DNA of 64,000 nt, taken from assembly GCA_030266845.1 (NCBI GenBank), contig JAJDIT010000006.1:1-64000 (forward strand), read 5' to 3'. This stretch comes from Acholeplasma sp. OttesenSCG-928-E16. Its GTDB lineage: Bacteria > Bacillota_I > Bacilli_A > Acholeplasmatales > Acholeplasmataceae. Of this stretch, positions 1-64,000 are shown in pieces (position 1 is the stretch's first letter; every line of letters starts with the position of its first letter). The notes below the pieces were generated by a model. It saw only the letters and a program-made list of their open reading frames with translations, had not been told where the DNA came from and searched no databases. The position numbers were made by a program, and so were the translations under genes.

Positions 1-60
1 GGTTAGAGCACCTGACTGTTAATCAGGGGGTCCTAAGTTCGAGTCTTAGTGTGGGCGCCA
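1..60 (+). tRNA. tRNA-Asn (GTT), 5' end outside window
   Basis: The anticodon arm is a 5-bp stem CCTGA/TCAGG around the loop ctGTTaa, giving anticodon GTT. The T-arm CTAAG-TTCGAGT-CTTAG, the acceptor 3' strand TGTGGGC, discriminator G and encoded CCA follow. The 5' acceptor strand and part of the D-arm lie before base 1, so the gene is partial here. Confidence 0.95.
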
Positions 61-116
61 TTTTTTTATTTATAGAGACAAATTTGATTCTCATTATTCA
101 TTATTGTAACTAATTA

Positions 117-125
117 TGCTATAAT
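117..125 (+). promoter_or_regulatory. Extended -10 promoter of the udk operon
   Basis: TGcTATAAT is a perfect extended -10 element 22 bases before the uridine kinase start. No good -35 hexamer is present at 17-18 bp (closest is TTCATT at 97-102), as expected for an extended -10 promoter. SD GGGAGG sits just before ATG 148. Confidence 0.6.
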
Positions 126-147
126 AAATAAGATTTGGGAGGATATT

Positions 148-795
148 ATGAAGCCGTTAATAATTTTAGTCGCTGGAGGCTCCGCTTCTGGAAAATCTAC
201 TGTTGTAGACGAGGTTTTGGAAAAAGCTGGATTGAATGATGTGTTAATTATTAAACATGACGATTATTATAAGGAGTATGGTGAATTATCCTTTGAAGAA
301 CGAAAAAAAATCAATTATGATCACCCAACTTCATTAGACAATGACTTATTAATTAGTCATTTGAATGATTTAGTTAAGAGTAAAACAATCGAAAAGCCAC
401 TTTATGATTTTGTTAACCATACAAGGTCTAGTTTAACAGAGAAACTCAAACCTAAAAATATTATCATCGTTGAGGGGATTTTGGTTTTAGAAAATCCAGA
501 ACTAAGACAACTTGGTGACATCTTGATATTTGTTGAAGCGGATGATGATACTAGGTTCATTAGAAGGATGAAAAGAGACCTTATTGAAAGAGGAAGATCT
601 CTTGAAAGCATCATTACTCAATATGAAACGACCGTAAAACCAATGCACCATAAATATATTAAACCAAGTAAGAGATATGCAGATATTATAATTCCAAACG
701 ACCGTAAGCACGACGTAGCGGTTGACCTAATAGTCTCAAAGATAAAACAAATGCTTGATTCTTTAAAGAAAGAAAAAAATGAGCGAATGGCGTAA
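148..795 (+). CDS. udk: Uridine kinase family protein
   Basis: Predicted cytoplasmic NTP-dependent kinase of the uridine kinase/phosphoribulokinase family, phosphorylating uridine (and cytidine) in pyrimidine salvage. The Walker A loop GGSASGKST is at residues 10-18 and is followed by the family-typical HDDYYK stretch and the NYDHP substrate-site motif. The length of 215 aa matches the usual 200-220 aa. The start has an SD GGGAGG at the right spacing and an extended -10 upstream. It is the first gene of a tightly packed run: the next gene begins 17 bases before its stop, implying translational coupling. The C-terminal tail is Lys/Glu-rich. Whether its substrate is uridine or a related nucleoside cannot be told from sequence alone. 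Confidence 0.88.
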   Translation: MKPLIILVAGGSASGKSTVVDEVLEKAGLNDVLIIKHDDYYKEYGELSFEERKKINYDHPTSLDNDLLISHLNDLVKSKTIEKPLYDFVNHTRSSLTEKLKPKNIIIVEGILVLENPELRQLGDILIFVEADDDTRFIRRMKRDLIERGRSLESIITQYETTVKPMHHKYIKPSKRYADIIIPNDRKHDVAVDLIVSKIKQMLDSLKKEKNERMA

Positions 796-2614
796 AATAG
801 ATAAAAAATTAAGAAATAGTAAGAAGACTCTTGAGAGTCTTTTTGAACTTACTATGTCTACCTTTAATAATAAAGTTGCGTTTGAAGAAGTAGTAAACGG
901 AAACATTATAATAAAGACATTTGATGATATCAAAGAAGAAGCGATCTTAATAGCTAATAATCTAAAACAAACAAAGAATAAGGAAATGATTGCCATTAAT
1001 TTGAAGAATCAAAGCATTTGGGTGTCTCTTTTTTTTGGTATTTTAATGTCTGGAAATTACCCATTACTTGTTAGTGATGAAGAAATACTTTCTAATATAG
1101 AAGCTAGTGAGGTAATTTGCGAGGATAATATTTTATTATATATGCAACAACCTGCTACAAGTACTAATTCCTTCTCTTGGAGCGATACCTTTTATTTTCA
1201 TACTTCTGGAACAACTGGGAAACATAAAATAATTGAGTTTAACGGAAAAAAACTTGTTGATCAAATCCTTAATACTAGGGAATTGATTAAAATAAATGGG
1301 ATAATCAAGAACTATTCGATGATAAATAAAATAAAATTGTTTGCCTTCTTACCATTTAGCCACGTTTTCGGGTTTATCGCTGGTTTGATGTGGTTTTTTA
1401 CCTACGGGAAGACATTTGTAGTCAATAACACTAAAAACTTCTTAGAAATGAAAAAAACGATCATTGAGCACAAAGTAACACATCTTTTTGGGGTTCCAGT
1501 GATGTTTGAGTCAGTAGTTAATCAAATTAAAAAGAAATTGCTTTCAAAACCGAAACGAAAACAAGAAGCATTTGATAGACTAATCAATTTTAGTATTAAT
1601 TTACAATCAACCCTTCCAAGGATTGGAAATTGGATTGCAAGAAATATACTTTTTAGGGGAGTAAGAAATCAAGTATTAGGATCCAATCTAAAGGTGATGA
1701 TTTCTGGTGGGAGCTCGATAAATAATGATACTCTTAAAATACTTAATGGTATTGGATATCATCTTTTCAACGGTTATGGATTAACAGAGATCGGTATTGT
1801 TTCTGTCAATCTAAGCAAAAAAGCAAATAAGAGAATTGATGGAAGTGTGGGTGTTCCCTTTAAAACTTATGATTTTTTTCTTGACGAAAACAATCAACTT
1901 TCTATTAAATATCAAGAAGATAAAGATTTCTTTACAACAAACGACTTCTTTAAAAATCAAAATGGATTAGTTTTTCAATATCGAAAAGATGATATTATAA
2001 AAAACAAAAATGGGATTAAGATTTCCCTTTCTTCTATTGAAAAAAAGATATCAGGTCCTTTTATTATTAATAAAACCGTCATATTTGATGAGGAAAATGA
2101 CGAAATTTTAGTGGTTCTTAAGATAAAGGATAATCTTGGTGACTTTGAGATTAAAACTATAAAAAATTCCTTATTAAATTCGATCAATAGTCTAAAAAAA
2201 GAAGAATACATTTCAAAGATTTATTTAACGTCTACAATGTTTTATGAAACTATCAGCAAAAAACCTCGAAAAGAGGAAATTTTAACGGCTCTTAAAAATA
2301 GTCCTCAAGATTTTTTGGAATTAAAACATCTAAATGATTCCGACACAATAAGTATTAACGATGAGATGATGAATGAAATAATCATCATCTTTGGAAAAGT
2401 CTTAAATATCAACAAGGAAGATATTTCTCCTTCTTCATCATTTAATTTGGATTTAAATGGAAATAGTTTTGATTATTATTCGCTAATTTATGGAATTAAT
2501 GAGAAGTTTGAAATTGAAATTAAATTCAATGAAAATGAAAAGCTAGAAACCCCTGAAGATTTTTATAAATATCTAAAAAAACACTATATGGAGCAATATG
2601 AAAAAAATAATTAG
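779..2614 (+). CDS. AMP-forming acyl ligase fused to a C-terminal acyl carrier domain
   Basis: ANL-superfamily adenylating enzyme of 611 aa. The phosphate loop is HTSGTTGKHK (about residues 141-150; the usual Pro before Lys is His). The adenylate motif NGYGLTEIG is near 333 and the hinge-like YRKDDIIK near 400. The last 80 residues look like a phosphopantetheine carrier domain with LNGNSFDYYSL, whose Ser is the expected attachment site (about 563). Known ligase-carrier fusions load a fatty acid onto their own carrier arm for transfer to an acceptor. It overlaps udk by 17 bp and is followed by a PlsC-like acyltransferase, overlapping by 17 bp, then a glycosyltransferase. I infer that it activates acyl chains for lipid or glycolipid synthesis. 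The true acyl substrate is unknown. Confidence 0.8.
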   Translation: MSEWRKIDKKLRNSKKTLESLFELTMSTFNNKVAFEEVVNGNIIIKTFDDIKEEAILIANNLKQTKNKEMIAINLKNQSIWVSLFFGILMSGNYPLLVSDEEILSNIEASEVICEDNILLYMQQPATSTNSFSWSDTFYFHTSGTTGKHKIIEFNGKKLVDQILNTRELIKINGIIKNYSMINKIKLFAFLPFSHVFGFIAGLMWFFTYGKTFVVNNTKNFLEMKKTIIEHKVTHLFGVPVMFESVVNQIKKKLLSKPKRKQEAFDRLINFSINLQSTLPRIGNWIARNILFRGVRNQVLGSNLKVMISGGSSINNDTLKILNGIGYHLFNGYGLTEIGIVSVNLSKKANKRIDGSVGVPFKTYDFFLDENNQLSIKYQEDKDFFTTNDFFKNQNGLVFQYRKDDIIKNKNGIKISLSSIEKKISGPFIINKTVIFDEENDEILVVLKIKDNLGDFEIKTIKNSLLNSINSLKKEEYISKIYLTSTMFYETISKKPRKEEILTALKNSPQDFLELKHLNDSDTISINDEMMNEIIIIFGKVLNINKEDISPSSSFNLDLNGNSFDYYSLIYGINEKFEIEIKFNENEKLETPEDFYKYLKKHYMEQYEKNN

Positions 2615-3239
2615 AGCGATTATCAAAGTAACCGGATTTTTATCTGCACTAATATACTTTAAACCAAAAATCAGATATTCTGATAAAAAGGAATTTAAAA
2701 AGACAAAAAAAGGAAAAGTGATCGTTGCCAGCAACCACATAAATTATTTGGATTTTGTCTTGTTTCTTTTGATATTTTGGAATAGACACATAAGATGTCT
2801 AGTTGGAGAAACTCTATATGAAAAAAACAAGTTTCTAAAATGGCTTTTAAATATCTTTGAGTCGATTAAGGTAGAAAGAAGTAACTTTGATATGTCATTT
2901 TTATCAAAGGCGATTGGCGTATTAGAAAATGATGGAATGCTAGAAATTTATCCAGAGGCAATTTTTAAAAACAATAATCCAGTAGGCGATTTTAAACTAT
3001 CAACAGTTTACATAGCTTATCATTCTAAATCGAAGATCATTCCTATCTACCACAAAGGAAATTATGGAATATTTAAAAGGGAGAAAGTATTTATCGGTAA
3101 ACCCTTTGATATAAGAGAATATCTCTTAACTGAAAATCCCTCAATTGTAGACTTTCAAAAAGTAAATGATATACTAGAAAGAGAGATAAGATCATTAAGT
3201 CAATATAATAAAGGAGCTAAAAATGACAGAGAAAATTAA
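2598..3239 (+). CDS. 1-acylglycerol-3-phosphate acyltransferase (PlsC) family protein
   Basis: A 213-aa LPLAT-family acyltransferase. The catalytic HX4D box appears as NHINYLD (about residues 50-56). A second block EIYPEA corresponds to the phosphate-binding FPEGT motif, with Tyr and Ala replacing Phe and Gly. The N-terminus is hydrophobic and basic, consistent with membrane association. In the family the enzyme transfers an acyl group to the sn-2 position of lysophosphatidate. Its tight position after the ligase-carrier fusion suggests it takes its acyl group from that carrier or an acyl-ACP and may acylate a glycolipid instead. The altered FPEGT block makes the acceptor uncertain. Confidence 0.78.
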   Translation: MKKIIRAIIKVTGFLSALIYFKPKIRYSDKKEFKKTKKGKVIVASNHINYLDFVLFLLIFWNRHIRCLVGETLYEKNKFLKWLLNIFESIKVERSNFDMSFLSKAIGVLENDGMLEIYPEAIFKNNNPVGDFKLSTVYIAYHSKSKIIPIYHKGNYGIFKREKVFIGKPFDIREYLLTENPSIVDFQKVNDILEREIRSLSQYNKGAKNDREN

Positions 3240-4263
3240 AATTAATATGTTATCAAAGGCCGATTCCGTTGATGGGCAAGGAGTAGGAAGTGCTTATATA
3301 GAACAAGTTCGACTCGTAAAAGAATCTCCATTATTATTAGTATCTGTAAACGGCAAGCCAAATAAGAAGAGTGACATTATTCATATCCATTCTGTGCATC
3401 CACAATACTATTTTAAAATGAATAAAAGAAGGGTCAGTGTTTGTTATGTCCACTTTTTACCAGAGACATTGGATGGCTCAATAAAATTACCAAAACCAAT
3501 ATTTTGGTTTTTTAAGAAATACATAATTAAAATGTATAAGAAAGCAGATTATATTGTCGTTGTAAATCCGGTATTCATCGAACCATTAAAAAAATATGGA
3601 ATAAAAGAAGAAAGAATTAAGTATATACCAAACTATGTTGACCAATCTACTGTTCATGAACTTAGCTTGGATGAGAAAAAAAACCTTAAAAAGAAATACG
3701 GATTAGAGGGTGATGATTTCATCGTTGTTGGAGTTGGACAAGTCCAAACGAGAAAAGGAGTTTTAGATTTTGTTGAGACCGCTAAGAAAAACCCGAATAT
3801 CAAGTTCATTTGGTGCGGTGGGTTTTCTTTTAAGCAGATAACAAGCGGTTATAAAGAACTAAAAGAAGTGATGGATAATCCACCAAGCAATGTTAAATTT
3901 TTAGGCATTATCCCAAGAGAAAATATGAATGAAATTTATAACATATCAAATCTCTTGTTTTTACCTTCATATAATGAACTTTTTCCAATGTGTATTTTAG
4001 AGGCGATTCAAATTGATCTACCAATTCTTTTAAGAGATGTCGACTTATACGAACCGATTCTCTTTGATAAGTATCAAAAAGGGACTAATAATGATGATTT
4101 TTCAAATATCATTAACAAACTTAAAGAAGATGACTCTTTTTACCAAGAAGCAAAAGAAAAATCAAAATACCTAAAAGAGTTTTACAGCAAAGAAAGTATT
4201 CTAAAAATATGGGAAGAATTTTATTTAAGTATCTATAACAAGAAAAAAGGAATAAAAAAATGA
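3223..4263 (+). CDS. Glycosyltransferase family 4 protein
   Basis: A GT-B fold retaining glycosyltransferase of 346 aa. The N-terminal acceptor domain carries ADSVDGQGVGSAYIEQV and HIHSVHPQYY. The C-terminal nucleotide-sugar domain (from about residue 155) starts VGVGQVQTRKG and carries the E-x7-E type motif in NELFPMCILEAIQ, where the two Glu residues contact the donor in GT4 enzymes. It overlaps plsC by 17 bp and mtnN by 4 bp (ATGA). Following an acyl ligase and an acyltransferase, it plausibly glycosylates a diacylglycerol or similar lipid at the inner membrane face. Donor and acceptor are not determined. Confidence 0.82.
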   Translation: MTEKIKINMLSKADSVDGQGVGSAYIEQVRLVKESPLLLVSVNGKPNKKSDIIHIHSVHPQYYFKMNKRRVSVCYVHFLPETLDGSIKLPKPIFWFFKKYIIKMYKKADYIVVVNPVFIEPLKKYGIKEERIKYIPNYVDQSTVHELSLDEKKNLKKKYGLEGDDFIVVGVGQVQTRKGVLDFVETAKKNPNIKFIWCGGFSFKQITSGYKELKEVMDNPPSNVKFLGIIPRENMNEIYNISNLLFLPSYNELFPMCILEAIQIDLPILLRDVDLYEPILFDKYQKGTNNDDFSNIINKLKEDDSFYQEAKEKSKYLKEFYSKESILKIWEEFYLSIYNKKKGIKK

Positions 4264-4904
4264 TTTTAATTATCGGAGCTATGAAAAGTGAACTTGACCG
4301 TTTCATATCATCAATAAATTCAAAACATAAGGTTACTAACGATCAAGAAATTTACATTGGTAAGATTAAAAATAAGAAGGTCATGATATCAGAATCAGGA
4401 ATCGGGAAAGTTCAAGCCGCCTATAGCTTAACAAAAATTCTTATAGAAAACAAAATTAACCTTATTATAAACGTTGGTTTAGCAGGAGCTACCGATAGCT
4501 TCACAGTGGGAGAAGTAGTAATAATCGAAAAAGCATTTTATGATGACTTTGACCTAACAGCCTTTGGATATCAATTTGGCCAGGTTCCTGGTCAACCCCC
4601 ATTTTATCAATCTGATAAGAAAGTCATTGATAAATTATCTTGCCTTAAAAAATACAAAAATGGCTACCTCTATACCAAAGACTCATTTATTCAAGGAAGA
4701 ATTCACGATAACGAATACTGTGTTGATATGGAAGGAGCTGCACTCTTTCATGTTGCCCATAACCAATCAATTCCAATGATATCGATCAAAGTTGTTTCAG
4801 ATATAATTGGAAGAACCATTTTTAAAGAATATCAATCTTTTGAAAATGATGAGGGGGGCGTTATTATTAAGGATCTATTAACAAAAATTATAGAGGAAAT
4901 ATAA
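4260..4904 (+). CDS. mtnN: 5'-methylthioadenosine/S-adenosylhomocysteine nucleosidase
   Basis: A 214-aa PNP/UDP-phosphorylase-family hydrolase that cleaves adenine from MTA and SAH. The N-terminal GAMKSEL carries the water-activating Glu region. ESGIGKVQAA and NVGLAGA are family signatures, VDMEGAA carries the ribose-binding Met-Glu, and VVSDI the catalytic Asp. It is slightly shorter than the usual 225-235 aa. The start codon overlaps the glycosyltransferase stop (ATGA) and its stop overlaps the next start, so it is translationally coupled in the same operon. It recycles methylation by-products and is not obviously linked to lipid synthesis. Confidence 0.9.
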   Translation: MILIIGAMKSELDRFISSINSKHKVTNDQEIYIGKIKNKKVMISESGIGKVQAAYSLTKILIENKINLIINVGLAGATDSFTVGEVVIIEKAFYDDFDLTAFGYQFGQVPGQPPFYQSDKKVIDKLSCLKKYKNGYLYTKDSFIQGRIHDNEYCVDMEGAALFHVAHNQSIPMISIKVVSDIIGRTIFKEYQSFENDEGGVIIKDLLTKIIEEI

Positions 4905-5449
4905 TGAAAAGAGGATTGATTATTTTTTCAAATAATATGGAAGATGCAGAAGGAATATTTACAAGGGATCTTTTAATAAGAGCAGGCCTAAAAATAGATG
5001 TCGCATCAAGCGATTCCAAAGATATAACTACTGCATTTGGCTTAAAGGTAAAAACCGATTATTTATTAAGTGAAATATCGCCTAGTGAATATGATTTTTT
5101 AGTAATTCCTGGAGGTAAATATGTCATGGAAATTATTAATAATGACAAGGTAATTAAAAACCTCATTTTGGAATTTCATAAAAGTCAAAAACTAATCGCC
5201 GCTATTTGTGCAGCACCAAGATTTTTGGGACAATTAGGATTATTATCTAAAACTAAATTTACTTGTTATCCTGGATGCGAGATAGATATGCCTTATGGTA
5301 TATATCAAAAAGACGAAGAGGTTGTTAAAGATAAAAATATTATAACTGCGAGAAGTGTTGCGGCAGTTGTTCCCTTTTGCGCAGCAATAATTGATGATCA
5401 ATTATCTAAGGAAGCCGTTTCTTGTTTGCTAGAAGAGATAGTATTATAA
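4904..5449 (+). CDS. DJ-1/PfpI family protein
   Basis: A 181-aa flavodoxin-like DJ-1/ThiJ/PfpI protein. The nucleophile-elbow cysteine lies in AAICAAP (Cys102) and the conserved Glu in MEDAEG (Glu16), matching the Cys/Glu pair of DJ-1/YajL proteins. The strand-loop FLVIPGG is also typical. Family members are implicated in glyoxalase/deglycase or chaperone-like stress functions; the specific reaction here is unknown. It overlaps mtnN by one base and ends the operon. A run of Ts and As follows the stop, but no convincing terminator hairpin is visible. Confidence 0.85.
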   Translation: MKRGLIIFSNNMEDAEGIFTRDLLIRAGLKIDVASSDSKDITTAFGLKVKTDYLLSEISPSEYDFLVIPGGKYVMEIINNDKVIKNLILEFHKSQKLIAAICAAPRFLGQLGLLSKTKFTCYPGCEIDMPYGIYQKDEEVVKDKNIITARSVAAVVPFCAAIIDDQLSKEAVSCLLEEIVL

Positions 5450-5514
5450 TTTTTTTAAAAAAATAAGATACCCTTTTCATAAAAAGAACCTAAACATTTT
5501 ACTTTTTCTTAATG

Positions 5515-5520
5515 TATAAT
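5515..5520 (+). promoter_or_regulatory. Putative -10 box of the CotH-like gene
   Basis: A perfect TATAAT lies 26 bases before the ATG at 5547. A poor -35 candidate TAAACA is at 5491-5496 (18-bp spacer). Confidence 0.4.
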
Positions 5521-5546
5521 TAAATCATAGTTAAAAAGAGGTGAAT

Positions 5547-7187
5547 ATGAAAAAAACAATTTCTTATATTTTTTTATTATCTCTAATAGTAATCCTATTT
5601 GGATGTTTTAACAAAGGTGAGACATATACTGTTTCTTTTTTATATAATCACGACAATATGGGTGAATACCTAAAAGTAAAAGAAATAAATAAAGGTTCCT
5701 TACTTTCTGAGCCTAAAAAACCAACAGTTGAAGGTTACTCTTTTGATGGTTGGTTTAAAGATGAATCTTGTTTGGAAACATCAAAGTGGATTTTTACAGA
5801 AATGCCTGTTGAAAATGATATTTCTTTATATGCTAAATGGGTTGAAAAAACTTTAGATGAGCTACTCTATGATGAGTTATTTAGCGAAGAAAGCAAAGTA
5901 TCCTTTGATTTAGATATGGATCATTCCGAATGGCTAAAAATGCAAGATGACTATAATCACTATAATAGCTTTAATGCAAAATCACCGATATATCGTAAAG
6001 CTAATTATCTAAAAATAACATTAAATGGAGATACTTATCAAATTGATGATGTTGGAGTTAGAATGAAAGGCAACACTTCTAGAACAGATTTTTATAATGA
6101 TGCAAATGGGTTTTATAATCTTATACATTTGAAATTAAGCTTTCAAGAGACTTTTGATGATGAAGATTACTATGACAATCCAATGGTTTTTGAAAGTGAT
6201 GAAAAAAGAGCCGAAAGGAAAAATCGAACATTTGCAGGATTAGCAAAAATAGATATGAAGTGGAATAAAAATCTTGATAACACCTATATTAGAGAAATTT
6301 ATGCCCTTGAGATGTTTAGAGATTATGGAATATATGCTCCAAATGCTAGTTTATGCGACTTTAAAACAACCAACAAAGATATAATGTCAAAAATGGGAGT
6401 ATTTATTTTTTATGAAACTGTTGATAAAGATTTCTTAGAAAGACACAAAATAAGCGATACAAGTGGGGATTTATATAAGTGCGCATGGAAATCATCATAT
6501 ACTGAAACATCTAGTATTGGTGTTGAAGACGATGATAAAGGGTTATATTATGCTTATGATCTAAAAACCAATAAAAAGAAATCCACTCATCAGGATCTAA
6601 TTAATCTCATTACTTCAATTAAGGCTGACTCTAGTATTGATAATTTAGCTAATTTAATTGACCTAGATTATTTTTATAACTTTGAGGCGGTAAATTTTTT
6701 GGTAGGAAATCCTGATTGCATAAGAAATAATTATAATAATCACTATGTCTATTTTAATAATCATAAAGCTATTTTTATGCCATATGATTATGATCGAGTA
6801 TTTGGCTTAAATAAAGATTGGAATCCTGCCAGTTCAATGCTTTTGATTTCCCCAACCTCAATTAAAACTGCAGCAAATTCCAATAATACCGTAAATCCAA
6901 TCTACTTTTCTATCTTAAAGGATGCAAGTGCTAAGAAAAAACTAACTGATAAAATCGTAGAAGTAGCTGCTTCTAAATGGTTTACCTTTGATCACTTTAA
7001 GAGCTATTATGATAAATATCAAGCAAACTATTCATCATCTACTACACCAGATATAAGCTTTAATAATTGTGATTCAAGAAGGCTTTCATTTGACATAAAT
7101 CAGGGGACTACAAATATTGAATCTACTAGTGAAAATATCACTTTCTTATATTACATAAGTAATAAAAGAATAAAAGAGTATGCTTGA
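5547..7187 (+). CDS. CotH-kinase-like lipoprotein with an InlB-type repeat
   Basis: A secreted lipoprotein of 546 aa. The signal peptide MKKTISYIFLL... ends in the lipobox LFGC, predicting a lipid-anchored surface protein. Next comes one InlB B-repeat/Listeria-Bacteroides repeat unit (about residues 27-95, with GYSFDGWFKD and LYAKW). The rest is a CotH-like domain: GVRMKGNTSR and PYDYDRVFG match the family's nucleotide/Mg-binding regions. CotH of Bacillus is an atypical protein kinase of spore-coat proteins; other members occur on cell surfaces. A GTG six bases upstream is in frame, but it overlaps the SD GAGGTG, so ATG 5547 is chosen. The gene stands alone, has its own -10 box and ends in TGA. 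Substrate unknown. Confidence 0.82.
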   Translation: MKKTISYIFLLSLIVILFGCFNKGETYTVSFLYNHDNMGEYLKVKEINKGSLLSEPKKPTVEGYSFDGWFKDESCLETSKWIFTEMPVENDISLYAKWVEKTLDELLYDELFSEESKVSFDLDMDHSEWLKMQDDYNHYNSFNAKSPIYRKANYLKITLNGDTYQIDDVGVRMKGNTSRTDFYNDANGFYNLIHLKLSFQETFDDEDYYDNPMVFESDEKRAERKNRTFAGLAKIDMKWNKNLDNTYIREIYALEMFRDYGIYAPNASLCDFKTTNKDIMSKMGVFIFYETVDKDFLERHKISDTSGDLYKCAWKSSYTETSSIGVEDDDKGLYYAYDLKTNKKKSTHQDLINLITSIKADSSIDNLANLIDLDYFYNFEAVNFLVGNPDCIRNNYNNHYVYFNNHKAIFMPYDYDRVFGLNKDWNPASSMLLISPTSIKTAANSNNTVNPIYFSILKDASAKKKLTDKIVEVAASKWFTFDHFKSYYDKYQANYSSSTTPDISFNNCDSRRLSFDINQGTTNIESTSENITFLYYISNKRIKEYA

Positions 7188-7232
7188 TAAACTTTCCAAT
7201 GGTTTATAAATCCTTTTGTTGATAAAAATCAA

Positions 7233-7261
7233 TAGACAAAAAAAAGATCTTGTTGTATAAT
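7233..7261 (+). promoter_or_regulatory. Promoter of tRNA-Arg
   Basis: -35 TAGACA (7233-7238), a 17-bp spacer and a perfect -10 TATAAT (7256-7261). The predicted start (about 7268) falls inside the long inverted repeat that follows. Confidence 0.7.
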
Positions 7262-7303
7262 ATAGTCCGATTGTTAGAAAAAAATGTTAACAATCAGACT
7301 ATA
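7261..7303 (+). repeat. Long inverted repeat in the tRNA-Arg leader
   Basis: TATAGTC-C-GATTGTTA, then an 11-nt A-rich loop, then TAACAATC-A-GACTATA. This is 15 paired bases with a single mismatch. The left arm overlaps the last base of the -10 box and the expected start site, and the right arm ends 3 bases before the mature tRNA. It could be an operator dyad or a processing hairpin. Confidence 0.7.
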
Positions 7304-7305
7304 AT

Positions 7306-7382
7306 GTACCCATAGTTCAATTGGATAGAGCGTTTGACTACGGATCAAAAGGTTGGGGGTTCAAGTCCTCCTGGGTACGCCA
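7306..7382 (+). tRNA. tRNA-Arg (ACG)
   Basis: The acceptor arms GTACCCA/TGGGTAC pair perfectly, followed by discriminator G and encoded CCA. The anticodon stem TTTGA/TCAAA encloses ctACGga, anticodon ACG. The T-arm is GGGGG-TTCAAGT-CCTCC. The gene is 77 nt long with its own promoter and terminator. Confidence 0.96.
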
Positions 7383-7410
7383 TTTATTTAAAAATCGGAC
7401 ATTGTTCGCT

Positions 7411-7447
7411 AAATAAGGTCAACTCATTATTGGAGTTGACCTTATTT
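7411..7447 (+). terminator. Terminator after tRNA-Arg
   Basis: A perfect 15-bp stem AAATAAGGTCAACTC/GAGTTGACCTTATTT with a 7-nt loop. The stem ends in ATTT and is followed by GTTAG, so the T-tract is short, but the hairpin is very stable and could work in both directions. Confidence 0.75.
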
Positions 7448-7471
7448 GTTAGATATTACAATATCTATTCT

Positions 7472-7501
7472 TTGTTTTAAAAAAACTAGATATGTTATAA
7501 T
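7472..7501 (+). promoter_or_regulatory. Promoter of the TfoX-N gene
   Basis: Extended -10 TGtTATAAT (7493-7501) with a weak -35 TTGTTT (7472-7477) at 18 bp. It lies 27 bases before the start codon. Confidence 0.5.
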
Positions 7502-7528
7502 GATAAATAGGAAACAGGAGTTTTTATT

Positions 7529-7849
7529 ATGGCATCAACTGTATCATTTGTTAACTTTATTGTAGATCAAATTGATGGGGCATATTTTAAAAAGATGTTT
7601 GGAGAATATGGTGTTTATCTAGAAGGTAAGATGATTTTATTAATATGCGATGATACATTATTCGTAAAACCAAGTGAAAAAATTGAGAATATTTTAAAAA
7701 GTAGACACTTAGCTCCACCATATAATGGGGCAAAAGACTATTATGTTATTAGTGAATTAGAGGATAAAGAATATCTCAACATGCTGGCAAAAATTAAGTT
7801 TGATGAGACCCCATACCCTAAACCAAGAAAACTAAAAAACAAGAATTAA
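7529..7849 (+). CDS. TfoX N-terminal domain protein
   Basis: A 106-aa protein that is essentially a lone TfoX N-terminal domain. The motif MFGEYGVYLEGK followed by LICDDTLFVKPSE matches the family pattern (MFGGYGLY.dGk, then a LyfK-type strand). In gammaproteobacteria TfoX/Sxy regulates competence genes, but single-domain versions in Gram-positive bacteria have no firmly known role. An SD-like AGGAG lies upstream. The gene lies 13 bases before the histidine kinase and may be co-transcribed with it. Confidence 0.8.
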   Translation: MASTVSFVNFIVDQIDGAYFKKMFGEYGVYLEGKMILLICDDTLFVKPSEKIENILKSRHLAPPYNGAKDYYVISELEDKEYLNMLAKIKFDETPYPKPRKLKNKN

Positions 7850-7861
7850 ACGGAGGATAAC

Positions 7862-10735
7862 ATGTTAAAAAATGAACCAATGAAAACAAAAAATGATTCA
7901 GACTATATAAATAAAGCCATCAAGCATGGGAAAATTAAAATGCTAGAATGGGATTTAAAAAACCAAAGAGGATTTTTAAATGAACAATTTGCCTCTTTTT
8001 TAGGATATCCTTATAATCCAAATGGCTTTGAATTAGATGCGATGATTTCATTGCTTCAAGAAAGTAGCAGAGCTACTATTTTGAATCTATTTAAAGAATG
8101 TTCATTAGGCGATGTTCCTGATTTTAATTTCTTGTTAAGAGTATTAGATAACAACAAAAAAGAAGTCATTATTGAATGTAATGGTGGTGTTATTGAGTAT
8201 GATGATTCAGGAAACCCAAGCAAGCTGATTTTTGTTGTTAATGGAGTTAATAATCAATATAAAGAAAATGCCACAGCGATGTTTGAGGCTTCTCCGTTTG
8301 CGAGCGTCATGCTAGACTTGAACTTTAATGTGATCGACTTCAATCCTAAATGCATGCAATTATTTGGCTACTCTTCGAAAGAAAAGTTTTCCAAGGATGT
8401 AACCAAAATAATCACCAATATCGTTCCAGAAAGACAAAGTGATGGTAGAAAGTCAGTATCATTTGCTGATCGAATTAAACAAGTGTTTCAAAAAGGCATC
8501 GTCGAAACTACCTCAGATCTTTCAATCAATGGTGAAATTAAACCATTTAATATAGTTTTTCAAAAGATAATGCGCGGTGATGAAGTAGCGATTTTAGTAT
8601 ATTTATCTGATCGATCCAACGTTGAAGAAGCAAACTATAAGATTAAAAGACAAGACCTCTTATTAAGAGCCGTAGCACAAATGTCTCATAAACTTGTTGA
8701 CTCAACTCCTGATGATTTTGAATTATCAATATGGAATGCCTTAAAATGTATCGGAGAAGCAGTGGCAGTTGATAGAATGTATATTTGGGAAAATTATGAA
8801 GAAGATGGGGATATATATTGTAAACAAATATATGAGTGGTCTGAAGGTGCAGAACCACAACAAGGAAAAGATTTCGCTATCTCATCTAAATATAAAGATG
8901 ATATTTATCATTGGTACCAAGTTTTTATTAATAATGAATCAATTAATTCGCTAGTTAAAGATATTCCTTCTCCAGAAAGAGAAGTACTTGAAATGCAATC
9001 AATTATATCTTTATTAGCTATTCCGATTTTTGTTGGCGGAAAGTTCTGGGGATTTGTTGGATTTGACGATTGCAAAAAGAAAAAAATCTACGAAGATTTT
9101 GAAGAAAAGATTCTAAGATCAGCTGGTGCAACTATTGTTTCTTCCATAATCAAAAATCGAGCGATGGTCGATTTAATTGCCGCTAGAGAAGAAGCAATGA
9201 AAAGCAATAAGGCAAAATCAGAGTTTTTATCAAGAATGTCTCATGAGATTAGGACTCCTATGAACGCAATCATTGGAATGAATTCAATCGCACTTAAATC
9301 AAGTGATAAAAATCGAGTAATCTATTGTTTAACTAAAATTGATGCTGCATCAAAGCAGATGATGAATATTATTAATGATATCCTAGATATGTCAAAAATA
9401 GAAGCGAACAAGCTAGAAATTGTCAACGCTCCTTTTGATTTTGAAAATATGGTGTATGGTGTTACAAACATCATTCAAATTAAAACGGATGAAAAAGAAC
9501 AAAAACTAAAGGTTAATATCGATAAAAAGTTAAATAGGTTTGTTATATCTGATGAGCTTAGAATAACCCAAGTACTAACCAACCTTCTATCAAATGCTAA
9601 TAAGTTCACGCCGTATAAAGGATCGATCGCCATTAATGTTTCCTTCGATGATAAAAATGAAGATGAAGGAACCTTAAAAATAGAAGTATCTGATACTGGA
9701 ATAGGCGTTAAAGAAGACCAAAAAGAAAGATTGTTTAATTCTTTTGAACAAGCAGATGGCAGTATTACAAGGAAATATGGGGGAACTGGATTAGGGCTCT
9801 CACTTTGTAGTAAAATAGCCGGTTTACTTGGCGGAACAATGACAGTAGAAAGTGAGTACGGTAAGGGTTCAAACTTCATTTTTACTATTCCCATTAGTTA
9901 TGGAGATACCTTAGTAAGCAGAAGGGATGACATAAAAATTGATCATTCATTAAAAGTATTAATCGTAGATGAAGATAAGGATTCTATCGAGTATTTAAAG
10001 GAAATGCTTTTAGCATATGAGTTTAACATAACAACAGTTAATACTGGTATAGATGCGGTTAGGGCAGTTACTGAAGGAATTTTAAAAGATGAATATTATG
10101 ATATCGCGTTTATTGCTTGGAGAATGGATGTCATGAGTGGTTATGCCACTTCAAAAAGAATTAAGGACCTAACAAGAGATAAGACGGAGATAGTCATAAT
10201 GTCGGCTGTCGATATTATAGACATTAAAAATGAGATTTCTGATCTTCGAGTTGATAGTTTTATTCAAAAGCCAATTCTTTCAAACAAAATTCATGAATTG
10301 CTGATTAATCATCAAATGAAAAAAACAATTCAAGACGCTCAATCAGAGATGAAGTGGAATGAAAAAAATATCCTTATTGTAGAAGACATTGAAATAAACC
10401 AGGAAATTGTTATTGCCATGTTATCAGATACAAATATTAATATGGAAACTGCACTTAATGGAAAGATTGCAGTCGAAAAGTTCAGTGCAAATCCAGATAA
10501 ATATGATCTAATTCTAATGGATATGCAGATGCCAGAAATGGATGGACTAGAGGCAACAAGAGTAATTCGATCTCTTGATTTCAAAAAAGCCAAGGAGATA
10601 CCTATTATAGCGATGACCGCAAATGCCTTTAAAGAAGATATTGATGCCTGCAAGAAAGCTGGTATGAATGATCATATTTCTAAACCGATGGAAACCAATA
10701 TCTTAAAAACCAAAATTGAAGAATATTTAAAATAA
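7862..10735 (+). CDS. Hybrid sensor histidine kinase with PAS, GAF and two receiver domains
   Basis: A 957-aa sensor kinase with no obvious transmembrane segment, so probably cytosolic. Domains in order: PAS-like (about 20-130), PAS (about 138-250), GAF (about 265-435), HisKA with phospho-acceptor His461 in MSHEIRTPMN, HATPase_c (N box NLLSNANKF near 574, G boxes DTGIG 611 and GGTGLGL 640), receiver 1 (about 697-815) and receiver 2 (about 836-957). Receiver 2 is canonical with Asp887 in LMDMQMPEMDG. Receiver 1 keeps the acidic pocket (VDED) but has Ala752 where the phosphorylated Asp should be (IAWRMD), so it is probably a pseudo-receiver. SD GGAGG supports ATG 7862. The convergent Hpt protein may relay phosphate from receiver 2. 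Confidence 0.93.
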   Translation: MLKNEPMKTKNDSDYINKAIKHGKIKMLEWDLKNQRGFLNEQFASFLGYPYNPNGFELDAMISLLQESSRATILNLFKECSLGDVPDFNFLLRVLDNNKKEVIIECNGGVIEYDDSGNPSKLIFVVNGVNNQYKENATAMFEASPFASVMLDLNFNVIDFNPKCMQLFGYSSKEKFSKDVTKIITNIVPERQSDGRKSVSFADRIKQVFQKGIVETTSDLSINGEIKPFNIVFQKIMRGDEVAILVYLSDRSNVEEANYKIKRQDLLLRAVAQMSHKLVDSTPDDFELSIWNALKCIGEAVAVDRMYIWENYEEDGDIYCKQIYEWSEGAEPQQGKDFAISSKYKDDIYHWYQVFINNESINSLVKDIPSPEREVLEMQSIISLLAIPIFVGGKFWGFVGFDDCKKKKIYEDFEEKILRSAGATIVSSIIKNRAMVDLIAAREEAMKSNKAKSEFLSRMSHEIRTPMNAIIGMNSIALKSSDKNRVIYCLTKIDAASKQMMNIINDILDMSKIEANKLEIVNAPFDFENMVYGVTNIIQIKTDEKEQKLKVNIDKKLNRFVISDELRITQVLTNLLSNANKFTPYKGSIAINVSFDDKNEDEGTLKIEVSDTGIGVKEDQKERLFNSFEQADGSITRKYGGTGLGLSLCSKIAGLLGGTMTVESEYGKGSNFIFTIPISYGDTLVSRRDDIKIDHSLKVLIVDEDKDSIEYLKEMLLAYEFNITTVNTGIDAVRAVTEGILKDEYYDIAFIAWRMDVMSGYATSKRIKDLTRDKTEIVIMSAVDIIDIKNEISDLRVDSFIQKPILSNKIHELLINHQMKKTIQDAQSEMKWNEKNILIVEDIEINQEIVIAMLSDTNINMETALNGKIAVEKFSANPDKYDLILMDMQMPEMDGLEATRVIRSLDFKKAKEIPIIAMTANAFKEDIDACKKAGMNDHISKPMETNILKTKIEEYLK

Positions 10736-10743
10736 ATAAAAAA

Positions 10744-10772
10744 AAGAAGCGGAAAATAATTTTCCGCTTCTT
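10744..10772. terminator. Bidirectional terminator between kinase and Hpt gene
   Basis: A 13-bp perfect stem AAGAAGCGGAAAA/TTTTCCGCTTCTT with a 3-nt loop, placed between two convergent genes. An A-run lies on the left and T-rich sequence on the right, so it can serve both strands. Confidence 0.85.
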
Positions 10773-10786
10773 ACCTTTTTGATATC

Positions 10787-11131
10787 TTATTCAAGTCCTT
10801 CAAATACATGTTGGACGGCTTCTTTAGTCTTTACCCAAGTTATCTTGTATCTTTCATATCTTTCTGAGTCATAATAACCTTCTCTTAGGTGAAGCATTAA
10901 GTCAGCACTTTCATTATATAGTAAAGGTAAAGCTAGATTACCAGTCATCCCTTTTATTTCATGAGCTACCTCAGAAGCCTTTTGAAAGTCTCCTTCTCTA
11001 ACCTTTTGATCTAATCTATCAAAGGAGTCGCTCGTTAAAAAAATACTAAGTATTCTTCGATACAACATCTTGTTTCCTTGAATTCTTCCTAAGCCTTCTT
11101 CAACATTGATGTATTCATTAGATTCAATCAT
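10787..11131 (-). CDS. Single-domain histidine phosphotransfer (Hpt) protein
   Basis: A 114-aa Hpt-domain protein. The phospho-accepting His57 lies in the motif AHEIKGMTGN (HxxKG). The rest is predicted helical, as expected of the four-helix Hpt bundle. An upstream in-frame GTG lies inside the SD GAGGTG, so ATG at 11131 is the better start. It is convergent with the hybrid kinase, sharing the terminator between them. I infer it shuttles phosphate between the kinase's receiver 2 and an unlinked response regulator. A TATAAT on the minus strand (11155-11150) sits very close to the start and may be its -10 box. Confidence 0.88.
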   Translation of the reverse strand: MIESNEYINVEEGLGRIQGNKMLYRRILSIFLTSDSFDRLDQKVREGDFQKASEVAHEIKGMTGNLALPLLYNESADLMLHLREGYYDSERYERYKITWVKTKEAVQHVFEGLE

Positions 11132-11239
11132 TCCAATCACCTCGTTTGCATTATATCTTTAACATATTAATTATATATAGGAATCCCCCTAAAAGCAATT
11201 GAAATCCATTATTTCATATTTTTTACCAAAAAAAACTCA

Positions 11240-11253
11240 CTTATTATAATAAG
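11240..11253. repeat. 14-bp perfect palindrome
   Basis: CTTATTATAATAAG reads the same on both strands. It lies between the divergent Hpt gene and the tRNA-Pro promoter. It could be an operator, though such AT-rich palindromes also arise by chance. Confidence 0.5.
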
Positions 11254-11273
11254 AAAAACCTATACATTTATTG

Positions 11274-11302
11274 TTGACAATAATTGATAAATTTGCTAAA
11301 AT
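11274..11302 (+). promoter_or_regulatory. Strong promoter of tRNA-Pro/tRNA-Gly
   Basis: Perfect -35 TTGACA (11274-11279), 17-bp spacer, -10 TAAAAT (11297-11302) preceded by an extended TGc. It drives the two tRNA genes that follow. Confidence 0.85.
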
Positions 11303-11341
11303 AATCTAGCAGTTTAAAAACGGCAGCATACTTGGGTAGAA

Positions 11342-11418
11342 CGGGAAGTAGCTTAGCTTGGTAGAGCGCCTGGTTTGGGACCAGGAGGTCGCAGGTTCAA
11401 ATCCTGTCTTCCCGACCA
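11342..11418 (+). tRNA. tRNA-Pro (TGG)
   Basis: Acceptor CGGGAAG/CTTCCCG, discriminator A, encoded CCA. The anticodon stem CCTGG/CCAGG encloses ttTGGga, anticodon TGG. 77 nt. Confidence 0.97.
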
Positions 11419-11440
11419 GTTTTTAAACTTTATAATAAAT

Positions 11441-11514
11441 GCGGGTGTAGTTTAGTGGTAGAACCACAGCCTTCCAAGCTGTTGATGTGAGTTCGATTCT
11501 CATCACCCGCTCCA
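11441..11514 (+). tRNA. tRNA-Gly (TCC)
   Basis: Acceptor GCGGGTG/CACCCGC, discriminator T, encoded CCA. The anticodon stem ACAGC/GCTGT encloses ctTCCaa, anticodon TCC. 74 nt, 22 bases after tRNA-Pro in the same transcript. Confidence 0.97.
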
Positions 11515-11526
11515 TTTAAGAAGCAT

Positions 11527-11556
11527 AGGTTTGATACAGTGTATCAGGCCTTTTTT
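11527..11556 (+). terminator. Terminator of the tRNA-Pro/Gly transcript
   Basis: Stem AGGTTTGATAC/GTATCAGGCCT (11 bp with two G-T pairs), a 3-nt loop, then TTTTTT. Confidence 0.85.
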
Positions 11557-11760
11557 AATGCCTAAATACCGATAATTAGCCCCATTTTAGCCGTTTTGTG
11601 GCTTTTTTACATTTGGTACGAGAGTTTGTTAGGGAAGAAATTACTGTGGCTTGTGTTTTCAAAATCAACGTTTTAGCAAAAGGTCTACATTTTAGCGATT
11701 GCTCAACGTTTTAGCGAAAGGTGAAAACTGCTTTAAAAAACAATTACTTCAAATTTGGTA
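11557..11760. other. Non-coding junction with short repeats before the defence operon
   Basis: No gene is visible. TTTTAGC occurs four times. A 20-bp direct repeat with one mismatch (TCAACGTTTTAGC, then A or G, then AAAGGT) is at 11665-11684 and 11703-11722. A weak hairpin AGCC/GGCT followed by TTTTTT is around 11589-11610. This is the border between the tRNA cluster and the restriction island. Confidence 0.6.
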
Positions 11761-11789
11761 TTGACATACTAAAAAAACAGTAGTATTAT
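11761..11789 (+). promoter_or_regulatory. Promoter of the restriction-modification operon
   Basis: Perfect -35 TTGACA (11761-11766), 17-bp spacer, -10 TATTAT (11784-11789). An overlapping TATAAT sits at 11787-11792. SD GGAGG and ATG 11819 follow. No further convincing promoter or terminator is visible before 23369, so this probably drives the whole six-gene operon. Confidence 0.75.
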
Positions 11790-11818
11790 AATTTTGTAGA
11801 GAATGGAGGTTCTAGGAA

Positions 11819-13384
11819 ATGATTATTCAAAAATTTTGGCAATTAGCAAATTTAGAAAGAGGATTGAATTCCAGTCACGAAGAAATGTTGTGGAATGTAT
11901 ATAGAATTCTTAAAATTAAAGAGGATTGTCCTGTTATAAAAATAAGTGATCCATATCAACTTTTGGATCTGATGAAGGAAATAGATGTAACTTTTTTTAG
12001 AGGAAATGAAAGATTGTTCTTTGAGGAATACTTAATTTTATCAGAAATGGATGCCAAAGAGGTGTTGGATTATGTTTATTTCATTCAAAAAAATAGTAAT
12101 GTTTTTGGTTCCTTAATACCGAAATCTTTATCTAAACTTCTTTTAATTTCAAAAAAAGTAGGAGCAGTTCTTGTTGCAGATGCTGATAAATATGATTCTG
12201 ATTTATATAATTATGTAATGGAAAACAGCGATACTCAGTTTTTCTTCACGGTAAAACAAGAAATTATGCACAATATATTATCTTTGTTATTCAAAGGACT
12301 TAATGTTCATTTTATTCTAAACGACATTTACGAGGAGAATTTCACAGATATAAAATTCGATTATATAATAGCGTTCCCTATAATGGGTGTAAGGAATCTT
12401 GAGACAGGAGGTGACTTTATTAGTAGAGAACCTAGCTTTATAGCAACGCAAAACCTGTTACTTCATTTATCGAGCATCGGTCAATTAAAGATAGTTTTAC
12501 CTGCAAAAATTGGTTTTGGGGGTGGAGATGCTGAAATCCTTAGGCATTTTATTAGCGATAATTATCAAGTTAATGAAATTGCGTCATTACCTTCTAGGCT
12601 ATTCTATCCATACATGTCAATAAATACATATTTAATTACAATTCAACAAGGGAAGACAGAAGATGTTAGTGTTATCAAATACAAACTAGAGAAAGATGCT
12701 TTATTTGAAGATGATAATAGATTAGTTTTTGCTGATGAACTAGAATCAATGAATAATTGGAATGTCGATATGGCGTTTTCACTAACCGACGAAACCATCA
12801 TGAATTATAAAAACTCTTTAGTTAAAAAAGCGCCCTTGAAGGATGTTGCTGATGTTTTTAGAGGTAAGTCAATTGCTGCGAAAACTGAGGAAGGAAATGT
12901 CTTAGTTATAAATATCTCAAATATTAGCGAAGTTGGAATTGACTATAATAATCTTGACTTTACCGTTGAAGAAGAGCGAAAAGTTCAAAGATATTTACTT
13001 GAACAAGATGATGTTTTGATAACAACAAAAGGTTTCAGTGTAAAAATTGGTGTTTATGAGGACCAGCAAAAAATGGTAATTGCCTCTTCCAACCTATGTG
13101 TTGTTAGACCAAATAAAAGATTGTTAACCGGAACCTACCTAAAGTTATTCCTAGAGTCTGAAACTGGTATGAAGCTTCTCAAAAGTCTGCAAAGAGGAAC
13201 TTCAATTGTAAACATAAATTATCAAGATATATGCGAACTAGAGGTGCCAATACCACCGTTGGAAGAACAATTAGAAATAACGAATGAATATGAAGCGGGT
13301 TTGAAACTTTATAAGGAAACGATTAATCAAGCAGAATACGCATGGTCAAAGATAAAAGCTAATGTGCAAAGAAAGTTATTTTAG
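11819..13384 (+). CDS. Degenerate N6-adenine methyltransferase fused to a type I specificity domain
   Basis: A 521-aa protein with two parts. Residues about 1-285 resemble the core of HsdM (VKQEIMHNILSLLF corresponds to GQE...A.MNL.L, and FDYIIAFPIMG to FDYIIANPPFG), but the AdoMet-binding DPACGTGG motif is absent and the catalytic NPPF is changed to FPIM, so it should be inactive. Residues about 290-521 are a single HsdS-like target recognition domain (ADVFRGKSI..., RGTSIVNINYQDICELEVPIPPLEEQ). It is the first gene after a strong promoter and lies 12 bases before the ADP-ribosylglycohydrolase-HsdM gene, whose SD overlaps its stop. I infer a DNA-sequence-sensing or regulatory subunit; it could also be an alternative specificity subunit. 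Confidence 0.75.
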   Translation: MIIQKFWQLANLERGLNSSHEEMLWNVYRILKIKEDCPVIKISDPYQLLDLMKEIDVTFFRGNERLFFEEYLILSEMDAKEVLDYVYFIQKNSNVFGSLIPKSLSKLLLISKKVGAVLVADADKYDSDLYNYVMENSDTQFFFTVKQEIMHNILSLLFKGLNVHFILNDIYEENFTDIKFDYIIAFPIMGVRNLETGGDFISREPSFIATQNLLLHLSSIGQLKIVLPAKIGFGGGDAEILRHFISDNYQVNEIASLPSRLFYPYMSINTYLITIQQGKTEDVSVIKYKLEKDALFEDDNRLVFADELESMNNWNVDMAFSLTDETIMNYKNSLVKKAPLKDVADVFRGKSIAAKTEEGNVLVINISNISEVGIDYNNLDFTVEEERKVQRYLLEQDDVLITTKGFSVKIGVYEDQQKMVIASSNLCVVRPNKRLLTGTYLKLFLESETGMKLLKSLQRGTSIVNINYQDICELEVPIPPLEEQLEITNEYEAGLKLYKETINQAEYAWSKIKANVQRKLF

Positions 13385-13395
13385 GAGGTTGCTAA

Positions 13396-15798
13396 ATGTT
13401 AGGAGCAATTATAGGAGATATTGTTGGGTCACGTTTTGAATGGAATAATAATAAATCGAAAGAGTTTGATTTATTAACGTATAGGAATTTCTTTACAGAT
13501 GATACAGTCATGACATTAGCTATTGCTAAAGCTATATTAGAAAGTAAAAATGATTACGAAAAACTAGGAGATTATGCGATTAAGCATATGCGAGAAATTG
13601 GCAAACTTTATCCTAATTGTGGATACGGCATAAACTTCGACAAATGGATTTTTTCTGATAATCCTCATCCATATAACAGCTATGGGAATGGTGCAGCTAT
13701 GCGAGTAAGTGCGTGCGGATTTGTAGCAAATTCATTAGAAGAAGCCATCGAACTTTCTCGCAAAGTGACAGAAATAACACATAATCATCACGAAGGAATC
13801 AAAGGGGCAGAAGCAACAACTGTAGCTATATATCTAGCAAGGACAGGAAGTAACATTTTTGAGATTAGAGATTATATAAATAATCATTACTATCCAATGA
13901 ATTTTAAACTTGATGATATTCGTGATTCTTATGAATTTAACGAAACTTGTCAAGATACTGTTCCACAAGCAATTGAAGCGTTTCTAGAATCAAAGAACTT
14001 TGAAGATGCTATACGAAATGCAATCTCAATTGGTGGAGATTCTGATACACTAGCAGCAATAACTGGTAGTATTGCAGAGGCTTACTATGGCATTCCTACT
14101 GATATTAGAAAACATGCATTAACTTATTTAGACGAGAGATTGTTATCTATCTTAGTAGAGTTTGAAAGTAAATATCCTTCACTGATGGAAAAAGGTGATG
14201 TAAAAATAAAAACAAAAAAGAAAAGAATATTGACGGGGGAACGTTCTGAAATGATGGAAGAAACAATTAATAAAATTGAAAAAGACTTTGATGATACTGA
14301 AATTGAAATAGAAGAAACATCAAGTCAAAAGTTATATAATCATTTATTTGAGGCATGCAATATACTTCGTGGCCCAATTAACCAAGATGAGTATAAATCA
14401 TATATCACACCTATTTTATTTTTTAAGAGAATTTCAGACGTATATGACGAAGAGACAGAAAAGGCACTTAATGAATCTGGTGGAGATAAAGAATATGCTT
14501 CATTTGACGAAAACCATAGCTTCAAGATTCCGGAAGGATGTCATTGGAATGATGTTCGTAATGCAAGTACGAATGTGGGAACTGTGATAGTTAATGCTAT
14601 GAGCGGAATAGAAAGATCTAATCCCGATACTTTGAGTGGTGTATTCAGCTCATTTGATGATGCAACTTGGACGGATAAAACAAAGCTTTCTGATGATAGA
14701 TTAAAAGATCTAATTGAACATATGTCATCAATTAAGGTTGGCAATAACAATTACACCGCTGATGTTATGGGTGATGCCTATGAATATTTAATTAAGAAGT
14801 TTGCGGATTTGTCCAAAAAGAACGCAGGTGAGTTCTATACTCCTCGTTCGATTGTAAAATTGTTAGTTAATCTTTTAGATCCTAAACCCGGGGATGAGGT
14901 ATATGATCCCGCGTGTGGTACAGGTGGTATGTTGATTGAAGCAATTCGCCATATCAATAACGATAAACTAACCTATGGACGTATTTATGGTCAAGAAAAG
15001 AATCTAGCAACCTCTGCAATTGCTCGAATGAATTTGTTTCTACATGGGGCAAAAGACTTTAAAGTATTGCAAGGTGATACACTTAGGGATCCAAAGTTTC
15101 TAAGAGCAGGTAAAGTCCAAAAATTTGATTGCACGATAGCTAATCCACCTTTTTCTCTAGATAAATGGGGTTCTGACCAATTTGCCACTGACGCATATGG
15201 AAGAAATATTTGGGGATGTCCTACTGATTCAAATGCAGACTTCGCTTGGCTGCAACATATGGTTTCCTCCATGAAGTCAAAAACTGGAAGATGTGTTGTC
15301 GTTCTTCCTCAAGGGGTTCTATTTAGAGGAGGTAAAGAAGCAGAAATGCGCAAACAACTTATTGAATCGGATATTCTTGAATGTGTAATCACGTTAGCAA
15401 GTGGAGTGTTTTATTCTACTGGGGTTTCCGCTTGCATCTTATTATTGAGTAATAATAAAGTTTCAGCTCATAAGGGCAAAATATGTATGATTAACGGTTC
15501 GAAATTTTATACGCCGAAGAGAGCTCAAGTATTAATGACGCAAACTGATATCGATAAGGTTTATAAGGTGTACCAGAACTATACAGATGAAATTGAAATT
15601 TCAAAAGTTATTACAATTGCCGAAGTAAAAGCAAATGGATATTCACTTGCTCTTAATAACTATATTGAAAAGAAAGAGGTAGAAACTGCAACACCAGTAG
15701 AAATTAGAAGACAATACTTAGATTCTTACAACAAAATGATTGAAGCAGAAGAAAAAATGAAACAATTATTGATAGAAGGAGGATACATCAATGAGTAA
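13396..15798 (+). CDS. ADP-ribosylglycohydrolase fused to type I methyltransferase subunit HsdM
   Basis: An 800-aa fusion. Residues 1-265 form a complete ADP-ribosylglycohydrolase (ARH/DraG family): GDIVGSRFEW (7-16), FTDDT (33-37), GNGAAMRV (97-104) and GGDSDTLAAI (213-222) contain the metal-binding acidic residues. After a charged linker, residues about 305-800 form an HsdM: N-terminal helical domain (NILRGPINQDEY, ITPILFFKRISDV), AdoMet motif DPACGTGG (504-511), catalytic NPPF (583-586) and a C-terminal coiled coil. HsdM makes N6-methyladenine and protects DNA from HsdR; the ARH domain removes ADP-ribose from protein or nucleic acid. The reading frame is continuous. Met286 (ATG 14251), preceded by a G-rich stretch, could start a free HsdM. 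It overlaps the second hsdM by 8 bp. Confidence 0.88.
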   Translation: MLGAIIGDIVGSRFEWNNNKSKEFDLLTYRNFFTDDTVMTLAIAKAILESKNDYEKLGDYAIKHMREIGKLYPNCGYGINFDKWIFSDNPHPYNSYGNGAAMRVSACGFVANSLEEAIELSRKVTEITHNHHEGIKGAEATTVAIYLARTGSNIFEIRDYINNHYYPMNFKLDDIRDSYEFNETCQDTVPQAIEAFLESKNFEDAIRNAISIGGDSDTLAAITGSIAEAYYGIPTDIRKHALTYLDERLLSILVEFESKYPSLMEKGDVKIKTKKKRILTGERSEMMEETINKIEKDFDDTEIEIEETSSQKLYNHLFEACNILRGPINQDEYKSYITPILFFKRISDVYDEETEKALNESGGDKEYASFDENHSFKIPEGCHWNDVRNASTNVGTVIVNAMSGIERSNPDTLSGVFSSFDDATWTDKTKLSDDRLKDLIEHMSSIKVGNNNYTADVMGDAYEYLIKKFADLSKKNAGEFYTPRSIVKLLVNLLDPKPGDEVYDPACGTGGMLIEAIRHINNDKLTYGRIYGQEKNLATSAIARMNLFLHGAKDFKVLQGDTLRDPKFLRAGKVQKFDCTIANPPFSLDKWGSDQFATDAYGRNIWGCPTDSNADFAWLQHMVSSMKSKTGRCVVVLPQGVLFRGGKEAEMRKQLIESDILECVITLASGVFYSTGVSACILLLSNNKVSAHKGKICMINGSKFYTPKRAQVLMTQTDIDKVYKVYQNYTDEIEISKVITIAEVKANGYSLALNNYIEKKEVETATPVEIRRQYLDSYNKMIEAEEKMKQLLIEGGYINE

Positions 15799-17281
15799 AA
15801 GAATACCTCTTGAAGAGCTGGAATCCTATTTATGGGGATCTGCAACACTACTAAGAACAAATATCGATGCTGGTGCATACAAGCAATATATCTTTCCACT
15901 TCTATTTTTCAAAAGAATTTGTGATGTCTACGATGAGGAAACAACTCTTGCTTTCGAAAAATATGGTGATGATGCACGTGAATTTTCAGATGATGAATTG
16001 CATTTATTTGTGGTTCCAAAAGGATACCATTGGAATGATGTGAGAGAAACGACAACTGATGTTGGCTTGTCAATTATTACAGCATTTAGAAAAATTGAAA
16101 AAGCGAATGGTAACAAATTAACTGGTGTATTTGGCGATGCAGCATGGACAAATAAGAATAGACTTCCAGATAAACTTCTTAAAGACATCATTGAGCATTT
16201 CAGTACAAAAACATTATCACTTGCAAACTGCCCTGAAGATGAGCTTGGGCAGGGGTATGAGTACCTTATTAAAAAGTTTGCTGATGATAGTGGCCATACA
16301 GCACAGGAATTTTATACTAATAGAACAGTAGTACACTTAATGACCGAAATGCTGAAACCTAGAAGCGGGGAATCAATATATGACCCGACATGCGGTAGTG
16401 CAGGTATGCTTATTTCTGCTATTGCATATCTAAAAAACAAAGGAGCCGAATGGCGTAATGTATCTACTTACGGTCAGGAAATCAATTCTTTAACAGCTGC
16501 TATTGCAAAGATGAATTTATTCTTACATGGAGTAAAGGATTTTCACATTGTTAATGATGATACATTAAAGTCTCCTGCTTATATTGAAAAAGGACAATTA
16601 ATGCAATTTGATATGTGTCTTGCAAATCCACCATACTCAATTTCTCAATGGGATAGGGAATCCTTCGAAAGTGATAAATATGGGCGTAACTTCTTGGGTG
16701 TTCCACCACAAGGAAGAGCAGACTATGCGTTTATTCAACACATTTTGAAGAGCTTAAAACCAAATACAGGGAGATGTGCGATTTTATTACCTCATGGTGT
16801 TTTATTCAGAAACGAAGAAGGTGCAATGAGAGAGGCTTTAGTTAAGAGCGACTTACTAGAATGTGTTATTGGATTGGGCCCTAATCTTTTTTATAACGCT
16901 CCTATGGAAGCTTGTATATTAGTGTGCAGAACAAACAAGAAACCCGATAGAAGAGGGAAAGTGTTGTTTATCAATGCATTGAATGAAATCGCACGCAAAA
17001 AAACATTTAGTTATCTAAAAAAAGGTCACATTGAAAAGATTACTCAAGCATATGATTCCTACTTTGATAGTAAAAATTTTGCGAAAGTTGTAACAATTAA
17101 AGATATCTCTAATAATGGTTTTTCATTAAGCCTTCCCTTATATGTAAAAAATAATGAAACTGAAATAATTGATTCTAGAAAACTGGATGATTGCTTGGCA
17201 ACTTGGAAAGAAGCATCTGATAATCTACATAGATCATTAGGTAATATAAATGAAATGATTCGAAAAGGAGATAAACTATGA
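15791..17281 (+). CDS. hsdM: Type I restriction-modification methyltransferase subunit, second HsdM
   Basis: A 496-aa HsdM of normal length. The N-terminal HsdM domain (NIDAGAYKQYIFPLLFFKRI) is followed by the Rossmann methyltransferase with AdoMet motif DPTCGSAGM (198-206), a relaxed form of DPACGTGG, and catalytic NPPY (279-282). The C-terminal helical tail probably packs with HsdS. It is clearly homologous to the neighbouring HsdM but far from identical (NPPY against NPPF, different motif I), so the two are diverged paralogues. It overlaps the upstream gene by 8 bp and hsdS by 4 bp (ATGA). Two different HsdM subunits in one operon would allow an asymmetric M1-M2-S enzyme. Confidence 0.92.
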   Translation: MSKRIPLEELESYLWGSATLLRTNIDAGAYKQYIFPLLFFKRICDVYDEETTLAFEKYGDDAREFSDDELHLFVVPKGYHWNDVRETTTDVGLSIITAFRKIEKANGNKLTGVFGDAAWTNKNRLPDKLLKDIIEHFSTKTLSLANCPEDELGQGYEYLIKKFADDSGHTAQEFYTNRTVVHLMTEMLKPRSGESIYDPTCGSAGMLISAIAYLKNKGAEWRNVSTYGQEINSLTAAIAKMNLFLHGVKDFHIVNDDTLKSPAYIEKGQLMQFDMCLANPPYSISQWDRESFESDKYGRNFLGVPPQGRADYAFIQHILKSLKPNTGRCAILLPHGVLFRNEEGAMREALVKSDLLECVIGLGPNLFYNAPMEACILVCRTNKKPDRRGKVLFINALNEIARKKTFSYLKKGHIEKITQAYDSYFDSKNFAKVVTIKDISNNGFSLSLPLYVKNNETEIIDSRKLDDCLATWKEASDNLHRSLGNINEMIRKGDKL

Positions 17282-18402
17282 GTAAGTATACTTTTGATGA
17301 AATAGCAATAAACTGTACTGAAAAGAAAAAACCTGTAGAAAATGATAAATACACATATTTAGGTCTTGAACACTTGGATTCTGAAACATTAAAAGTTTCC
17401 AGATTTGGTTCTGAAGTTGCTCCAATTGGTGAAAAGTTATTAATGAAAAAGGGAGATATTTTATTTGGCAAAAGACGTGCTTATCAAAAGAAGGTTGCAA
17501 TAGCTCCTTTTGATGGGATTTTTTCTGCTCATGGTATGGTTTTAAGACCTAAAGTAGAAGTTATTGATCCTGATTTCTTCCCATTTTTTATAAGTTCGGA
17601 TTACTTTCTTGATACCGCGATAAAAATATCTGTTGGGTCTTTATCGCCGACAATAAATTGGAAGGACCTAAATAAATTAGAGTTTTCATTACCTTCAATA
17701 GAAGCGCAAAAAGAAAATGCCAAGTTGCTATGGGCAATACAGAAAACACTAGAGGCGTATAAAGATTTAATTTCGAAGCAGAACATGCTTGTCAAAAGTG
17801 AAATAAGAGAAATATTAAAAGAAAAAAAATCTTTTACGGAATTAAGGAACTATTGTGATTTGTCTATTGAAACAGCAAAAAAAAGTTTTAAGGACGATGA
17901 TGATATTTTGTATGTTGAGATTTCCTCTATCGATAATGAAATTAATGAAATAGTTAATCCAACTCAATTGTTACTTAAAGATGCACCTGAAAGTGCTAAA
18001 CAAGTTTTGAAGAAAGGTGATGTACTTGTATCATTGGTCAGACCTAATTTAAAGAAAATAGCAGTTAATAAATACCCATATAATAACGTTATAGGAACAA
18101 GTGGCTTTTGTATTTTAAGACCTAACGAGAAAACAACGTCATCTTTTATTCAAGCAATAGTATTGTCTGATGATTTCACTTCAAAGATGGAATCGTCAGT
18201 TATAGGCAGCACTTATCCAACAATAAAAGAAACCAATGTTTTAAGTTATAAAGTGCCTATAATTTCTTCAGAGGAAATGAGGAAAATAACTAATTTGATA
18301 GATGCTGGTGACACTATTAAAATACTACTTTTAGAGTGTATTTCAGAACTGAAGGCTTCTTACAAAAAAATTATGAGAGATAAAATTTTCAAGGAGGATT
18401 AA
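17278..18402 (+). CDS. hsdS: Type I restriction-modification specificity subunit HsdS
   Basis: A 374-aa HsdS with two target recognition domains. The first spans about 1-165 (KKGDILFGKRRAYQKKVAIA, then SVGSLSPTINWKDLNKLEFSLP) and the second about 185-370 (LKKGDVLVSLVRPNLKKIAV, then IGSTYPTIKETNVLSYKVP). Each is followed by a helical conserved region that acts as a molecular ruler and docks HsdM. HsdS decides the bipartite DNA target. Its start overlaps the HsdM stop (ATGA), and hsdR follows after 3 bases. Confidence 0.92.
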   Translation: MSKYTFDEIAINCTEKKKPVENDKYTYLGLEHLDSETLKVSRFGSEVAPIGEKLLMKKGDILFGKRRAYQKKVAIAPFDGIFSAHGMVLRPKVEVIDPDFFPFFISSDYFLDTAIKISVGSLSPTINWKDLNKLEFSLPSIEAQKENAKLLWAIQKTLEAYKDLISKQNMLVKSEIREILKEKKSFTELRNYCDLSIETAKKSFKDDDDILYVEISSIDNEINEIVNPTQLLLKDAPESAKQVLKKGDVLVSLVRPNLKKIAVNKYPYNNVIGTSGFCILRPNEKTTSSFIQAIVLSDDFTSKMESSVIGSTYPTIKETNVLSYKVPIISSEEMRKITNLIDAGDTIKILLLECISELKASYKKIMRDKIFKED

Positions 18403-18405
18403 GAA

Positions 18406-21321
18406 ATGTCATTATTTAATGAAGACAATACAATTGAACAATTGGTTATTACTACTCTAAAGCACAATGGTTGGACGTATATTGATAAAGACCATCTGAA
18501 ACGAGAATTAAGTGATGTAATGGTTGAATCAATGGTAAAAGCTGCTTTGATCAGACTAAACCCTGAAATTGCAGAAGAACCATCTAGAGCAGATGAAGTG
18601 ATATACAAATTTAGAACCCTAATTAATTCAGTTCAATCTCACAATTTAGTAACTCAAAATGAAGTTTTTAAGAAGTGGATATTTGATGAGAATTCATATC
18701 CATTTGGAAAAGATGGACGAATGGTATCAATAAAGTTTTTCGGAACAATGACGAGAGAAGAATTGGCTAAAAATGAATATGTTGTAACTAATCAATGGTC
18801 ATACCCTTGTGAAGAGGGAGGAAAACGCCTCGATATAGTTCTACTAGTTAATGGATTTCCTGTTGCTATTGGTGAGTTAAAAACGCCAGTTCGCGCTGCC
18901 ATCTCATGGGTTGATGGAGCATCTGATATTCTTAATTACGAGAAGAGCATTCCTCAGATGTTTGTTACAAATGTATTTAACTTTGCTACTGAAGGCAAAT
19001 GTTTTAGATATGGTTCAATTAATTCTCCAATAGGACAATGGGGACCATGGCATACTTCTGAACACAAAGTTGAAGGTGGGTTAGTAGATGTAAAAATTTC
19101 TTTAGAAGACATGATTACTCCAGAAAAAATTATGGATATTTTTCAGTTTTTCACTATTTTTGCTACAGATAAAAAATATAGAAAGTGTAAAATTATCTGT
19201 CGATATCAACAATATGAAGGAGCGAACGCAATTGTTCAAAGGGTAATTGCTGGTTATCCTAAAAAAGGGCTAATTTGGCATTTCCAAGGTTCAGGGAAGT
19301 CTTTATTGATGGTATTTGCAGCACAAAAATTAAGAATGATACCCGAGTTAAAAAATCCAACAGTAGTGATAGTTGATGATCGTATTGATTTAGAAACTCA
19401 GATAACTGCCACTTTTAATGCATCTGATATTCCGAACATGGCATCTGCAGGTTCAAAAGAAGAACTAATATCATTTTTTAAGGGAGATATGCGTAAAATT
19501 CTCATTACTACCATATTCAAATTTGGAGAAGTCAATGGTGTCTTGAACCCAAGAGATAATATCATTTTGATGGTTGATGAAGCACATAGAACACAAGAAG
19601 GAAATCTTGGTGAAAAAATGAGGACTGCATTACCAAATGCATTCTTCTTTGGTTTAACTGGTACACCAATCAATCGTATAGATAGAAATACATTTAATAC
19701 GTTTGGAGCAGAAGAAGATCGAAGTGGTTACTTGAGCAAATATTCATTTTCAGACTCTATTCGAGACAAAGCTACTCTACCTTTGAATTTTGAGCCAGTG
19801 CCGGTAGATTTACATGTTGACCAAGAAACACTTGACAGAGAATTTGACATATTAACTGAAGGATTAACAGAAGATCAAAAAGCTCAACTATCAACAAGAG
19901 TAAATATGCAAGCTATTTTCTATAATCCATTACGAATTAAAAAAGTGTGTGAGCATATTGTTAAACACTATCAAGACAAAGTGGAACCAAATGGATATAA
20001 AGCTCAAATAGTTTGCTATGACAGAGAATGCTGTATTCGATATAAAGAAGAATTAGATAAGTTATTACCTGAAGAGGCGTCTACAGTAGTGATAGATACC
20101 AACAATGATAAAGAAGACAGATTCAAGAAATTCAGAAGAGAAAGAGATGAGGAAGGAAAGGTGTTAGATCATTTTAGAGATCCACATGATCCTCTTAAAT
20201 TTGTTATTGTAACCGCTAAATTATTAACTGGATTTGATGCTCCAATTCTTCAAGTAATGTATCTAGACAAACCAATGAAAGACCACACATTATTACAAGC
20301 TATTTGCCGTACTAATCGTACCTATGACGAAGGAAAAACTTTTGGTTTAATTGTAGATTATACTGGCATATTTGATAATGTTGCAAGGGCATTGGATTTT
20401 GATGAAAGTTCAATGAAAAAGATTATTACAAATATTCAAGAGGTTAAGAAACAATTGCCGGCACTATTAAAGAAGTGTTTAAGTTACTTCATGGGTGTCG
20501 ATAGAACAGTAACCGGTTGGGAAGGTTTGATGGCAGCTCAAGAATGTTTACCTACTAATAAAGAAAAAGACTTGTTCGGGGCAGATTACCGCGTATTAAA
20601 TAAGGCGTGGAATTCACTTTCTCCGGATTCATTCTTAACAGCGTATAGTTTGGATTATCAATGGTTATCCAAGGTTTATGAATCTGTAAAACCTGTTGAT
20701 GGCACAGGAAAACTAATATGGAGCACATTGGGACCTAAAACTATAGAATTAGTCCATAGAAATGTTACTGTTGGAACTGTACATGATGAAGAAGATGTTT
20801 TATCACTGGATGCTGATATGATCGATAAGTTCATTAACAAAACTGGCGGTTCAGAGAGGGCAACAAAAAAGATAGAAATCAATTTAGTTGCAAAAATCCT
20901 TGAACATAATAGTAATCCAAGATTTGTGAAATTAGGTGAAAAACTAGAGGAACTACGTGCCAAACATGAGCAAGGTCTGTTAACAAGTATGGAATTTTTA
21001 AAAATGCTCTTAGAACTTGCCAAAGAGGCTGCACAAGCAGAAAAAGAAATAGTTCCTGAAGAGGAATTGGACAAGGGGAAGGCGGCATTAACAGAGTTGT
21101 TTAACGGAGTAAAAAATAGAGCCACACCAATAATTGTTGAACGTATAGTTAAAGATATAGATGATATTGTTAGAGTTGTTAGATTTGACGGGTGGCAAAA
21201 TACTACTGCAGGGAAACAAGAGGTGAAGAAAGCACTAAGAAGTGTTGTTTGGATAAAATATAAAATTAAAGATATAGAAGTCTTTGATAAAGCCTATAAA
21301 TACATCGAACAATACTATTAA
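18406..21321 (+). CDS. hsdR: Type I restriction endonuclease subunit HsdR
   Basis: A 971-aa motor and nuclease subunit. The N-terminal PD-(D/E)xK nuclease is visible as RLDIVLLVNG...GELK (Asp143, Glu157, Lys159). The SF2 helicase follows with Walker A GSGKS (295-299), DEAH (391-394), motif III LTGTP, and motif VI-type QAICRTNR. A helical C-terminal domain for HsdM contact completes it. It translocates DNA using ATP and cuts away from unmethylated sites. All key residues are present, so it should be active. SD AGGAGG precedes ATG 18406. Confidence 0.94.
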   Translation: MSLFNEDNTIEQLVITTLKHNGWTYIDKDHLKRELSDVMVESMVKAALIRLNPEIAEEPSRADEVIYKFRTLINSVQSHNLVTQNEVFKKWIFDENSYPFGKDGRMVSIKFFGTMTREELAKNEYVVTNQWSYPCEEGGKRLDIVLLVNGFPVAIGELKTPVRAAISWVDGASDILNYEKSIPQMFVTNVFNFATEGKCFRYGSINSPIGQWGPWHTSEHKVEGGLVDVKISLEDMITPEKIMDIFQFFTIFATDKKYRKCKIICRYQQYEGANAIVQRVIAGYPKKGLIWHFQGSGKSLLMVFAAQKLRMIPELKNPTVVIVDDRIDLETQITATFNASDIPNMASAGSKEELISFFKGDMRKILITTIFKFGEVNGVLNPRDNIILMVDEAHRTQEGNLGEKMRTALPNAFFFGLTGTPINRIDRNTFNTFGAEEDRSGYLSKYSFSDSIRDKATLPLNFEPVPVDLHVDQETLDREFDILTEGLTEDQKAQLSTRVNMQAIFYNPLRIKKVCEHIVKHYQDKVEPNGYKAQIVCYDRECCIRYKEELDKLLPEEASTVVIDTNNDKEDRFKKFRRERDEEGKVLDHFRDPHDPLKFVIVTAKLLTGFDAPILQVMYLDKPMKDHTLLQAICRTNRTYDEGKTFGLIVDYTGIFDNVARALDFDESSMKKIITNIQEVKKQLPALLKKCLSYFMGVDRTVTGWEGLMAAQECLPTNKEKDLFGADYRVLNKAWNSLSPDSFLTAYSLDYQWLSKVYESVKPVDGTGKLIWSTLGPKTIELVHRNVTVGTVHDEEDVLSLDADMIDKFINKTGGSERATKKIEINLVAKILEHNSNPRFVKLGEKLEELRAKHEQGLLTSMEFLKMLLELAKEAAQAEKEIVPEEELDKGKAALTELFNGVKNRATPIIVERIVKDIDDIVRVVRFDGWQNTTAGKQEVKKALRSVVWIKYKIKDIEVFDKAYKYIEQYY

Positions 21322-21341
21322 TGGTATGGGGAGGATTTCCA

Positions 21342-23312
21342 TTGAATATAAAGTATTATAATTTTGAGGAATATCTAAAAGAAAAACATTTGGACATCTT
21401 TAAGAATTGGTTTATGACTAATATCACACATAATGTAGAAAACTGGAAGTTAACTACTGACGAAGTATATGATCCTACTACATATAATCTAAAAGAAGAT
21501 ATTACTATTTCTGAGGCTAAATACTATTTTGGAATTGGTAGTACTCTTTCTTTTGATATATATGTATCCTTTTCGGTTTCCATGATTCAGGAGTTTTCAG
21601 ATCTAGATTATAGCAAACAATTTACTACTAGCAGAACTTTTACTTTTTCTTTAGAATGCGAATTAGAAAATGGTGTACAGAACTTGAGAATTATTAATGT
21701 GAGAAGAGGTAGATTTGAAAGAGACTCTTTGGCTAGAACTACAGAAGTTAGACTTAGTGATGAGTTGGTTCCAATTATGACTTCTGAACAGGTTGATTAT
21801 TTTGCGGAGATATTTTTAATGGAATACTATCCTGATGCGCTATTTGACGAAGTCTCAGTTCCAGTTGTAGATATAATAAAAAATTCTATGAGATTAGAGT
21901 TTTATGACTCGAAATTAAAAACGAATATACATGGTGCTACATTCTTTGAAGTAACTAAAGGAAAAATATATAATGGTGATAACGAATTGATTGACAAAAC
22001 TATCAATGAGGGAACAATAATTATAAATCGTGATGTTATAGAAAATATAGGAATGTATAACAATACCGCTATTCACGAAGCTATTCATTGGTTTTTACAT
22101 AGAAAGTATTTCGAAATGAAAAAACTTTTAGCTCCAGATGATATGAAGTTGGTTTTATCCTGTAATATCAATGAAATAGACATGCCTATAAATAATTCGA
22201 GTAAAAATGCAAAGAAATGGATGGAATGGCAAGCTAATAGAATTGCTCCTCATATTTTAATGCCAACAAAAACTGCATACAACGTAATACAAAATATCTA
22301 TGATACGATTCGAGAGGAATATCCGGAATGTAGAGATGCTTCTATAATGGAAAAAACGATAGAAGCAGTTTCTGATTTTTATGGAGTTTCTTATTCGGTC
22401 GCAAAAATTAGAGCAGTTGAGTTAGGTTTTGAACAAGCAAGAGGAGTGTATAATTATGTTGATTCGATAAGAATTAAACCATACTCCTTTCCTCAGGGAA
22501 GTTTAAAAGCAAATGAGACTTATCAAATTTCTTTTAGTTCATTTCTAAATTTACTGTCGGGTAATGTCGAATTAGCTAAGTTGTATATTGAAAATAAAAT
22601 AATCTATTGTGATGGATTTGTTGTCAAAAATAGTGAGCAGGTGAGACCATTTCTCCAAGGAAACTGTCTTGATGAAACGATTCTTAATGATGTGAGTAAA
22701 CATTGTTTTAAGTTCATTTCAAAAAGAAGTGTGAATACACCTGCTGATTGGATAAATTGCCTAAATTTTTTGTGTCGAACTCAAGGGTGCAATTTGGAAG
22801 AGAATATATGTGATTTATCCGATCCAAAAAATCAAGATATTTATGAAACAGCATTAGCAGAAATCAGTAGTGATGAAGAAGGAATATTAAAAAGTGAAAA
22901 ACTATCTAAAGATTATGCAGAGTTTTCTTCTACTTTACCTGCATCATTTGGTGGAACATTAAAAGCACATATGGATAGAAGAGGTTATACAGAAGAAAAA
23001 CTCGAGGAGCAGTCATGGGTAAGCGTAAGAAGCATTAGTACTTATATTAATGACCCTAACGCATGTCCTGAAATAGAGACTGTCCTTGCTTTATGTATTG
23101 GACTTAATCTTACATTAATGTTTTCTCTAGATTTAATAAAAAAAGCCGAAAGAAATACAAGTAATTTACTAAGAAGCGTGAACTATATTCATATGGAATT
23201 ATTAACCCATTACGATGATAAAAATATAGTGTATTGGAATTTGCGTTTGGGAAAAACAAAAATGAAACTCATACCAAGTAATGCTGTTGCAAAGAAAAAT
23301 ATGGATTTTTAA
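21342..23312 (+). CDS. Large ImmA/IrrE-like HExxH peptidase with C-terminal HTH
   Basis: About 656 aa. A zincin core lies near residues 230-310: HEAIH (about 245-249) supplies the two His and Glu, and EWQANRIAPHILMP supplies the third ligand Glu (about 295), as in ImmA/IrrE (COG2856) peptidases. The first 220 residues are a beta-rich domain I do not recognise. A C-terminal XRE-like helix-turn-helix lies near 560-620 (GTLKAHMDRRGYTEEKLEEQSWVSVRSISTYI). The in-frame ATG at 21321 overlaps the hsdR stop but has no SD, whereas TTG 21342 follows GGGGAGG by 7 bases, so TTG is chosen. ImmA-type peptidases cleave repressors; here it may regulate, or be activated by, the restriction operon it ends. Confidence 0.75.
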   Translation: MNIKYYNFEEYLKEKHLDIFKNWFMTNITHNVENWKLTTDEVYDPTTYNLKEDITISEAKYYFGIGSTLSFDIYVSFSVSMIQEFSDLDYSKQFTTSRTFTFSLECELENGVQNLRIINVRRGRFERDSLARTTEVRLSDELVPIMTSEQVDYFAEIFLMEYYPDALFDEVSVPVVDIIKNSMRLEFYDSKLKTNIHGATFFEVTKGKIYNGDNELIDKTINEGTIIINRDVIENIGMYNNTAIHEAIHWFLHRKYFEMKKLLAPDDMKLVLSCNINEIDMPINNSSKNAKKWMEWQANRIAPHILMPTKTAYNVIQNIYDTIREEYPECRDASIMEKTIEAVSDFYGVSYSVAKIRAVELGFEQARGVYNYVDSIRIKPYSFPQGSLKANETYQISFSSFLNLLSGNVELAKLYIENKIIYCDGFVVKNSEQVRPFLQGNCLDETILNDVSKHCFKFISKRSVNTPADWINCLNFLCRTQGCNLEENICDLSDPKNQDIYETALAEISSDEEGILKSEKLSKDYAEFSSTLPASFGGTLKAHMDRRGYTEEKLEEQSWVSVRSISTYINDPNACPEIETVLALCIGLNLTLMFSLDLIKKAERNTSNLLRSVNYIHMELLTHYDDKNIVYWNLRLGKTKMKLIPSNAVAKKNMDF

Positions 23313-23368
23313 AAATTTTTCTTCAAAACTAGAAGTTATATTTCTAGGTAATCTGGCAAAATATAACT

Positions 23369-23416
23369 AAGAGGTATAAAGATTGTTTAATATCAGTCTT
23401 CGTACCTCTTTTTTTA
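23369..23416 (+). terminator. Terminator of the restriction-modification operon
   Basis: Outer stem AAGAGGTA/TACCTCTT plus inner stem AAGATTG/CAGTCTT (one G-T pair), followed by a run of Ts. It closes the six-gene operon. Confidence 0.85.
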
Positions 23417-23585
23417 TGCCTTTTTAATAAAAAAATCCAATATAAGATGTTAAAATTGCTATTTTTTCTAGAAATTGTACTTCATGGTTTAATCCATTTG
23501 CATGATATAAAATGAGGTGAATAAGTGAATTAAAGTACTTATTTTAACACTACTACTTATTTAATTCCGCGATTGCAACAAACGG

Positions 23586-23746
23586 TTCCTAAATTCATTA
23601 AGTAGTAAATTTATTTAGTCGGCTCTTTAGGAAGGGGCGGATTCAAAAATCGAAATGGAGTAATCCAATAATTCGAGGTTTTGATTTCCGTTTTTTCTTC
23701 ATGCCTTGAAATTGATACCTCCATTTCAGAAATCAACTGATGGAGG
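23586..23746 (+). promoter_or_regulatory. Structured leader (possible attenuator) before the first prophage gene
   Basis: The pairing arms TTCCTAAA (23586-) and TTTAGGAA are followed by a long imperfect hairpin 23638-23690 (CGGA/TCCG, TCAAAA/TTTTGA, TCGAA/TTCGA) and TTTTTT, which looks like an intrinsic terminator. Downstream, CCTCCAT (23718-23724) can pair either with ATGGAGG (23740-23746), hiding the SD of the next gene, or with AAATGGAG (23653-23660) inside the terminator hairpin. This gives mutually exclusive structures. There is no gene between 23313 and 23754. Confidence 0.55.
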
Positions 23747-23754
23747 AAAATCAA

Positions 23755-24381
23755 ATGAAAGATTTCAAATTAAAGGAGCAATATTCTACAAGAATGGAAG
23801 CTGAAGAAGCACTAGCTCAGTACAACGAAGGAAAGTCTGAAGAAGACAAAATGTATTATTGGTCATATTTAAGTGCAATCGAAAATAGGTGGATGTATTG
23901 CATCGTCACAAAAAAACAATGGTATGCACTTAAAGCAATGGAAAGAGATGAATCGGATCGAATAGATGAAGAATCTCGATGTGTTATTCCGTCAGAAAGA
24001 TATGGATTAAAGAAGTGCAGAGAAAACTGTGATGAGTGTCCATATGGAAAAACAAAAAGAGAAGGTAATCCTCTTTCATATGACAAGGCACTTGAAGATG
24101 GTCTAATCCCTGATGGTAGAGGTGGTATGAAGTTATTTACTGAACAAGTAGACCCATCATCAGATTTTGTAGACGATCAATTAAAAGATGAGTTGACTGA
24201 AATACTTAATGATCTACTAGATGAATTAGATCCAAAAGATAGAAAAATCATTGAACTATTTAGTGAAGATTATTCTGATTCTGAAATTGCTAAAAAAACA
24301 AATAGTAAGAAGAGTACTATTCAATACCGCAGAAAGAAGATTATTACTGAGCTCAAAATAAAAATTGAGGAATATTTATGA
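23755..24381 (+). CDS. Sigma-70 region 4-like phage regulator
   Basis: A 208-aa protein. The C-terminal 60 residues look like a sigma region 4/HTH (ELDPKDRKIIELFSEDYSDSEIAKKTNSKKSTIQYRRKKIITEL). The N-terminal part has a small cysteine cluster (CVIPSERYGLKKC, then CDECPYG) that might bind zinc. Proteins of this type begin many Bacillota prophage early regions and are thought to direct transcription. An in-frame ATG at 23740 overlaps the SD GGAGG, so ATG 23755 is chosen. The SD can be sequestered by the upstream CCTCCAT. Its exact promoter target is unknown. Confidence 0.7.
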   Translation: MKDFKLKEQYSTRMEAEEALAQYNEGKSEEDKMYYWSYLSAIENRWMYCIVTKKQWYALKAMERDESDRIDEESRCVIPSERYGLKKCRENCDECPYGKTKREGNPLSYDKALEDGLIPDGRGGMKLFTEQVDPSSDFVDDQLKDELTEILNDLLDELDPKDRKIIELFSEDYSDSEIAKKTNSKKSTIQYRRKKIITELKIKIEEYL

Positions 24382-24386
24382 TTTAT

Positions 24387-24422
24387 TTGGTCGTTTCGAC
24401 TTCACTTCCGCATAGAACTATG
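24387..24422 (+). repeat. 36-bp direct repeat, left copy
   Basis: Starts TTGGTCGTTT and ends CGCATAGAACTATG. It matches 60234-60269 at 30 of 36 positions. Both copies lie shortly before a small gene with a strong SD. They could be a shared leader element or remnants of recombination ends. Confidence 0.65.
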
Positions 24423-24461
24423 GACAGAAGAGAACTGTTCTAGAAAACGGAGGTGTATCAA

Positions 24462-24653
24462 ATGGATACAAAAGCAAAAGCAGCCAGTGATAAACCTTTC
24501 TTAACCGATACTGAGTTATTTGACACTCTAATGACTATTAGTTTGGTTACGAAAGCACTAGCAAAGAAAGTATTGTTACTCCCAGCGGGAAGTAAGACAA
24601 CAGGAGGTAAACGAGATGGAACAAAGAAAACACTCGATCCTCGCACCAAGTAG
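24462..24653 (+). CDS. Small conserved phage protein, unknown function
   Basis: A 63-aa basic protein beginning MDTKAKAASDKPFLTDTE, with a hydrophobic helix LFDTLMTISLVTKALAKKV and a Lys/Arg-rich tail. Small proteins with this pattern commonly sit just before DUF2800 genes in Bacillota prophages. An upstream GTG in frame is part of the SD GGAGGTG, so ATG 24462 is used. Its end overlaps the DUF2800 start by 38 bp. A perfect palindrome AGAACTGTTCT (24431-24441) lies just upstream. I cannot assign a function. Confidence 0.65.
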   Translation: MDTKAKAASDKPFLTDTELFDTLMTISLVTKALAKKVLLLPAGSKTTGGKRDGTKKTLDPRTK

Positions 24654-25491
24654 TAAGGAATGGCCGCATTGCGGTTATGCCACTAGATTCCTTGCTACTA
24701 AAAAGGAAGAAACAAATGATGCTGCAGAGTTTGGCTCAGAATGTCATTTGCTTTCAGAGATGTACATTCGTAAAAGTTTGAAACTTGAAGATTACGAATC
24801 AGATGACAAAAGGTCCATAGAAGAAGTGAAGTCAGGATTTAAGCACTATTCAGAGGAAATGGAAACACTAGCCAATGGATATGCAAACTATGTCATTAGT
24901 ACTTACGATTATGAAGCAAAAAGAACAGGGACAAAACCGATAATCTTAATCGAACAATTACTTGACATGGACTATGCACCAGACACTCATGGAACTTTGG
25001 ATTGTGGAATTATTGCAGGTGACACTTTAACTATTATCGATAACAAAACGGGCTATGTGAAAGTAACAGCTTATAGTGAGGAACTAAAAGAATTAAATAG
25101 TCAGCTTGGAATCTATGGTTACTACGCCTATAAATGTTTCAAAGACTTATATCCAATAAAGAAAATAAGGTTTGTTATCTACCAAGAAAGAATTCACAAC
25201 ATTTCTGAATACACAATTACATCAGAGGAACTTGAAAAGTGGCATCAAGATTTCTTATTACCAGCAGCAAAAGTCGCCTTGAGTGATAATCCAGAAGCAA
25301 AGACAGGTTCTTGGTGTCGCTATTGTCCAGGAAGAAATGTTTGTCGCAAAAGAGCAGAAGAAAATATTTCAACCGCTAGTAAGTTAAAGAAGCCAGAAAT
25401 AATGACTGAAGCTGAAATTGAAGAGTTATTACCAAAGCTAGATAGTCTAGTCTCTTATATCGATGACATTAAATCCTATTGCTTAAAATGA
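24616..25491 (+). CDS. DUF2800 family phage protein, interrupted by in-frame TGA
   Basis: A 291-aa product up to the TGA at 25489. DUF2800 proteins are phage replication-associated and resemble Cas4/RecB-type nucleases. Visible here are the acidic and Lys residues GTLDCGIIAGDTLTIIDNKTG (Asp/Asp-x-Lys type active site), a helical QLGIYGYYAY segment, and cysteines SWCRYCPGRNVCRKRA that would form the iron-sulphur or Zn cluster with an upstream Cys. The family normally continues for about another 100 residues, and that continuation is present in the same frame after the TGA (see the next feature). SD GGAGG supports ATG 24616. The nuclease core itself is intact. Confidence 0.8.
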   Translation: MEQRKHSILAPSSKEWPHCGYATRFLATKKEETNDAAEFGSECHLLSEMYIRKSLKLEDYESDDKRSIEEVKSGFKHYSEEMETLANGYANYVISTYDYEAKRTGTKPIILIEQLLDMDYAPDTHGTLDCGIIAGDTLTIIDNKTGYVKVTAYSEELKELNSQLGIYGYYAYKCFKDLYPIKKIRFVIYQERIHNISEYTITSEELEKWHQDFLLPAAKVALSDNPEAKTGSWCRYCPGRNVCRKRAEENISTASKLKKPEIMTEAEIEELLPKLDSLVSYIDDIKSYCLK

Positions 25492-25785
25492 GCTATTGAA
25501 AATGGAAAAGTCTGGAAAGGCTATAAACTCGTTGAGGCGGTAACAAGGAAAAGAATAAGTGATGAAGATAAAGTTGCACAGATTTTAACTAATGCCGGAT
25601 TTGATCCTTACACAAAGAAACTAAAATCTATCACTGAACTTCAAAAACTAGTAGGTAAAACATTTAGTGACCTTATTGGTGAATATGTTATCAAACCAAA
25701 AGGTAAAGAAGAATTAGCACCAATTAGTGATGCTAGAGAAGAAATAACTATTGAAGCAAATAAGGAGGATAAGAAAGATGCTTAA
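25492..25785 (+). pseudogene. Severed C-terminal part of the DUF2800 gene
   Basis: Read in the same frame as the upstream DUF2800 gene, these 97 codons continue the family (AIENGKVWKGYKLVEA, KKLKSITELQKLVGKTF, IKPKGKEELAPISDAREE) and end at TAA 25785. Only the TGA at 25489-25491 separates the halves, with no frameshift. The site lies between LK and AIENG where relatives usually carry a coding residue such as Gln, Lys or Glu. This could be a recent nonsense mutation, readthrough or a sequencing error. The tail overlaps the next gene's start (ATG 25778). Confidence 0.75.
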
Positions 25786-26743
25786 TATTATTACCGGTGT
25801 TGAGAAAACGCCACTTAAAATTTGTATTTATGGAGCAGAAGGAGTAGGAAAATCAAGCCTTGCTTCTAATATGCCAAATCCACTATTCATAGACATTGAA
25901 GGTGGAACAAGTAGATTAAATGTCAGACGTATTAAATGCGGTGAGTCATGGGAAGAGTTACTAAATATTGTAAAAGAAGTAATCAAAAATCCAAGCGTAT
26001 GTCAAACGCTAGTTATTGATACCGCTGACTGGGCTGAGTCACTTTGTAGAGATTATATTTGTGCCAAACATAGAAAGGCAAATATAGAGGACTTTGGCTT
26101 CGGGAAGGGATATACGTATCTTTATGAGGAGTTTGGCGAGTTCTTGAAATTACTTAACCAATTAATCGAAGTAGGTATTAACCCTGTTGTGATTGCTCAT
26201 GGTAAACCTAGAAAATATGAGCTTCCTGAAGAACAAGGACAATTTGATAGATGGGAAATGAAACTATCTAAACAAGTCGCTCCTTTAATCAAAGAATGGT
26301 GTGATATGTTACTTTTCTGTAACTATAAAACATTCGTAGTAACAACTGAAAATAATAAGAATAAAGCGCGTGGTGGTAAGCGAGTTATTTATACCACACA
26401 TAACCCTTGTTGGGATGCTAAGAATCGCTTTAATTTACCTGATGAAATTGACCTTAATTATGCAGCAATCGCCCATCTATTTGAAGATAAACAAGAGATA
26501 AAAACGGAAGCTAAAAAGAGCGATGAAACTGATAATATCCTAGCAAAACTTGAACATTTAGTTGCTGAATCAGGTATAGACATTACCGAATTACAAAAAG
26601 TTGTCAGTGATAAAGGACACTATGAATTAGATGTTCCAATAACAGAATACTCAGAAGATTTTATCACTCGTTGGATAATTCCTAATTGGAAGAAAATCAT
26701 TGAAATTATTAACAAAAATAAAGGAGAAAATAACAATGAATAA
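25778..26743 (+). CDS. Phage AAA ATPase (RecA-like nucleotide-binding protein)
   Basis: A 321-aa P-loop ATPase with Walker A YGAEGVGKSSLA (about 19-30) and a Walker B-type strand TLVIDTADW. This is the AAA_24-like nucleotide-binding protein commonly placed between DUF2800 and DUF669 genes in Bacillota phages, probably a recombination or replication accessory ATPase acting with the ssDNA-binding protein downstream. The track start TTG 25751 overlaps the SD AAGGAGG; ATG 25778 is the proper start. It overlaps the end of the DUF2800 reading frame by 8 bp and the next gene by 8 bp. Confidence 0.82.
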   Translation: MLNIITGVEKTPLKICIYGAEGVGKSSLASNMPNPLFIDIEGGTSRLNVRRIKCGESWEELLNIVKEVIKNPSVCQTLVIDTADWAESLCRDYICAKHRKANIEDFGFGKGYTYLYEEFGEFLKLLNQLIEVGINPVVIAHGKPRKYELPEEQGQFDRWEMKLSKQVAPLIKEWCDMLLFCNYKTFVVTTENNKNKARGGKRVIYTTHNPCWDAKNRFNLPDEIDLNYAAIAHLFEDKQEIKTEAKKSDETDNILAKLEHLVAESGIDITELQKVVSDKGHYELDVPITEYSEDFITRWIIPNWKKIIEIINKNKGENNNE

Positions 26744-27188
26744 TAATGAAAATATGTTCCTTGATTGGAACGACAGTATTGAAACCGATGGACAAGAGTT
26801 CGTATTGCTTGATGAAGGTGATTACAATTTTACAGTCACTAATTTTGAAAGAGGAAGATTCCCAGGTGGAGCAAAGATTCCAGCATGTAATAAAGCAACT
26901 ATAACAGTTAAGGTTGATTCAGAAAAAGGAACAGCTAATGTTAAGTTCGATTTGCTTTTATATAGAAGCGTTGAGTGGAAAATATCTGCATTCTTTAGAA
27001 GTATCGGTCAAAAGAAGTCTGGTGAAAAACTAGTCATGGATTGGAATAAAGTTGTTGGTTCTCAAGGAAGAGCACATTTCAAACAAAAAGTTTATACCAA
27101 TAGCACTGGGGAAGAAAAGACTGCAAATGACCTAGAACACTTTATTGATTACAACGAAGAATTCTTTGACGATGGTCTCCCTTTCTAG
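26736..27188 (+). CDS. DUF669 family protein, probable ssDNA-binding protein
   Basis: A 150-aa DUF669 protein. It has the beta-rich family pattern (LLDEGDYNFTVTNFERGRFPGG, ATITVKVD, VKFDLLLYRSVEWKISAFFRSIG) and a very acidic C-terminus ending DDGLPF. That tail closely resembles the DDDIPF tip by which bacterial SSB recruits repair proteins. DUF669 genes sit where phages carry their recombination/ssDNA-binding genes. ATG 26736 is chosen over the upstream TTG because SD AAGGAG lies before it. I infer ssDNA binding and partner recruitment in phage replication. Confidence 0.78.
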   Translation: MNNNENMFLDWNDSIETDGQEFVLLDEGDYNFTVTNFERGRFPGGAKIPACNKATITVKVDSEKGTANVKFDLLLYRSVEWKISAFFRSIGQKKSGEKLVMDWNKVVGSQGRAHFKQKVYTNSTGEEKTANDLEHFIDYNEEFFDDGLPF

Positions 27189-27197
27189 AGGTTTACT

Positions 27198-28778
27198 ATG
27201 ATGGAATTAAGACCATATCAATTAGAAGCAATAAAAGCTATTCAGTATGAGTGGAATATTGGTCATGATAAAACTCTTTTAGTTCTTCCAACCGGAACAG
27301 GTAAAACAGTAGTATTTGTAAAGATAGTTGAACTTGAAACGAAAGATGGCGGTAAAGCACTTATTCTTGCTCATAGAGGAGAATTATTAGACCAAGCTGC
27401 TGCTAAGCTCAAAATGGTATCTGGATTGGATTCGGCTTTGGAAAAAGCTGAGTCCTCCTCAGTTGGTTCTGACTTACCAGTAACTGTTGCTTCTGTTCAA
27501 ACGCTATCTCAAGAGAAAAGACTGCTACAGTTTCCGCGTGATTATTTTAAGCTAATAGTAGTAGACGAAGTGCATCATTCTACAAGCAGTACTTATCAAC
27601 GAATATTACAACACTTTAATACCGCTCTTGTTCTTGGTGTAACTGCAACTCCAGATAGAGCTGATCAAAAAAATCTAGGACAATTCTTCGATTCAAAAGC
27701 ATATGAATACACAATGGCAAAAGCAGTTAAAGAAGGATATTTATGTCCTATCAAAGCACAAATGATACCACTTGAATTAGATATTCATAATGTGAGTATG
27801 TCAAATGGTGATTATGCAGTAGGTGAAGTTGGTTCTGCTTTAGAGCCATACTTAAATCAAATAGCACTAGAAATGGTTAATTATTGTAAAGATAGAAAAA
27901 CTGTAGTGTTCCTTCCGCTAGTTAAAACTTCTCAAAAATTCTGTGAGTTATTAAACGTACACGGACTTAGAGCAGCAGAGGTAAACGGGAACTCAACAGA
28001 TAGAGAGAAGATATTAAAAGATTTTGAAAATGGAGAGTATCAAGTTTTATGCAATTCAATGTTACTTACTGAAGGTTGGGATTGTCCTACTGTTGATTGC
28101 ATCGTCATTTTAAGACCTACAAAGGTTAGAAGCCTATATCAACAAATGGTAGGTAGAGGAATGAGGCTTGCTCCAAATAAAGATGATTTACTTTTACTTG
28201 ATTTCCTGTGGCTAACTGAAAGACATGATTTATGTAAGCCATCATCTCTTGTTTCAAAAGATGAAGAAGTGGCTAAGCGAATAAATAAGATGATTCAAGA
28301 TAAAGAATCAGGAGTTGACTTAATGGATGCAGAAGAAGTCGCATGTAAAGATATCATCCAAGAAAGAGAAGACTCACTTGCTAGAGAACTTGAAGCAATG
28401 CGCAAAAAGAAAAGACAGCTTGTGGATCCTATTCAATACGCATTTTCCATTGAAGCAGAAGACTTGGCAGATTATGAGCCAACATTTGGATGGGAATGTG
28501 GTCCTGCAACTGAAAGACAACTAGATTACTTAGAAAAGCATGGAATTTATGCAGAATCAATCACGAATGCCGGAATGGCAAGTTTAATAATTGAAAAATT
28601 AAAGAATAGACAAAATGAAGGTTTATCAACACCAAAACAAATCAGGTTCTTAGAACGATATGGTTTTCTCCATGTAGGTATGTGGGCGTTTGAGGCAGCT
28701 TCTAAAATGATTACAAGAATTTCAAACAATAATTGGTTTCTGCCACGTGAGATAGACGCTGCAAGTTACCAACCTTAG
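27198..28778 (+). CDS. Phage SF2 DEAD/DEAH-box helicase
   Basis: A 526-aa superfamily 2 helicase. It has the Q-like RPYQLEAIKAI, Walker A LPTGTGKTVV (about 31-40), DEVHH (the DEAH-box position), motif III GVTATPDR and motif VI QMVGRGMR. A C-terminal extension (about 400-526) contains repeats of the type found in phage helicases (ATERQLDYLEKHGI, TPKQIRFLERYGF). It would unwind DNA or branched intermediates during phage replication. The SD GAGG supports ATG 27198; a second ATG follows immediately. It is the fourth gene of the replication block. Confidence 0.88.
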   Translation: MMELRPYQLEAIKAIQYEWNIGHDKTLLVLPTGTGKTVVFVKIVELETKDGGKALILAHRGELLDQAAAKLKMVSGLDSALEKAESSSVGSDLPVTVASVQTLSQEKRLLQFPRDYFKLIVVDEVHHSTSSTYQRILQHFNTALVLGVTATPDRADQKNLGQFFDSKAYEYTMAKAVKEGYLCPIKAQMIPLELDIHNVSMSNGDYAVGEVGSALEPYLNQIALEMVNYCKDRKTVVFLPLVKTSQKFCELLNVHGLRAAEVNGNSTDREKILKDFENGEYQVLCNSMLLTEGWDCPTVDCIVILRPTKVRSLYQQMVGRGMRLAPNKDDLLLLDFLWLTERHDLCKPSSLVSKDEEVAKRINKMIQDKESGVDLMDAEEVACKDIIQEREDSLARELEAMRKKKRQLVDPIQYAFSIEAEDLADYEPTFGWECGPATERQLDYLEKHGIYAESITNAGMASLIIEKLKNRQNEGLSTPKQIRFLERYGFLHVGMWAFEAASKMITRISNNNWFLPREIDAASYQP

Positions 28779-28787
28779 GAGGTAGCA

Positions 28788-30809
28788 ATGGAAAATATAC
28801 TTGATGCACTTAAATACATAAATGTTTCAGATACATCATATCAAGAATGGATAAATATCGGGATGGCTTTAAAATCAGAAGGATATTCATGTTCTGTTTG
28901 GGATGATTGGAGCAGAAATGATAGCAGGTATAAAGACGGTGAATGTAGTAGGAAATGGGAGAGTTTTAAAGGCTCTTCTAATCCTATTACAGGAGCTTCT
29001 ATTATCCAAATGGCAAAAGAAAGAGGCTATGTTATTAGTCATTTTAGTGGTGATGGAACAATGGAATGGGATGATATTATCGAATACGATGGAGATGGTA
29101 TTTCTTTTGAGCCTAGAGTTGATAAAACACCAGCAGAACAAATCATTCATTATTTAGAAACTCTATTCAAACCAGATGAATTTGTAGGATATGTGACAAA
29201 TGATGTATGGCAAGATGCAGATAAGAAGTGGATGCCATCAAAAGGAGTATTTGATAGAACTTCAAAAGAGTTAATCGAAGGACTAAAAAAACATCCTGAT
29301 GACATAGGTGCAGTGTTTGGTGATACTAAGCCTGAATGTGGTGGCTGGATAAGATTTAACCCATGTGATGGAAAGGGTGTAAAAAACGATAATATTACAA
29401 GATTTACTTATGCACTTGTTGAATCGGATGATATGTCTATTTCAGAGCAAGACCAAATTTATAGAAAACTGGAACTTCCTATTGCTTGTTTAGTTTATTC
29501 AGGAGGAAAAAGTCTCCATGCAATTGTAAAAGTAGATGCAAAAGATGCTGAAGAGTACCGAAAAAGAGTGGATTTTCTTTATGATTTCCTAGATAGAAAC
29601 GGACTAAAAGTAGATAAAGCAAATCGTAATCCTTCTAGGCTTTCTAGGCTACCAGGAGTTACACGAAATGGAGTAATGCAATCTTTAATTGATACCAATA
29701 TCGGTCGCAAATCCTGGATAGAATGGTTAGATTTTGCAGAAGGAGTAGGAGACGAACTTCCTAGTCTTACTTATTTATCAGAAGAATTATTAAACCCACC
29801 AAAACTACCAGAAGAGTTAATAAAAGGGATTGTTAGATGCGGGCATAAAATGCTTATTTCAGGCTCGTCAAAGGCAGGTAAGTCATTTCTACTGATGCAG
29901 CTCTGTATCGCGCTTTCCGAGGGCTTAAAATGGCTAGGATTTGAATGTAAGAAGTCAAAGGTATTGTATGTGAATTTAGAAATAGATGGAGCAAGCTGTA
30001 TAAATCGTTTTGCTAAAATTTATGAAGCATTAAAGATTAAACCTAAACATGCTGACAATATTGTTATTTGGAATTTAAGAGGTCATGCAGTATCGCTTGA
30101 TAAGTTAGTACCAAAGTTAATAAGAAGAATCAAAGGTCAAGGATATGATGCTGTAATAATCGACCCAATTTATAAAGTAATCATGGGTGATGAAAACAAC
30201 GCTTCTGAAATGGGGGCTTTCTGTAATCAGTTCGATAAGATTTGTAATGAAACAGGCTGTGCAGCAATTTACTGTCATCACCATTCAAAAGGTGCTCAAG
30301 GGTCTAAAAGAGCAATGGATAGAGCAAGTGGAAGTGGTGTGTTTGCTAGAGACCCAGACGCTCAACTAGATATGATCCAATTGGAAACTAGTGATGAATT
30401 TATGGCAAAGACTGCAGACAAAAAAGGAAGTACTGCTTGGAGGTTAGAATCATCACTTAGAGAGTTTGAAAACATTAAACCAGTGAACTTTTGGTTTGAA
30501 TATCCAATACATAAATTAGATACAACAGGTGAGCTAAAAAAGATTTATGCTGAAGGTGATCCTAGTAGTAATTTGCTTAAAAGTGGAAAGAGGAATCAAA
30601 CTCCTGAATCAAGAAAAGAGGATCTAGATGCAGCCTTTGAAGCATGCGTTGCAGGCCAAGAGTATTGCACTACAGAAGACCTCGGAGAGTACATGGGACT
30701 AGCTGTTAGAACTATTCAAACTCGTATAGTTGAGTTCCAAGACGACTACATTTTAGCTAAAGGAAAAGTGTACAAAAAACCAAAAAATGACACGCGAAGA
30801 AAGGAATAA
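28788..30809 (+). CDS. Phage primase-helicase fusion
   Basis: A 673-aa replication protein. The N-terminus (about 1-80, NVSDTSYQEWINIGMALKSEG) looks like the primase C-terminal-2 type module. The middle (about 160-320) resembles a primase/polymerase core, including GAVFGDTKPECGGWIRFNP and YSGGKSLHAIVKVD. From about 350 a RecA-fold helicase of the RepA/AAA_25 type follows: Walker A GSSKAGKSFL, VLYVNLEID, AVIIDPIYKV and the YCHHHSKG motif. A winged-helix-like tail (TEDLGEYMGLAVRTIQTRIVEF) ends it. It should prime and unwind at the phage origin. SD AGGAGG precedes ATG 28788. No phage DNA polymerase gene is present, so host polymerase is presumably used. Confidence 0.82.
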   Translation: MENILDALKYINVSDTSYQEWINIGMALKSEGYSCSVWDDWSRNDSRYKDGECSRKWESFKGSSNPITGASIIQMAKERGYVISHFSGDGTMEWDDIIEYDGDGISFEPRVDKTPAEQIIHYLETLFKPDEFVGYVTNDVWQDADKKWMPSKGVFDRTSKELIEGLKKHPDDIGAVFGDTKPECGGWIRFNPCDGKGVKNDNITRFTYALVESDDMSISEQDQIYRKLELPIACLVYSGGKSLHAIVKVDAKDAEEYRKRVDFLYDFLDRNGLKVDKANRNPSRLSRLPGVTRNGVMQSLIDTNIGRKSWIEWLDFAEGVGDELPSLTYLSEELLNPPKLPEELIKGIVRCGHKMLISGSSKAGKSFLLMQLCIALSEGLKWLGFECKKSKVLYVNLEIDGASCINRFAKIYEALKIKPKHADNIVIWNLRGHAVSLDKLVPKLIRRIKGQGYDAVIIDPIYKVIMGDENNASEMGAFCNQFDKICNETGCAAIYCHHHSKGAQGSKRAMDRASGSGVFARDPDAQLDMIQLETSDEFMAKTADKKGSTAWRLESSLREFENIKPVNFWFEYPIHKLDTTGELKKIYAEGDPSSNLLKSGKRNQTPESRKEDLDAAFEACVAGQEYCTTEDLGEYMGLAVRTIQTRIVEFQDDYILAKGKVYKKPKNDTRRKE

Positions 30810-30976
30810 AATCTTCCTATCTGCGGAGTGTGCGAAGAAAGGGAATAATTCCTATCTGCGGCAGTTGCAGAATGGCCTTATATATATAGAGTTCGCTACG
30901 CTTCGTGCAGGGACGCCTCGTTTTGTAGGAAGGGGCTGTGAAGTTAGCCCCATTCCCAAAACAAAGCATCACGAGG
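30794..30976 (+). repeat. Tandem repeat and large hairpin element, non-coding
   Basis: Two imperfect copies of a roughly 30-bp unit (GCGAAGAAAGG...TTCCTATCTGCGG) lie at 30794-30826 and 30832-30861; the second contains the palindrome GGAATAATTCC. They are followed by a hairpin 30916-30976 (CCTCG/CGAGG, GTTTTG/CAAAAC, GGAA/TTCC, GGGGCT/AGCCCC). It is visibly richer in G and C than its neighbours. The open frame across it (30787-31002) has no SD and no phage-like content, so I treat it as RNA or DNA structure. Confidence 0.65.
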
Positions 30977-31019
30977 TAACTGCCTTTCTTCAAAAAAAAT
31001 AAAAAGGGAGATTCGTAAA

Positions 31020-31433
31020 ATGAAAATATTTCTAATGTTAGATCCACCAAGAACGACTGCTCAAATGCAAAAGGTGGCGGTGATAAATAATAAACCAAGA
31101 TTCTATAAACCTGCAAACGTGAGGAAAGCTAGAGACAGTTTGATAAAACATCTAAGACCGTTCAAACCGAGTACTGCTTTAGATGGTCCAATTGAACTAA
31201 ATGTGACTTGGCTATTTCCAAAGGGTAGACACAAAGCTGGTGAGTGGAAAGTTACAAAACCTGATACTGATAATCTTCAGAAGATGTTAAAGGACTGTAT
31301 GACGGAAGTAGGGTTTTGGAAAGATGATGCACAGGTTGTAAAAGAGACTTGTGAGAAAAGATGGAGTGATGAGCCGGTTGGAATTTCAATCGAGGTAAAC
31401 ATTCTGCCGAAAATTATGGAGGACAAGACATGA
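31020..31433 (+). CDS. RusA-like Holliday junction resolvase
   Basis: A 137-aa endonuclease of the RusA family, which cuts four-way DNA junctions as a dimer. The signature KPDTDNLQKMLKDCMTEVGFWKDDAQV contains the metal-binding Asp residues and the conserved Lys. The N-terminal PRTTAQMQ and KPANVRKAR segments are also family-like. It ends the replication block and overlaps the late regulator by 4 bp (ATGA). In phages it resolves branched DNA before packaging. SD GGGAG is at moderate spacing. Confidence 0.9.
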   Translation: MKIFLMLDPPRTTAQMQKVAVINNKPRFYKPANVRKARDSLIKHLRPFKPSTALDGPIELNVTWLFPKGRHKAGEWKVTKPDTDNLQKMLKDCMTEVGFWKDDAQVVKETCEKRWSDEPVGISIEVNILPKIMEDKT

Positions 31434-31852
31434 CTAATGTAGAAAAGTTATATGAGATATCAAGGCTCAAAAGAAAAATCGCAAAACAAGAAGAATTGAT
31501 TAAATACTATGAAGTTATGTCATTTAGTCTTGGAGGAAGTGATTTTACAATTGAAAGAGTAGATTGTACTAGAAACCTAGATGCACCATTTGTTAAGTGG
31601 ATACATAAAAGACTTGATGCAGAATCCGAACTCAAAATCATGCAAAAAGAGTTAAATGAGAAAATAGGTGAAATGACTCATATTATTGATGGAGTTGAGA
31701 ATGTGGATTACAAAATGGTTATCACTTATCGCTATTTACTTGATAAGAGCTGGACAGAAATTGCAGAATTACTACATATGTCAATTAGTACAGTCTATAG
31801 ATTTCATAGAAAAAGCCTCGATAATTTGAACGAATTGAAAATTGATAGTTGA
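31430..31852 (+). CDS. DUF1492/RinA-like late transcription regulator
   Basis: A 140-aa protein with an N-terminal coiled coil (LYEISRLKRKIAKQEELIKYYE) and a C-terminal sigma-region-4-like HTH (MVITYRYLLDKSWTEIAELLHMSISTVYRFHRKSL). It fits DUF1492/ArpU/RinA proteins, which in Gram-positive phages activate late packaging genes. Its start overlaps rusA (ATGA). Immediately at and after its stop lie four TGATAG motifs spaced exactly 10 bp apart, a likely binding region. Confidence 0.8.
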   Translation: MTNVEKLYEISRLKRKIAKQEELIKYYEVMSFSLGGSDFTIERVDCTRNLDAPFVKWIHKRLDAESELKIMQKELNEKIGEMTHIIDGVENVDYKMVITYRYLLDKSWTEIAELLHMSISTVYRFHRKSLDNLNELKIDS

Positions 31853-31882
31853 TGATAGTTAGTGATAGTAGGTGATAGCTTG
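31843..31882 (+). repeat. Four helically phased 10-bp repeats
   Basis: TGATAG occurs at 31843, 31853, 31863 and 31873, a period of exactly 10 bp (about one DNA turn). The first copy overlaps the end of the late regulator gene. The array lies upstream of the packaging genes, as expected for a multi-site activator array. Confidence 0.8.
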
Positions 31883-31932
31883 AAATACTGTCAAGGGGTG
31901 GTAAAATGGTATTGTAGAAAAATATACAAACG

Positions 31933-31970
31933 AGCCAACATGGAGCAAATCTGTGCTGGCTTTTATTTTT
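31933..31970 (+). terminator. Hairpin with T-tract before the packaging genes
   Basis: AGCCA-ACA pairs with TGT-(GC bulge)-TGGCT, followed by TTTTATTTTT. It is a probable terminator or antitermination target between the late regulator and packaging genes. Confidence 0.55.
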
Positions 31971-31996
31971 ACTCAAAAAAAGGAAGTGAATGTCTA

Positions 31997-32518
31997 ATGT
32001 CTAAACGAGGAAAGAGAACTGTTATGGAGCAGTGGGAAGAAGATGGTCGTTTGGAAGAAGTAATGGAGTTTATAAAAGAGTGTTCAAGGAAACTAATAAC
32101 ACAGGCAGAGATGTGTGAGCATTTAAAAATAAATGAAGCGACTTTTTCTAGGATGAAGAAGAAACACCCAGAAATCCAGAAAATCCAAAATGAAGCACTA
32201 CTTGATTTGAAAAAGGATCTTGCGGGTGCTCTTTATAAAAAAGCAGTAGGATTTGAGCTGATTGAAGAAACGCAGGATATTGAAGATGGTGGTAAAGGTC
32301 AAAAGCAAAAAAGAAAAATCCACCGAGTTAAAAAACAAGTAGCTCCTGATTATAAGTCGATTATTTATTTACTGAGTAAGACTTTCGGTCGTGAATATAG
32401 CGAAAGATATGAAGAACTACAAATGATGGAAAGAAAACTAGAACAAGCAAAGGAGGAATGGAATAAAAATGGAAATAACACAGATGAAAATAGTCCAGAT
32501 GAAGATAGCAGAGATTAG
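31997..32518 (+). CDS. Terminase small subunit-like HTH protein
   Basis: A 173-aa protein. The N-terminal half has a helix-turn-helix (LITQAEMCEHLKINEATFSRMKKKHPEIQ) like that of phage small terminase or excisionase-type DNA binders. The C-terminal half is helical and charged (VAPDYKSIIYLLSKTFGREYSERYEE, as in several TerS proteins). The frame is open from 31862, but that part overlaps a terminator and lacks an SD; ATG 31997 has AGGAAG upstream. A second, P27-type small terminase precedes TerL at 38105, so this one may be a regulator or a second packaging factor. It overlaps the methyltransferase by 50 bp. Confidence 0.65.
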   Translation: MSKRGKRTVMEQWEEDGRLEEVMEFIKECSRKLITQAEMCEHLKINEATFSRMKKKHPEIQKIQNEALLDLKKDLAGALYKKAVGFELIEETQDIEDGGKGQKQKRKIHRVKKQVAPDYKSIIYLLSKTFGREYSERYEELQMMERKLEQAKEEWNKNGNNTDENSPDEDSRD

Positions 32519-33707
32519 TGCCTATGAGAATAATCCTAGACATAATGATGATGCTGTAGATGCCGTTGCTAATTCTATAAGAGAGTTTGGATTTAAAGTT
32601 CCTGTTATTATTGATAGCAATCATGTAATAGTAGCAGGACATACAAGAGTTAAAGCTGCTAAAAAACTAGGACTTGAAGAAATCCCTTGTATTATTGCAG
32701 ATGATTTAACTCCTGAACAAATAAAGGCTTTTAGGCTAGCAGATAACAAAGTCGGTGAACTTGCTGAGTGGGATTTAGATAAACTTGCTGAAGAGTTGAA
32801 GTTCATTGATATTGACATGGACCAATTCGGATTTGAAGATTTGGAAAAGTCACTCGAAAGAGAAGTACTAGAAGATGACTTTGATGAAAGTGAAGAATTA
32901 CCTGAAACACCATATTCAAAACAAGGAGATGTATTTGTTCTTGGTAATCATAGATTAATGTGCGGTGATTCAACAAAGAATGAAGATGTCTTGAAATTAG
33001 TTGATGGGAAAACAGTAGATATGGTTTTCACTGATCCGCCATACAACGTCGATTATGAAGGCACGGCAGGTAAGATACAAAATGACAAACAAGGGGATAG
33101 CGAGTTCTATTCCTTTTTATTTTCTGCATTTACAAATATGTTTGAAGTGACTAAAAAAGGTGGTGCAATCTATGTGTGCCATGCTGATACTGAAGGACTT
33201 AACTTTAGAAATGCTTTCAAGAATGCTGGTTTCAAATTAGCGGAATGTCTTGTCTGGGTTAAAAATGCATTAGTCATGGGAAGGCAAGATTATCACTGGA
33301 GACATGAGCCAATTCTTTATGGATGGAAAGAAGGTAGTGCTCATTATTTTGTTGAAGATAGAACACAAGATACCGTGTGGGAATATAACAAACCTAAATC
33401 AAATGACCTTCACCCAACGATGAAACCACTTGAACTTGTAGGTAGAGCAATCAGTAATTCAAGTAAAAGAGGAGAGTTGGTCTTAGATTTATTCGGTGGG
33501 TCTGGCTCAACTATAATTGCAAGTGAGCAAATTGATAGAAGTGCATATCTGATGGAACTTGATGAAAGATATGTCGATGTAATAGTCAAGCGATACCTAA
33601 GATTCGTTCAGAGTTACGAAAACTCATACCTTATTCGAGATGGTGAAAAAATAGCACTTAAAGATATCGCTGACTATAATGTCGAGTTTAGCGATGTTGT
33701 AGATTAA
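32469..33707 (+). CDS. ParB-N domain fused to DNA adenine methyltransferase
   Basis: A 412-aa phage methyltransferase. Residues about 5-95 form a ParB/sulfiredoxin-type domain (NPRHNDDAVDAVANSIREFGF, AGHTRVKAAKKLG). The rest is a beta-class N6-adenine or N4-cytosine methyltransferase: catalytic DPPYNVDY (about 190), then target region, then AdoMet motif LDLFGGSGST (about 340). Such fusions are frequent near phage terminase genes and modify phage DNA to escape restriction. The gene is directly followed by an AdoMet synthetase, its cofactor source. SD AGGAGG precedes ATG 32469. Confidence 0.9.
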   Translation: MEITQMKIVQMKIAEISAYENNPRHNDDAVDAVANSIREFGFKVPVIIDSNHVIVAGHTRVKAAKKLGLEEIPCIIADDLTPEQIKAFRLADNKVGELAEWDLDKLAEELKFIDIDMDQFGFEDLEKSLEREVLEDDFDESEELPETPYSKQGDVFVLGNHRLMCGDSTKNEDVLKLVDGKTVDMVFTDPPYNVDYEGTAGKIQNDKQGDSEFYSFLFSAFTNMFEVTKKGGAIYVCHADTEGLNFRNAFKNAGFKLAECLVWVKNALVMGRQDYHWRHEPILYGWKEGSAHYFVEDRTQDTVWEYNKPKSNDLHPTMKPLELVGRAISNSSKRGELVLDLFGGSGSTIIASEQIDRSAYLMELDERYVDVIVKRYLRFVQSYENSYLIRDGEKIALKDIADYNVEFSDVVD

Positions 33708-33745
33708 TCAAGGAAATCAAGATTCAATATAAAGAGGATGAGAAT

Positions 33746-34882
33746 ATGAAAATTATAACAAGTGAACAAGTTTTTAAAGGACATCCAGATAAAATATGCG
33801 ACCAAATAAGTGATGCTATTTTAGATGAATGTTTGAAAGAAGATGCTAATTCAAGAGTGGCAATTGAAACTCTGATAAAGAATAATTTAATAGTAATTGC
33901 TGGTGAAGTTACGACAAATGCTGATGTTAATTATCAAAAAGTCACATTAGATGTATTAGAAGATATAGGATATGAAGATTTAGATGATTTCGAGTTTATT
34001 ATTGAGGTATCTAAGCAAAGTCCTGATATTGCTTTAGGAGTTGATAAGGATGGCGCTGGTGACCAAGGAATAATGTATGGATATGCATGTAGTGATACAA
34101 AAGAACTTATGCCGCTTCCTATATTTCTTGCTAGAAGAATCGCTATTCAAATGGACTCTCTTACTAGAAATTTTAAAGAGTTATTTGGTAGAGACGGTAA
34201 ATGTCAGGTTTCAGTTAGATACGATGAAAATGATAAACCTGTAGAAATTACAAACATTATCGTGTCACAGCAAACCAAAGAGAATGTAGATAGAGAGTTT
34301 TATACAGCTTTTATTATCAATGAGTGTCTTAAAAAAGTTATACCACAAGGAATGATAACTTCAGAAACAAAGATATTAATTAATCCAACAGGTGAATTTG
34401 TAAAAGGTGGAAGTTATGCTGATTGCGGATTAACTGGTAGAAAGATAATCTGTGATACATATGGTGGTGTTGGTAGACATGGCGGAGGAGCATTCAGCGG
34501 TAAAGATGCAACTAAAGTAGATAGAAGTGCTGCTTATTATTGTAGATATGTTGCAAAGAATATTGTTGCTTCAGGTTTAGCAAGTAAGTGTGAAGTTCAA
34601 GTGGCCTATGCTATAGGAGTAGCAAAACCTACTGCGGTTAATGTAGATACCTTTGGAACTGGGAAGATAAATGATGAAGCAATAAAAGAAATTGTTTTGA
34701 AGTTCTTCAATTTCCAACCATTAGCTATCAAAACAGAAATCATCAGTAAGGATGTAAGTTTTAGAGAACTAGCCGAGTATGGTCATGTAGGTAGAGAAGA
34801 TGTTGATGTTCCTTGGGAAAGATGTAATAAGGCTTATATTTTGAAAGCTTATACGAAACAAGCCTATGGAAAAGCAAAGTGA
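33746..34882 (+). CDS. metK: Phage-encoded S-adenosylmethionine synthetase
   Basis: A 378-aa methionine adenosyltransferase making AdoMet from methionine and ATP. Signatures visible are GHPDKICDQISDAILD (11-26), GAGDQG (about 103-108), the C-terminal ATP loop GGGAFSGKD and TDFG-like TFGTG near 313. The length is close to the usual 380-400 aa. It sits between a DNA methyltransferase and an HNH gene within the packaging module, so it probably supplies cofactor for phage DNA methylation. SD GAGG precedes ATG 33746, and it overlaps the HNH gene by 17 bp. Confidence 0.93.
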   Translation: MKIITSEQVFKGHPDKICDQISDAILDECLKEDANSRVAIETLIKNNLIVIAGEVTTNADVNYQKVTLDVLEDIGYEDLDDFEFIIEVSKQSPDIALGVDKDGAGDQGIMYGYACSDTKELMPLPIFLARRIAIQMDSLTRNFKELFGRDGKCQVSVRYDENDKPVEITNIIVSQQTKENVDREFYTAFIINECLKKVIPQGMITSETKILINPTGEFVKGGSYADCGLTGRKIICDTYGGVGRHGGGAFSGKDATKVDRSAAYYCRYVAKNIVASGLASKCEVQVAYAIGVAKPTAVNVDTFGTGKINDEAIKEIVLKFFNFQPLAIKTEIISKDVSFRELAEYGHVGREDVDVPWERCNKAYILKAYTKQAYGKAK

Positions 34883-35153
34883 GTTAATTAGGAAGTTCTA
34901 TCGAAGTGATAATTGGAAGATTGCTAGGGCGATAAAAATTGCAGCAGTTGGTGGAAGGTGTGAAAGGTGTGGACTGATTGGAAATGAAGTACATCATATT
35001 ATTCATCTAACTCCTGAAAATGTGGTTGATTCGGAAATTAGTCTTAATCAAGAAAACCTTATGCTTCTTTGCAAAGAATGCCATAATGAAGAGCATGGAA
35101 GGTTTAATTCCGAATTTAAGTTTGATGAAGATGGAAATCCGTATAAAAAATGA
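34866..35153 (+). CDS. HNH endonuclease
   Basis: A 95-aa HNH nuclease: CERCGLIGNEVHHII, then LNQENLMLLCKECHNEEH. The His-Asn-His residues and two CxxC pairs for a structural zinc are all present. Small HNH proteins next to terminases assist DNA packaging in HK97-type phages by stimulating TerL cutting. It overlaps metK by 17 bp, and the start is followed by MEKQSELIRKFYRSDNWK, typical of this family. In many phages the gene sits directly before TerS; here seven small genes separate them. Confidence 0.88.
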   Translation: MEKQSELIRKFYRSDNWKIARAIKIAAVGGRCERCGLIGNEVHHIIHLTPENVVDSEISLNQENLMLLCKECHNEEHGRFNSEFKFDEDGNPYKK

Positions 35154-35179
35154 TAAAATGAACCTATGAGGTGATTGTT

Positions 35180-35371
35180 ATGTGGGAATATTTATCAGTA
35201 GTAATAAAATCAAAGACATCCTTTTGGGGTGGCAAATTCAATAATCAAGAAGTCAATGATGAGTTAAATGATTATGGTAAAAAAGGCTGGGAATTAGTAA
35301 ATGTCGTTGCTATCAACAAGGGCAGTGGTTCGACCGAAGGTTTGCTTGCTTTTTTCAAGAGGGCAAAGTAA
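35180..35371 (+). CDS. DUF4177-like small protein
   Basis: A 63-aa protein (MWEYLSVVIKSK...LNDYGKKGWELVNVVAI...LLAFFKRAK). The GWELVNV core and C-terminal FKR strand match DUF4177, a small alpha/beta fold of unknown role often found in phages and plasmids. A GTG at 35171 overlaps the SD AGGTG, so ATG 35180 is chosen. It lies directly before the HEPN-like gene, whose ATG follows its stop without a gap. Confidence 0.65.
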   Translation: MWEYLSVVIKSKTSFWGGKFNNQEVNDELNDYGKKGWELVNVVAINKGSGSTEGLLAFFKRAK

Positions 35372-35794
35372 ATGCTTGAGTTTTACGAATACAAAGAACT
35401 TCACAGCGAAGTAATCATGTATTGTCAAATTATAGAAAATGACATAAAGTGGATTTACTCTTTTATGCATAAAGGTGATGAGTATGAACTTAGAGACACT
35501 TTGGCAAAAAAGAATTTAGGGCAAATGATTACAATGCTAAAGAAACTAGACCAATCAGATGGGAATCCAATGATATCAGCCTCTGATTATAATTTCTTAA
35601 ATCAAATGCGTGAAAAAAGAAATTATTGGTGTCATGAAAACTATATTGAATTCATGTATGTAGTTGGTTTTTTTGAATCGAATGAATACGATAAGTCATG
35701 TAGGAAACTAATCAAAGATCATGACAAACTTGAATCAGTTTATAAAAATGTCGAGCAAGTAAAATTAAAAGCTAAAGAAATATATAAAAAGTAG
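35372..35794 (+). CDS. HEPN-like all-helical protein
   Basis: A 140-aa helical protein. Near the middle it has KRNYWCHENY, an R-x4-H motif (Arg83, His88, with Tyr91) like the RNase active site of HEPN-domain proteins. The rest is helical (HSEVIMYCQIIENDIKWIYSFM, LGQMITMLKKLDQSD). HEPN proteins are usually RNases in toxin-antitoxin, abortive infection or CRISPR systems. No nucleotidyltransferase antitoxin is adjacent, though one occurs at 50732. The start directly abuts the previous stop (TAAATG). The family call is by motif and helix pattern only. Confidence 0.5.
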   Translation: MLEFYEYKELHSEVIMYCQIIENDIKWIYSFMHKGDEYELRDTLAKKNLGQMITMLKKLDQSDGNPMISASDYNFLNQMREKRNYWCHENYIEFMYVVGFFESNEYDKSCRKLIKDHDKLESVYKNVEQVKLKAKEIYKK

Positions 35795-35838
35795 TCCCCC
35801 CCAGTCTCAAAAATAAATCGTTAGTCAAAGTACCGACC

Positions 35839-35872
35839 GCCCCACCTCTCAAATGCGTGGGGCTTATTTTTT
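35839..35872 (+). terminator. Rho-independent terminator
   Basis: GC-rich perfect stem GCCCCAC/GTGGGGC with an 11-nt loop, followed by TTATTTTTT. It ends the methyltransferase-to-HEPN gene group. Confidence 0.88.
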
Positions 35873-35998
35873 GAAAACTCAAAATTCTGAAAAAAGTGTA
35901 TCAATAGTGGTCGAATTGACTTGCTATTTTATCGCTTTAGAGTGATATATATACACGATGAAGAACGACAAAGGACTTCAAAAAAGGAGATAGCAAAA

Positions 35999-36397
35999 AT
36001 GAAAAAATATAACTATGAATGGAAGACAGCAGAAGAAATTATTCAACACAAAAATGATGTACTAGAATTTTCTGGTTGGGGAGAAACAACTAGCCTTCAA
36101 GAAGTATTAAACGAGTTCAGACCTGAAGTAACTGATGAAGATATTAAAAAAGCACACGAACTTTGGTTGAAACTAAAAGAAGCATTTAATCAAGAAGGTG
36201 AAATTTATCATTATACAGTTTATTCTAGTCGTTTAGGCTCAATTGGTGAAAAGGAAAGAAGAGAAGTTTGTAGACCTAATTGGTGGGATTTTCTTGATGG
36301 AGATAATTATGGAGATTACAGAATCGTTTCATTTATTATTGAATTCCTTCACAATGGAGAGAAACTTGAAAGCGGAACTATTGTGTTCGGCTCATAA
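35999..36397 (+). CDS. Hypothetical phage protein
   Basis: A 132-aa acidic, soluble protein that I do not recognise. It is rich in aromatic residues (WKTAEEII, WGETTSLQEVL, RPNWWDFLDGDNYGDYR) and has no signal peptide or membrane segment. The open frame extends to 35921, but SD AAGGAG lies just before ATG 35999. It lies between two terminators (35839 and 36732) with the next gene, forming a two-gene unit. A TTGACT at 35916 may be the -35 of its promoter, but no well-spaced -10 is clear. Confidence 0.6.
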   Translation: MKKYNYEWKTAEEIIQHKNDVLEFSGWGETTSLQEVLNEFRPEVTDEDIKKAHELWLKLKEAFNQEGEIYHYTVYSSRLGSIGEKERREVCRPNWWDFLDGDNYGDYRIVSFIIEFLHNGEKLESGTIVFGS

Positions 36398-36407
36398 TGG
36401 TGAAAAC

Positions 36408-36704
36408 ATGAAAACAAACTTTATAAGAAAACCAACACCAGACGAAGTATATCCGCAAGACAAATTTGTTATTGAAAAAGTGATTGAATTGACTGAAGCT
36501 GAATTTGCTCGCTTCATCAGTAGCCCGCTTTCAAATTATGACTTTATTGCAGATAACATTGACCTTATGTATATTGACGAGAATGAAACTTATCACTGCA
36601 TATTAGTAAAAGCCAATGGTTATGATTATGGAATACTTATTGAATCAGAAGGATTTAGTTATGCAAGATATACCGCTTATATTCATCTTGGAACATTAAG
36701 TTAA
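36408..36704 (+). CDS. Hypothetical small phage protein, DUF6329-like
   Basis: A 98-aa protein starting MKTNFIRKPTPDEVYPQDKFVIEKVIELTEAEF. The pattern recalls small phage proteins of the DUF6329 type (unsure). The C-terminal half alternates strands (CILVKANGYDYGILIESEGFSYARYTAYI) and could be a compact alpha/beta fold. The frame is open from 36243 but that part overlaps the previous gene; ATG 36408 follows GGTGA. It is transcribed with the preceding gene and ends before a terminator. Function unknown. Confidence 0.6.
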   Translation: MKTNFIRKPTPDEVYPQDKFVIEKVIELTEAEFARFISSPLSNYDFIADNIDLMYIDENETYHCILVKANGYDYGILIESEGFSYARYTAYIHLGTLS

Positions 36705-36731
36705 ATAAGACTTGGTAGATTGGCACACAAG

Positions 36732-36759
36732 GCTCACACTTCAAACGTGTGGGCTTTTT
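36732..36759 (+). terminator. Terminator
   Basis: Stem GCTCACAC/GTGTGGGC (8 bp, one G-T pair), loop TTCAAAC, then TTTTT. Confidence 0.75.
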
Positions 36760-36816
36760 AGTTACTCGGCGGAAAACAATGCGGAAGAACTATTAAAACG
36801 GCACAGGAGGCAAGAA

Positions 36817-37932
36817 ATGCACGATATAAAAATAAATGTAAAAGGTGATGGAACGTTACTTCATCAAGAAACAACAATAAGACTTGGGACGACCAAAGAG
36901 AAGAAAAGAGCAAGACTTGCTTTTGTTTTAGATGACACTATTGAAGGAAGTTTCTTTTATGTAAAGTTCCAGCATCCTAGAGCAACTTACCTTAAAAGAT
37001 GTGGATCCGATATAACTTTAACTGTACCAACGGAAGTATTGACTTATGAAGGTAAGTGGTTAATCTCATTTATTGCGACAAATACACTAATTGAAAATGA
37101 AACAATATCTGGGACCTATGCTTATGTTAGTGAGCCTCATGATGCAGTAGTAGTTCCTGGCATTCTTGGAAGTAGCGTCTATATCTATGAGCAAGAATAT
37201 ATCAGAACTTGGATAGAAGGAACAAAAGCAGTTTTTGAAATACCTTCAACAGTCAAAAGAATAGGTCCATATTTCCTGCAAGACTACCCTTTAGAAATAG
37301 ATGTAGTCATGTCAAATACAGTAATAGAAATTGGAGACCATGCATTTTACTTAACAAAAATAAAGTCGATTACATTCCCTGAAGGAAGTGGAGTAGTAAC
37401 ATTTAAAGACTATGCATTTTACCGAATCAACAGTTTACAAGAATTCATTGTTCCTAATAGTGTAGTGAATTATGGCAAGTATTGTTTTTCAAATAGCTCA
37501 ATCAATAAACTAACGTTTGAAGCAGGAAACAAACTTACATACTTTCCTAACTATGCATTTAACAATATAGGATTTAGTGAACTTGAGCTTCCAAGAGGAA
37601 CACTAGGTTTTAATACGACCGGGCAGGTTATTTCAGATAATCGATTATTAACAAAGTTGACTTTACCTAATACATTCAATACAGTAATCCAGGCAATACA
37701 CATCAGAAATAATAGTGCTTTGAATAACATCGTGTTAGAAGGTGGATGGAATTGTAGTGCTAATTTCTCTAATAGTGAGCTAACAAAAGAATCAATAATC
37801 AATATGTTTAATGCTTTAAAAAATCTTAGTGGACAAAGTTCTAAGTCATTAACACTAGGCTCAAGTAATCTAGCAAAAGTAACTAGTTCAGATATACAAG
37901 TTGCTACAGCAAAAAACTGGACAATATCTTAA
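36817..37932 (+). CDS. BspA-type leucine-rich repeat protein, possible phage surface protein
   Basis: A 371-aa protein. The first 130 residues form an Ig-like beta domain (INVKGDGTLLHQETTIRLGT, FFYVKFQHP, EGKWLISFIAT) reminiscent of the phage baseplate BppU N-terminus. Residues about 160-350 are BspA/LRR_5 repeats (IPSTVKRIGPYFLQ, IEIGDHAFYLTKIKSITFPEG, FKDYAFYRINSLQEFIVPNSV, KYCFSNSSINKLTF). BspA repeats mediate binding to surfaces and host proteins. The gene sits upstream of TerS/TerL, away from the tail genes, so it may decorate the capsid or alter the lysogen's surface; no signal peptide is seen. SD AGGAGG supports ATG 36817. Confidence 0.72.
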   Translation: MHDIKINVKGDGTLLHQETTIRLGTTKEKKRARLAFVLDDTIEGSFFYVKFQHPRATYLKRCGSDITLTVPTEVLTYEGKWLISFIATNTLIENETISGTYAYVSEPHDAVVVPGILGSSVYIYEQEYIRTWIEGTKAVFEIPSTVKRIGPYFLQDYPLEIDVVMSNTVIEIGDHAFYLTKIKSITFPEGSGVVTFKDYAFYRINSLQEFIVPNSVVNYGKYCFSNSSINKLTFEAGNKLTYFPNYAFNNIGFSELELPRGTLGFNTTGQVISDNRLLTKLTLPNTFNTVIQAIHIRNNSALNNIVLEGGWNCSANFSNSELTKESIINMFNALKNLSGQSSKSLTLGSSNLAKVTSSDIQVATAKNWTIS

Positions 37933-37944
37933 GGAGGCCATTTT

Positions 37945-38118
37945 ATGAATAAAAAAGAAGTAAAGAAAAATGTTTATACTGCTAAAGAGGGATTTGTATT
38001 TAAGTCAAAAGTAGATGGTGCTATTTTATCAAACACTGTTATTCTTGGAGTAGAAGATTCAATAGAAAACTATGAAGAAGTATTGATTGAGGAGGTATTT
38101 GAAGATGGGGAAAGTTAA
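37945..38118 (+). CDS. Small conserved-looking phage protein, unknown
   Basis: A 57-aa protein (MNKKEVKKNVYTAKEGFVF..., ending in a very acidic EEVLIEEVFEDGES). A strong SD AAGGAGG precedes ATG 37945, and it overlaps the P27 terminase gene by 14 bp, which supports real translation and coupling. The FVFKSKVDGAILSNTVILGVED core suggests a small beta fold. Function unknown; it may partner the repeat protein before it or the terminase after it. Confidence 0.65.
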   Translation: MNKKEVKKNVYTAKEGFVFKSKVDGAILSNTVILGVEDSIENYEEVLIEEVFEDGES

Positions 38119-38443
38119 ATGTGTTCATGCAGAATATGAAAGATTAAAAGGTCTCTTTGATTCTGTTGATCCTGGTAAAACAATACTAGTTGATGAGTTA
38201 CTAAAAAACGCTTCATTTCTAAAGGTTGAACTTGATACTTTACAAGATGAAATAAAGCGAACAGGTGTCATTCAAAAATCAAATCTAGGTAACGTTAGGC
38301 AAAGTCCAGCATTTAAAACCTATCTATCAACCCTTAATACTTATCAAACAATCATTAGAACTCTAAATACCATTTTAGGAAAGAATGCTATTGATGAAGA
38401 TGATGAGTTTGATGATTTTCTGAAGAATTTAGAGAAACGATGA
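38105..38443 (+). CDS. terS: Phage terminase small subunit, P27 family
   Basis: A 112-aa P27-type small terminase, the DNA-recognition subunit of the packaging motor. The family pattern is visible: a helical N-terminal DELLKNASFLKVELDTLQDEIKRTG, then VRQSPAFKTYLSTLNTYQTIIRTLNTILG (the nP....Y....i..L...LG motif), and an acidic C-terminal tail DEDDEFDDFLKNLEKR for TerL contact. The TTG at 38087 lies within SD GAGGAGG; ATG 38105 is preferred. Its stop overlaps the terL start (ATGA). Confidence 0.85.
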   Translation: MGKVKCVHAEYERLKGLFDSVDPGKTILVDELLKNASFLKVELDTLQDEIKRTGVIQKSNLGNVRQSPAFKTYLSTLNTYQTIIRTLNTILGKNAIDEDDEFDDFLKNLEKR

Positions 38444-40080
38444 ATTATCTTTTAAAGTATTATGAAGAAATCAAATCCGGAAACATTGTAGTAGGAAATG
38501 AACTCCTAACAGTTATCAAAGGGCTTATTAGTGATTTAGATAATCCTAAATATTTTTTTGATGAAAGTGCTGGTGGATTAAGAATTGATTTCATTGAAAA
38601 GTTTTGTAAGCACACAAAGTCACCATTTAATGGAGAACCATTTATCTTAGAGTTATGGGAAAAAGCAATCCTTCAAGTTGCCTATGGATTTAAGTATGCA
38701 GATACAGGTTTAAGAAGATTTAATGAAGTTATATTACTGGTTGCTAGAAAGAATGGTAAGACTACATTTATTGCTGGTATTGATTTAGCAGAGTTTTTCT
38801 TATCAAGTGGTGGCGTTGATATTGTTTGTGCTTCAAATACTAATGACCAAGCTTCAATTTTATTTGAAGAAATCAATAATATGAGAGAGCAATCCAAAGC
38901 ACTAAGAAATGAAAAGCGAAGTAGAAAGAATATCTTTTATATCTATTCACCAAAGACAAAAAATAAGATTAAGAAATTATCTGCTCAATCAAGAAACCTA
39001 GATGGTTATAACATTGAAGTAGGGTGTATAGATGAAGTGCATCAAATGACTGATTCAAAAGTATACGATGCAATTAAGCAAAGCCAATCAACAAAAAAAG
39101 AGCCACTGATATTTATCATTACAACTGAAGGTAATGTAGTCGGTGGTTTTTTAGATAAGAAGCTAGAGTATGTTAGGAAAATGATAAAAGGTGAAATTAC
39201 TGATGAAAGAGTGCTCCCTTGGTTATATACACAAGACTCTGAAAAAGAAATATATGATAATCCAAAGTCATGGCAAAAATCTAATCCGTCTCTAGGCAGT
39301 ATTAAAACAACAAACTATATCAATGATGTAATGAATAAAGCCAAGAATGATTTATCTACAAGACTTACGATGCTTTGTAAGGATTTTAATATCAAGCAAT
39401 TAGAAAGTGGATCATGGTTAACTTTTGATGATCTAGATAACCAGACAAAATATGATATGAACTTTTTTAAAGACTCATATGCAATAGGTGGTGTGGATTT
39501 ATCCAGTACGACAGATTTAACTGCTTCAGTAATTCTAATTATAAAAGACGGTAAAAGATATGTTATTCCACAGTTTTTCATGCCAAGTGAAGTTTTGGAA
39601 AAAAGAATGCAAGAAGATTCAGTTCCTTATGATATCTGGGTTAAAAAAGGATATCTTACTTTAACTGAAGGTAGCCAAAATGATTTTACACTTGTTACTG
39701 AGTGGTTTCTCAAAATGGTAAGAACCTATGAGATTAGACCGCTTTGGGTAGGGTATGACCCTTGGAACTCAAAGTACTGGGTTGATGAAATGGAAGAAGC
39801 TGGATTTACTATGGAGAAAATTAGACAAGGAGTATTTACTTTATCAGAGCCTATGAAACAACTAGAAGCAGATTTAAAGAATAAACTAGTGATTTATAAC
39901 AATAATCCAATTCTTAAATGGAATCTAGCAAACACACAAGCAAAAGTTGATATCAATGGAAACATTCAACCTAGTAAATTAAATAGTAAGTTCAAGCGAA
40001 TTGATGGAGCGGTTGCTTTAATTATTTGTTATGCAGTATTAAATATTCATAAAAAAGACTATGAAACGATGATAAGTTAA
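38440..40080 (+). CDS. terL: Phage terminase large subunit
   Basis: A 546-aa packaging ATPase and nuclease. Walker A is VARKNGKTTF (about 101-110), Walker B GCIDEVHQ (near 193), with a coupling motif ITTEG near 228. The RNase H-like nuclease domain begins at GGVDLSSTTDLTA (about 350), whose Asp residues bind metal; further acidic residues lie in YDPW and near RIDGAVAL. It pumps concatemeric DNA into the prohead and cuts it. It overlaps terS by 4 bp, and portal follows after 19 bases. Confidence 0.95.
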   Translation: MNYLLKYYEEIKSGNIVVGNELLTVIKGLISDLDNPKYFFDESAGGLRIDFIEKFCKHTKSPFNGEPFILELWEKAILQVAYGFKYADTGLRRFNEVILLVARKNGKTTFIAGIDLAEFFLSSGGVDIVCASNTNDQASILFEEINNMREQSKALRNEKRSRKNIFYIYSPKTKNKIKKLSAQSRNLDGYNIEVGCIDEVHQMTDSKVYDAIKQSQSTKKEPLIFIITTEGNVVGGFLDKKLEYVRKMIKGEITDERVLPWLYTQDSEKEIYDNPKSWQKSNPSLGSIKTTNYINDVMNKAKNDLSTRLTMLCKDFNIKQLESGSWLTFDDLDNQTKYDMNFFKDSYAIGGVDLSSTTDLTASVILIIKDGKRYVIPQFFMPSEVLEKRMQEDSVPYDIWVKKGYLTLTEGSQNDFTLVTEWFLKMVRTYEIRPLWVGYDPWNSKYWVDEMEEAGFTMEKIRQGVFTLSEPMKQLEADLKNKLVIYNNNPILKWNLANTQAKVDINGNIQPSKLNSKFKRIDGAVALIICYAVLNIHKKDYETMIS

Positions 40081-40099
40081 AGGAGGATTTCAAGGAAAT

Positions 40100-41308
40100 A
40101 TGGGACTATTTAAAAGAAAAAAGAAAATTCCTAATACATTTAGTGAAATTTCTCTAGTAAATAACTTTAATCAAACATTCACACCATTTGGTGACAATAT
40201 TACCAGTAGTGATGTAGTGATGATTTGTATTGATAGAGTCGCAAGCCAGTGTGCAAAACTTAAAGGAAGGCATATTAAACACGATGGTGAAGGAGTTCAA
40301 ACAGATAAAAAATCAGATATAGCTTATCTATTAAAACATAGACCGAATGAACTAATGACACCTTATCAGTTTATTTATAAGGTTGTTACTTTGTTACTGT
40401 TAAATGATAATGTATTTATTTATCCAAAATATGATAAGTCGACTTATGAACTAATAGGTCTTTATCCACTTAATCCAACAATGGTTGAGCCGATTGAAGA
40501 TTTAAGTGAAAGTTTATATTATAAGTTTTATTTTAGTGATGGAACAAACTATACACTTCCAATAGAAAACATCATTCATTTAAAAAGGTTTTATTCCAAG
40601 AATGATATCTTTGGTGGTAATTCATCTAATGGAAGTCATGAAGCATTACTTAAAACACTAAAGATAAATGATTCATTATTACAAGGAATAGAAACTGCGA
40701 TGTTTTCTAGCTTTCAGATTAAAGGACTTCTAAAGATAAATGGAATGTTAAAAGACTCTGATAAAGATAAACAACTAGCGGAGTTTCATAAGTCATTAAA
40801 TAATGCTAATAAAAAGGGAAGTTCAATTATTCCAACTGATTTAAAAAGTGAGTATGTGCCACTTAATACTGACCCTAAAATGGTTGATGAAAAGACACTA
40901 GATTTTCTTCAAAGTAAAATACTAGATTATTTTGGAGTAAGCAAAGAGATATTTCAAAACAATCATGATGAAACAAAATTCAATGCTTTTTATGAAGCAA
41001 CCATTGAGCCTTTAGCTATTCAATTAAGCGAGGCTTTTTCTTTTTCACTCCTAACTACTAATCAGTTAAAAGCGGGAGAAGAAATAATCTTCTTTAGTGA
41101 AAGATTACAGTATGCTTCATGGAGTACTAAAGTTACAGCAATTGAAAAACTAATGGGACTGGGAATAATGACTCTAAATGAATCAAGAGGATTATTAGGA
41201 TTAGAACCAGTAGAAAATGGAAACAAGAGATTACAATCATTAAATTATGTTGATGCTGATAAAGCAAATCTATACCAAGTAGGAGGTAGTGAAGATGAAA
41301 CAAAATAA
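40100..41308 (+). CDS. HK97-type portal protein
   Basis: A 402-aa portal protein forming the dodecameric DNA gateway of the head. Family features include the SSDVVMICIDRVASQCAKL start of the core, YQFIYKVVTLLLLNDNVFIYP, the IIHLKRF strand and the C-terminal LGIMTLNESRGLLGLEPVENGNK segment, which is typical of HK97 gp3 relatives. An SD AGGAGG lies upstream at somewhat long spacing. It overlaps the protease gene by 14 bp. Confidence 0.94.
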   Translation: MGLFKRKKKIPNTFSEISLVNNFNQTFTPFGDNITSSDVVMICIDRVASQCAKLKGRHIKHDGEGVQTDKKSDIAYLLKHRPNELMTPYQFIYKVVTLLLLNDNVFIYPKYDKSTYELIGLYPLNPTMVEPIEDLSESLYYKFYFSDGTNYTLPIENIIHLKRFYSKNDIFGGNSSNGSHEALLKTLKINDSLLQGIETAMFSSFQIKGLLKINGMLKDSDKDKQLAEFHKSLNNANKKGSSIIPTDLKSEYVPLNTDPKMVDEKTLDFLQSKILDYFGVSKEIFQNNHDETKFNAFYEATIEPLAIQLSEAFSFSLLTTNQLKAGEEIIFFSERLQYASWSTKVTAIEKLMGLGIMTLNESRGLLGLEPVENGNKRLQSLNYVDADKANLYQVGGSEDETK

Positions 41309-41903
41309 AGAAGTTAGGTTATCAGAACTAAGGTTTGAAGAAACTGATGACAAGATGATACTAGAAGGTTATGCGATACTTTTTGAAAATGAAACTTTGA
41401 TAGGTAGTGATGAACGAGGTTTCAAAGAAGTAATAGATAGAAACGCTCTAGCAGAAACCTTGATGAAAGATGTCCCTATGAAATATAACCATATGGATTC
41501 TTTTTTAATTATTGCTAGAACAAAGAATAAATCTCTCTCTTTTGAGATAGATAATATTGGCTTAAAGATCCATGCAGAACTACTTGATACACATTCAAAT
41601 GAGGATGTTTATAAGATGGTTAGAGCAGGGCTTTTAGATAAAATGAGTTTTGCTTTTACGGTTTCTAAACAAAGCTGGGATAGAAGTGGCAAAGTTCCTG
41701 TTCGTAGAATTCTTGGAATTGAGAGGTTATACGATGTGAGTGTTGTCGATACCCCAGCATATGAAGGAACTTCAATTTATGCTCGTTCTTTAGATTTGGT
41801 GGAGTCCGAACTAAAGGCTATGGATTTAGTAGAGCAAGAAGTAAAAGTGGATCTTTTAAGACGTAAGATAAAAATCAAATCAAAAACTAATGGAGGAAAA
41901 TAA
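41295..41903 (+). CDS. HK97 prohead protease (S78/U35 family)
   Basis: A 202-aa maturation protease. The catalytic His lies in KYNHMDS and the Ser in LLDKMSFAFTV, matching the herpesvirus-like S78 fold. LEGYAILFEN and the C-terminal RLYDVSVVDTPAYEGTSIYARS are also typical. It digests the scaffold (delta) part of the capsid protein. A GTG at 41289 overlaps the SD AGGAGG; ATG 41295 is chosen. It lies between portal and capsid genes as usual. Confidence 0.93.
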   Translation: MKQNKEVRLSELRFEETDDKMILEGYAILFENETLIGSDERGFKEVIDRNALAETLMKDVPMKYNHMDSFLIIARTKNKSLSFEIDNIGLKIHAELLDTHSNEDVYKMVRAGLLDKMSFAFTVSKQSWDRSGKVPVRRILGIERLYDVSVVDTPAYEGTSIYARSLDLVESELKAMDLVEQEVKVDLLRRKIKIKSKTNGGK

Positions 41904-41904
41904 A

Positions 41905-43050
41905 ATGAATTTGATGAAAAGAAAACAAGAAATTGATGCAAGATTGGCTGAAATTAGAACTTCAGTTGATAATGAAACAGATGTAGAAAAATTAACTGCA
42001 ATGGAAACTGAATGTGATACTTTGAATGAAGAAAGAGCAATGATCGAAAAGAAAATGAATCTTGCTTCTAAAACTGAAGTAAAACCAGTTCACATTGAAA
42101 TGAACTCGGAAAGTAATGAAATGTTAGAAAAGCGTGGAGAGGATCTAAAGAACAAAAGAACGATTACTGTTTCTAGTGATGAGATCTTACTTCCAAACCA
42201 TGTAGCAGCTAATATCACACCACTTCCATTTAGAGAAGTATCAACGATTGTAGATAAGGTACATTTAGTTAATTTAAATGGAGGTGAAACTTATAAGAAG
42301 TCATATGTAAAAGGTCATGGTGAAGCAGGACTTACTGGTGAAGGTGAAAGCTATACGGAAACAGAGCCAACATTTGATTATGTAACTATTACAAAGGTTA
42401 AGGTTACTGCTTATACAGAAATTACTGAAGAGTTAGAAAAATTGCCTAGCTTACCTTATCAAGCAGAAGTATTAAAGAATATTAACATCTCTTTAAAGAA
42501 AACTATTGCTAAACAAATTTTAAGAGGTGCAGGAACTTCTAATACATTTACAGGTATTTTCTCTGATAAAGCAACCGCAATTGAAGCATCAAGTGATATT
42601 TCAATCGGTGAAATTAATGAGAATACTCTTGATGAAATAATCTTCTCATTTGGTGGTGAAGAAGAAGTGGAAAATGGTGCTTGTATTGTTTTAAATAAAA
42701 ACGATTTAAGAGCATTTGCAACTTTAAGAACTAAAGAAGGAAGAAAAGTACATACAGTTGATTATCAAAGCCAAACAATCGATGGTATTCCTTATATCAT
42801 TTCAAGTGTTTGTAAATCAATCACTGATTCAAATACAGCTGAAGGAGAATACTGTATTGCTTATGGGTCATTAAGTAATTATGAAGTACCAATCTTCTCA
42901 CCTGTTGAAATTGGTAAGTCAACTGATTATAAATTTAAAGATGGAATCATCTGTTATAAAGCATCAGTTTTCACTGGTGGTAATGTAACAGGATTTAATG
43001 GATTCTTAAGAGTTAAAAAAGGTGCTAGTACACCTGAAAATGAAGGTTAA
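41905..43050 (+). CDS. HK97-type major capsid protein
   Basis: A 381-aa capsid protein. Residues 1-60 are a charged coiled coil (MKRKQEIDARLAEIRTSVDNETD...) like the delta scaffold domain removed by the protease. The HK97-fold shell follows from about 90 (LLPNHVAANITPLPFREVSTIVDKV, GGETYKKSYVKG, LRTKEGRKVHTVDYQ). The SD GGAGG lies at 41892; the ATG at 41890 overlaps it, so ATG 41905 is used. About 100 non-coding bases follow before the connector gene. Confidence 0.93.
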   Translation: MNLMKRKQEIDARLAEIRTSVDNETDVEKLTAMETECDTLNEERAMIEKKMNLASKTEVKPVHIEMNSESNEMLEKRGEDLKNKRTITVSSDEILLPNHVAANITPLPFREVSTIVDKVHLVNLNGGETYKKSYVKGHGEAGLTGEGESYTETEPTFDYVTITKVKVTAYTEITEELEKLPSLPYQAEVLKNINISLKKTIAKQILRGAGTSNTFTGIFSDKATAIEASSDISIGEINENTLDEIIFSFGGEEEVENGACIVLNKNDLRAFATLRTKEGRKVHTVDYQSQTIDGIPYIISSVCKSITDSNTAEGEYCIAYGSLSNYEVPIFSPVEIGKSTDYKFKDGIICYKASVFTGGNVTGFNGFLRVKKGASTPENEG

Positions 43051-43147
43051 TAGGGAGTAGCAATACTTCCTTTTATACTTTAATAGAGTAATAGGCTTGA
43101 ATGCTTAGGCTAGAGTGTAAAAGTAAAAATAGAGAGGAACCTAGTAT

Positions 43148-43435
43148 ATGGATAATAGTAATGTTTTAGATAAAGTAAAACGAGCATTAATGATTCCTTT
43201 ATCGGATAATTATGCCGATGATGAATTAAACCTTCATATTAGTTCATGTCGCCAGCTATTAAAAACAGTTGGAGTGAGCGAACTAATCGCTGAAGGAGAT
43301 AACTCAATCGTCGAAGCTCTTATTCTCATATATTGCAAGACCTTCTTTGGATTTACAAATGACGGATCTGTGAGAGAACTTCCCTCAAGTTTTGATATGT
43401 TGCTTAGGCAACTAGCTCTTTCGGTAGGGGAATAA
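43148..43435 (+). CDS. Head-tail connector protein (gp6-like)
   Basis: A 95-aa helical protein (LDKVKRALMIPLSDNYADDELNLHISSCRQLLKTVGV, VEALILIYCKTFFGF, FDMLLRQLALSVGE) with the size and helix pattern of HK97 gp6-type connectors that form a ring under the portal. SD GAGAGG lies upstream. The gene directly precedes the head-closure gene with a 3-base gap. The call is by position and pattern. Confidence 0.8.
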   Translation: MDNSNVLDKVKRALMIPLSDNYADDELNLHISSCRQLLKTVGVSELIAEGDNSIVEALILIYCKTFFGFTNDGSVRELPSSFDMLLRQLALSVGE

Positions 43436-43438
43436 CTT

Positions 43439-43768
43439 ATGGGACATCCTAACTCGCCAAGCATCAGCCTAACTCTATTACAAATATCATCAATAAAAGA
43501 TGAAATTGGAAACAAAACTAATGTTATAAAAACTAAAAAAGAAGTAGTAGGAATTACTAGGTCTATTACTCAAAACGAATACCAAACATCTATTCAAATG
43601 AAGGTTACCTTTGACTTAAAAGTAATACTTCAGTGTTTCTTATATGATGGCTCAAAATATGCAGGAATTGACGGAGTAATTTACAAAATTGAAAGAACAT
43701 ATGTTAATGGACAGTACATAGAATTATATCTATCTAGTACTGATATTGAGGTTATAGATAATGGCTAA
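43439..43768 (+). CDS. Phage head closure protein
   Basis: A 109-aa beta-rich protein (LTLLQISSIKDEIGNKTNVIKTKKEVVGITRSITQNEYQ...YAGIDGVIYKIERTYVNGQYIELYL). Its size and position between the gp6-type connector and the gp10-type protein fit the head-closure (gp7/SPP1 gp16-like) role of stopping DNA leakage before tail joining. It overlaps the next gene by 8 bp. Confidence 0.75.
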   Translation: MGHPNSPSISLTLLQISSIKDEIGNKTNVIKTKKEVVGITRSITQNEYQTSIQMKVTFDLKVILQCFLYDGSKYAGIDGVIYKIERTYVNGQYIELYLSSTDIEVIDNG

Positions 43769-44150
43769 TATATCACTAGATGAGCTTGGATTAAAGTTAA
43801 CTGAGTTAATCAGTGAATATTCAGAAGAAACAAAAAAATCTATGGAAGAAATACTTGATAAGACTGCTGATAAGATATTAGATTATGTCAAACAAAACTG
43901 TGTAAGAAGCAATAGTGGAAGCAATCATTTAGCGGATAGTTTTGGATTAACTATTGTTGGAATAGGTGCTAATAAGACCATTTTCATTTCGTCAAAGACA
44001 AAAGGAAAGCTAGTTCATTTAATTGAACTTGGCTTTAAGCATGTAAGTGGAAAGTTTGTAAGTGCTAGACCATTCTTAAGACCTGCTTATGATGAATTTA
44101 CACCTAGTATGCTAGAAGACATAAAGTCGATTATTGCAAATGGAGGATAG
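43761..44150 (+). CDS. HK97 gp10-like head-tail joining protein
   Basis: A 129-aa protein of the HK97 gp10/tail-component family. Diagnostic is the LVHLIELGFKHVSGKFVSARPFLRPAYDE segment (family pattern EfGt....ArPFlrpA). The N-terminal helix ELGLKLTELISEYSEETKKSMEEILDKTADKI is also typical. It links the head completion complex to the tail. It overlaps its upstream neighbour by 8 bp. Confidence 0.88.
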   Translation: MANISLDELGLKLTELISEYSEETKKSMEEILDKTADKILDYVKQNCVRSNSGSNHLADSFGLTIVGIGANKTIFISSKTKGKLVHLIELGFKHVSGKFVSARPFLRPAYDEFTPSMLEDIKSIIANGG

Positions 44151-44151
44151 T

Positions 44152-44490
44152 ATGACACTAGAGAATATTTATACTATTTTGAATAAAGTAATTAAAGATA
44201 AAGTGTTCTATGGAAGTAACCTCTATGATAACGACGATAATGCTTCAATGCCATTTATTGTCTATCAAGAAATTAGTAAGAAATCTGCTAGGTTTTCTGA
44301 TAATAAAGTCGATTGGTATAAGAGTAACATTCAGATAACATTAGTAACAAAAAAGAAGGATTTAAAATTAGAAGAAAAACTAGAAAATGAACTAACAAAA
44401 AATGGACTAGTTTTTAGTTTGATTAGTGAATATCGAAATGAAGATAAATCACTAAATAGGGCATATGAAATAACTATGGAGGAAATATAA
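44152..44490 (+). CDS. Tail completion/terminator protein (gp17-like)
   Basis: A 112-aa protein (MTLENIYTILNKVIKDKVFYGSNL, MPFIVYQEISKKSARFSDNKVDWYKSNIQITLVTKKKD). The pattern of an N-terminal helix, a PFIVYQ strand and a stretch about a partner-specific YKSNIQI matches gp17/tail-terminator proteins that cap the tail tube. The TTG at 44134 overlaps the SD GGAGG; ATG 44152 directly follows the previous stop. Confidence 0.78.
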   Translation: MTLENIYTILNKVIKDKVFYGSNLYDNDDNASMPFIVYQEISKKSARFSDNKVDWYKSNIQITLVTKKKDLKLEEKLENELTKNGLVFSLISEYRNEDKSLNRAYEITMEEI

Positions 44491-44492
44491 AT

Positions 44493-45068
44493 ATGGCTAA
44501 CAATAAAGTAACGTTTGGTTTAACAAATGTCCATTATTCTATCGCAACACAAGGTGCTGATGGAACATGGAGTTATGCTAATCCAGTAAGATTAATTGGT
44601 GCTCAAGAATTCACATCAGACATCGTTGGTGGTAATTCTCAAGTGTATGCGGATGATGCAGTAATCGCAACTCTAATCCAAAACGCTGGTAGAACTATAT
44701 CATTAAAGGTTACAGAATTAACTGATGAATTCAAAGTTGATATTCTTGGATATAAGAAATTAACTAATGGTAATTTAGTAGAAATCACTAATGCTAGTGT
44801 TGTTACATTTGCACTTGGAATTGAGTTTCAAGGCGATGTAAAAGCAAGACGCACATGGTTTTATTTATGTACTGTTACACCAATTAATGAAGCAAGTAAA
44901 ACAAAAGGTGACTCAGTGGAAGCAAATGCCATCACACTTAATATCACAGCAAGACCAATTGATATCAACGCAAAATACAAAACAACTCATATCACATCAT
45001 GTTTGGGTGATGCAAATTATGCGAACTTTCTAACAAGTGCACCTGAACTACCAGAAATAACGGAGTAA
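44493..45068 (+). CDS. Major tail (tube) protein
   Basis: A 191-aa protein with the beta-barrel profile of siphovirus tube proteins: NKVTFGLTNVHYSIATQ, VRLIGAQEFTSD, NAGRTISLKVTELTDEFKVDILGYK, VTFALGIEFQGDVKARRTWFYLCTVTP, ITLNITARPI. It makes the tail tube that conducts DNA. It sits between the tail terminator and the tail assembly chaperones, its usual place. SD GGAGG is upstream. Confidence 0.9.
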   Translation: MANNKVTFGLTNVHYSIATQGADGTWSYANPVRLIGAQEFTSDIVGGNSQVYADDAVIATLIQNAGRTISLKVTELTDEFKVDILGYKKLTNGNLVEITNASVVTFALGIEFQGDVKARRTWFYLCTVTPINEASKTKGDSVEANAITLNITARPIDINAKYKTTHITSCLGDANYANFLTSAPELPEITE

Positions 45069-45072
45069 GAAT

Positions 45073-45417
45073 ATGGAAAAGACTATTAATTTAGGAGGAG
45101 TAGAGTACAAACTTCGTTCCTCTCTTTTTACTATTATCAGTTATCGTTCAACATTTGGTACTGAACTATTTAGTGATATAAAGCAAATTGAAAAAGTATC
45201 TAACGCAAATGAAGAAGATCTAACAACGATCATTGATACGATCTTTAAATTAACTTACATTTTACATAAACCATTTACTAATAAATCTTATGATGAGTTT
45301 TTAAATGATTTTGATTTTTCAATTATCACTAATGCTAAAGAGTTAGAGAATTTATCAAGTGTGATAGCAGAGCTAATTGGAACTATTAAAAAGGTAGACG
45401 ATAAAAACACTCCCTAG
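45073..45417 (+). CDS. Tail assembly chaperone gpG-type
   Basis: A 114-aa protein (MEKTINLGGVEYKLRSSLFTIISYRSTFGTELF...) typical of gpG-like chaperones that coat the tape measure protein. It ends at TAG 45415-45417 preceded by CCC, a +1 slippage context. The position between tube protein and tape measure is diagnostic. Confidence 0.88.
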   Translation: MEKTINLGGVEYKLRSSLFTIISYRSTFGTELFSDIKQIEKVSNANEEDLTTIIDTIFKLTYILHKPFTNKSYDEFLNDFDFSIITNAKELENLSSVIAELIGTIKKVDDKNTP

Positions 45418-45610
45418 CATTGAGTCAAGATATACAGCTACCGCCAATATAATTTATAACTTGGCTCAATTAGGGATACCAATAAAAGATGCGATGTATT
45501 TTGATATAGCAGTTTATATTGAGTTGATTGAAATACACTCCGATAACTTAAATGGCGGTAGCGATAAACGTAGAGCAACTCAAAGTGATATTGATGCATT
45601 TTTATTATAG
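45073..45610 (+). CDS. gpGT-type tail chaperone made by +1 frameshift
   Basis: After gpG, the +1 frame is open from 45398 to TAG 45610 and encodes a plausible T-domain (SIESRYTATANIIYNLAQLGIPIKDAMYFDIAVYIELIEI...). It has no start codon or SD of its own. Slippage of tRNA-Pro from CCC to CCT at CCC-TAG (45412-45417) would join the frames, giving about 179 aa. CCC followed by a stop is a known +1 site in Listeria phage PSA. The -1 frame is closed at TAA 45402, so a -1 slip further upstream cannot reach this ORF. The extended product links the chaperone to tape measure and tube proteins. Confidence 0.75.
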
Positions 45611-45628
45611 TGAATGGAGGTGATTTAA

Positions 45629-48037
45629 GTGGCTGAAACAGTAAAGGGATTAAATATAAAGATTGGTCTTGATTCATCAGATCTTGATGCCAAATTAAAA
45701 GATCTAAAAGGCGATCTAAAAGAACAACAAAACGATCTGAAATCCATTAACAACTCTTTGAAATATGATTCATCAAATGTAGACTTATGGAAAAAGAAAC
45801 AAGCGAACTTAAATCAAACTCTAGAAACTACTAAGCAAAGATTAGATGTACAAAACAAACGACTTGAAGAAGCAAGAAAAGCTGTTCAAATCGGTGCGAT
45901 GAGTGAAGCTGAATTTAACAAACTCAGAAGAAGCGTTGAATACACTGAAGCTGATATCAATAAGCTAAATAGTGAACTTGATAAAACAAAGGGTAAGATT
46001 ACAGCACTTGGAAATGTGAAGTGGGATAATCTTGCTAAAGCAGGGAGTACATTAACTAAGTCATTAACAGTTCCCATTTTAGGGGCAGTTACAGCTTTAA
46101 CTACATTATCAGTTAAGAGTATGCAAACAGCTGATGAGATTGCTGACAATGCTTCAAAAGTACATCTATCTGTTGAAGCTTTTCAGGAGTGGAGTCACGC
46201 TGCTCAAATTTTAGCTGTTGATTCAACTAAACTTCAATTGGCTTTTGTTAAGACTAATGCATTACTTGGTGATATTGCAACCGGCAATGTAACAACTAAA
46301 ATATCTGATGCATTCGCACAAATCGGCCTTTCTATGGAAGATTTCATTGGACTTGATACTGATGGTGCTTTTTCTTTACTTAGGAATAAATTATCTGAAG
46401 TAAAAGATGAAACCTTAAGAACTGCAGTTGCAAATGAAATATTTGGAGATAAGGTTGGTGCTGAACTCGCACAAGTTCTAGGTGCATCAGCAAATCAAAT
46501 AAGCGATTTAAGAGATGAAGCGAAGAAACTAGGAATAGTAACTGATGAGCAAGCAGAAATTGCCGGTGAGTTTACTGATTCATTAGATAACATGAAAATG
46601 TCACTTCAAAGTGTCGGCTATGAACTTGGTGCAATTGTAGTTCCAGCTCTAACAAAAGTTGCTAACAAGATTATTGATGATGTAGTTCCTGCAATTAAAA
46701 GTCTAATAAACTGGTGGACTAATCTATCAAGCGGAGTAAAGAAAACAATCGGAATATTTACAGGCGTTTTAGTTTCTATTGGACCAATACTAACTGTTGT
46801 TGGAAAGCTAGTACCTTTGATTAAATCACTAGCTGGTGCTTTTACTGCAGTTAAGGGCTCGGTGATGATTGCTGGAAGTGCAATTAAACTATCAACTTTA
46901 GGTTGGGGAGCACTAATAGCGGTTATCGCAGTGATACTATTACAAAATGAAAAGTTTAGAGAACTACTCAAGAAAATTATTGATGTTGTAAAAGATATTT
47001 TGGCGGTTGTAATGAAACTAGTAGAAAAGTTAGTAGCCGCTTTAATGCCAATTATTGAAAAGTTAATGGGAGTAATCAACTTCCTTATTGAAATAGTTGT
47101 GGATCTTCTCGATCAGATCTTAGATCCAATTATCGATATCCTTGATATTGTTATTGGTTTAATTGAAGATTTAATTCCAGTTGTAGAAGAAATAATCACA
47201 ATGCTTGCAAGTCTTCTAGTGCCTATTATAGAAGTTATTAAACAACTACTCGTTCCAATCATGGATATTATCAGAGTAATCATTGATTTGATTGTGAAAG
47301 TAGTATCTGCATTGACCACTTTAATAAAATCAGTTCTTGGAACTTTGATGAAAATCATTGAAGCCTTAGCAGACATTTTGAGCGTAGTAATTGATATTGT
47401 AATTATTGCAGTAAATTTAGTTTCAAGAATTCTTACTCCAGTACTAGAAATCCTAATGGCAATATTAGATCCAATCTTTAAAATCCTAGAAGTGATCATT
47501 ACAGTGATCGAGATGTTAATGGAAGTATTAGGACCTCTTATTGATATGTTCTTACAACCGTTGCTATTTCAATTAAATATGATTGCAAGAATAATCGAGT
47601 TCTTTGCACCATTATTAGAGTTGGTTGCAAGCATCATAGAAGCGGTGGTTTGCCCAGTACTAGAGATGTTGATGTTTTTCCTAAAACCTATCATGGATAT
47701 CTTAAATGCCATTATTGATGCCTTCAAATGGGTCGCAGATAATATTGGCGGTATATTTGATGGAATTAAAGATGTAGTTGGCGGAGTAGGGGATTTCTTT
47801 AAAGGTGCATGGGATGGAGTAAAAGGATTCTTTGGTGGAATCGGTGAAAAAGTATCGGGCTTTTTTGGAGGTATTGGTAACTGGTTTTCAGATACTTTCA
47901 ATATCGGAAAGAAAAGAAGTTCATCAAGTAATCAAACGACCAATAACTCAACAACAAATAATGTGACGGTAAATACATCTTCATCGAAATTTGATGTTGA
48001 TTCAATAAACGTTGCTTTAGGAGGAAGTTATCTATGA
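45629..48037 (+). CDS. Tail tape measure protein
   Basis: An 802-aa protein. The N-terminal 130 residues are coiled coil (LKDLKGDLKEQQNDLKSINNSLKYDSSNVDLWKKKQ). The TP901-type tape measure core follows (about 140-330, AGSTLTKSLTVPILGAVTALTTLS, ANEIFGDKVGAELAQVL). Residues about 330-430 hold membrane-like helices, and 430-700 an unusually long run of Ile/Leu/Val/Met-rich amphipathic helices (IIDILDIVIGLIEDLIPVV and similar). The tail is Gly/Phe-rich, then Ser/Thr/Asn-rich. It sets tail length and forms the DNA channel in the membrane. SD GGAGGTG precedes ATG-equivalent GTG 45629. It overlaps the next gene by 4 bp. Confidence 0.93.
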   Translation: MAETVKGLNIKIGLDSSDLDAKLKDLKGDLKEQQNDLKSINNSLKYDSSNVDLWKKKQANLNQTLETTKQRLDVQNKRLEEARKAVQIGAMSEAEFNKLRRSVEYTEADINKLNSELDKTKGKITALGNVKWDNLAKAGSTLTKSLTVPILGAVTALTTLSVKSMQTADEIADNASKVHLSVEAFQEWSHAAQILAVDSTKLQLAFVKTNALLGDIATGNVTTKISDAFAQIGLSMEDFIGLDTDGAFSLLRNKLSEVKDETLRTAVANEIFGDKVGAELAQVLGASANQISDLRDEAKKLGIVTDEQAEIAGEFTDSLDNMKMSLQSVGYELGAIVVPALTKVANKIIDDVVPAIKSLINWWTNLSSGVKKTIGIFTGVLVSIGPILTVVGKLVPLIKSLAGAFTAVKGSVMIAGSAIKLSTLGWGALIAVIAVILLQNEKFRELLKKIIDVVKDILAVVMKLVEKLVAALMPIIEKLMGVINFLIEIVVDLLDQILDPIIDILDIVIGLIEDLIPVVEEIITMLASLLVPIIEVIKQLLVPIMDIIRVIIDLIVKVVSALTTLIKSVLGTLMKIIEALADILSVVIDIVIIAVNLVSRILTPVLEILMAILDPIFKILEVIITVIEMLMEVLGPLIDMFLQPLLFQLNMIARIIEFFAPLLELVASIIEAVVCPVLEMLMFFLKPIMDILNAIIDAFKWVADNIGGIFDGIKDVVGGVGDFFKGAWDGVKGFFGGIGEKVSGFFGGIGNWFSDTFNIGKKRSSSSNQTTNNSTTNNVTVNTSSSKFDVDSINVALGGSYL

Positions 48038-48864
48038 GAAGTTTATATTTAGTAGATGAGATAGGAGCCACTTTTGAATTCAATTATAAAAGTGGTGTCC
48101 TTATTTCTGATTTAGCTGGTTTAGGAATTGAAAGAACTAACACCTATATTAAGTACGAAGAAACCTATGAACAAGTATCAAAAGATAATCCTATTACTCA
48201 AATGACAGCTACTTTGACTTTCCTGAATGGCTACGAAGGTTATAAAGGTTTTATCTCTTATTTGAGGAAAAGCACTGGCAAAACACGACTATTTTATAAA
48301 GCAGATACCACAAAGTATGCGTTTGTTTCTATTGTTTCACTAACTAAAACAGAGTTAAGCTTTGGAGTGCTTCAATCAAGTATCACAATAGATAAATTGT
48401 CGATGTGGCTAGATAAAAAAACATATGTAATCGAAGTAAATGTAAATGATTATTCAAAAGTATTTCCTTATAAATATCCGTTTGTTTATTCACTTTCTTA
48501 TAACGGTGAAGTAACAGTAACTAATAGTGGATGTACTAAGGCACCGATAAGAATTGAGATTTATGGTAAAGTTGTAAATCCTGAAGTGCATATTGCAAAA
48601 GATGGACTAATTATTTCATCAATGAGACTTTTTGTAACTTCTAATAATTCTAATTCAATAATTGTAGTAGAAGCAGAAAGTACCTCTCAAGAGATGTCAT
48701 TGAATAACAACGGGGTTATTACTGATATATATAAGAACCAAGACTTCGAATGTGAGAATTTCTTGTTTTTGGATGTTGGTACATATCAAATTAGATTTAA
48801 TCCAGGAGTAAGTGATCATACAACATGTAAGTTTACTTTCCTAGAACAATATGAGGGTAACTAA
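48034..48864 (+). CDS. Distal tail protein (Dit-like)
   Basis: A 276-aa protein in the Dit position directly after the tape measure. The N-terminal belt domain (MRSLYLVDEIGATFEFNYKSGVLISDLAGLGIERTNTYI) and the C-terminal galectin-like beta domain (TNSGCTKAPIRIEIYGKVVNPEVHI, FLDVGTYQIRFNPG) match SPP1/TP901-type Dit hub proteins. It forms the ring at the tail tip. Start ATG overlaps the tape-measure stop. SD AGGAGG lies upstream. Confidence 0.85.
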   Translation: MRSLYLVDEIGATFEFNYKSGVLISDLAGLGIERTNTYIKYEETYEQVSKDNPITQMTATLTFLNGYEGYKGFISYLRKSTGKTRLFYKADTTKYAFVSIVSLTKTELSFGVLQSSITIDKLSMWLDKKTYVIEVNVNDYSKVFPYKYPFVYSLSYNGEVTVTNSGCTKAPIRIEIYGKVVNPEVHIAKDGLIISSMRLFVTSNNSNSIIVVEAESTSQEMSLNNNGVITDIYKNQDFECENFLFLDVGTYQIRFNPGVSDHTTCKFTFLEQYEGN

Positions 48865-48865
48865 A

Positions 48866-49924
48866 ATGGAACTAATATTTTTAGAAAGAAGTACATTAGA
48901 ATTCAAAGACTATGCATTTATAAGTGATGAGTTCAACTTAATACTTGATTCAGTGATTTATCAAAAGAGTTACTTTGTTTTAAATAAGGTTAACATCAAT
49001 GCAAGTATTGGAGATATTGTCTATTTAAAGAATAAGTATTTAACATTTATAGGGATAGTTGAAACTTTGGAATTAAATAATGCATACCAAACAAAAGTAG
49101 AAGTGACTGATTTTAGCTCGATATTTGATACTAAAGTTAAAGTTACTTCTTTTTCTGGAGACCTTTGTGAGTATCTAAAAGATTTAATAATGAGACACTT
49201 TAAAACTAATGTTGATAACAAACAAAACTTGGGTTATTTGACTGTAACAAAAAGTGCAACAGTTCAAGGTTCAGTAACGTTTAATGAGGATACTTTAATG
49301 TCTATTACTGCAGTTTCAGAAATGCTAACAAAGACGTATGGAATTAGAATGAGCGCTAAAATACAAATCGATGATGGAAAGATAACTGGTATAAACGTTG
49401 ATGTTCAAGGAGTAGAAAGAGGGTTAATTCTTAAGAACAATGTTTCAGCAATGTATAAATTATCAATAAGTGATTCAACTACTCAAACAGTTAATAAGAT
49501 AACATTTGTTCCAAAAGTTGCTAATACAGTATATAGAAACGAAATATCTTATTATCTTTTAACTGATGGAACAATAACAACAAATAGATATAGTGGTCTT
49601 AGATATTCTTTTGTAAAAGGGGTGACTAGTTTATATGCAGATAATGATTATCAAAGTCTAGAAACTAAAGCACAAGAGGAACTTTTAAAGAGTAATCTTG
49701 AGCATAATATTTCGTTTACTATTCACATGGGAAACACGATTATAAAGCCATTTACAAACTTAAATCTTGGCGACTTTGTGAGCTTTGTGGCTGAGAAGAA
49801 AACATATAACACAATGGTCACTCAATTATCATTTAAAGATAACTATCATGAATGTTTTGTTATCTTGGGTGAGTATAGAGTAAGACTAACAGAAAAACTA
49901 AAATTACTGGAAAGGAAGAACTAA
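48866..49924 (+). CDS. Tail-associated hub protein (Tal/gp37-like)
   Basis: A 352-aa protein in the Tal position. It is beta-rich with segments such as SSIFDTKVKVTSFSGDLCEYLKDLIMRHF and NTVYRNEISYYLLTDGTITTN, and ends LNLGDFVSFVAEKKTYNTMVTQLSFKDNYHECFVILGEYR, reminiscent of gp37-type baseplate hub proteins. No lysozyme or peptidase domain is evident, unlike many Tal proteins. The frame opens at 48851, but ATG 48866 follows SD GAGGGT and the upstream stop. Confidence 0.75.
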   Translation: MELIFLERSTLEFKDYAFISDEFNLILDSVIYQKSYFVLNKVNINASIGDIVYLKNKYLTFIGIVETLELNNAYQTKVEVTDFSSIFDTKVKVTSFSGDLCEYLKDLIMRHFKTNVDNKQNLGYLTVTKSATVQGSVTFNEDTLMSITAVSEMLTKTYGIRMSAKIQIDDGKITGINVDVQGVERGLILKNNVSAMYKLSISDSTTQTVNKITFVPKVANTVYRNEISYYLLTDGTITTNRYSGLRYSFVKGVTSLYADNDYQSLETKAQEELLKSNLEHNISFTIHMGNTIIKPFTNLNLGDFVSFVAEKKTYNTMVTQLSFKDNYHECFVILGEYRVRLTEKLKLLERKN

Positions 49925-49925
49925 T

Positions 49926-50720
49926 ATGGCAGCAATTAAAATAACATTTGATGGAAGTAGTGTTTCATCAAAACAAGATGCAGATCTCAACTATTTTTTA
50001 TGTGGTAATGAGCCAGCCGGAATTATAAAGGGACTTGCAAATGAACTAGCTTATTCAGTTGGTAATAATAAAATCACATTTCAAAGTGGTTATGTTCAAA
50101 TATACGGAAGAAGGATATTCATAGAAGAAAATACTGCTGTAACTATTACACTTGATTCCACTAAATATGGGTATGTAATCGTTGATGTTAACTTAAGCAC
50201 AAATAATGTAAGTGTAACAACTGTTGAAGGTTCTGGAAGCTATCCTACTTTAATTCAACAAAACTTACATACTTATGGAACAAGATATCAAATGGCAATA
50301 GCTAAATATAAGAAAACCGTATCAGCAATAACACTGGAATCAATCAATAGAGTTTTGATACCAACTGCACTTGAGGTTGCTAATTCAGGATTTGCTAATG
50401 CTAAAAGTTATATGGCTAATCACTACAGTATGGAAGTTAAAAGTTATCCAGATGAATCAAGCGGAAATGTGTACCGTTACAATATGGGTGCATACCAAAA
50501 CTCATATACTTTAATTATCATCAATTTAAATGACAACCAGATGTTCGCTCTTCCTGGTAGATTTATGACTGGCCACTCAATATTCGGTTTCAATTATAGA
50601 TATCTAGGATCTGATTATATGTTATCTGGAGAATGGTTGCCTGGTAGTGTATTGCTACTAAATCCGGGCTCTACAAGTCATAGAGTAAAAGCAATCTATA
50701 TTTATAAGTTTGGAATTTAG
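49926..50720 (+). CDS. Baseplate/receptor-binding tail protein
   Basis: A 264-aa protein. Residues 1-130 look like the phage baseplate or tail-fibre attachment region (IKITFDGSSVSSKQDADLNYFLCGNEPAGIIKGLANELAYSVGNNKITFQSGYVQIYGRRI). The C-terminal half (from about 145, FANAKSYMANHYSMEVKSYPDESSGNVYRYNMGAYQNSYTLIIINL) is a beta-rich tip, probably receptor binding. ATG follows the previous stop after 1 base. It is the last clear tail gene. Confidence 0.75.
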   Translation: MAAIKITFDGSSVSSKQDADLNYFLCGNEPAGIIKGLANELAYSVGNNKITFQSGYVQIYGRRIFIEENTAVTITLDSTKYGYVIVDVNLSTNNVSVTTVEGSGSYPTLIQQNLHTYGTRYQMAIAKYKKTVSAITLESINRVLIPTALEVANSGFANAKSYMANHYSMEVKSYPDESSGNVYRYNMGAYQNSYTLIIINLNDNQMFALPGRFMTGHSIFGFNYRYLGSDYMLSGEWLPGSVLLLNPGSTSHRVKAIYIYKFGI

Positions 50721-50731
50721 GAGGAAGTATT

Positions 50732-51367
50732 ATGCTAGAACAAATTAAAAAAAGAATCAAAGAGAAAATCTTATGTGTCTATTATGGTGGATCTGTGGCT
50801 TATGGGCTAAATGATGATAGTAGCGACATCGATTTAATGGTTATCGCTGAATCGACTTTTCAAGGAACTGAATCAATTACCTTTGAATATGATAATAAGA
50901 AGATTGAAATATTTAAATTGAGTAGAGAATGTTTCAGGGATGTTCAGAATATCGAAGAAGATACTAATTCATTTACTACAATTCATGCAGATAATATTCT
51001 ATGTTGTAAAGATGAATCAAATATATTATTCCTTGATGATAGTTATAAAGAGGAGTTTCTGGACCTAGTTAGCAATTCGTGGTCTAAAGACAAGATTTCT
51101 AAATTCTTAAAAAAGTTTATTGATTTCTTCGGGCTTACTTTAGGATTAAAACAAAATATTAAAAAGCATTATCATGTATATCGATTAAGAGCAATGTTAG
51201 ATTCCTTTGATGAAACAGGCTCTTTTTCTTTAGTCTACAATGAGCCATTTAAAATGAAAATGATAGAACACAAAAATAAGTTTAAGAATTTACCAAATGC
51301 AAGTGAAGAAATTAAACAACTACTTAGATATATAGATGATTATGCAGAAAGGTTAAAAAGGAACTAG
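50732..51367 (+). CDS. Nucleotidyltransferase-domain protein (phage moron)
   Basis: A 211-aa pol-beta/KNT-superfamily nucleotidyltransferase. The signature GGSVAYGLNDDSSDIDLMVI contains GGS (19-21) and the two metal-binding Asp (32, 34), so the active site is intact. The C-terminal half is helical (KISKFLKKFIDFFGLTLG, LLRYIDDYAERL). Such enzymes add nucleotides to antibiotics, tRNA or protein partners. It lies between the tail fibre and lysis genes, a usual spot for lysogenic-conversion or anti-phage genes. SD GGAGG. Substrate unknown. Confidence 0.82.
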   Translation: MLEQIKKRIKEKILCVYYGGSVAYGLNDDSSDIDLMVIAESTFQGTESITFEYDNKKIEIFKLSRECFRDVQNIEEDTNSFTTIHADNILCCKDESNILFLDDSYKEEFLDLVSNSWSKDKISKFLKKFIDFFGLTLGLKQNIKKHYHVYRLRAMLDSFDETGSFSLVYNEPFKMKMIEHKNKFKNLPNASEEIKQLLRYIDDYAERLKRN

Positions 51368-51369
51368 AT

Positions 51370-51696
51370 ATGGATATTACAGTAACGATAATTTTATCGA
51401 TTATAAGTGTACTTGGAACTTTATCTAGTATCACGTTTGCCTATTTGGCTTTCAAAAGAAATAACAAAACAGATGATAAAAATGAAGGCAAGGCACATGG
51501 AGTGCTTATCTCTGATGTTGGCTATATTAAATCGTCAATAGATCGTATGGAACGCTCGCTTGAAAAGGTAGAGGAAAGAAGCATTGAATTATCAAATAGA
51601 CTAGTCGAAGTAGAACAAAGTGTTAAATCAGCTCATAAGAGAATTGATGATTTAGCAAAAAGAAAAATATCTAATAATTCTAAAGGAGGAAATTAA
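51370..51696 (+). CDS. XhlA-like phage membrane protein
   Basis: A 108-aa protein with one N-terminal transmembrane helix (TIILSIISVLGTLSSITFAYLAF) and a long coiled coil (YIKSSIDRMERSLEKVEERSIELSNRLVEVEQSVKSAHKRI). This layout fits XhlA/haemolysin-type proteins or i-spanin-like lysis accessories that act with a holin. The start follows the previous stop by 2 bases, and the holin follows 2 bases after its stop. It probably helps membrane disruption at lysis. Confidence 0.72.
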   Translation: MDITVTIILSIISVLGTLSSITFAYLAFKRNNKTDDKNEGKAHGVLISDVGYIKSSIDRMERSLEKVEERSIELSNRLVEVEQSVKSAHKRIDDLAKRKISNNSKGGN

Positions 51697-51698
51697 GA

Positions 51699-52082
51699 AT
51701 GAATGAGATTTTAATTAGTGTATTAAGTGTGGTTATTACTGGAGTTGTTATTCCTTTGATTACTTGGGCAGGTACTGCTTTAGTAAAATGGTTAAACACT
51801 AAAGTTAAAAATGAGAAGTCAGCAGAGTTTCTTACTACAGCTACAACTATTGTTTTGAATTCAGTAAAAACAGTCTTTCAAACATATGTAGAGAGTCTAA
51901 AGAAAAATGGCTCCTTCGATGAAGCTTCACAAAAACTAGCTCTAACAAAAGCTAAAGAAATAGCATTATCACAATTTAATGATGAAGTAACAAATTACAT
52001 AACTGATAATTATGGTGATTTCAATAACTGGTTAACCATTCAAATAGAAGCAACCATTGATTCATTAAAACATATTAAATAA
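51699..52082 (+). CDS. Phage holin, LLH-like
   Basis: A 127-aa protein with one N-terminal transmembrane segment (ISVLSVVITGVVIPLITWAGTALVKWL) and a charged, helical C-terminus (SAEFLTTATTIVLNSVKTVFQTYVESLKKNGSFDEASQKLALTKAKEI). This profile matches LLH-type holins of Gram-positive phages. Holins form pores that time lysis. SD AGGAGG lies upstream. No endolysin gene is found before or after it in the window. A strong terminator follows. Confidence 0.82.
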   Translation: MNEILISVLSVVITGVVIPLITWAGTALVKWLNTKVKNEKSAEFLTTATTIVLNSVKTVFQTYVESLKKNGSFDEASQKLALTKAKEIALSQFNDEVTNYITDNYGDFNNWLTIQIEATIDSLKHIK

Positions 52083-52087
52083 CCTTT

Positions 52088-52127
52088 GCGGATACTCGGC
52101 TACATTTGCCCTGTGTCCGCTTTTTTT
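52088..52127 (+). terminator. Terminator of the late phage transcript
   Basis: Stem GCGGATAC/GTGTCCGC (one T-G pair) followed by TTTTTTT. The loop and right arm contain ACATTTGCCCTGTGT (52102-52116), which recurs at 54752-54766 downstream of the ABC transporter cassette. Confidence 0.85.
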
Positions 52128-52156
52128 ATTTTCTAGGGATAATTGCCAAAGAAATA

Positions 52157-52185
52157 TTGACAACGCCAGTTGTTTAATATACTAT
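52157..52185 (+). promoter_or_regulatory. Promoter and operator dyad of the TetR-ABC operon
   Basis: -35 TTGACA (52157-52162) with -10 TACTAT (52180-52185) at 17 bp, or TATACT (52178-52183) at 15 bp. An inverted repeat ACAAC-gcca-GTTGT (52160-52173) overlaps the -35, a good site for autorepression by the TetR protein. Confidence 0.65.
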
Positions 52186-52220
52186 TAAATATATATCAAC
52201 GGGTATATAAAGGGGAAAAT

Positions 52221-52784
52221 ATGCCACCTAAAACAAAAAAAACAAAAGAGAGAATCTTAGATGCAGCAATGCACATAGTCAGAAAAGATGGTATTGATGC
52301 AGTTACTGCTAAGTCGCTAGCAAAGAAACTAAAGTGTTCTACTCAACCTATATATTGGGTTTTTGATACTATAGAAAACCTCAAGAATGAAATCATTGCA
52401 GAATCAAGCAAAGTGTACAATGATTATATTTTAAGAGATACAGATGAAAATAGATTTAGAGCAATTGGATTAAACTATTTAACATTTGCTATAGAAGAAA
52501 AAAATCTTTTCAAACTTTTATTTATGAGTGATAGAGGAAAAGAGAAAAACATCTTTAGTCTTTCAATTGATGATAATGAGGATGAGATAGTGAATATAGT
52601 AATTAAGCAAAGCAATCTAACTTATGATAAGGCATATGAGGTCTATCTTGACTTATGGGTCTTTACACACGGCATTGCATCACTAATAGTTAGTGGGATG
52701 AGCACTTTTTCTAATGAACAAGTATCTAAAATGATGACAGATATTTATTTAGGATTAGTTGAAAGGATGAAAAAAACAGTATGA
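52221..52784 (+). CDS. TetR family transcriptional regulator
   Basis: A 187-aa TetR repressor. The N-terminal HTH reads RILDAAMHIVRKDGIDAVTAKSLAKKLKCSTQPIYWVFDTIENL. The C-terminal ligand domain is helical (VWVF-like, DKAYEVYLDLWVFTHGIASLIV). It starts at ATG 52221 after GGGGA; the upstream extension to 52170 lies in the promoter. Its stop overlaps the ABC ATPase start (ATGA), so it is transcribed with the transporter it probably controls, as the dyad over the promoter suggests. The inducing ligand is unknown. Confidence 0.9.
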   Translation: MPPKTKKTKERILDAAMHIVRKDGIDAVTAKSLAKKLKCSTQPIYWVFDTIENLKNEIIAESSKVYNDYILRDTDENRFRAIGLNYLTFAIEEKNLFKLLFMSDRGKEKNIFSLSIDDNEDEIVNIVIKQSNLTYDKAYEVYLDLWVFTHGIASLIVSGMSTFSNEQVSKMMTDIYLGLVERMKKTV

Positions 52785-53470
52785 TAGAAATAAGCAACTT
52801 AAAAAAATCATTTGATAATGGTGAGAAAAAGAAATATGTAGTGGATAATATTTCTTTTTCAATAAAAAAAGGAGAGTTTGTATCCATTTTGGGGCCATCA
52901 GGATCAGGGAAATCTACATTATTAAACTTGATTTCTGGTTTAGAAAAAGCCGATAGTGGAGTAATATCGTTTGATGATGAAAACATAACGAATTATAACG
53001 ATACAGAACTGACTGATTTTAGAAGAAGAAAGACAGCGTATGTTTTTCAAAGTTATTATTTGCTTCCTACGATCAATGTGTTATCTAATATAAAGATGGG
53101 AGCTAATTTAACTAAAGGAATTGATGTTAAAGAGATAATAGATAGTTTAGGATTAAGTGGATTTGAAAAAAAGTTCCCATATCAATTATCCGGTGGTGAA
53201 CAGCAAAGAGTATCAATCGCTAGAGCAATAGCTAAAAATCCGGAAGTTTTATTTTGTGATGAGCCAACTGGAGCACTCGATGAAAAAACCGGAAGAGAAG
53301 TTATGAAGTATCTACTAAATATTCAAAAAGAAAAGAAAATCACACTAATTATGGTTACTCATAATGAAAATTTAGCAAAACTATCAGACAGGATAATAAA
53401 AATGAATAGTGGGAAGGTTATTTTAGATACGATTAATGAACCATCAAAGCTTGAGGAGATTGGGTGGTAA
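52781..53470 (+). CDS. ABC transporter ATP-binding protein (MacB/LolD-type)
   Basis: A 229-aa ATPase with Walker A GPSGSGKST (about 38-46), Q-loop FQSYYLLP, signature LSGGEQQR, Walker B VLFCDEPTGALD and H-loop THNE. It is of the family pairing with FtsX/MacB permeases (Lol/Mac type) that act as mechanotransmission or export pumps. It is coupled to TetR by a 4-bp overlap and followed directly by the permease. Such pairs commonly confer antimicrobial-peptide resistance in Bacillota; that role here is inferred. Confidence 0.94.
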   Translation: MIEISNLKKSFDNGEKKKYVVDNISFSIKKGEFVSILGPSGSGKSTLLNLISGLEKADSGVISFDDENITNYNDTELTDFRRRKTAYVFQSYYLLPTINVLSNIKMGANLTKGIDVKEIIDSLGLSGFEKKFPYQLSGGEQQRVSIARAIAKNPEVLFCDEPTGALDEKTGREVMKYLLNIQKEKKITLIMVTHNENLAKLSDRIIKMNSGKVILDTINEPSKLEEIGW

Positions 53471-53471
53471 T

Positions 53472-54617
53472 ATGAGAGAATTAATAAGACCTAGGAATAT
53501 AACGCTTGCTATAATGGCCTTTTGTGCAATTTTTGTCGTATTTATTTTCACAAATTACAAAATAGACTTAATTGCAATCAATAAAAATATTGTTGGAGAA
53601 GTTGAACGTTCCGTTTATGATTCTAAAATAGTGATGAACAATATTATTATTTTATGCTGTGCGGTTTTTCTTGGTGGCTTAACAGTACTCATGATGTTAT
53701 TCTCGGTTAGAAATTACCTTAAGGAAAACGAACCCCAGCTAGGTATATTGAAAGCTCTTGGATATAGAAATATTTATATAGCAGTAAGAAATTCTAAAAC
53801 AAGCATTTCCATTCTTATTGGATCAGGTTTGGCATATATATCTGGGTTATTATTTTTACCTACATTTTACAAAGCTTTTGATGGGGACATAGATATTTTA
53901 AACATACTTCCAGTATTCCATATTGAACTATTATTCTTTTATGTTATTATGCCGTTTATATTCTTTTTTGGACTTTCAATCTTTTATAACGCTATTTTAT
54001 TAAGAAAAAATGCTTTAGATATGATTAAACAAAAGGGAAAGATCAAAGTAAGAAAAAGAGTTTATAAATCAAAAAATAAAGAAAGAAGTTTCTTGATTGA
54101 ATATAAAAAATCAAATTTAAAAAACAGTATGTCATTAATAATATTCGTTTTTCTAGCAGCATTTTGCTATAGTGCGGAAATTCAAATGGCTGTATCAATG
54201 CTTGAACTAGAATCCGCAGTATTGTTTTCGGTAATTATTGGCGTAATAGGTATATTAATAGGATTGTCAGTTTTATTTATCTCGATCAGTTTTGTAATTG
54301 ATAAAAACAAGAAAAATATATCAATGTTTAATGCATTTGGTTATACCAATAAAGAAAGCACAATGGTTTTCTTAGATGGATTTAGAAAGTATTCATATAT
54401 AGGATTTGTCATAGGCACAGGATACCAATATATGCTGTTAAAATTAATGTATGACGTTATATTCAATGCAAGTGATTATGGAGTACATTATAGATTCAGT
54501 GTATTAGGATTGATAATAGCGTTAGCTTCATTTATTATTTTATATGAGGGATTAATATTCATCTATAAGAAAAAGCTACAAGCAATATCACTAAAACAAA
54601 TTATGAGTTCAGAATGA
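53472..54617 (+). CDS. FtsX-like ABC permease
   Basis: A 381-aa membrane protein with about eight hydrophobic segments arranged as two FtsX-like repeats; the paired motifs LGILKALGYRN (near 90) and MFNAFGYTN (near 295) are the usual coupling sequences. The extracellular loop after TM1 is short (about 25 residues), unlike MacB. The ORF opens at 53436 inside the ATPase gene, but ATG 53472 follows GGGTGG and sits just after the ATPase stop. It forms the membrane part of the TetR-regulated transporter. Confidence 0.88.
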   Translation: MRELIRPRNITLAIMAFCAIFVVFIFTNYKIDLIAINKNIVGEVERSVYDSKIVMNNIIILCCAVFLGGLTVLMMLFSVRNYLKENEPQLGILKALGYRNIYIAVRNSKTSISILIGSGLAYISGLLFLPTFYKAFDGDIDILNILPVFHIELLFFYVIMPFIFFFGLSIFYNAILLRKNALDMIKQKGKIKVRKRVYKSKNKERSFLIEYKKSNLKNSMSLIIFVFLAAFCYSAEIQMAVSMLELESAVLFSVIIGVIGILIGLSVLFISISFVIDKNKKNISMFNAFGYTNKESTMVFLDGFRKYSYIGFVIGTGYQYMLLKLMYDVIFNASDYGVHYRFSVLGLIIALASFIILYEGLIFIYKKKLQAISLKQIMSSE

Positions 54618-54751
54618 GGATAATTTCGATGCTTGTTCTTTTTTTAATGAAATAGGAATTGAAACCTCTGAGTTAATGAAATGTTTTATAAGGAGCAGAT
54701 ATTTTAGTTGCTGATATTATATATTGATTTTATAAATGTTTTGATGGTGCC

Positions 54752-54776
54752 ACATTTGCCCTGTGTGTTCTTTTTT
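54752..54776 (+). repeat. Second copy of a 15-bp repeat with T-tract
   Basis: ACATTTGCCCTGTGT (54752-54766), then GTTC and TTTTTTT. It matches 52102-52116 exactly and is again followed by a T-run. The two copies flank the TetR-ABC cassette. Between the permease stop (54617) and 54845 I see no gene. Confidence 0.8.
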
Positions 54777-54844
54777 TCTATTATAGTAATAATTTAAAAA
54801 GTAAAAATCCACATTCCTTGTAATATAAGATAGAGGTGTTTTAT

Positions 54845-55261
54845 ATGACAAACAAAGAAATAGCTAAATTAGGAGTGTTAATTGCATCAATTGAATTAGG
54901 ATTAGATGGAATAGAGGTTGAATTTAGAGGTGAATCATTTTTTAAGAGAAAGACAATTAATGCTGTATTCTTCAAGGAAGTTTATACAATTGTGTTTAAT
55001 GAGGATTTGCTTGAGTTTTCACATGAAGACAACATTCTTAAATGCGCATTCCATGAAACTAGGCACGCATACCAAATGGCTTGTATAGAGTTTCCAGAAC
55101 TAATGAATATTGACGTTTCAGATGTTGAGGTTGAAATATGGAAGTCAGAATTTGAGTGTTATTTCGGACCAGGTGATGAATTGTACGAAACGCAACTAAT
55201 AGAACTTGATGCTGTTAGATTTGCTGAAGAGTTGTTTAATGATTTGTATGGAGACGAATAA
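54845..55261 (+). CDS. Small ImmA/IrrE-like zinc metallopeptidase
   Basis: A 138-aa protein with the zinc motif HETRH (about 80-84) and a downstream Glu in QLIELDAVRFAEELF, similar to the third ligand in ImmA-type gluzincins (ELdAdrfA). The N-terminal region (LGVLIASIELGLDGIEVEFRG) is short. Small proteins of this type cleave phage or ICE repressors; here it lies in the cargo region with no repressor gene adjacent. A GTG at 54836 overlaps SD GGTG, so ATG 54845 is used. Confidence 0.72.
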   Translation: MTNKEIAKLGVLIASIELGLDGIEVEFRGESFFKRKTINAVFFKEVYTIVFNEDLLEFSHEDNILKCAFHETRHAYQMACIEFPELMNIDVSDVEVEIWKSEFECYFGPGDELYETQLIELDAVRFAEELFNDLYGDE

Positions 55262-55310
55262 TTCATAATTTTCTAAGTAAAATGGATATAAATTCACTAT
55301 TATATTAATG

Positions 55311-55449
55311 AGCGGTCATGAACGTTCCCTAGCGACACTAAGTTATGGTGTGTCCCGCATTCAAGTACCTATGGGCGGTAATAGATAGCTGTACGCAATC
55401 TTGAGGCAATCAAGAGGGTTTGACCTTACCTGATTAGAAAGGTCTTTTT
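55311..55449 (+). ncRNA. Candidate structured small RNA with own terminator
   Basis: Successive helices: GCGG/CCGC (55312-15, 55355-58) enclosing GACAC/GTGTC (55334-38, 55350-54); GTACCTAT/ATAGctGTAC (55365-72, 55385-94); CTTGA/TCAAG (55400-04, 55410-14); and the terminator GACCTT/AAGGTC (55422-27, 55439-44) with TTTTT. A -10-like TATATT at 55301 fits a start near 55312. No ORF or SD covers it. I cannot name a family. Confidence 0.55.
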
Positions 55450-55493
55450 AAATTTAAAAACTTTATTGATTAAGGTATAATGTTCCTGTAATC

Positions 55494-55517
55494 TATGTGC
55501 ACGCCTATGTTGAAGTA
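55494..55517 (+). repeat. Intergenic repeat, copy A
   Basis: TATGTGCACGCCTATGTTGAAGTA. Similar to copy B (56241-56266) and, more weakly, to 58112-58135 (GTGTGTACGCCTACG). The copies lie in intergenic gaps of the cargo region. Confidence 0.45.
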
Positions 55518-55589
55518 GGTTTTAATGTTGTTGAATATATGTTAAAATGTGGTTAATATAGTAATAATAATTGTTATAGAGGTTTTCAA

Positions 55590-56210
55590 ATGAAAAAAGT
55601 AATATTATATATACACGGTAAAAATGGTAGTCACCTAGAAACTAGTGAATACAAAAAAAATTGTATTAATTTTGATATTATTGGTCTAGAGTATAATGAC
55701 TATCTACCCTGGGTAGTGAAAAATCAAATCATTTTAAAATATGAGGAACTTAAAAATATATATGATCAAATTTGGATAATTGCTAATAGCATTGGCGCAT
55801 ACTTTGCGATGCTAGCACTACAAAATAAGAAAATAGAAAAATCATTATTTATATCTCCTATCACAGATATGGAAAAACTTATAATTGAGATGATGGAATT
55901 TGCTCATATTTCAGAAGAAAATCTCAAAGAAAAAGGTGAAATTATTACCGATTTTGGTGAAACACTTTCATGGGTTTATTTAGATTATGTTAGAAAAAAC
56001 CCTATAAAATGGAATATTCCAACAGAAATACTATATGGCGAAAAAGATAATCTCGTTTCGGTAGCAACTATCTACAAGTTTATTGATACTCATAACGCAA
56101 AATTAACTATTTTTAAAAATGGAGAGCACTGGTTTCATACGAAAGAACAAATTGCTTTTTTAAATGAATGGATGAAAAAAGGCACGCAATTTTCATCACT
56201 AATAAACTAG
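55590..56210 (+). CDS. Alpha/beta hydrolase
   Basis: A 206-aa small alpha/beta hydrolase. The N-terminal strand VILYIHGKNGS holds the HG oxyanion region. The nucleophile elbow is ANSIGA (Ser near 67). The acid Asp is in YGEKDNLVS and the His in NGEHWFHT. This complete Ser-Asp-His triad indicates an active esterase or thioesterase-like enzyme of unknown substrate. SD AGAGG lies before ATG 55590. It stands alone in the cargo region between two related intergenic repeats. Confidence 0.82.
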   Translation: MKKVILYIHGKNGSHLETSEYKKNCINFDIIGLEYNDYLPWVVKNQIILKYEELKNIYDQIWIIANSIGAYFAMLALQNKKIEKSLFISPITDMEKLIIEMMEFAHISEENLKEKGEIITDFGETLSWVYLDYVRKNPIKWNIPTEILYGEKDNLVSVATIYKFIDTHNAKLTIFKNGEHWFHTKEQIAFLNEWMKKGTQFSSLIN

Positions 56211-56240
56211 ACTTTATTGAAGAGTTTTCATGGCCGATAA

Positions 56241-56266
56241 TATGTGTGCAAGCCCAAGTTGAAGTA
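56241..56266 (+). repeat. Intergenic repeat, copy B
   Basis: TATGTGTGCAAGCCCAAGTTGAAGTA aligned with copy A at 55494 shares GTTGAAGTA exactly and most of the preceding bases (a 2-base insertion). Confidence 0.45.
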
Positions 56267-56355
56267 TGGCTCAATACTGTTATATATACTTTGAAATAGC
56301 CTTGATATTATGTTCAAGAGTATATAGTAATTTGCCGTGATTTTTGTGACCATAT

Positions 56356-56384
56356 AAAGAGAGAGATATACTTTCTCTTTTTTT
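56356..56384 (+). terminator. Terminator-like hairpin
   Basis: AAAGAGA/TCTCTTT with an 11-nt loop, followed by more Ts. It lies between the hydrolase and the second TetR gene. Confidence 0.6.
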
Positions 56385-56416
56385 CTTGAAGAAACTTGAT
56401 TATTATGATAACATAA

Positions 56417-56433
56417 ATTGAACAGTGTTCAAT
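56417..56433 (+). promoter_or_regulatory. 17-bp perfect palindromic operator of TetR
   Basis: ATTGAACAGTGTTCAAT is perfectly symmetrical about the central G. It lies 20 bases before the ATG of the TetR gene, a classical position for autorepression. Confidence 0.8.
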
Positions 56434-56453
56434 AACTGTGAAGAGGGATTTTC

Positions 56454-56981
56454 ATGAAAGATAAGATAATAGAAAAAACAATTGAAATGATAGAAACTTC
56501 AAACGGTGATATTGCTGATATTTCAATTAGAAAAATAGCTAAGGAATTGAATATTGCTGTGGGGTTAGTTAATTATCACTTCGGAAGTAAAGATGATCTT
56601 ATTGAACTGTGTGTAGAGAGAATTATAGCTAAACAAGTTTCAATACATAAACAAAGCAGTAGTAACGATAAGAAAGAGATTGCTTATCAAACAGCAATAG
56701 AAGTAGCAGACTATCTTTGGTCGAATAAAGCAGTTTCTAAAATATCTATTTTATCTGATTTGAAAAAACCAAATCAAAATGACAATTCTATGAAATCTGT
56801 CCGTGGAATGACATTTTTTTTAGAGGATGACTCAAGAAAATTTGATGTTTTTCTTCTTGTTTCAACAATGCAAACAATATTCTTAAAAGAGGATATTGTG
56901 AGAGATTTGGGTTTTGATCTTTCGATTAAGGAAGAAAGAGATAGATTGATGAAGTATTTAGTAAATAAACTTTTGTTTTAA
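56454..56981 (+). CDS. TetR family transcriptional regulator
   Basis: A 175-aa regulator with the N-terminal TetR HTH (ADISIRKIAKELNIAVGLVNYHFGSKDDLIELCVERI). The C-terminal half is helical. A 17-bp perfect palindrome (56417-56433) just upstream is the expected operator. It is followed after 16 bases by a DUF998 membrane protein and a DUF3788 gene, which it probably controls. SD GAGGG lies before ATG 56454. Confidence 0.88.
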   Translation: MKDKIIEKTIEMIETSNGDIADISIRKIAKELNIAVGLVNYHFGSKDDLIELCVERIIAKQVSIHKQSSSNDKKEIAYQTAIEVADYLWSNKAVSKISILSDLKKPNQNDNSMKSVRGMTFFLEDDSRKFDVFLLVSTMQTIFLKEDIVRDLGFDLSIKEERDRLMKYLVNKLLF

Positions 56982-56997
56982 AGAAAAAGAGGATAGT

Positions 56998-57678
56998 ATG
57001 AAAGAGAAGAACAAAGATAAAATAATTAGTGTAATGTGTTTAAGCGGAGTTATAGCTTTTATATTCTATATTCTTCATGACATCATCGGGGCTTTGAATT
57101 ACCCGGGATATGATTGGCTATCACAGGCAGTAAGTGACTTAACAGCTGTTGGAGCACCCTCTAGAATTATTGCTGGTGGGCTCTCCTCAGTATATGGAGT
57201 GTTTTCGTGTATGTGTTTGGTACTTTCCTGTCTTTATTTTTGTGATAAAGAAAATAAACTTTTTAGACTAGGAATTTATTTATTCACATTAATGTCATTT
57301 ATAAGTTCAATAGGATATAATCTTTTCCCACTGTCTGAAAGTGGAACTAGTGGAACAACGTTTCAAGATATTATGCATGTTTATGTGATTACAGTGTTAG
57401 TTGTTTTACTATCAATTACATCTTTAGTTTTAATTACAATAGGCGGTTTAAGAAACAAAACAAATATGTTCTTTACAATTACTGCAATTATTGCGCTGAT
57501 ATTAATGATGATTGGTGGGATTGGTTTTAATATTGTACCAGAAGAAATCAAAGGTTTGATTGAGAGATTTTCTAATTATTCTGCAGTTATTTTCACTGCA
57601 ATAATTGGAAGTTATATATTTTATCAAGAGATAATCAAGAAGAAAGGATTGGATAGTAATGAAAAAAGAAATTCCTAA
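56998..57678 (+). CDS. DUF998 family membrane protein
   Basis: A 226-aa integral membrane protein with six predicted helices. The DUF998 pattern is visible in ALNYPGYDWLSQAVSDLTAVGAPS (family motif yPGYs...qaiSdL...gap) and in the MHVYVITVLVVLLSI helix. Function unknown; members are often co-operonic with a TetR-type regulator, as here. SD GAGGA. Overlaps the DUF3788 gene by 20 bp. Confidence 0.78.
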   Translation: MKEKNKDKIISVMCLSGVIAFIFYILHDIIGALNYPGYDWLSQAVSDLTAVGAPSRIIAGGLSSVYGVFSCMCLVLSCLYFCDKENKLFRLGIYLFTLMSFISSIGYNLFPLSESGTSGTTFQDIMHVYVITVLVVLLSITSLVLITIGGLRNKTNMFFTITAIIALILMMIGGIGFNIVPEEIKGLIERFSNYSAVIFTAIIGSYIFYQEIIKKKGLDSNEKRNS

Positions 57679-58075
57679 TCAAAATGTTTTAAGTAATTTG
57701 TTAGGCAAAGAAAGGCTGGAAGCATGGAATGCTTTTTGTGATGCCATTGATTCGGTTTATGAAATGGATAAACTTTGGAATGATGGTGGAAAAAAATGGG
57801 ACTATGAGTATAAGTATCGCCGTGGTGGAAAAACACTCTGTGCTTTATATGCGAAAGAATACTGTTTTGGACTTCTAATTATTTTTGGTAGTGATGAAAG
57901 AAGTAAGTTTGAAACATCAAGGAATCAATATTCGGACAAACTACAAAGTATCTATGATGATGCCACAACGTTTCATGATGGAAAATGGATGATGGTTGAG
58001 ATGGAAGATGCTTCTATGATTGATGAGATTATGAAGCTTTTGACAACCATAAAAAGAACACCAAACAAAAAGTAA
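57659..58075 (+). CDS. DUF3788-like protein
   Basis: A 138-aa protein (WNDGGKKWDYEYKYRRGGKTLCALYAKE, CFGLLIIFGSDERSKFE, FHDGKWMMVEMEDASMIDEIMKLL). The pattern of an aromatic strand pair and a C-terminal helix matches DUF3788 proteins, small YdhG-like or MmcQ-like folds of unknown function. It overlaps the membrane protein gene by 20 bp with SD AAAGGATT upstream, so the two are coupled and in one operon with TetR. Confidence 0.68.
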   Translation: MKKEIPNQNVLSNLLGKERLEAWNAFCDAIDSVYEMDKLWNDGGKKWDYEYKYRRGGKTLCALYAKEYCFGLLIIFGSDERSKFETSRNQYSDKLQSIYDDATTFHDGKWMMVEMEDASMIDEIMKLLTTIKRTPNKK

Positions 58076-58301
58076 TAGTAGCCGTTAAAAAATTATCAAG
58101 GGTCAATAATTGGTGTGTACGCCTACGCTCATATACCTTTGAAATATCGTTGATATGTCTTTGATATGTAGTTCATATGCGTTTGAAACATGAAAAAGGA
58201 AAGCAGTAAAAACACTGTGTTTTTTTCAGTTAACAATTGTTAATTCGATTTAACACTAGTTTTAGTGTTTTTTATTTTATAATGATGACAGGAGGTAATC
58301 C

Positions 58302-58895
58302 ATGAATTTTGAAGATAGGTTAAAAGAGTTAAGAAACAAAAAAGGTATTACTCAAGATGAGCTTGCGAGAAGTATTTATGTTTCAAGAAGTTTGATAGCG
58401 AGGTATGAGAATGGTTCTGCTTTACCTACGAAAGAAAACATAGAGAAGATAGCAGTATATTTCAATGTAGAACTTTCCGATCTTATAGATACAAACCAAA
58501 CAATAGAAATGTCACTGAAAAATGTTCAGACTGTAAAGAATATTAACTTGGGATTGAACGTTAGTAATCTGATTGTAAATGCGATTTATGTCATTCTTTC
58601 AGTTATTCCATTCTTGAAGACTTGGAAATATGTTTATCCAATACCTCCAGGACAATCAAGTCCAACAATAGAATATTTCTATACAAGCATCATGATGTCG
58701 TCTTTCAGCCATGATAACTATATAGGTTTAGTAACGATAATTATATGTATAATTAGCTTTGCGTTGGCTCTAAGTACTATTATTGTGAAGTATGAAAGAA
58801 TAAAAATTACTTTACAACTCTTTAGCTATGTTGGATTTGTAATTTCTATATTTATGATTGTTTTCTCGCTTATTTTTGGGATTGGATATCTTTAA
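58302..58895 (+). CDS. XRE-family HTH protein with C-terminal membrane domain
   Basis: A 197-aa protein. Residues 1-65 are a Cro/cI-type HTH (RLKELRNKKGITQDELARSIYVSRSLIARYENGSALPTKENIEKIAVYFNV). The rest contains about three hydrophobic helices (NLIVNAIYVILSVIPFL, LVTIIICIISFALALSTIIV, YVGFVISIFMIVFSLIFGIGYL). HTH-membrane hybrids act as membrane-tethered regulators or sensors. SD AGGAGG. It is followed by two lipoprotein genes, possibly its partners. Confidence 0.8.
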   Translation: MNFEDRLKELRNKKGITQDELARSIYVSRSLIARYENGSALPTKENIEKIAVYFNVELSDLIDTNQTIEMSLKNVQTVKNINLGLNVSNLIVNAIYVILSVIPFLKTWKYVYPIPPGQSSPTIEYFYTSIMMSSFSHDNYIGLVTIIICIISFALALSTIIVKYERIKITLQLFSYVGFVISIFMIVFSLIFGIGYL

Positions 58896-58904
58896 TAAAT
58901 TATT

Positions 58905-59456
58905 ATGAAAAAGTATTTTAAATCATTACTGCTATTAATTCCGTTATGCTTAGTGTCTTGTGGTATTCATTATGAATCATTTTATGGGCAAAACTTTTTA
59001 GATGAAAATAATGTACCAGATTTGCCAAGGCTTACTAAAGAAAGTATATGTGTTCATCCTTTGATTTATTTTTTATCTGATGAGAATTATGCGAATACTT
59101 ATTTTGAGTCCATAATTCGATATCTATCTGATAATAAAAATATTGAAGGAGTGTTTGTGATTGATGAATTAATTGATTACGGTATGAATTTTCAAAGTTA
59201 TTCTTGTAAGCCATTAGATTTATCTATTACTCTAGATTTGTATTCTTTAGGCTTTATCTACACAGTTTTTGGTCCTACAGACTATGATGTTGAAAATAAT
59301 AATCTTTTAATCAAAAAACCAATTTTGGTTCAGTTTATGCAGAAAGATAATATAGGAACCGTTACTAGGTATGACTTTTCTTATAATTACTCAATGAAGA
59401 TAAGTGAACCGATTTTTTCAAAATTTTATATTGTAAACGAGGAGGAAATAATATGA
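58905..59456 (+). CDS. Predicted lipoprotein, unknown function
   Basis: A 183-aa protein with a signal peptide MKKYFKSLLLLIPLCLVSCG, where LVSC is the lipobox (Cys19), so a membrane-anchored exported lipoprotein. The mature part is acidic and beta-rich with no recognised domain. No clear SD precedes the ATG, which is only 9 bases after the upstream stop; it may be translationally coupled. It overlaps the next lipoprotein gene by 4 bp (ATGA). Forms a module with the XRE-membrane gene. Confidence 0.75.
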   Translation: MKKYFKSLLLLIPLCLVSCGIHYESFYGQNFLDENNVPDLPRLTKESICVHPLIYFLSDENYANTYFESIIRYLSDNKNIEGVFVIDELIDYGMNFQSYSCKPLDLSITLDLYSLGFIYTVFGPTDYDVENNNLLIKKPILVQFMQKDNIGTVTRYDFSYNYSMKISEPIFSKFYIVNEEEII

Positions 59457-60064
59457 AGTTAAAAGTGGAATTTATGTTAAGTTGCTTGTGCTTATTAACG
59501 TTATGCAGTTGCGATTCCAATAATGTTGATGAGGTAAGTTTCGGTTTTGAAACGAAATACTATCATCAAGCAATTACGTCTAGAGTGAGTCTAGGCGCTA
59601 AGGCGCTAAAAAGTCAGGATATTAAATCAAAATTTACTATATCGTTTGGCGCTGTAGAGGGATTTGAGAAAGATTGGAACGATGATTTATTCGAATGTAA
59701 TCCAGGATATGGAACGTTTGCTATTCAAAGAGAAATACGTACGAAAAATGAATTTGTAATCCAAACTGATTACAAATTTCTGCCTGATTTTCCTAGTGAC
59801 GAGAAGTATTTATTGGAACAAATATCTATCCCTGATACAATGGACGGGTACGTTTCTTCTTATTCGTACTCGTTCGAAGATGAGTTTGATTTCTCTTTGG
59901 TCGACTTAGAACAAGGTTACATTAACTATGCTATCCTTTATTATGACGATATCAAGGAACAGCCCTTTGAAGATAATGTGTACTTATATGGTATTGATTG
60001 GGGTGGAAAATTCTCATTTAACAAAAAGGGAAGTATCGTTGAATTCGATACTGGATACGAATAA
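59453..60064 (+). CDS. Predicted lipoprotein, unknown function
   Basis: A 203-aa protein with signal peptide MKLKVEFMLSCLCLLTLCSCD; lipobox LCSC (Cys20). The mature part is acidic and aromatic with no recognised domain. A second Met (residue 8) could be the start, but the upstream ATG overlaps the previous stop (ATGA) and follows SD GAGGA. It is the last cargo gene before the recombination module. Confidence 0.75.
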   Translation: MKLKVEFMLSCLCLLTLCSCDSNNVDEVSFGFETKYYHQAITSRVSLGAKALKSQDIKSKFTISFGAVEGFEKDWNDDLFECNPGYGTFAIQREIRTKNEFVIQTDYKFLPDFPSDEKYLLEQISIPDTMDGYVSSYSYSFEDEFDFSLVDLEQGYINYAILYYDDIKEQPFEDNVYLYGIDWGGKFSFNKKGSIVEFDTGYE

Positions 60065-60170
60065 ACTTTTCTACTTTAATAAAACAATATCGTTATTAGT
60101 TAAAAATTACTCCGTTGGACTAATTACAAAATATCAATAATCATGTAATATATGGTTATCGTGGATATCT

Positions 60171-60220
60171 GACTAAAGTTTTAGTCTAGGATTAAAGGGT
60201 TCTATTTAGAGCCTTTTTTT
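60171..60220 (+). terminator. Terminator and dyad after the lipoprotein genes
   Basis: GACTAAA/TTTAGTC (60171-60186, 2-nt loop), followed by AAAGG-(G)-TTCT/AGAG-CCTTT (60194-60216) and a T-run to 60220. It closes the cargo transcript. Confidence 0.65.
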
Positions 60221-60233
60221 CTTGCATATTTTT

Positions 60234-60269
60234 TTGGTCGTTTAGCACTCACTTTCGCATAGAACTGTG
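60234..60269 (+). repeat. 36-bp direct repeat, right copy
   Basis: 30 of 36 bases match 24387-24422. Starts TTGGTCGTTT and ends CGCATAGAACTGTG. The recombination gene block starts just downstream. Confidence 0.65.
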
Positions 60270-60284
60270 AGGAGGTTGGTATAA

Positions 60285-60674
60285 ATGACTAATCAAGAAA
60301 AAGAACAAATACTCAAACTTCGTGAAGAGGGACTTAGCTATAGAGAGATTGCTAAAACTCTGAATCTTCCTTTTACAAGTGTAAGTTCATTTATTGCTAG
60401 ACAGAATACTAATAAATCTAACACAGAAATTTGTAAAAATTGTGGTATTAAACTCAGCCAAACAAAAGGACATAGAAAAAAGATATTCTGTTCAGAAAAA
60501 TGTAGAAGATTTTGGTGGAAGAGTAATCCCGATAAAAGAAATCTTAAAGCTTACCATGAATGCAAATGTGAGCAATGTGGCAAATCATTTTTATCTTACT
60601 CAAAAGCAGATAGAAAATATTGTTCTTATTCATGTTATCAAACCACTAGAAATAGAGGTAAGAACAATGGATAG
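60285..60674 (+). CDS. HTH and zinc-ribbon protein of the recombinase cassette
   Basis: A 129-aa protein. Residues 1-45 are a resolvase-type HTH (EQILKLREEGLSYREIAKTLNLPFTSVSSFIAR). The rest has two cysteine clusters (CKNCGIKLSQ...CSEKCRRF and CEQCGKSFLS...YCSYSCYQ), each typical of a zinc ribbon. Proteins of this layout accompany large serine recombinase genes in Bacillota elements and may be directionality or accessory factors. SD GAGGAGG lies before ATG 60285. The end overlaps the SHOCT-like gene. Confidence 0.78.
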   Translation: MTNQEKEQILKLREEGLSYREIAKTLNLPFTSVSSFIARQNTNKSNTEICKNCGIKLSQTKGHRKKIFCSEKCRRFWWKSNPDKRNLKAYHECKCEQCGKSFLSYSKADRKYCSYSCYQTTRNRGKNNG

Positions 60675-60930
60675 GATTAATTTAGAGAATTACTATACAT
60701 CTGTTTCAATGATAAAAGAAATGAGAACACAGGGGATAATAAACGAAAATGAATATTACAAAATGGAAAAATATCTAGCAAAGAAGTACTGTATCAAAAA
60801 TGGTAGTCTTTATCGTTTAAATGACTTGATAATAAATGACTTTAGAGTGATATATGTAGATACCAAAAAGGAGGTCCAATATGGAACAAATGATAGTGAC
60901 AAAAATAAGTCCATTACCAAAGTTGGATAG
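60667..60930 (+). CDS. SHOCT-like domain protein
   Basis: An 87-aa protein. Residues 9-35 (VSMIKEMRTQGIINENEYYKMEKYLAKKY) match the SHOCT pattern (short C-terminal helical module with L.el...GiIteeEye.kk..l). The tail is basic and strand-like. SD GAGG precedes ATG 60667. The frame is open upstream to 60394 in the shadow of the previous gene, but that part is not likely coding. It is typically found immediately before serine recombinases. It overlaps the first recombinase by 50 bp. Confidence 0.75.
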   Translation: MDRINLENYYTSVSMIKEMRTQGIINENEYYKMEKYLAKKYCIKNGSLYRLNDLIINDFRVIYVDTKKEVQYGTNDSDKNKSITKVG

Positions 60931-62200
60931 AAAAGTAAGAGTTGCTGCTTATGCTAGGGTATCTACTGGAAAGGATGCAATGCTTCATTCTTTATCAAAT
61001 CAAATAAGCTATTATAACGAAAAGATAAGCAGAAGAGATGATTGCCTATTTGTTGAAGTGTATTCAGATGAAGCAATAACCGGAACAAAAGATAATAGAG
61101 CAGGTTTTAACAAGATGATCGAAGATTGTAGAAAAGGAAAAATCGACTTAATTCTAACAAAATCAATATCTAGGTTTGCTAGGAATACGATGACTCTACT
61201 TGAAACGGTAAGAGAACTTAAAACACTAAATATTGATGTCTATTTTGAAGAACAGAATATTCATTCAATCAGCAACGAAGGAGAGATGGTATTAACCTTT
61301 TTAGCCTCCTTCGCTCAAGAAGAAGCTAGAAGTTTTTCTGAAAATATGAAGTGGAGAATTAAGAGAGACTTTGAAGAGGGGATCATATGGGGAGGTCAAA
61401 CAGATTATTGTTTTGGCTATAGAGTGGTTGATAAGAAACTGGTTGTTGTTCCTGAAGAGGCTGAATTAGTAAGAAGGATATTTTCTTTATATCTTGAAGG
61501 ATATGGATTTGAAATGATAAGCAAAATCCTAACAAAAGAAAAACTGCCAACACAAAAGGGACGAGAATTATGGAGTAAAAGTACAGTTAGAGGTATTATA
61601 GGAAACTACAATTATACTGGTGATTTATTGCTTCAAAAAACATATAGAGAAAACTTTCTTACAAAAAAGAAGAAAGGAAACAATGGTGAAAAGGATAAGT
61701 TTTTAATAGAGAATAATCATGAGGCAATCATATCAAAAGAAGTCTTCAATAAGGCGACAGAAATAAGAATGCTTGCGACTAAGAAATTTAAGATTAAAGA
61801 TATTAGCCATATCCATTATCCATTATCTTCTAAAATAAGATGTGGGAAGTGCGGCAAAAATTACTTACATCGTAAAACCATGTATAGAGAGTTTTGGAGC
61901 TGCTCAGTTTATCAATCAAAAGGGAAGGCATATTGTTCATCAAGAGCAGTACCTGTAGATAAACTTAATAATGCACTTTGTGAGACTTTTAATATTTCAG
62001 AAATCACAAGCGAATGGGTAAAAAGAAATATCGATTTTGTTGAAGTATTTGATGAAAATAGGCTAGTAGTACATATGACTGACGGAACAGAAAAAGAGTG
62101 CTACTGGAAAGACAATCCTGTAAGAAGTAAATGGACTCCAGAGATGAGAGAACAAGCAAGACTAAGGGCATTAAAGCAACATAAAAAGGATGGTGAATAG
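60881..62200 (+). CDS. Large serine recombinase 1
   Basis: A 439-aa site-specific recombinase. The resolvase catalytic domain includes Ser28 in AYARVSTGKD and the Arg in TKSISRFARNT. A recombinase domain follows (GYRVVDKKLVVVPEEAELVRRIFSLYLEGYG) and a zinc beta ribbon (KIRCGKCGKNYLHRK...WSC). The C-terminus ends DGTEKECYWKDNPVRSKWTPEMREQARL, typical of this class. SD AAGGAGG precedes ATG 60881. It should catalyse phage integration and excision with its neighbour. Confidence 0.94.
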   Translation: MEQMIVTKISPLPKLDRKVRVAAYARVSTGKDAMLHSLSNQISYYNEKISRRDDCLFVEVYSDEAITGTKDNRAGFNKMIEDCRKGKIDLILTKSISRFARNTMTLLETVRELKTLNIDVYFEEQNIHSISNEGEMVLTFLASFAQEEARSFSENMKWRIKRDFEEGIIWGGQTDYCFGYRVVDKKLVVVPEEAELVRRIFSLYLEGYGFEMISKILTKEKLPTQKGRELWSKSTVRGIIGNYNYTGDLLLQKTYRENFLTKKKKGNNGEKDKFLIENNHEAIISKEVFNKATEIRMLATKKFKIKDISHIHYPLSSKIRCGKCGKNYLHRKTMYREFWSCSVYQSKGKAYCSSRAVPVDKLNNALCETFNISEITSEWVKRNIDFVEVFDENRLVVHMTDGTEKECYWKDNPVRSKWTPEMREQARLRALKQHKKDGE

Positions 62201-62202
62201 GA

Positions 62203-63798
62203 ATGGGTAAAAAAGTAAAACTAATACCATCAACAATAAATCCACTTACACAAACTCCTCTTGATTCAATAACTAAAAGAAAGACAGCAGCATACGCAAG
62301 AGTCTCTACAGATAGTGATGAACAATATACATCCTACGAAGCACAGGTCACTTATTATTCAAAGTTCATTCAGGATAATCCTAAGTGGGAATATGTCAAA
62401 GTATACGCGGATGAAGGCATAACAGGGACAAATACCAAGAATAGACAAAGTTTCAAAGAGATGATAAATGACGCTCTCGAAGGAAAGATAGATTTAATCA
62501 TCACGAAGTCAATCTCAAGGTTTGCAAGAAATACACTAGACACTATTTCGTATGTTAGAAAACTTAAAGCGAAAGGGATTGAAGTATATTTTGAAAAGGA
62601 AAACTTGTGGTCTTTAGATGATAAAACAGAATTCTTACTAACGATTATGGCATCAATGGCTCAGGAGGAATCAAGGTCAATTTCGCAAAATGTGACACTT
62701 GGTAAACGCTGGGGGATGCAAGAAGGAAAGGTCAGTTTTGCCTATAAAAACTTCTTAGGATATAAAAAGGTTGACGGTAAAATTGTAATTGATGAAGATC
62801 AAGCGGTAATAGTAAGATTGATTTATCGTCAGTTTCTTATTGATGGTAAAACTTGTTCGGGAATTGCTAGCTTTTTAAAGGAACATAATATAAAAACTCC
62901 TTCAGGTAAAAATTGTAATTGGACTAAAAATACTGTTGATTCAATTCTAACAAATGAGAAGTATAAAGGAGATGCCTTACTACAGAAAAAATATACTGCA
63001 GATTATTTGGAACACAGGGTTGTTAAAAATGAGGGACAACTGCCACAATATTATGTAGAAAATAATCACCCCGCAATAATTGATAGAGAAGACTGGGAGC
63101 AAGTTCAAACAGAGATGAAAAGAAGAGCGATTCTTGGTGCATCATACTCTTCAGCTAATGTATTCGCGTCAAAAATAAAATGCGAAGATTGTGGTGGTTT
63201 CTATGGAAGGAAGCTCTGGCATTCAAATGAGCCATATGCAAAGTATGTTTTTCAATGTAATAAAAAATACAGGAATAAAGAAGATAAGTGTAAGACTCCT
63301 ACAATGAGCGAAGATGACATAAAAAGGATGTTTATTAAAACGTATAATGAAATAATGAAGAACAGAAGTAATCTAATTACTGATACCAAAGAAGTCATAG
63401 CACTACTTAGAAATACTACTGAAATAGATGATTCAATTACAAGCTATAGAAATGAAATTGAAGTTGTGAGTAATATGATAACGAAAATGGTAAATGAAAA
63501 CGCAGTCTTACTTCAAGACCAAAATGAATACTTAAAAAGATATGGTGAACTAGAAAGAAGATATGAAAAGACAAAAAGCCTTCTCGATAAGTTTCTTGAA
63601 GAAAGAAAATATAAAGAAGGACAAGCCATTAGACTAGAATCATTTTTAAAGAACTTGGAAAACCATGAAGCAATAATAACAGCATGGTCCGATGAAATTT
63701 GGATGTTCATGATTGAAGAAGCAGTAGTTCATAGAGACAAATCAATAACCTTCAAATTCTACAATGGAATAGAAAAGAAAATGAGCCATCAGTCCTGA
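62203..63798 (+). CDS. Large serine recombinase 2
   Basis: A 531-aa recombinase with catalytic Ser35 in AYARVSTDSDE, ITKSISRFARNT, a recombinase domain, a zinc ribbon (IKCEDCGGFYGRK...FQCNKKY) and a coiled-coil insertion (SSLLDKFLEERKYKEGQ). It differs in sequence from recombinase 1 and begins 2 bases after it. Tandem pairs like this are typical of Tn-like and prophage insertions in Bacillota where two, sometimes three, recombinases act together. It is convergent with a partial gene on the minus strand, overlapping it by 10 bp. Confidence 0.94.
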   Translation: MGKKVKLIPSTINPLTQTPLDSITKRKTAAYARVSTDSDEQYTSYEAQVTYYSKFIQDNPKWEYVKVYADEGITGTNTKNRQSFKEMINDALEGKIDLIITKSISRFARNTLDTISYVRKLKAKGIEVYFEKENLWSLDDKTEFLLTIMASMAQEESRSISQNVTLGKRWGMQEGKVSFAYKNFLGYKKVDGKIVIDEDQAVIVRLIYRQFLIDGKTCSGIASFLKEHNIKTPSGKNCNWTKNTVDSILTNEKYKGDALLQKKYTADYLEHRVVKNEGQLPQYYVENNHPAIIDREDWEQVQTEMKRRAILGASYSSANVFASKIKCEDCGGFYGRKLWHSNEPYAKYVFQCNKKYRNKEDKCKTPTMSEDDIKRMFIKTYNEIMKNRSNLITDTKEVIALLRNTTEIDDSITSYRNEIEVVSNMITKMVNENAVLLQDQNEYLKRYGELERRYEKTKSLLDKFLEERKYKEGQAIRLESFLKNLENHEAIITAWSDEIWMFMIEEAVVHRDKSITFKFYNGIEKKMSHQS

Positions 63799-64000
63799 AC
63801 TGGTGGTTTTGGAAGTTTTGGCTTTTTCTTCCTTTTTCTTTTAGTCCAGGGTCTCCTTTTTTCTGTTGACCATCTAGGAACAGTATAGGAAAATGAAGTT
63901 CCATCAATTAAATTGAATTTGATAGTTCTATCCGGCATCATGATTGCATTCTTAACAATAACTCTGAACACGACCCTTCTAGTAAAATCATTTTGTGGAA
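63789..64000 (-). CDS. C-terminus of a third serine recombinase (partial)
   Basis: The minus-strand frame is open from the window edge to TGA at 63789. It encodes VFRVIVKNAIMMPDRTIKFNLIDGTSFSY..., then a basic Pro-rich tail. The strand TIKFNLIDGTSF resembles the end of recombinase 1 (LVVHMTDGTEKEC), so it looks like the C-terminal end of another serine recombinase. Its start lies outside the window. The call is tentative. Confidence 0.5.
   Translation of the reverse strand, partial: PQNDFTRRVVFRVIVKNAIMMPDRTIKFNLIDGTSFSYTVPRWSTEKRRPWTKRKRKKKPKLPKPPVQD

Follow-up and report, generated by a model that had tools for sequence, protein, structure and literature searches.

Little is known about how transcription of type I restriction systems is controlled. 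Some type II methyltransferases repress their own genes (e.g. M.EcoRII and M.SsoII); these are active C5 enzymes, some of which carry an added HTH. Dedicated regulators of restriction-modification (RM) operons are already known as well (C proteins, HsdC and RptR), and those that we found are small. HsdC of Mollicutes, described as a C-protein homologue, is encoded in a type I hsd operon, apparently acts as a repressor and binds the direct repeats (GTGTTAN5)2 (PMC5282649). RptR, whose gene opens a type I RM island, is a repressor of its own promoter, which carries a conserved binding site; the protein is a 9-kDa helical homodimer that occupies the 6-bp palindrome TAGCTA (PMC12255303). Finally, a single target recognition domain (TRD) can read a symmetric site: EcoR124INT, an engineered half-S subunit of EcoR124I, does so as a dimer on GAAN7TTC (PMC3320862).

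We analyzed a 64,000-nucleotide stretch of Acholeplasma sp. OttesenSCG-928-E16 (the window), in which a type I RM operon begins with a gene for a methyltransferase-like protein carrying one TRD. Judging from sequence comparison and structural modeling, this pseudo-methyltransferase is likely to be a dedicated transcriptional autoregulator of its own operon, derived from a fusion of HsdM with a half-HsdS. As a dedicated RM-operon regulator it would resemble the C proteins and HsdC, which bind repeats in their own promoters, but C proteins are small HTH proteins, whereas this one has 521 aa, combines a methyltransferase fold with a TRD and matches no HTH. Like RptR it is the product of a first gene, yet the two are unrelated in size, fold and site. 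M.EcoRII and M.SsoII are methyltransferase-type autorepressors with catalytic activity; the pseudo-methyltransferase, by contrast, has lost its catalysis and would act through its TRD. The geometry that we propose has its precedent in EcoR124INT, which, unlike the pseudo-methyltransferase, is an engineered protein that brings in active HsdM to methylate and HsdR to cleave (PMC3320862). In the literature that we searched, mostly papers available without subscription, we found no description of a regulator built from a dead type I methyltransferase and a TRD.

The operon and its first gene

Behind the pseudo-methyltransferase gene come genes for an ADP-ribosylglycohydrolase-HsdM fusion, a second HsdM, HsdS, HsdR and an M78-HTH protein (Table 1). 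The whole run is on the + strand, and its genes are tightly spaced or overlap. Both HsdMs keep their catalytic motifs (DPACGTGG/NPPF and DPTCGSAG/NPPY). This pair of distinct, intact HsdMs is kept across the class (a) loci of our collection, and the two may form a heterodimer on HsdS. The ADP-ribosylglycohydrolase fusion is seen again in many class (a) loci (L078, L079, L083, L094, L099, L100, L106, L114 and L120) and is missing from the group formed by L093, L095, L113, L115 and L117, where HsdM1 has 501 aa; no paper on such fusions was found in the literature searched. The M78-HTH protein weakly matches CapP and RmrA (PADLOC), and L061 and L062 contain related genes; it may serve as an additional regulator that responds to damage.

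Table 1. Features of the operon and its promoter, in window coordinates.
Feature	Position	Strand	Details
Predicted operator TTTGGTATTGACATACTAAA (GGTA-N6-TACT)	11754..11773	.	Inverted repeat straddling the -35 box; 16/16 to family consensus
Promoter-like site	11761..11789	+	-35 TTGACA 11761-11766, 17-bp spacer, -10 TATTAT 11784-11789; consensus match only
GGAGG before the pseudo-methyltransferase ORF	11805-11809		
Pseudo-methyltransferase with one TRD, proposed autoregulator	11819..13384	+	521 aa; ATG at 11819, stop ends at 13384
Former motif I, VADADKYDS	12173..12199	+	Residues 119-127; family-wide replacement [IL][IT]xEAEK
Former motif IV, FPIM where NPPF is expected	12374..12385	+	Residues 186-189
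Single TRD	12821..13279	+	Residues 335-487; Methylase_S 6.9e-14 (Pfam)
C-terminal helix, candidate dimerization helix as in half-HsdS	13259..13378	+	Residues 481-520; AlphaFold2 model
ADP-ribosylglycohydrolase fused to intact HsdM, proposed regulated gene	13396..15798	+	800 aa; PF03747, 5.9e-35
Second intact HsdM, proposed regulated gene	15791..17281	+	496 aa
HsdS with two TRD stretches, proposed regulated gene	17278..18402	+	
HsdR, proposed regulated gene	18406..21321	+	
M78 (ImmA/IrrE-like) peptidase with HTH	21321..23312	+	Final gene of the run; found in few related loci only

The sequence-only reading had described the first gene product as methyltransferase-like in its N-terminal part, lacking motif I and carrying FPIM in place of NPPF, with an intact TRD behind it, and Pfam, the motifs and a structural model all agree with this description. 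Both the SAM-binding motif I (DPxxGxGG) and the NPP(F/Y) of active type I HsdMs are absent. In Pfam, the N6_Mtase match is weak (27.8 bits) and confined to residues 206-303, and neither HsdM_N nor any HTH was matched in the 521 residues. The AlphaFold2 model, built from an alignment of 46 sequences (mean pLDDT 89.4), consists of a methyltransferase-like core of alternating strands and helices, one TRD and a 40-residue C-terminal helix. The protein modeled on its own thus has the methyltransferase fold whose absence would have told against the earlier description, and Foldseek aligned it with the full methyltransferases CamA and M.TaqI (TM about 0.5-0.6). The TRD matched Esub1 (TM 0.93 on the target, 1.8 Å), the closest TRD of solved structure (PDB 8vsq, 8vsr; the solved chain is the TRD part only), which is also similar in sequence (phmmer E 5e-36; about 36% identity); our literature searches found no papers on Esub1. 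Both the single Methylase_S stretch and the model give a TRD count of one, at odds with the two-TRD layout of HsdS. A search of the Acholeplasma genome found no further copy of the pseudo-methyltransferase, the sole other match being HsdS.

Conservation of the family

About 75 related loci were collected from plasmid matches, from a scan of species genomes and by searching related genomes with HMMs; the taxon assignment of MAG-based loci may be wrong, which leaves the sequence argument unaffected. In most of them the pseudo-methyltransferase gene precedes intact hsd genes, and two arrangements occur: the genes behind it are either [ADPRGH-]HsdM1-HsdM2-S-R or one HsdM with S and R. All 46 close homologues in the alignment have lost the Asn of NPPF, with Leu, Phe, Val or Ile as the usual substitutes, and a new conserved motif, [IL][IT]xEAEK, stands at the position of motif I. 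The FPIM change is thus common to close homologues, as the earlier reading had asked: the nearest have FPIM or FPVM, and most of the remaining sequences a hydrophobic-P-x-F/M. In more remote copies, from plasmids and genomes, the loss is partial (VPPF, HPPL, DYPF), and the Asn is still kept in L022, L175 and L176. Close pairs have dN/dS of 0.06-0.14, and one more distant pair 0.18. Because the same motif losses occur throughout the close homologues under purifying selection, simple decay is excluded, and the fear that the window's copy had merely decayed was not borne out.

The TRD is also conserved in a way that differs from HsdS. Median identity across loci is 54% for the TRD vs. 37% for the dead domain, compared with 36% for HsdS in the same loci and about 70% for HsdM, so that the TRD lacks the hypervariability typical of HsdS recognition domains. 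In four near-identical loci the pseudo-methyltransferases are 97-98% identical, while identity between the HsdS proteins falls to 39-66%. The pseudo-methyltransferase stays constant while HsdS is swapped; therefore, its TRD has a fixed target that is independent of the specificity of the operon.

Pseudo-methyltransferase-TRD genes also occur alone, with no hsd neighbors (L064, L071, L074 and L076), next to genes for leucine-rich-repeat proteins, ferritin, EngA/S1 or alanyl-tRNA synthetase; most of them have a palindrome of their own. In distant subfamilies (L058, L063, L066, L068, L070, L072 and L073), a gene of about 171-181 aa lies between the pseudo-methyltransferase and HsdM or HsdR, and those tested gave no significant Pfam match. 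A pilot search of the taxonomic order with the N-terminal part returned weak matches, mostly to HsdM-length ORFs. Searches of viral contigs, made with the window protein alone, and of phage records gave no match.

The promoter palindrome and its probable reader

Upstream regions of these genes share one inverted repeat, found in promoters of widely separated genomes. Its family form, TTTRGTAT-N4-ATACYAAA, amounts to RGTA-N6-TACY and has the bipartite geometry of type I sites. Scored against the consensus TTTRGTATNNNNATACYAAA (out of 16), the operator reached at least 14 in 44 of 51 genes and 16 in 24, compared with means of 0.1 and 0 in dinucleotide shuffles. Sites scoring at least 14 were found 43 times upstream of pseudo-methyltransferase genes vs. 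twice elsewhere in the same loci (622 kb), and one of these two is probably the operator of L102 itself, because the annotated start lies 245 bp downstream of it. In the 1.13-Mb Acholeplasma assembly, the window site is the sole match with 0 mismatches, the other four places having 2 mismatches; in 13 further genomes, perfect sites occur at the pseudo-methyltransferase promoter only. Members collected after the motif had been fixed scored 16/16 (L169, L170, L177 and L178) or 15/16 (L179), or carried AGTA-N7-TACT (L167); one of these later members, L180, had none. The operator is present in L181 and L183 too, which look like near-copies of L099 and L106, and no recognizable operator was seen in L020, L022, L059, L067, L176 or L180. 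The N7 spacing is shared by L018, L130 and L167; a helix insertion in the protein was considered as its cause, and none of the three has a matching insertion.

In distant subfamilies, most of which keep the N6 spacing, this position is taken by other palindromes, namely GGTT-N6-AACC, GGAT-N6-ATCC and (A/C)GTT-N6-AACT, frequently present twice, once on each side of the core promoter; these were assigned by eye, and the presence of each was confirmed by script. Half-site similarity correlated with TRD identity (rho 0.74, permutation p 0.0005) and nearly as well with identity of the dead domain (rho 0.68), which linkage between the two domains would lead one to expect; the covariation is thus evidence for reading by the TRD but no proof. 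Among 74 loci, only M, S and R genes recur in most and no other regulator gene does; a conserved HTH gene was sought as an alternative binder, and there was none. Taken together, the sequence comparisons indicate that the pseudo-methyltransferase most likely binds the short palindrome in its own promoter. Because tested defining features of HsdM, HsdS and C proteins fail, we class the protein as a probable RM autoregulator; a conserved and specific site lies in its own promoter.

Proposed autoregulation and rival explanations

The earlier proposal of an autoregulatory role is strongly supported by a promoter palindrome that is conserved, unique in the genome and variable with the TRD. In the mechanism that we envisage, two copies of the pseudo-methyltransferase would dimerize as half-S subunits do, each TRD of the homodimer would read one RGTA half-site, and the dimer would clamp the DNA around the -35 hexamer, shutting out RNA polymerase. 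Because the regulator gene comes first, the resulting negative feedback would act on the entire hsd operon, with HsdM, HsdS and HsdR controlled together.

The palindrome might instead be read by another regulator, such as the M78-HTH protein or a host factor, leaving the pseudo-methyltransferase with a structural or accessory part in the restriction complex. The M78-HTH gene does end the window's operon, and TTTGGTAT-N4-ATACCAAA is of ordinary size for an HTH operator; we nonetheless find this explanation improbable, as the M78-HTH gene was detected in few loci, the half-site follows the class of the TRD, and the site is also found at stand-alone pseudo-methyltransferase genes with no hsd neighbors (e.g. 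L074 and L076). The direction of control is a related question. The pseudo-methyltransferase is probably a repressor: in the window, repression is likelier than activation because the -35 hexamer TTGACA is itself the spacer of the predicted operator, an arrangement found in many other loci, and several distant members have two operator copies around the core promoter. An activator or, as with some type II C proteins, a protein that activates when scarce and represses when abundant therefore seems unlikely for the family, although activation is possible in one subgroup because its operator sits about 8-14 bp upstream of the -35; in L098, L099, L100, L106 and L108 it ends about 13 bp upstream.

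Two further explanations give the protein a place in methylation or no function of its own. With a retained methyltransferase fold, adenine in the half-sites and active-looking HsdMs next door, the pseudo-methyltransferase could be pictured as an alternative methylation subunit that joins an active HsdM to target RGTA-N6-TACY. This sequence is, however, nearly absent from the genome outside the pseudo-methyltransferase promoter, which rejects it as a general methylation motif, and the protein already has a methyltransferase body of its own fused to the TRD, so we hold this role to be very improbable. The loss of catalytic motifs would also fit a gene in decay, or a protein that competes with HsdS by blocking methylation sites, but shared losses among close homologues under low dN/dS, independence from HsdS alleles and the lack of a genome-wide site make either hardly credible. 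The competitor role suggested from the sequence alone thus fares poorly, with a near-constant protein beside diverging HsdS and a predicted site confined to one promoter.

Returning to the autoregulator, we can offer a tentative and rather doubtful idea of how it might respond to infection. The repressor could double as a decoy sensor: phage DNA mimics (such as Ocr or Ard) and phage proteins that bind TRDs, by which type I enzymes are disabled, could also pull the repressor off its operator and so induce restriction during infection, and the same doubtful idea would explain why the dead methyltransferase body has been kept. Hints in this direction are that the whole fold is retained, that the top Foldseek match is a methyltransferase in complex with Ocr, and that the Esub1 structure is of a complex with a protein called Prx.

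If autoregulation is correct, Bacillota would have a widespread family of regulators made from the methyltransferase and recognition parts of the very system that they control, and type I restriction operons could be controlled without an HTH. With half-sites assigned by TRD class, the family would offer a ready-made operator code, and TRD specificity could be read from operators instead of methylomes. Many genes annotated as 'N-6 DNA methylase' ahead of hsd operons would probably be non-enzymes, which would call for caution when counting methyltransferases.

The surroundings of the operon contain several other features. Genes for tRNA-Pro and tRNA-Gly (11342-11514) lie directly upstream, and tRNA genes are apparently also upstream in L072 and L073, which suggests insertion next to tRNA genes. 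Two direct repeats of AACGTTTTAGC[AG]AAAGG, 38 bp apart (11667-11721), occur nowhere else in the assembly and are possibly an insertion-sequence end. After the operon, phage-like genes extend over 23740-34882 (sigma-70 region 4, DUF2800, AAA_24, helicase, PriCT-2 primase and ParB-N/N6_N4 methylase), and among them is a gene for S-adenosylmethionine synthetase.
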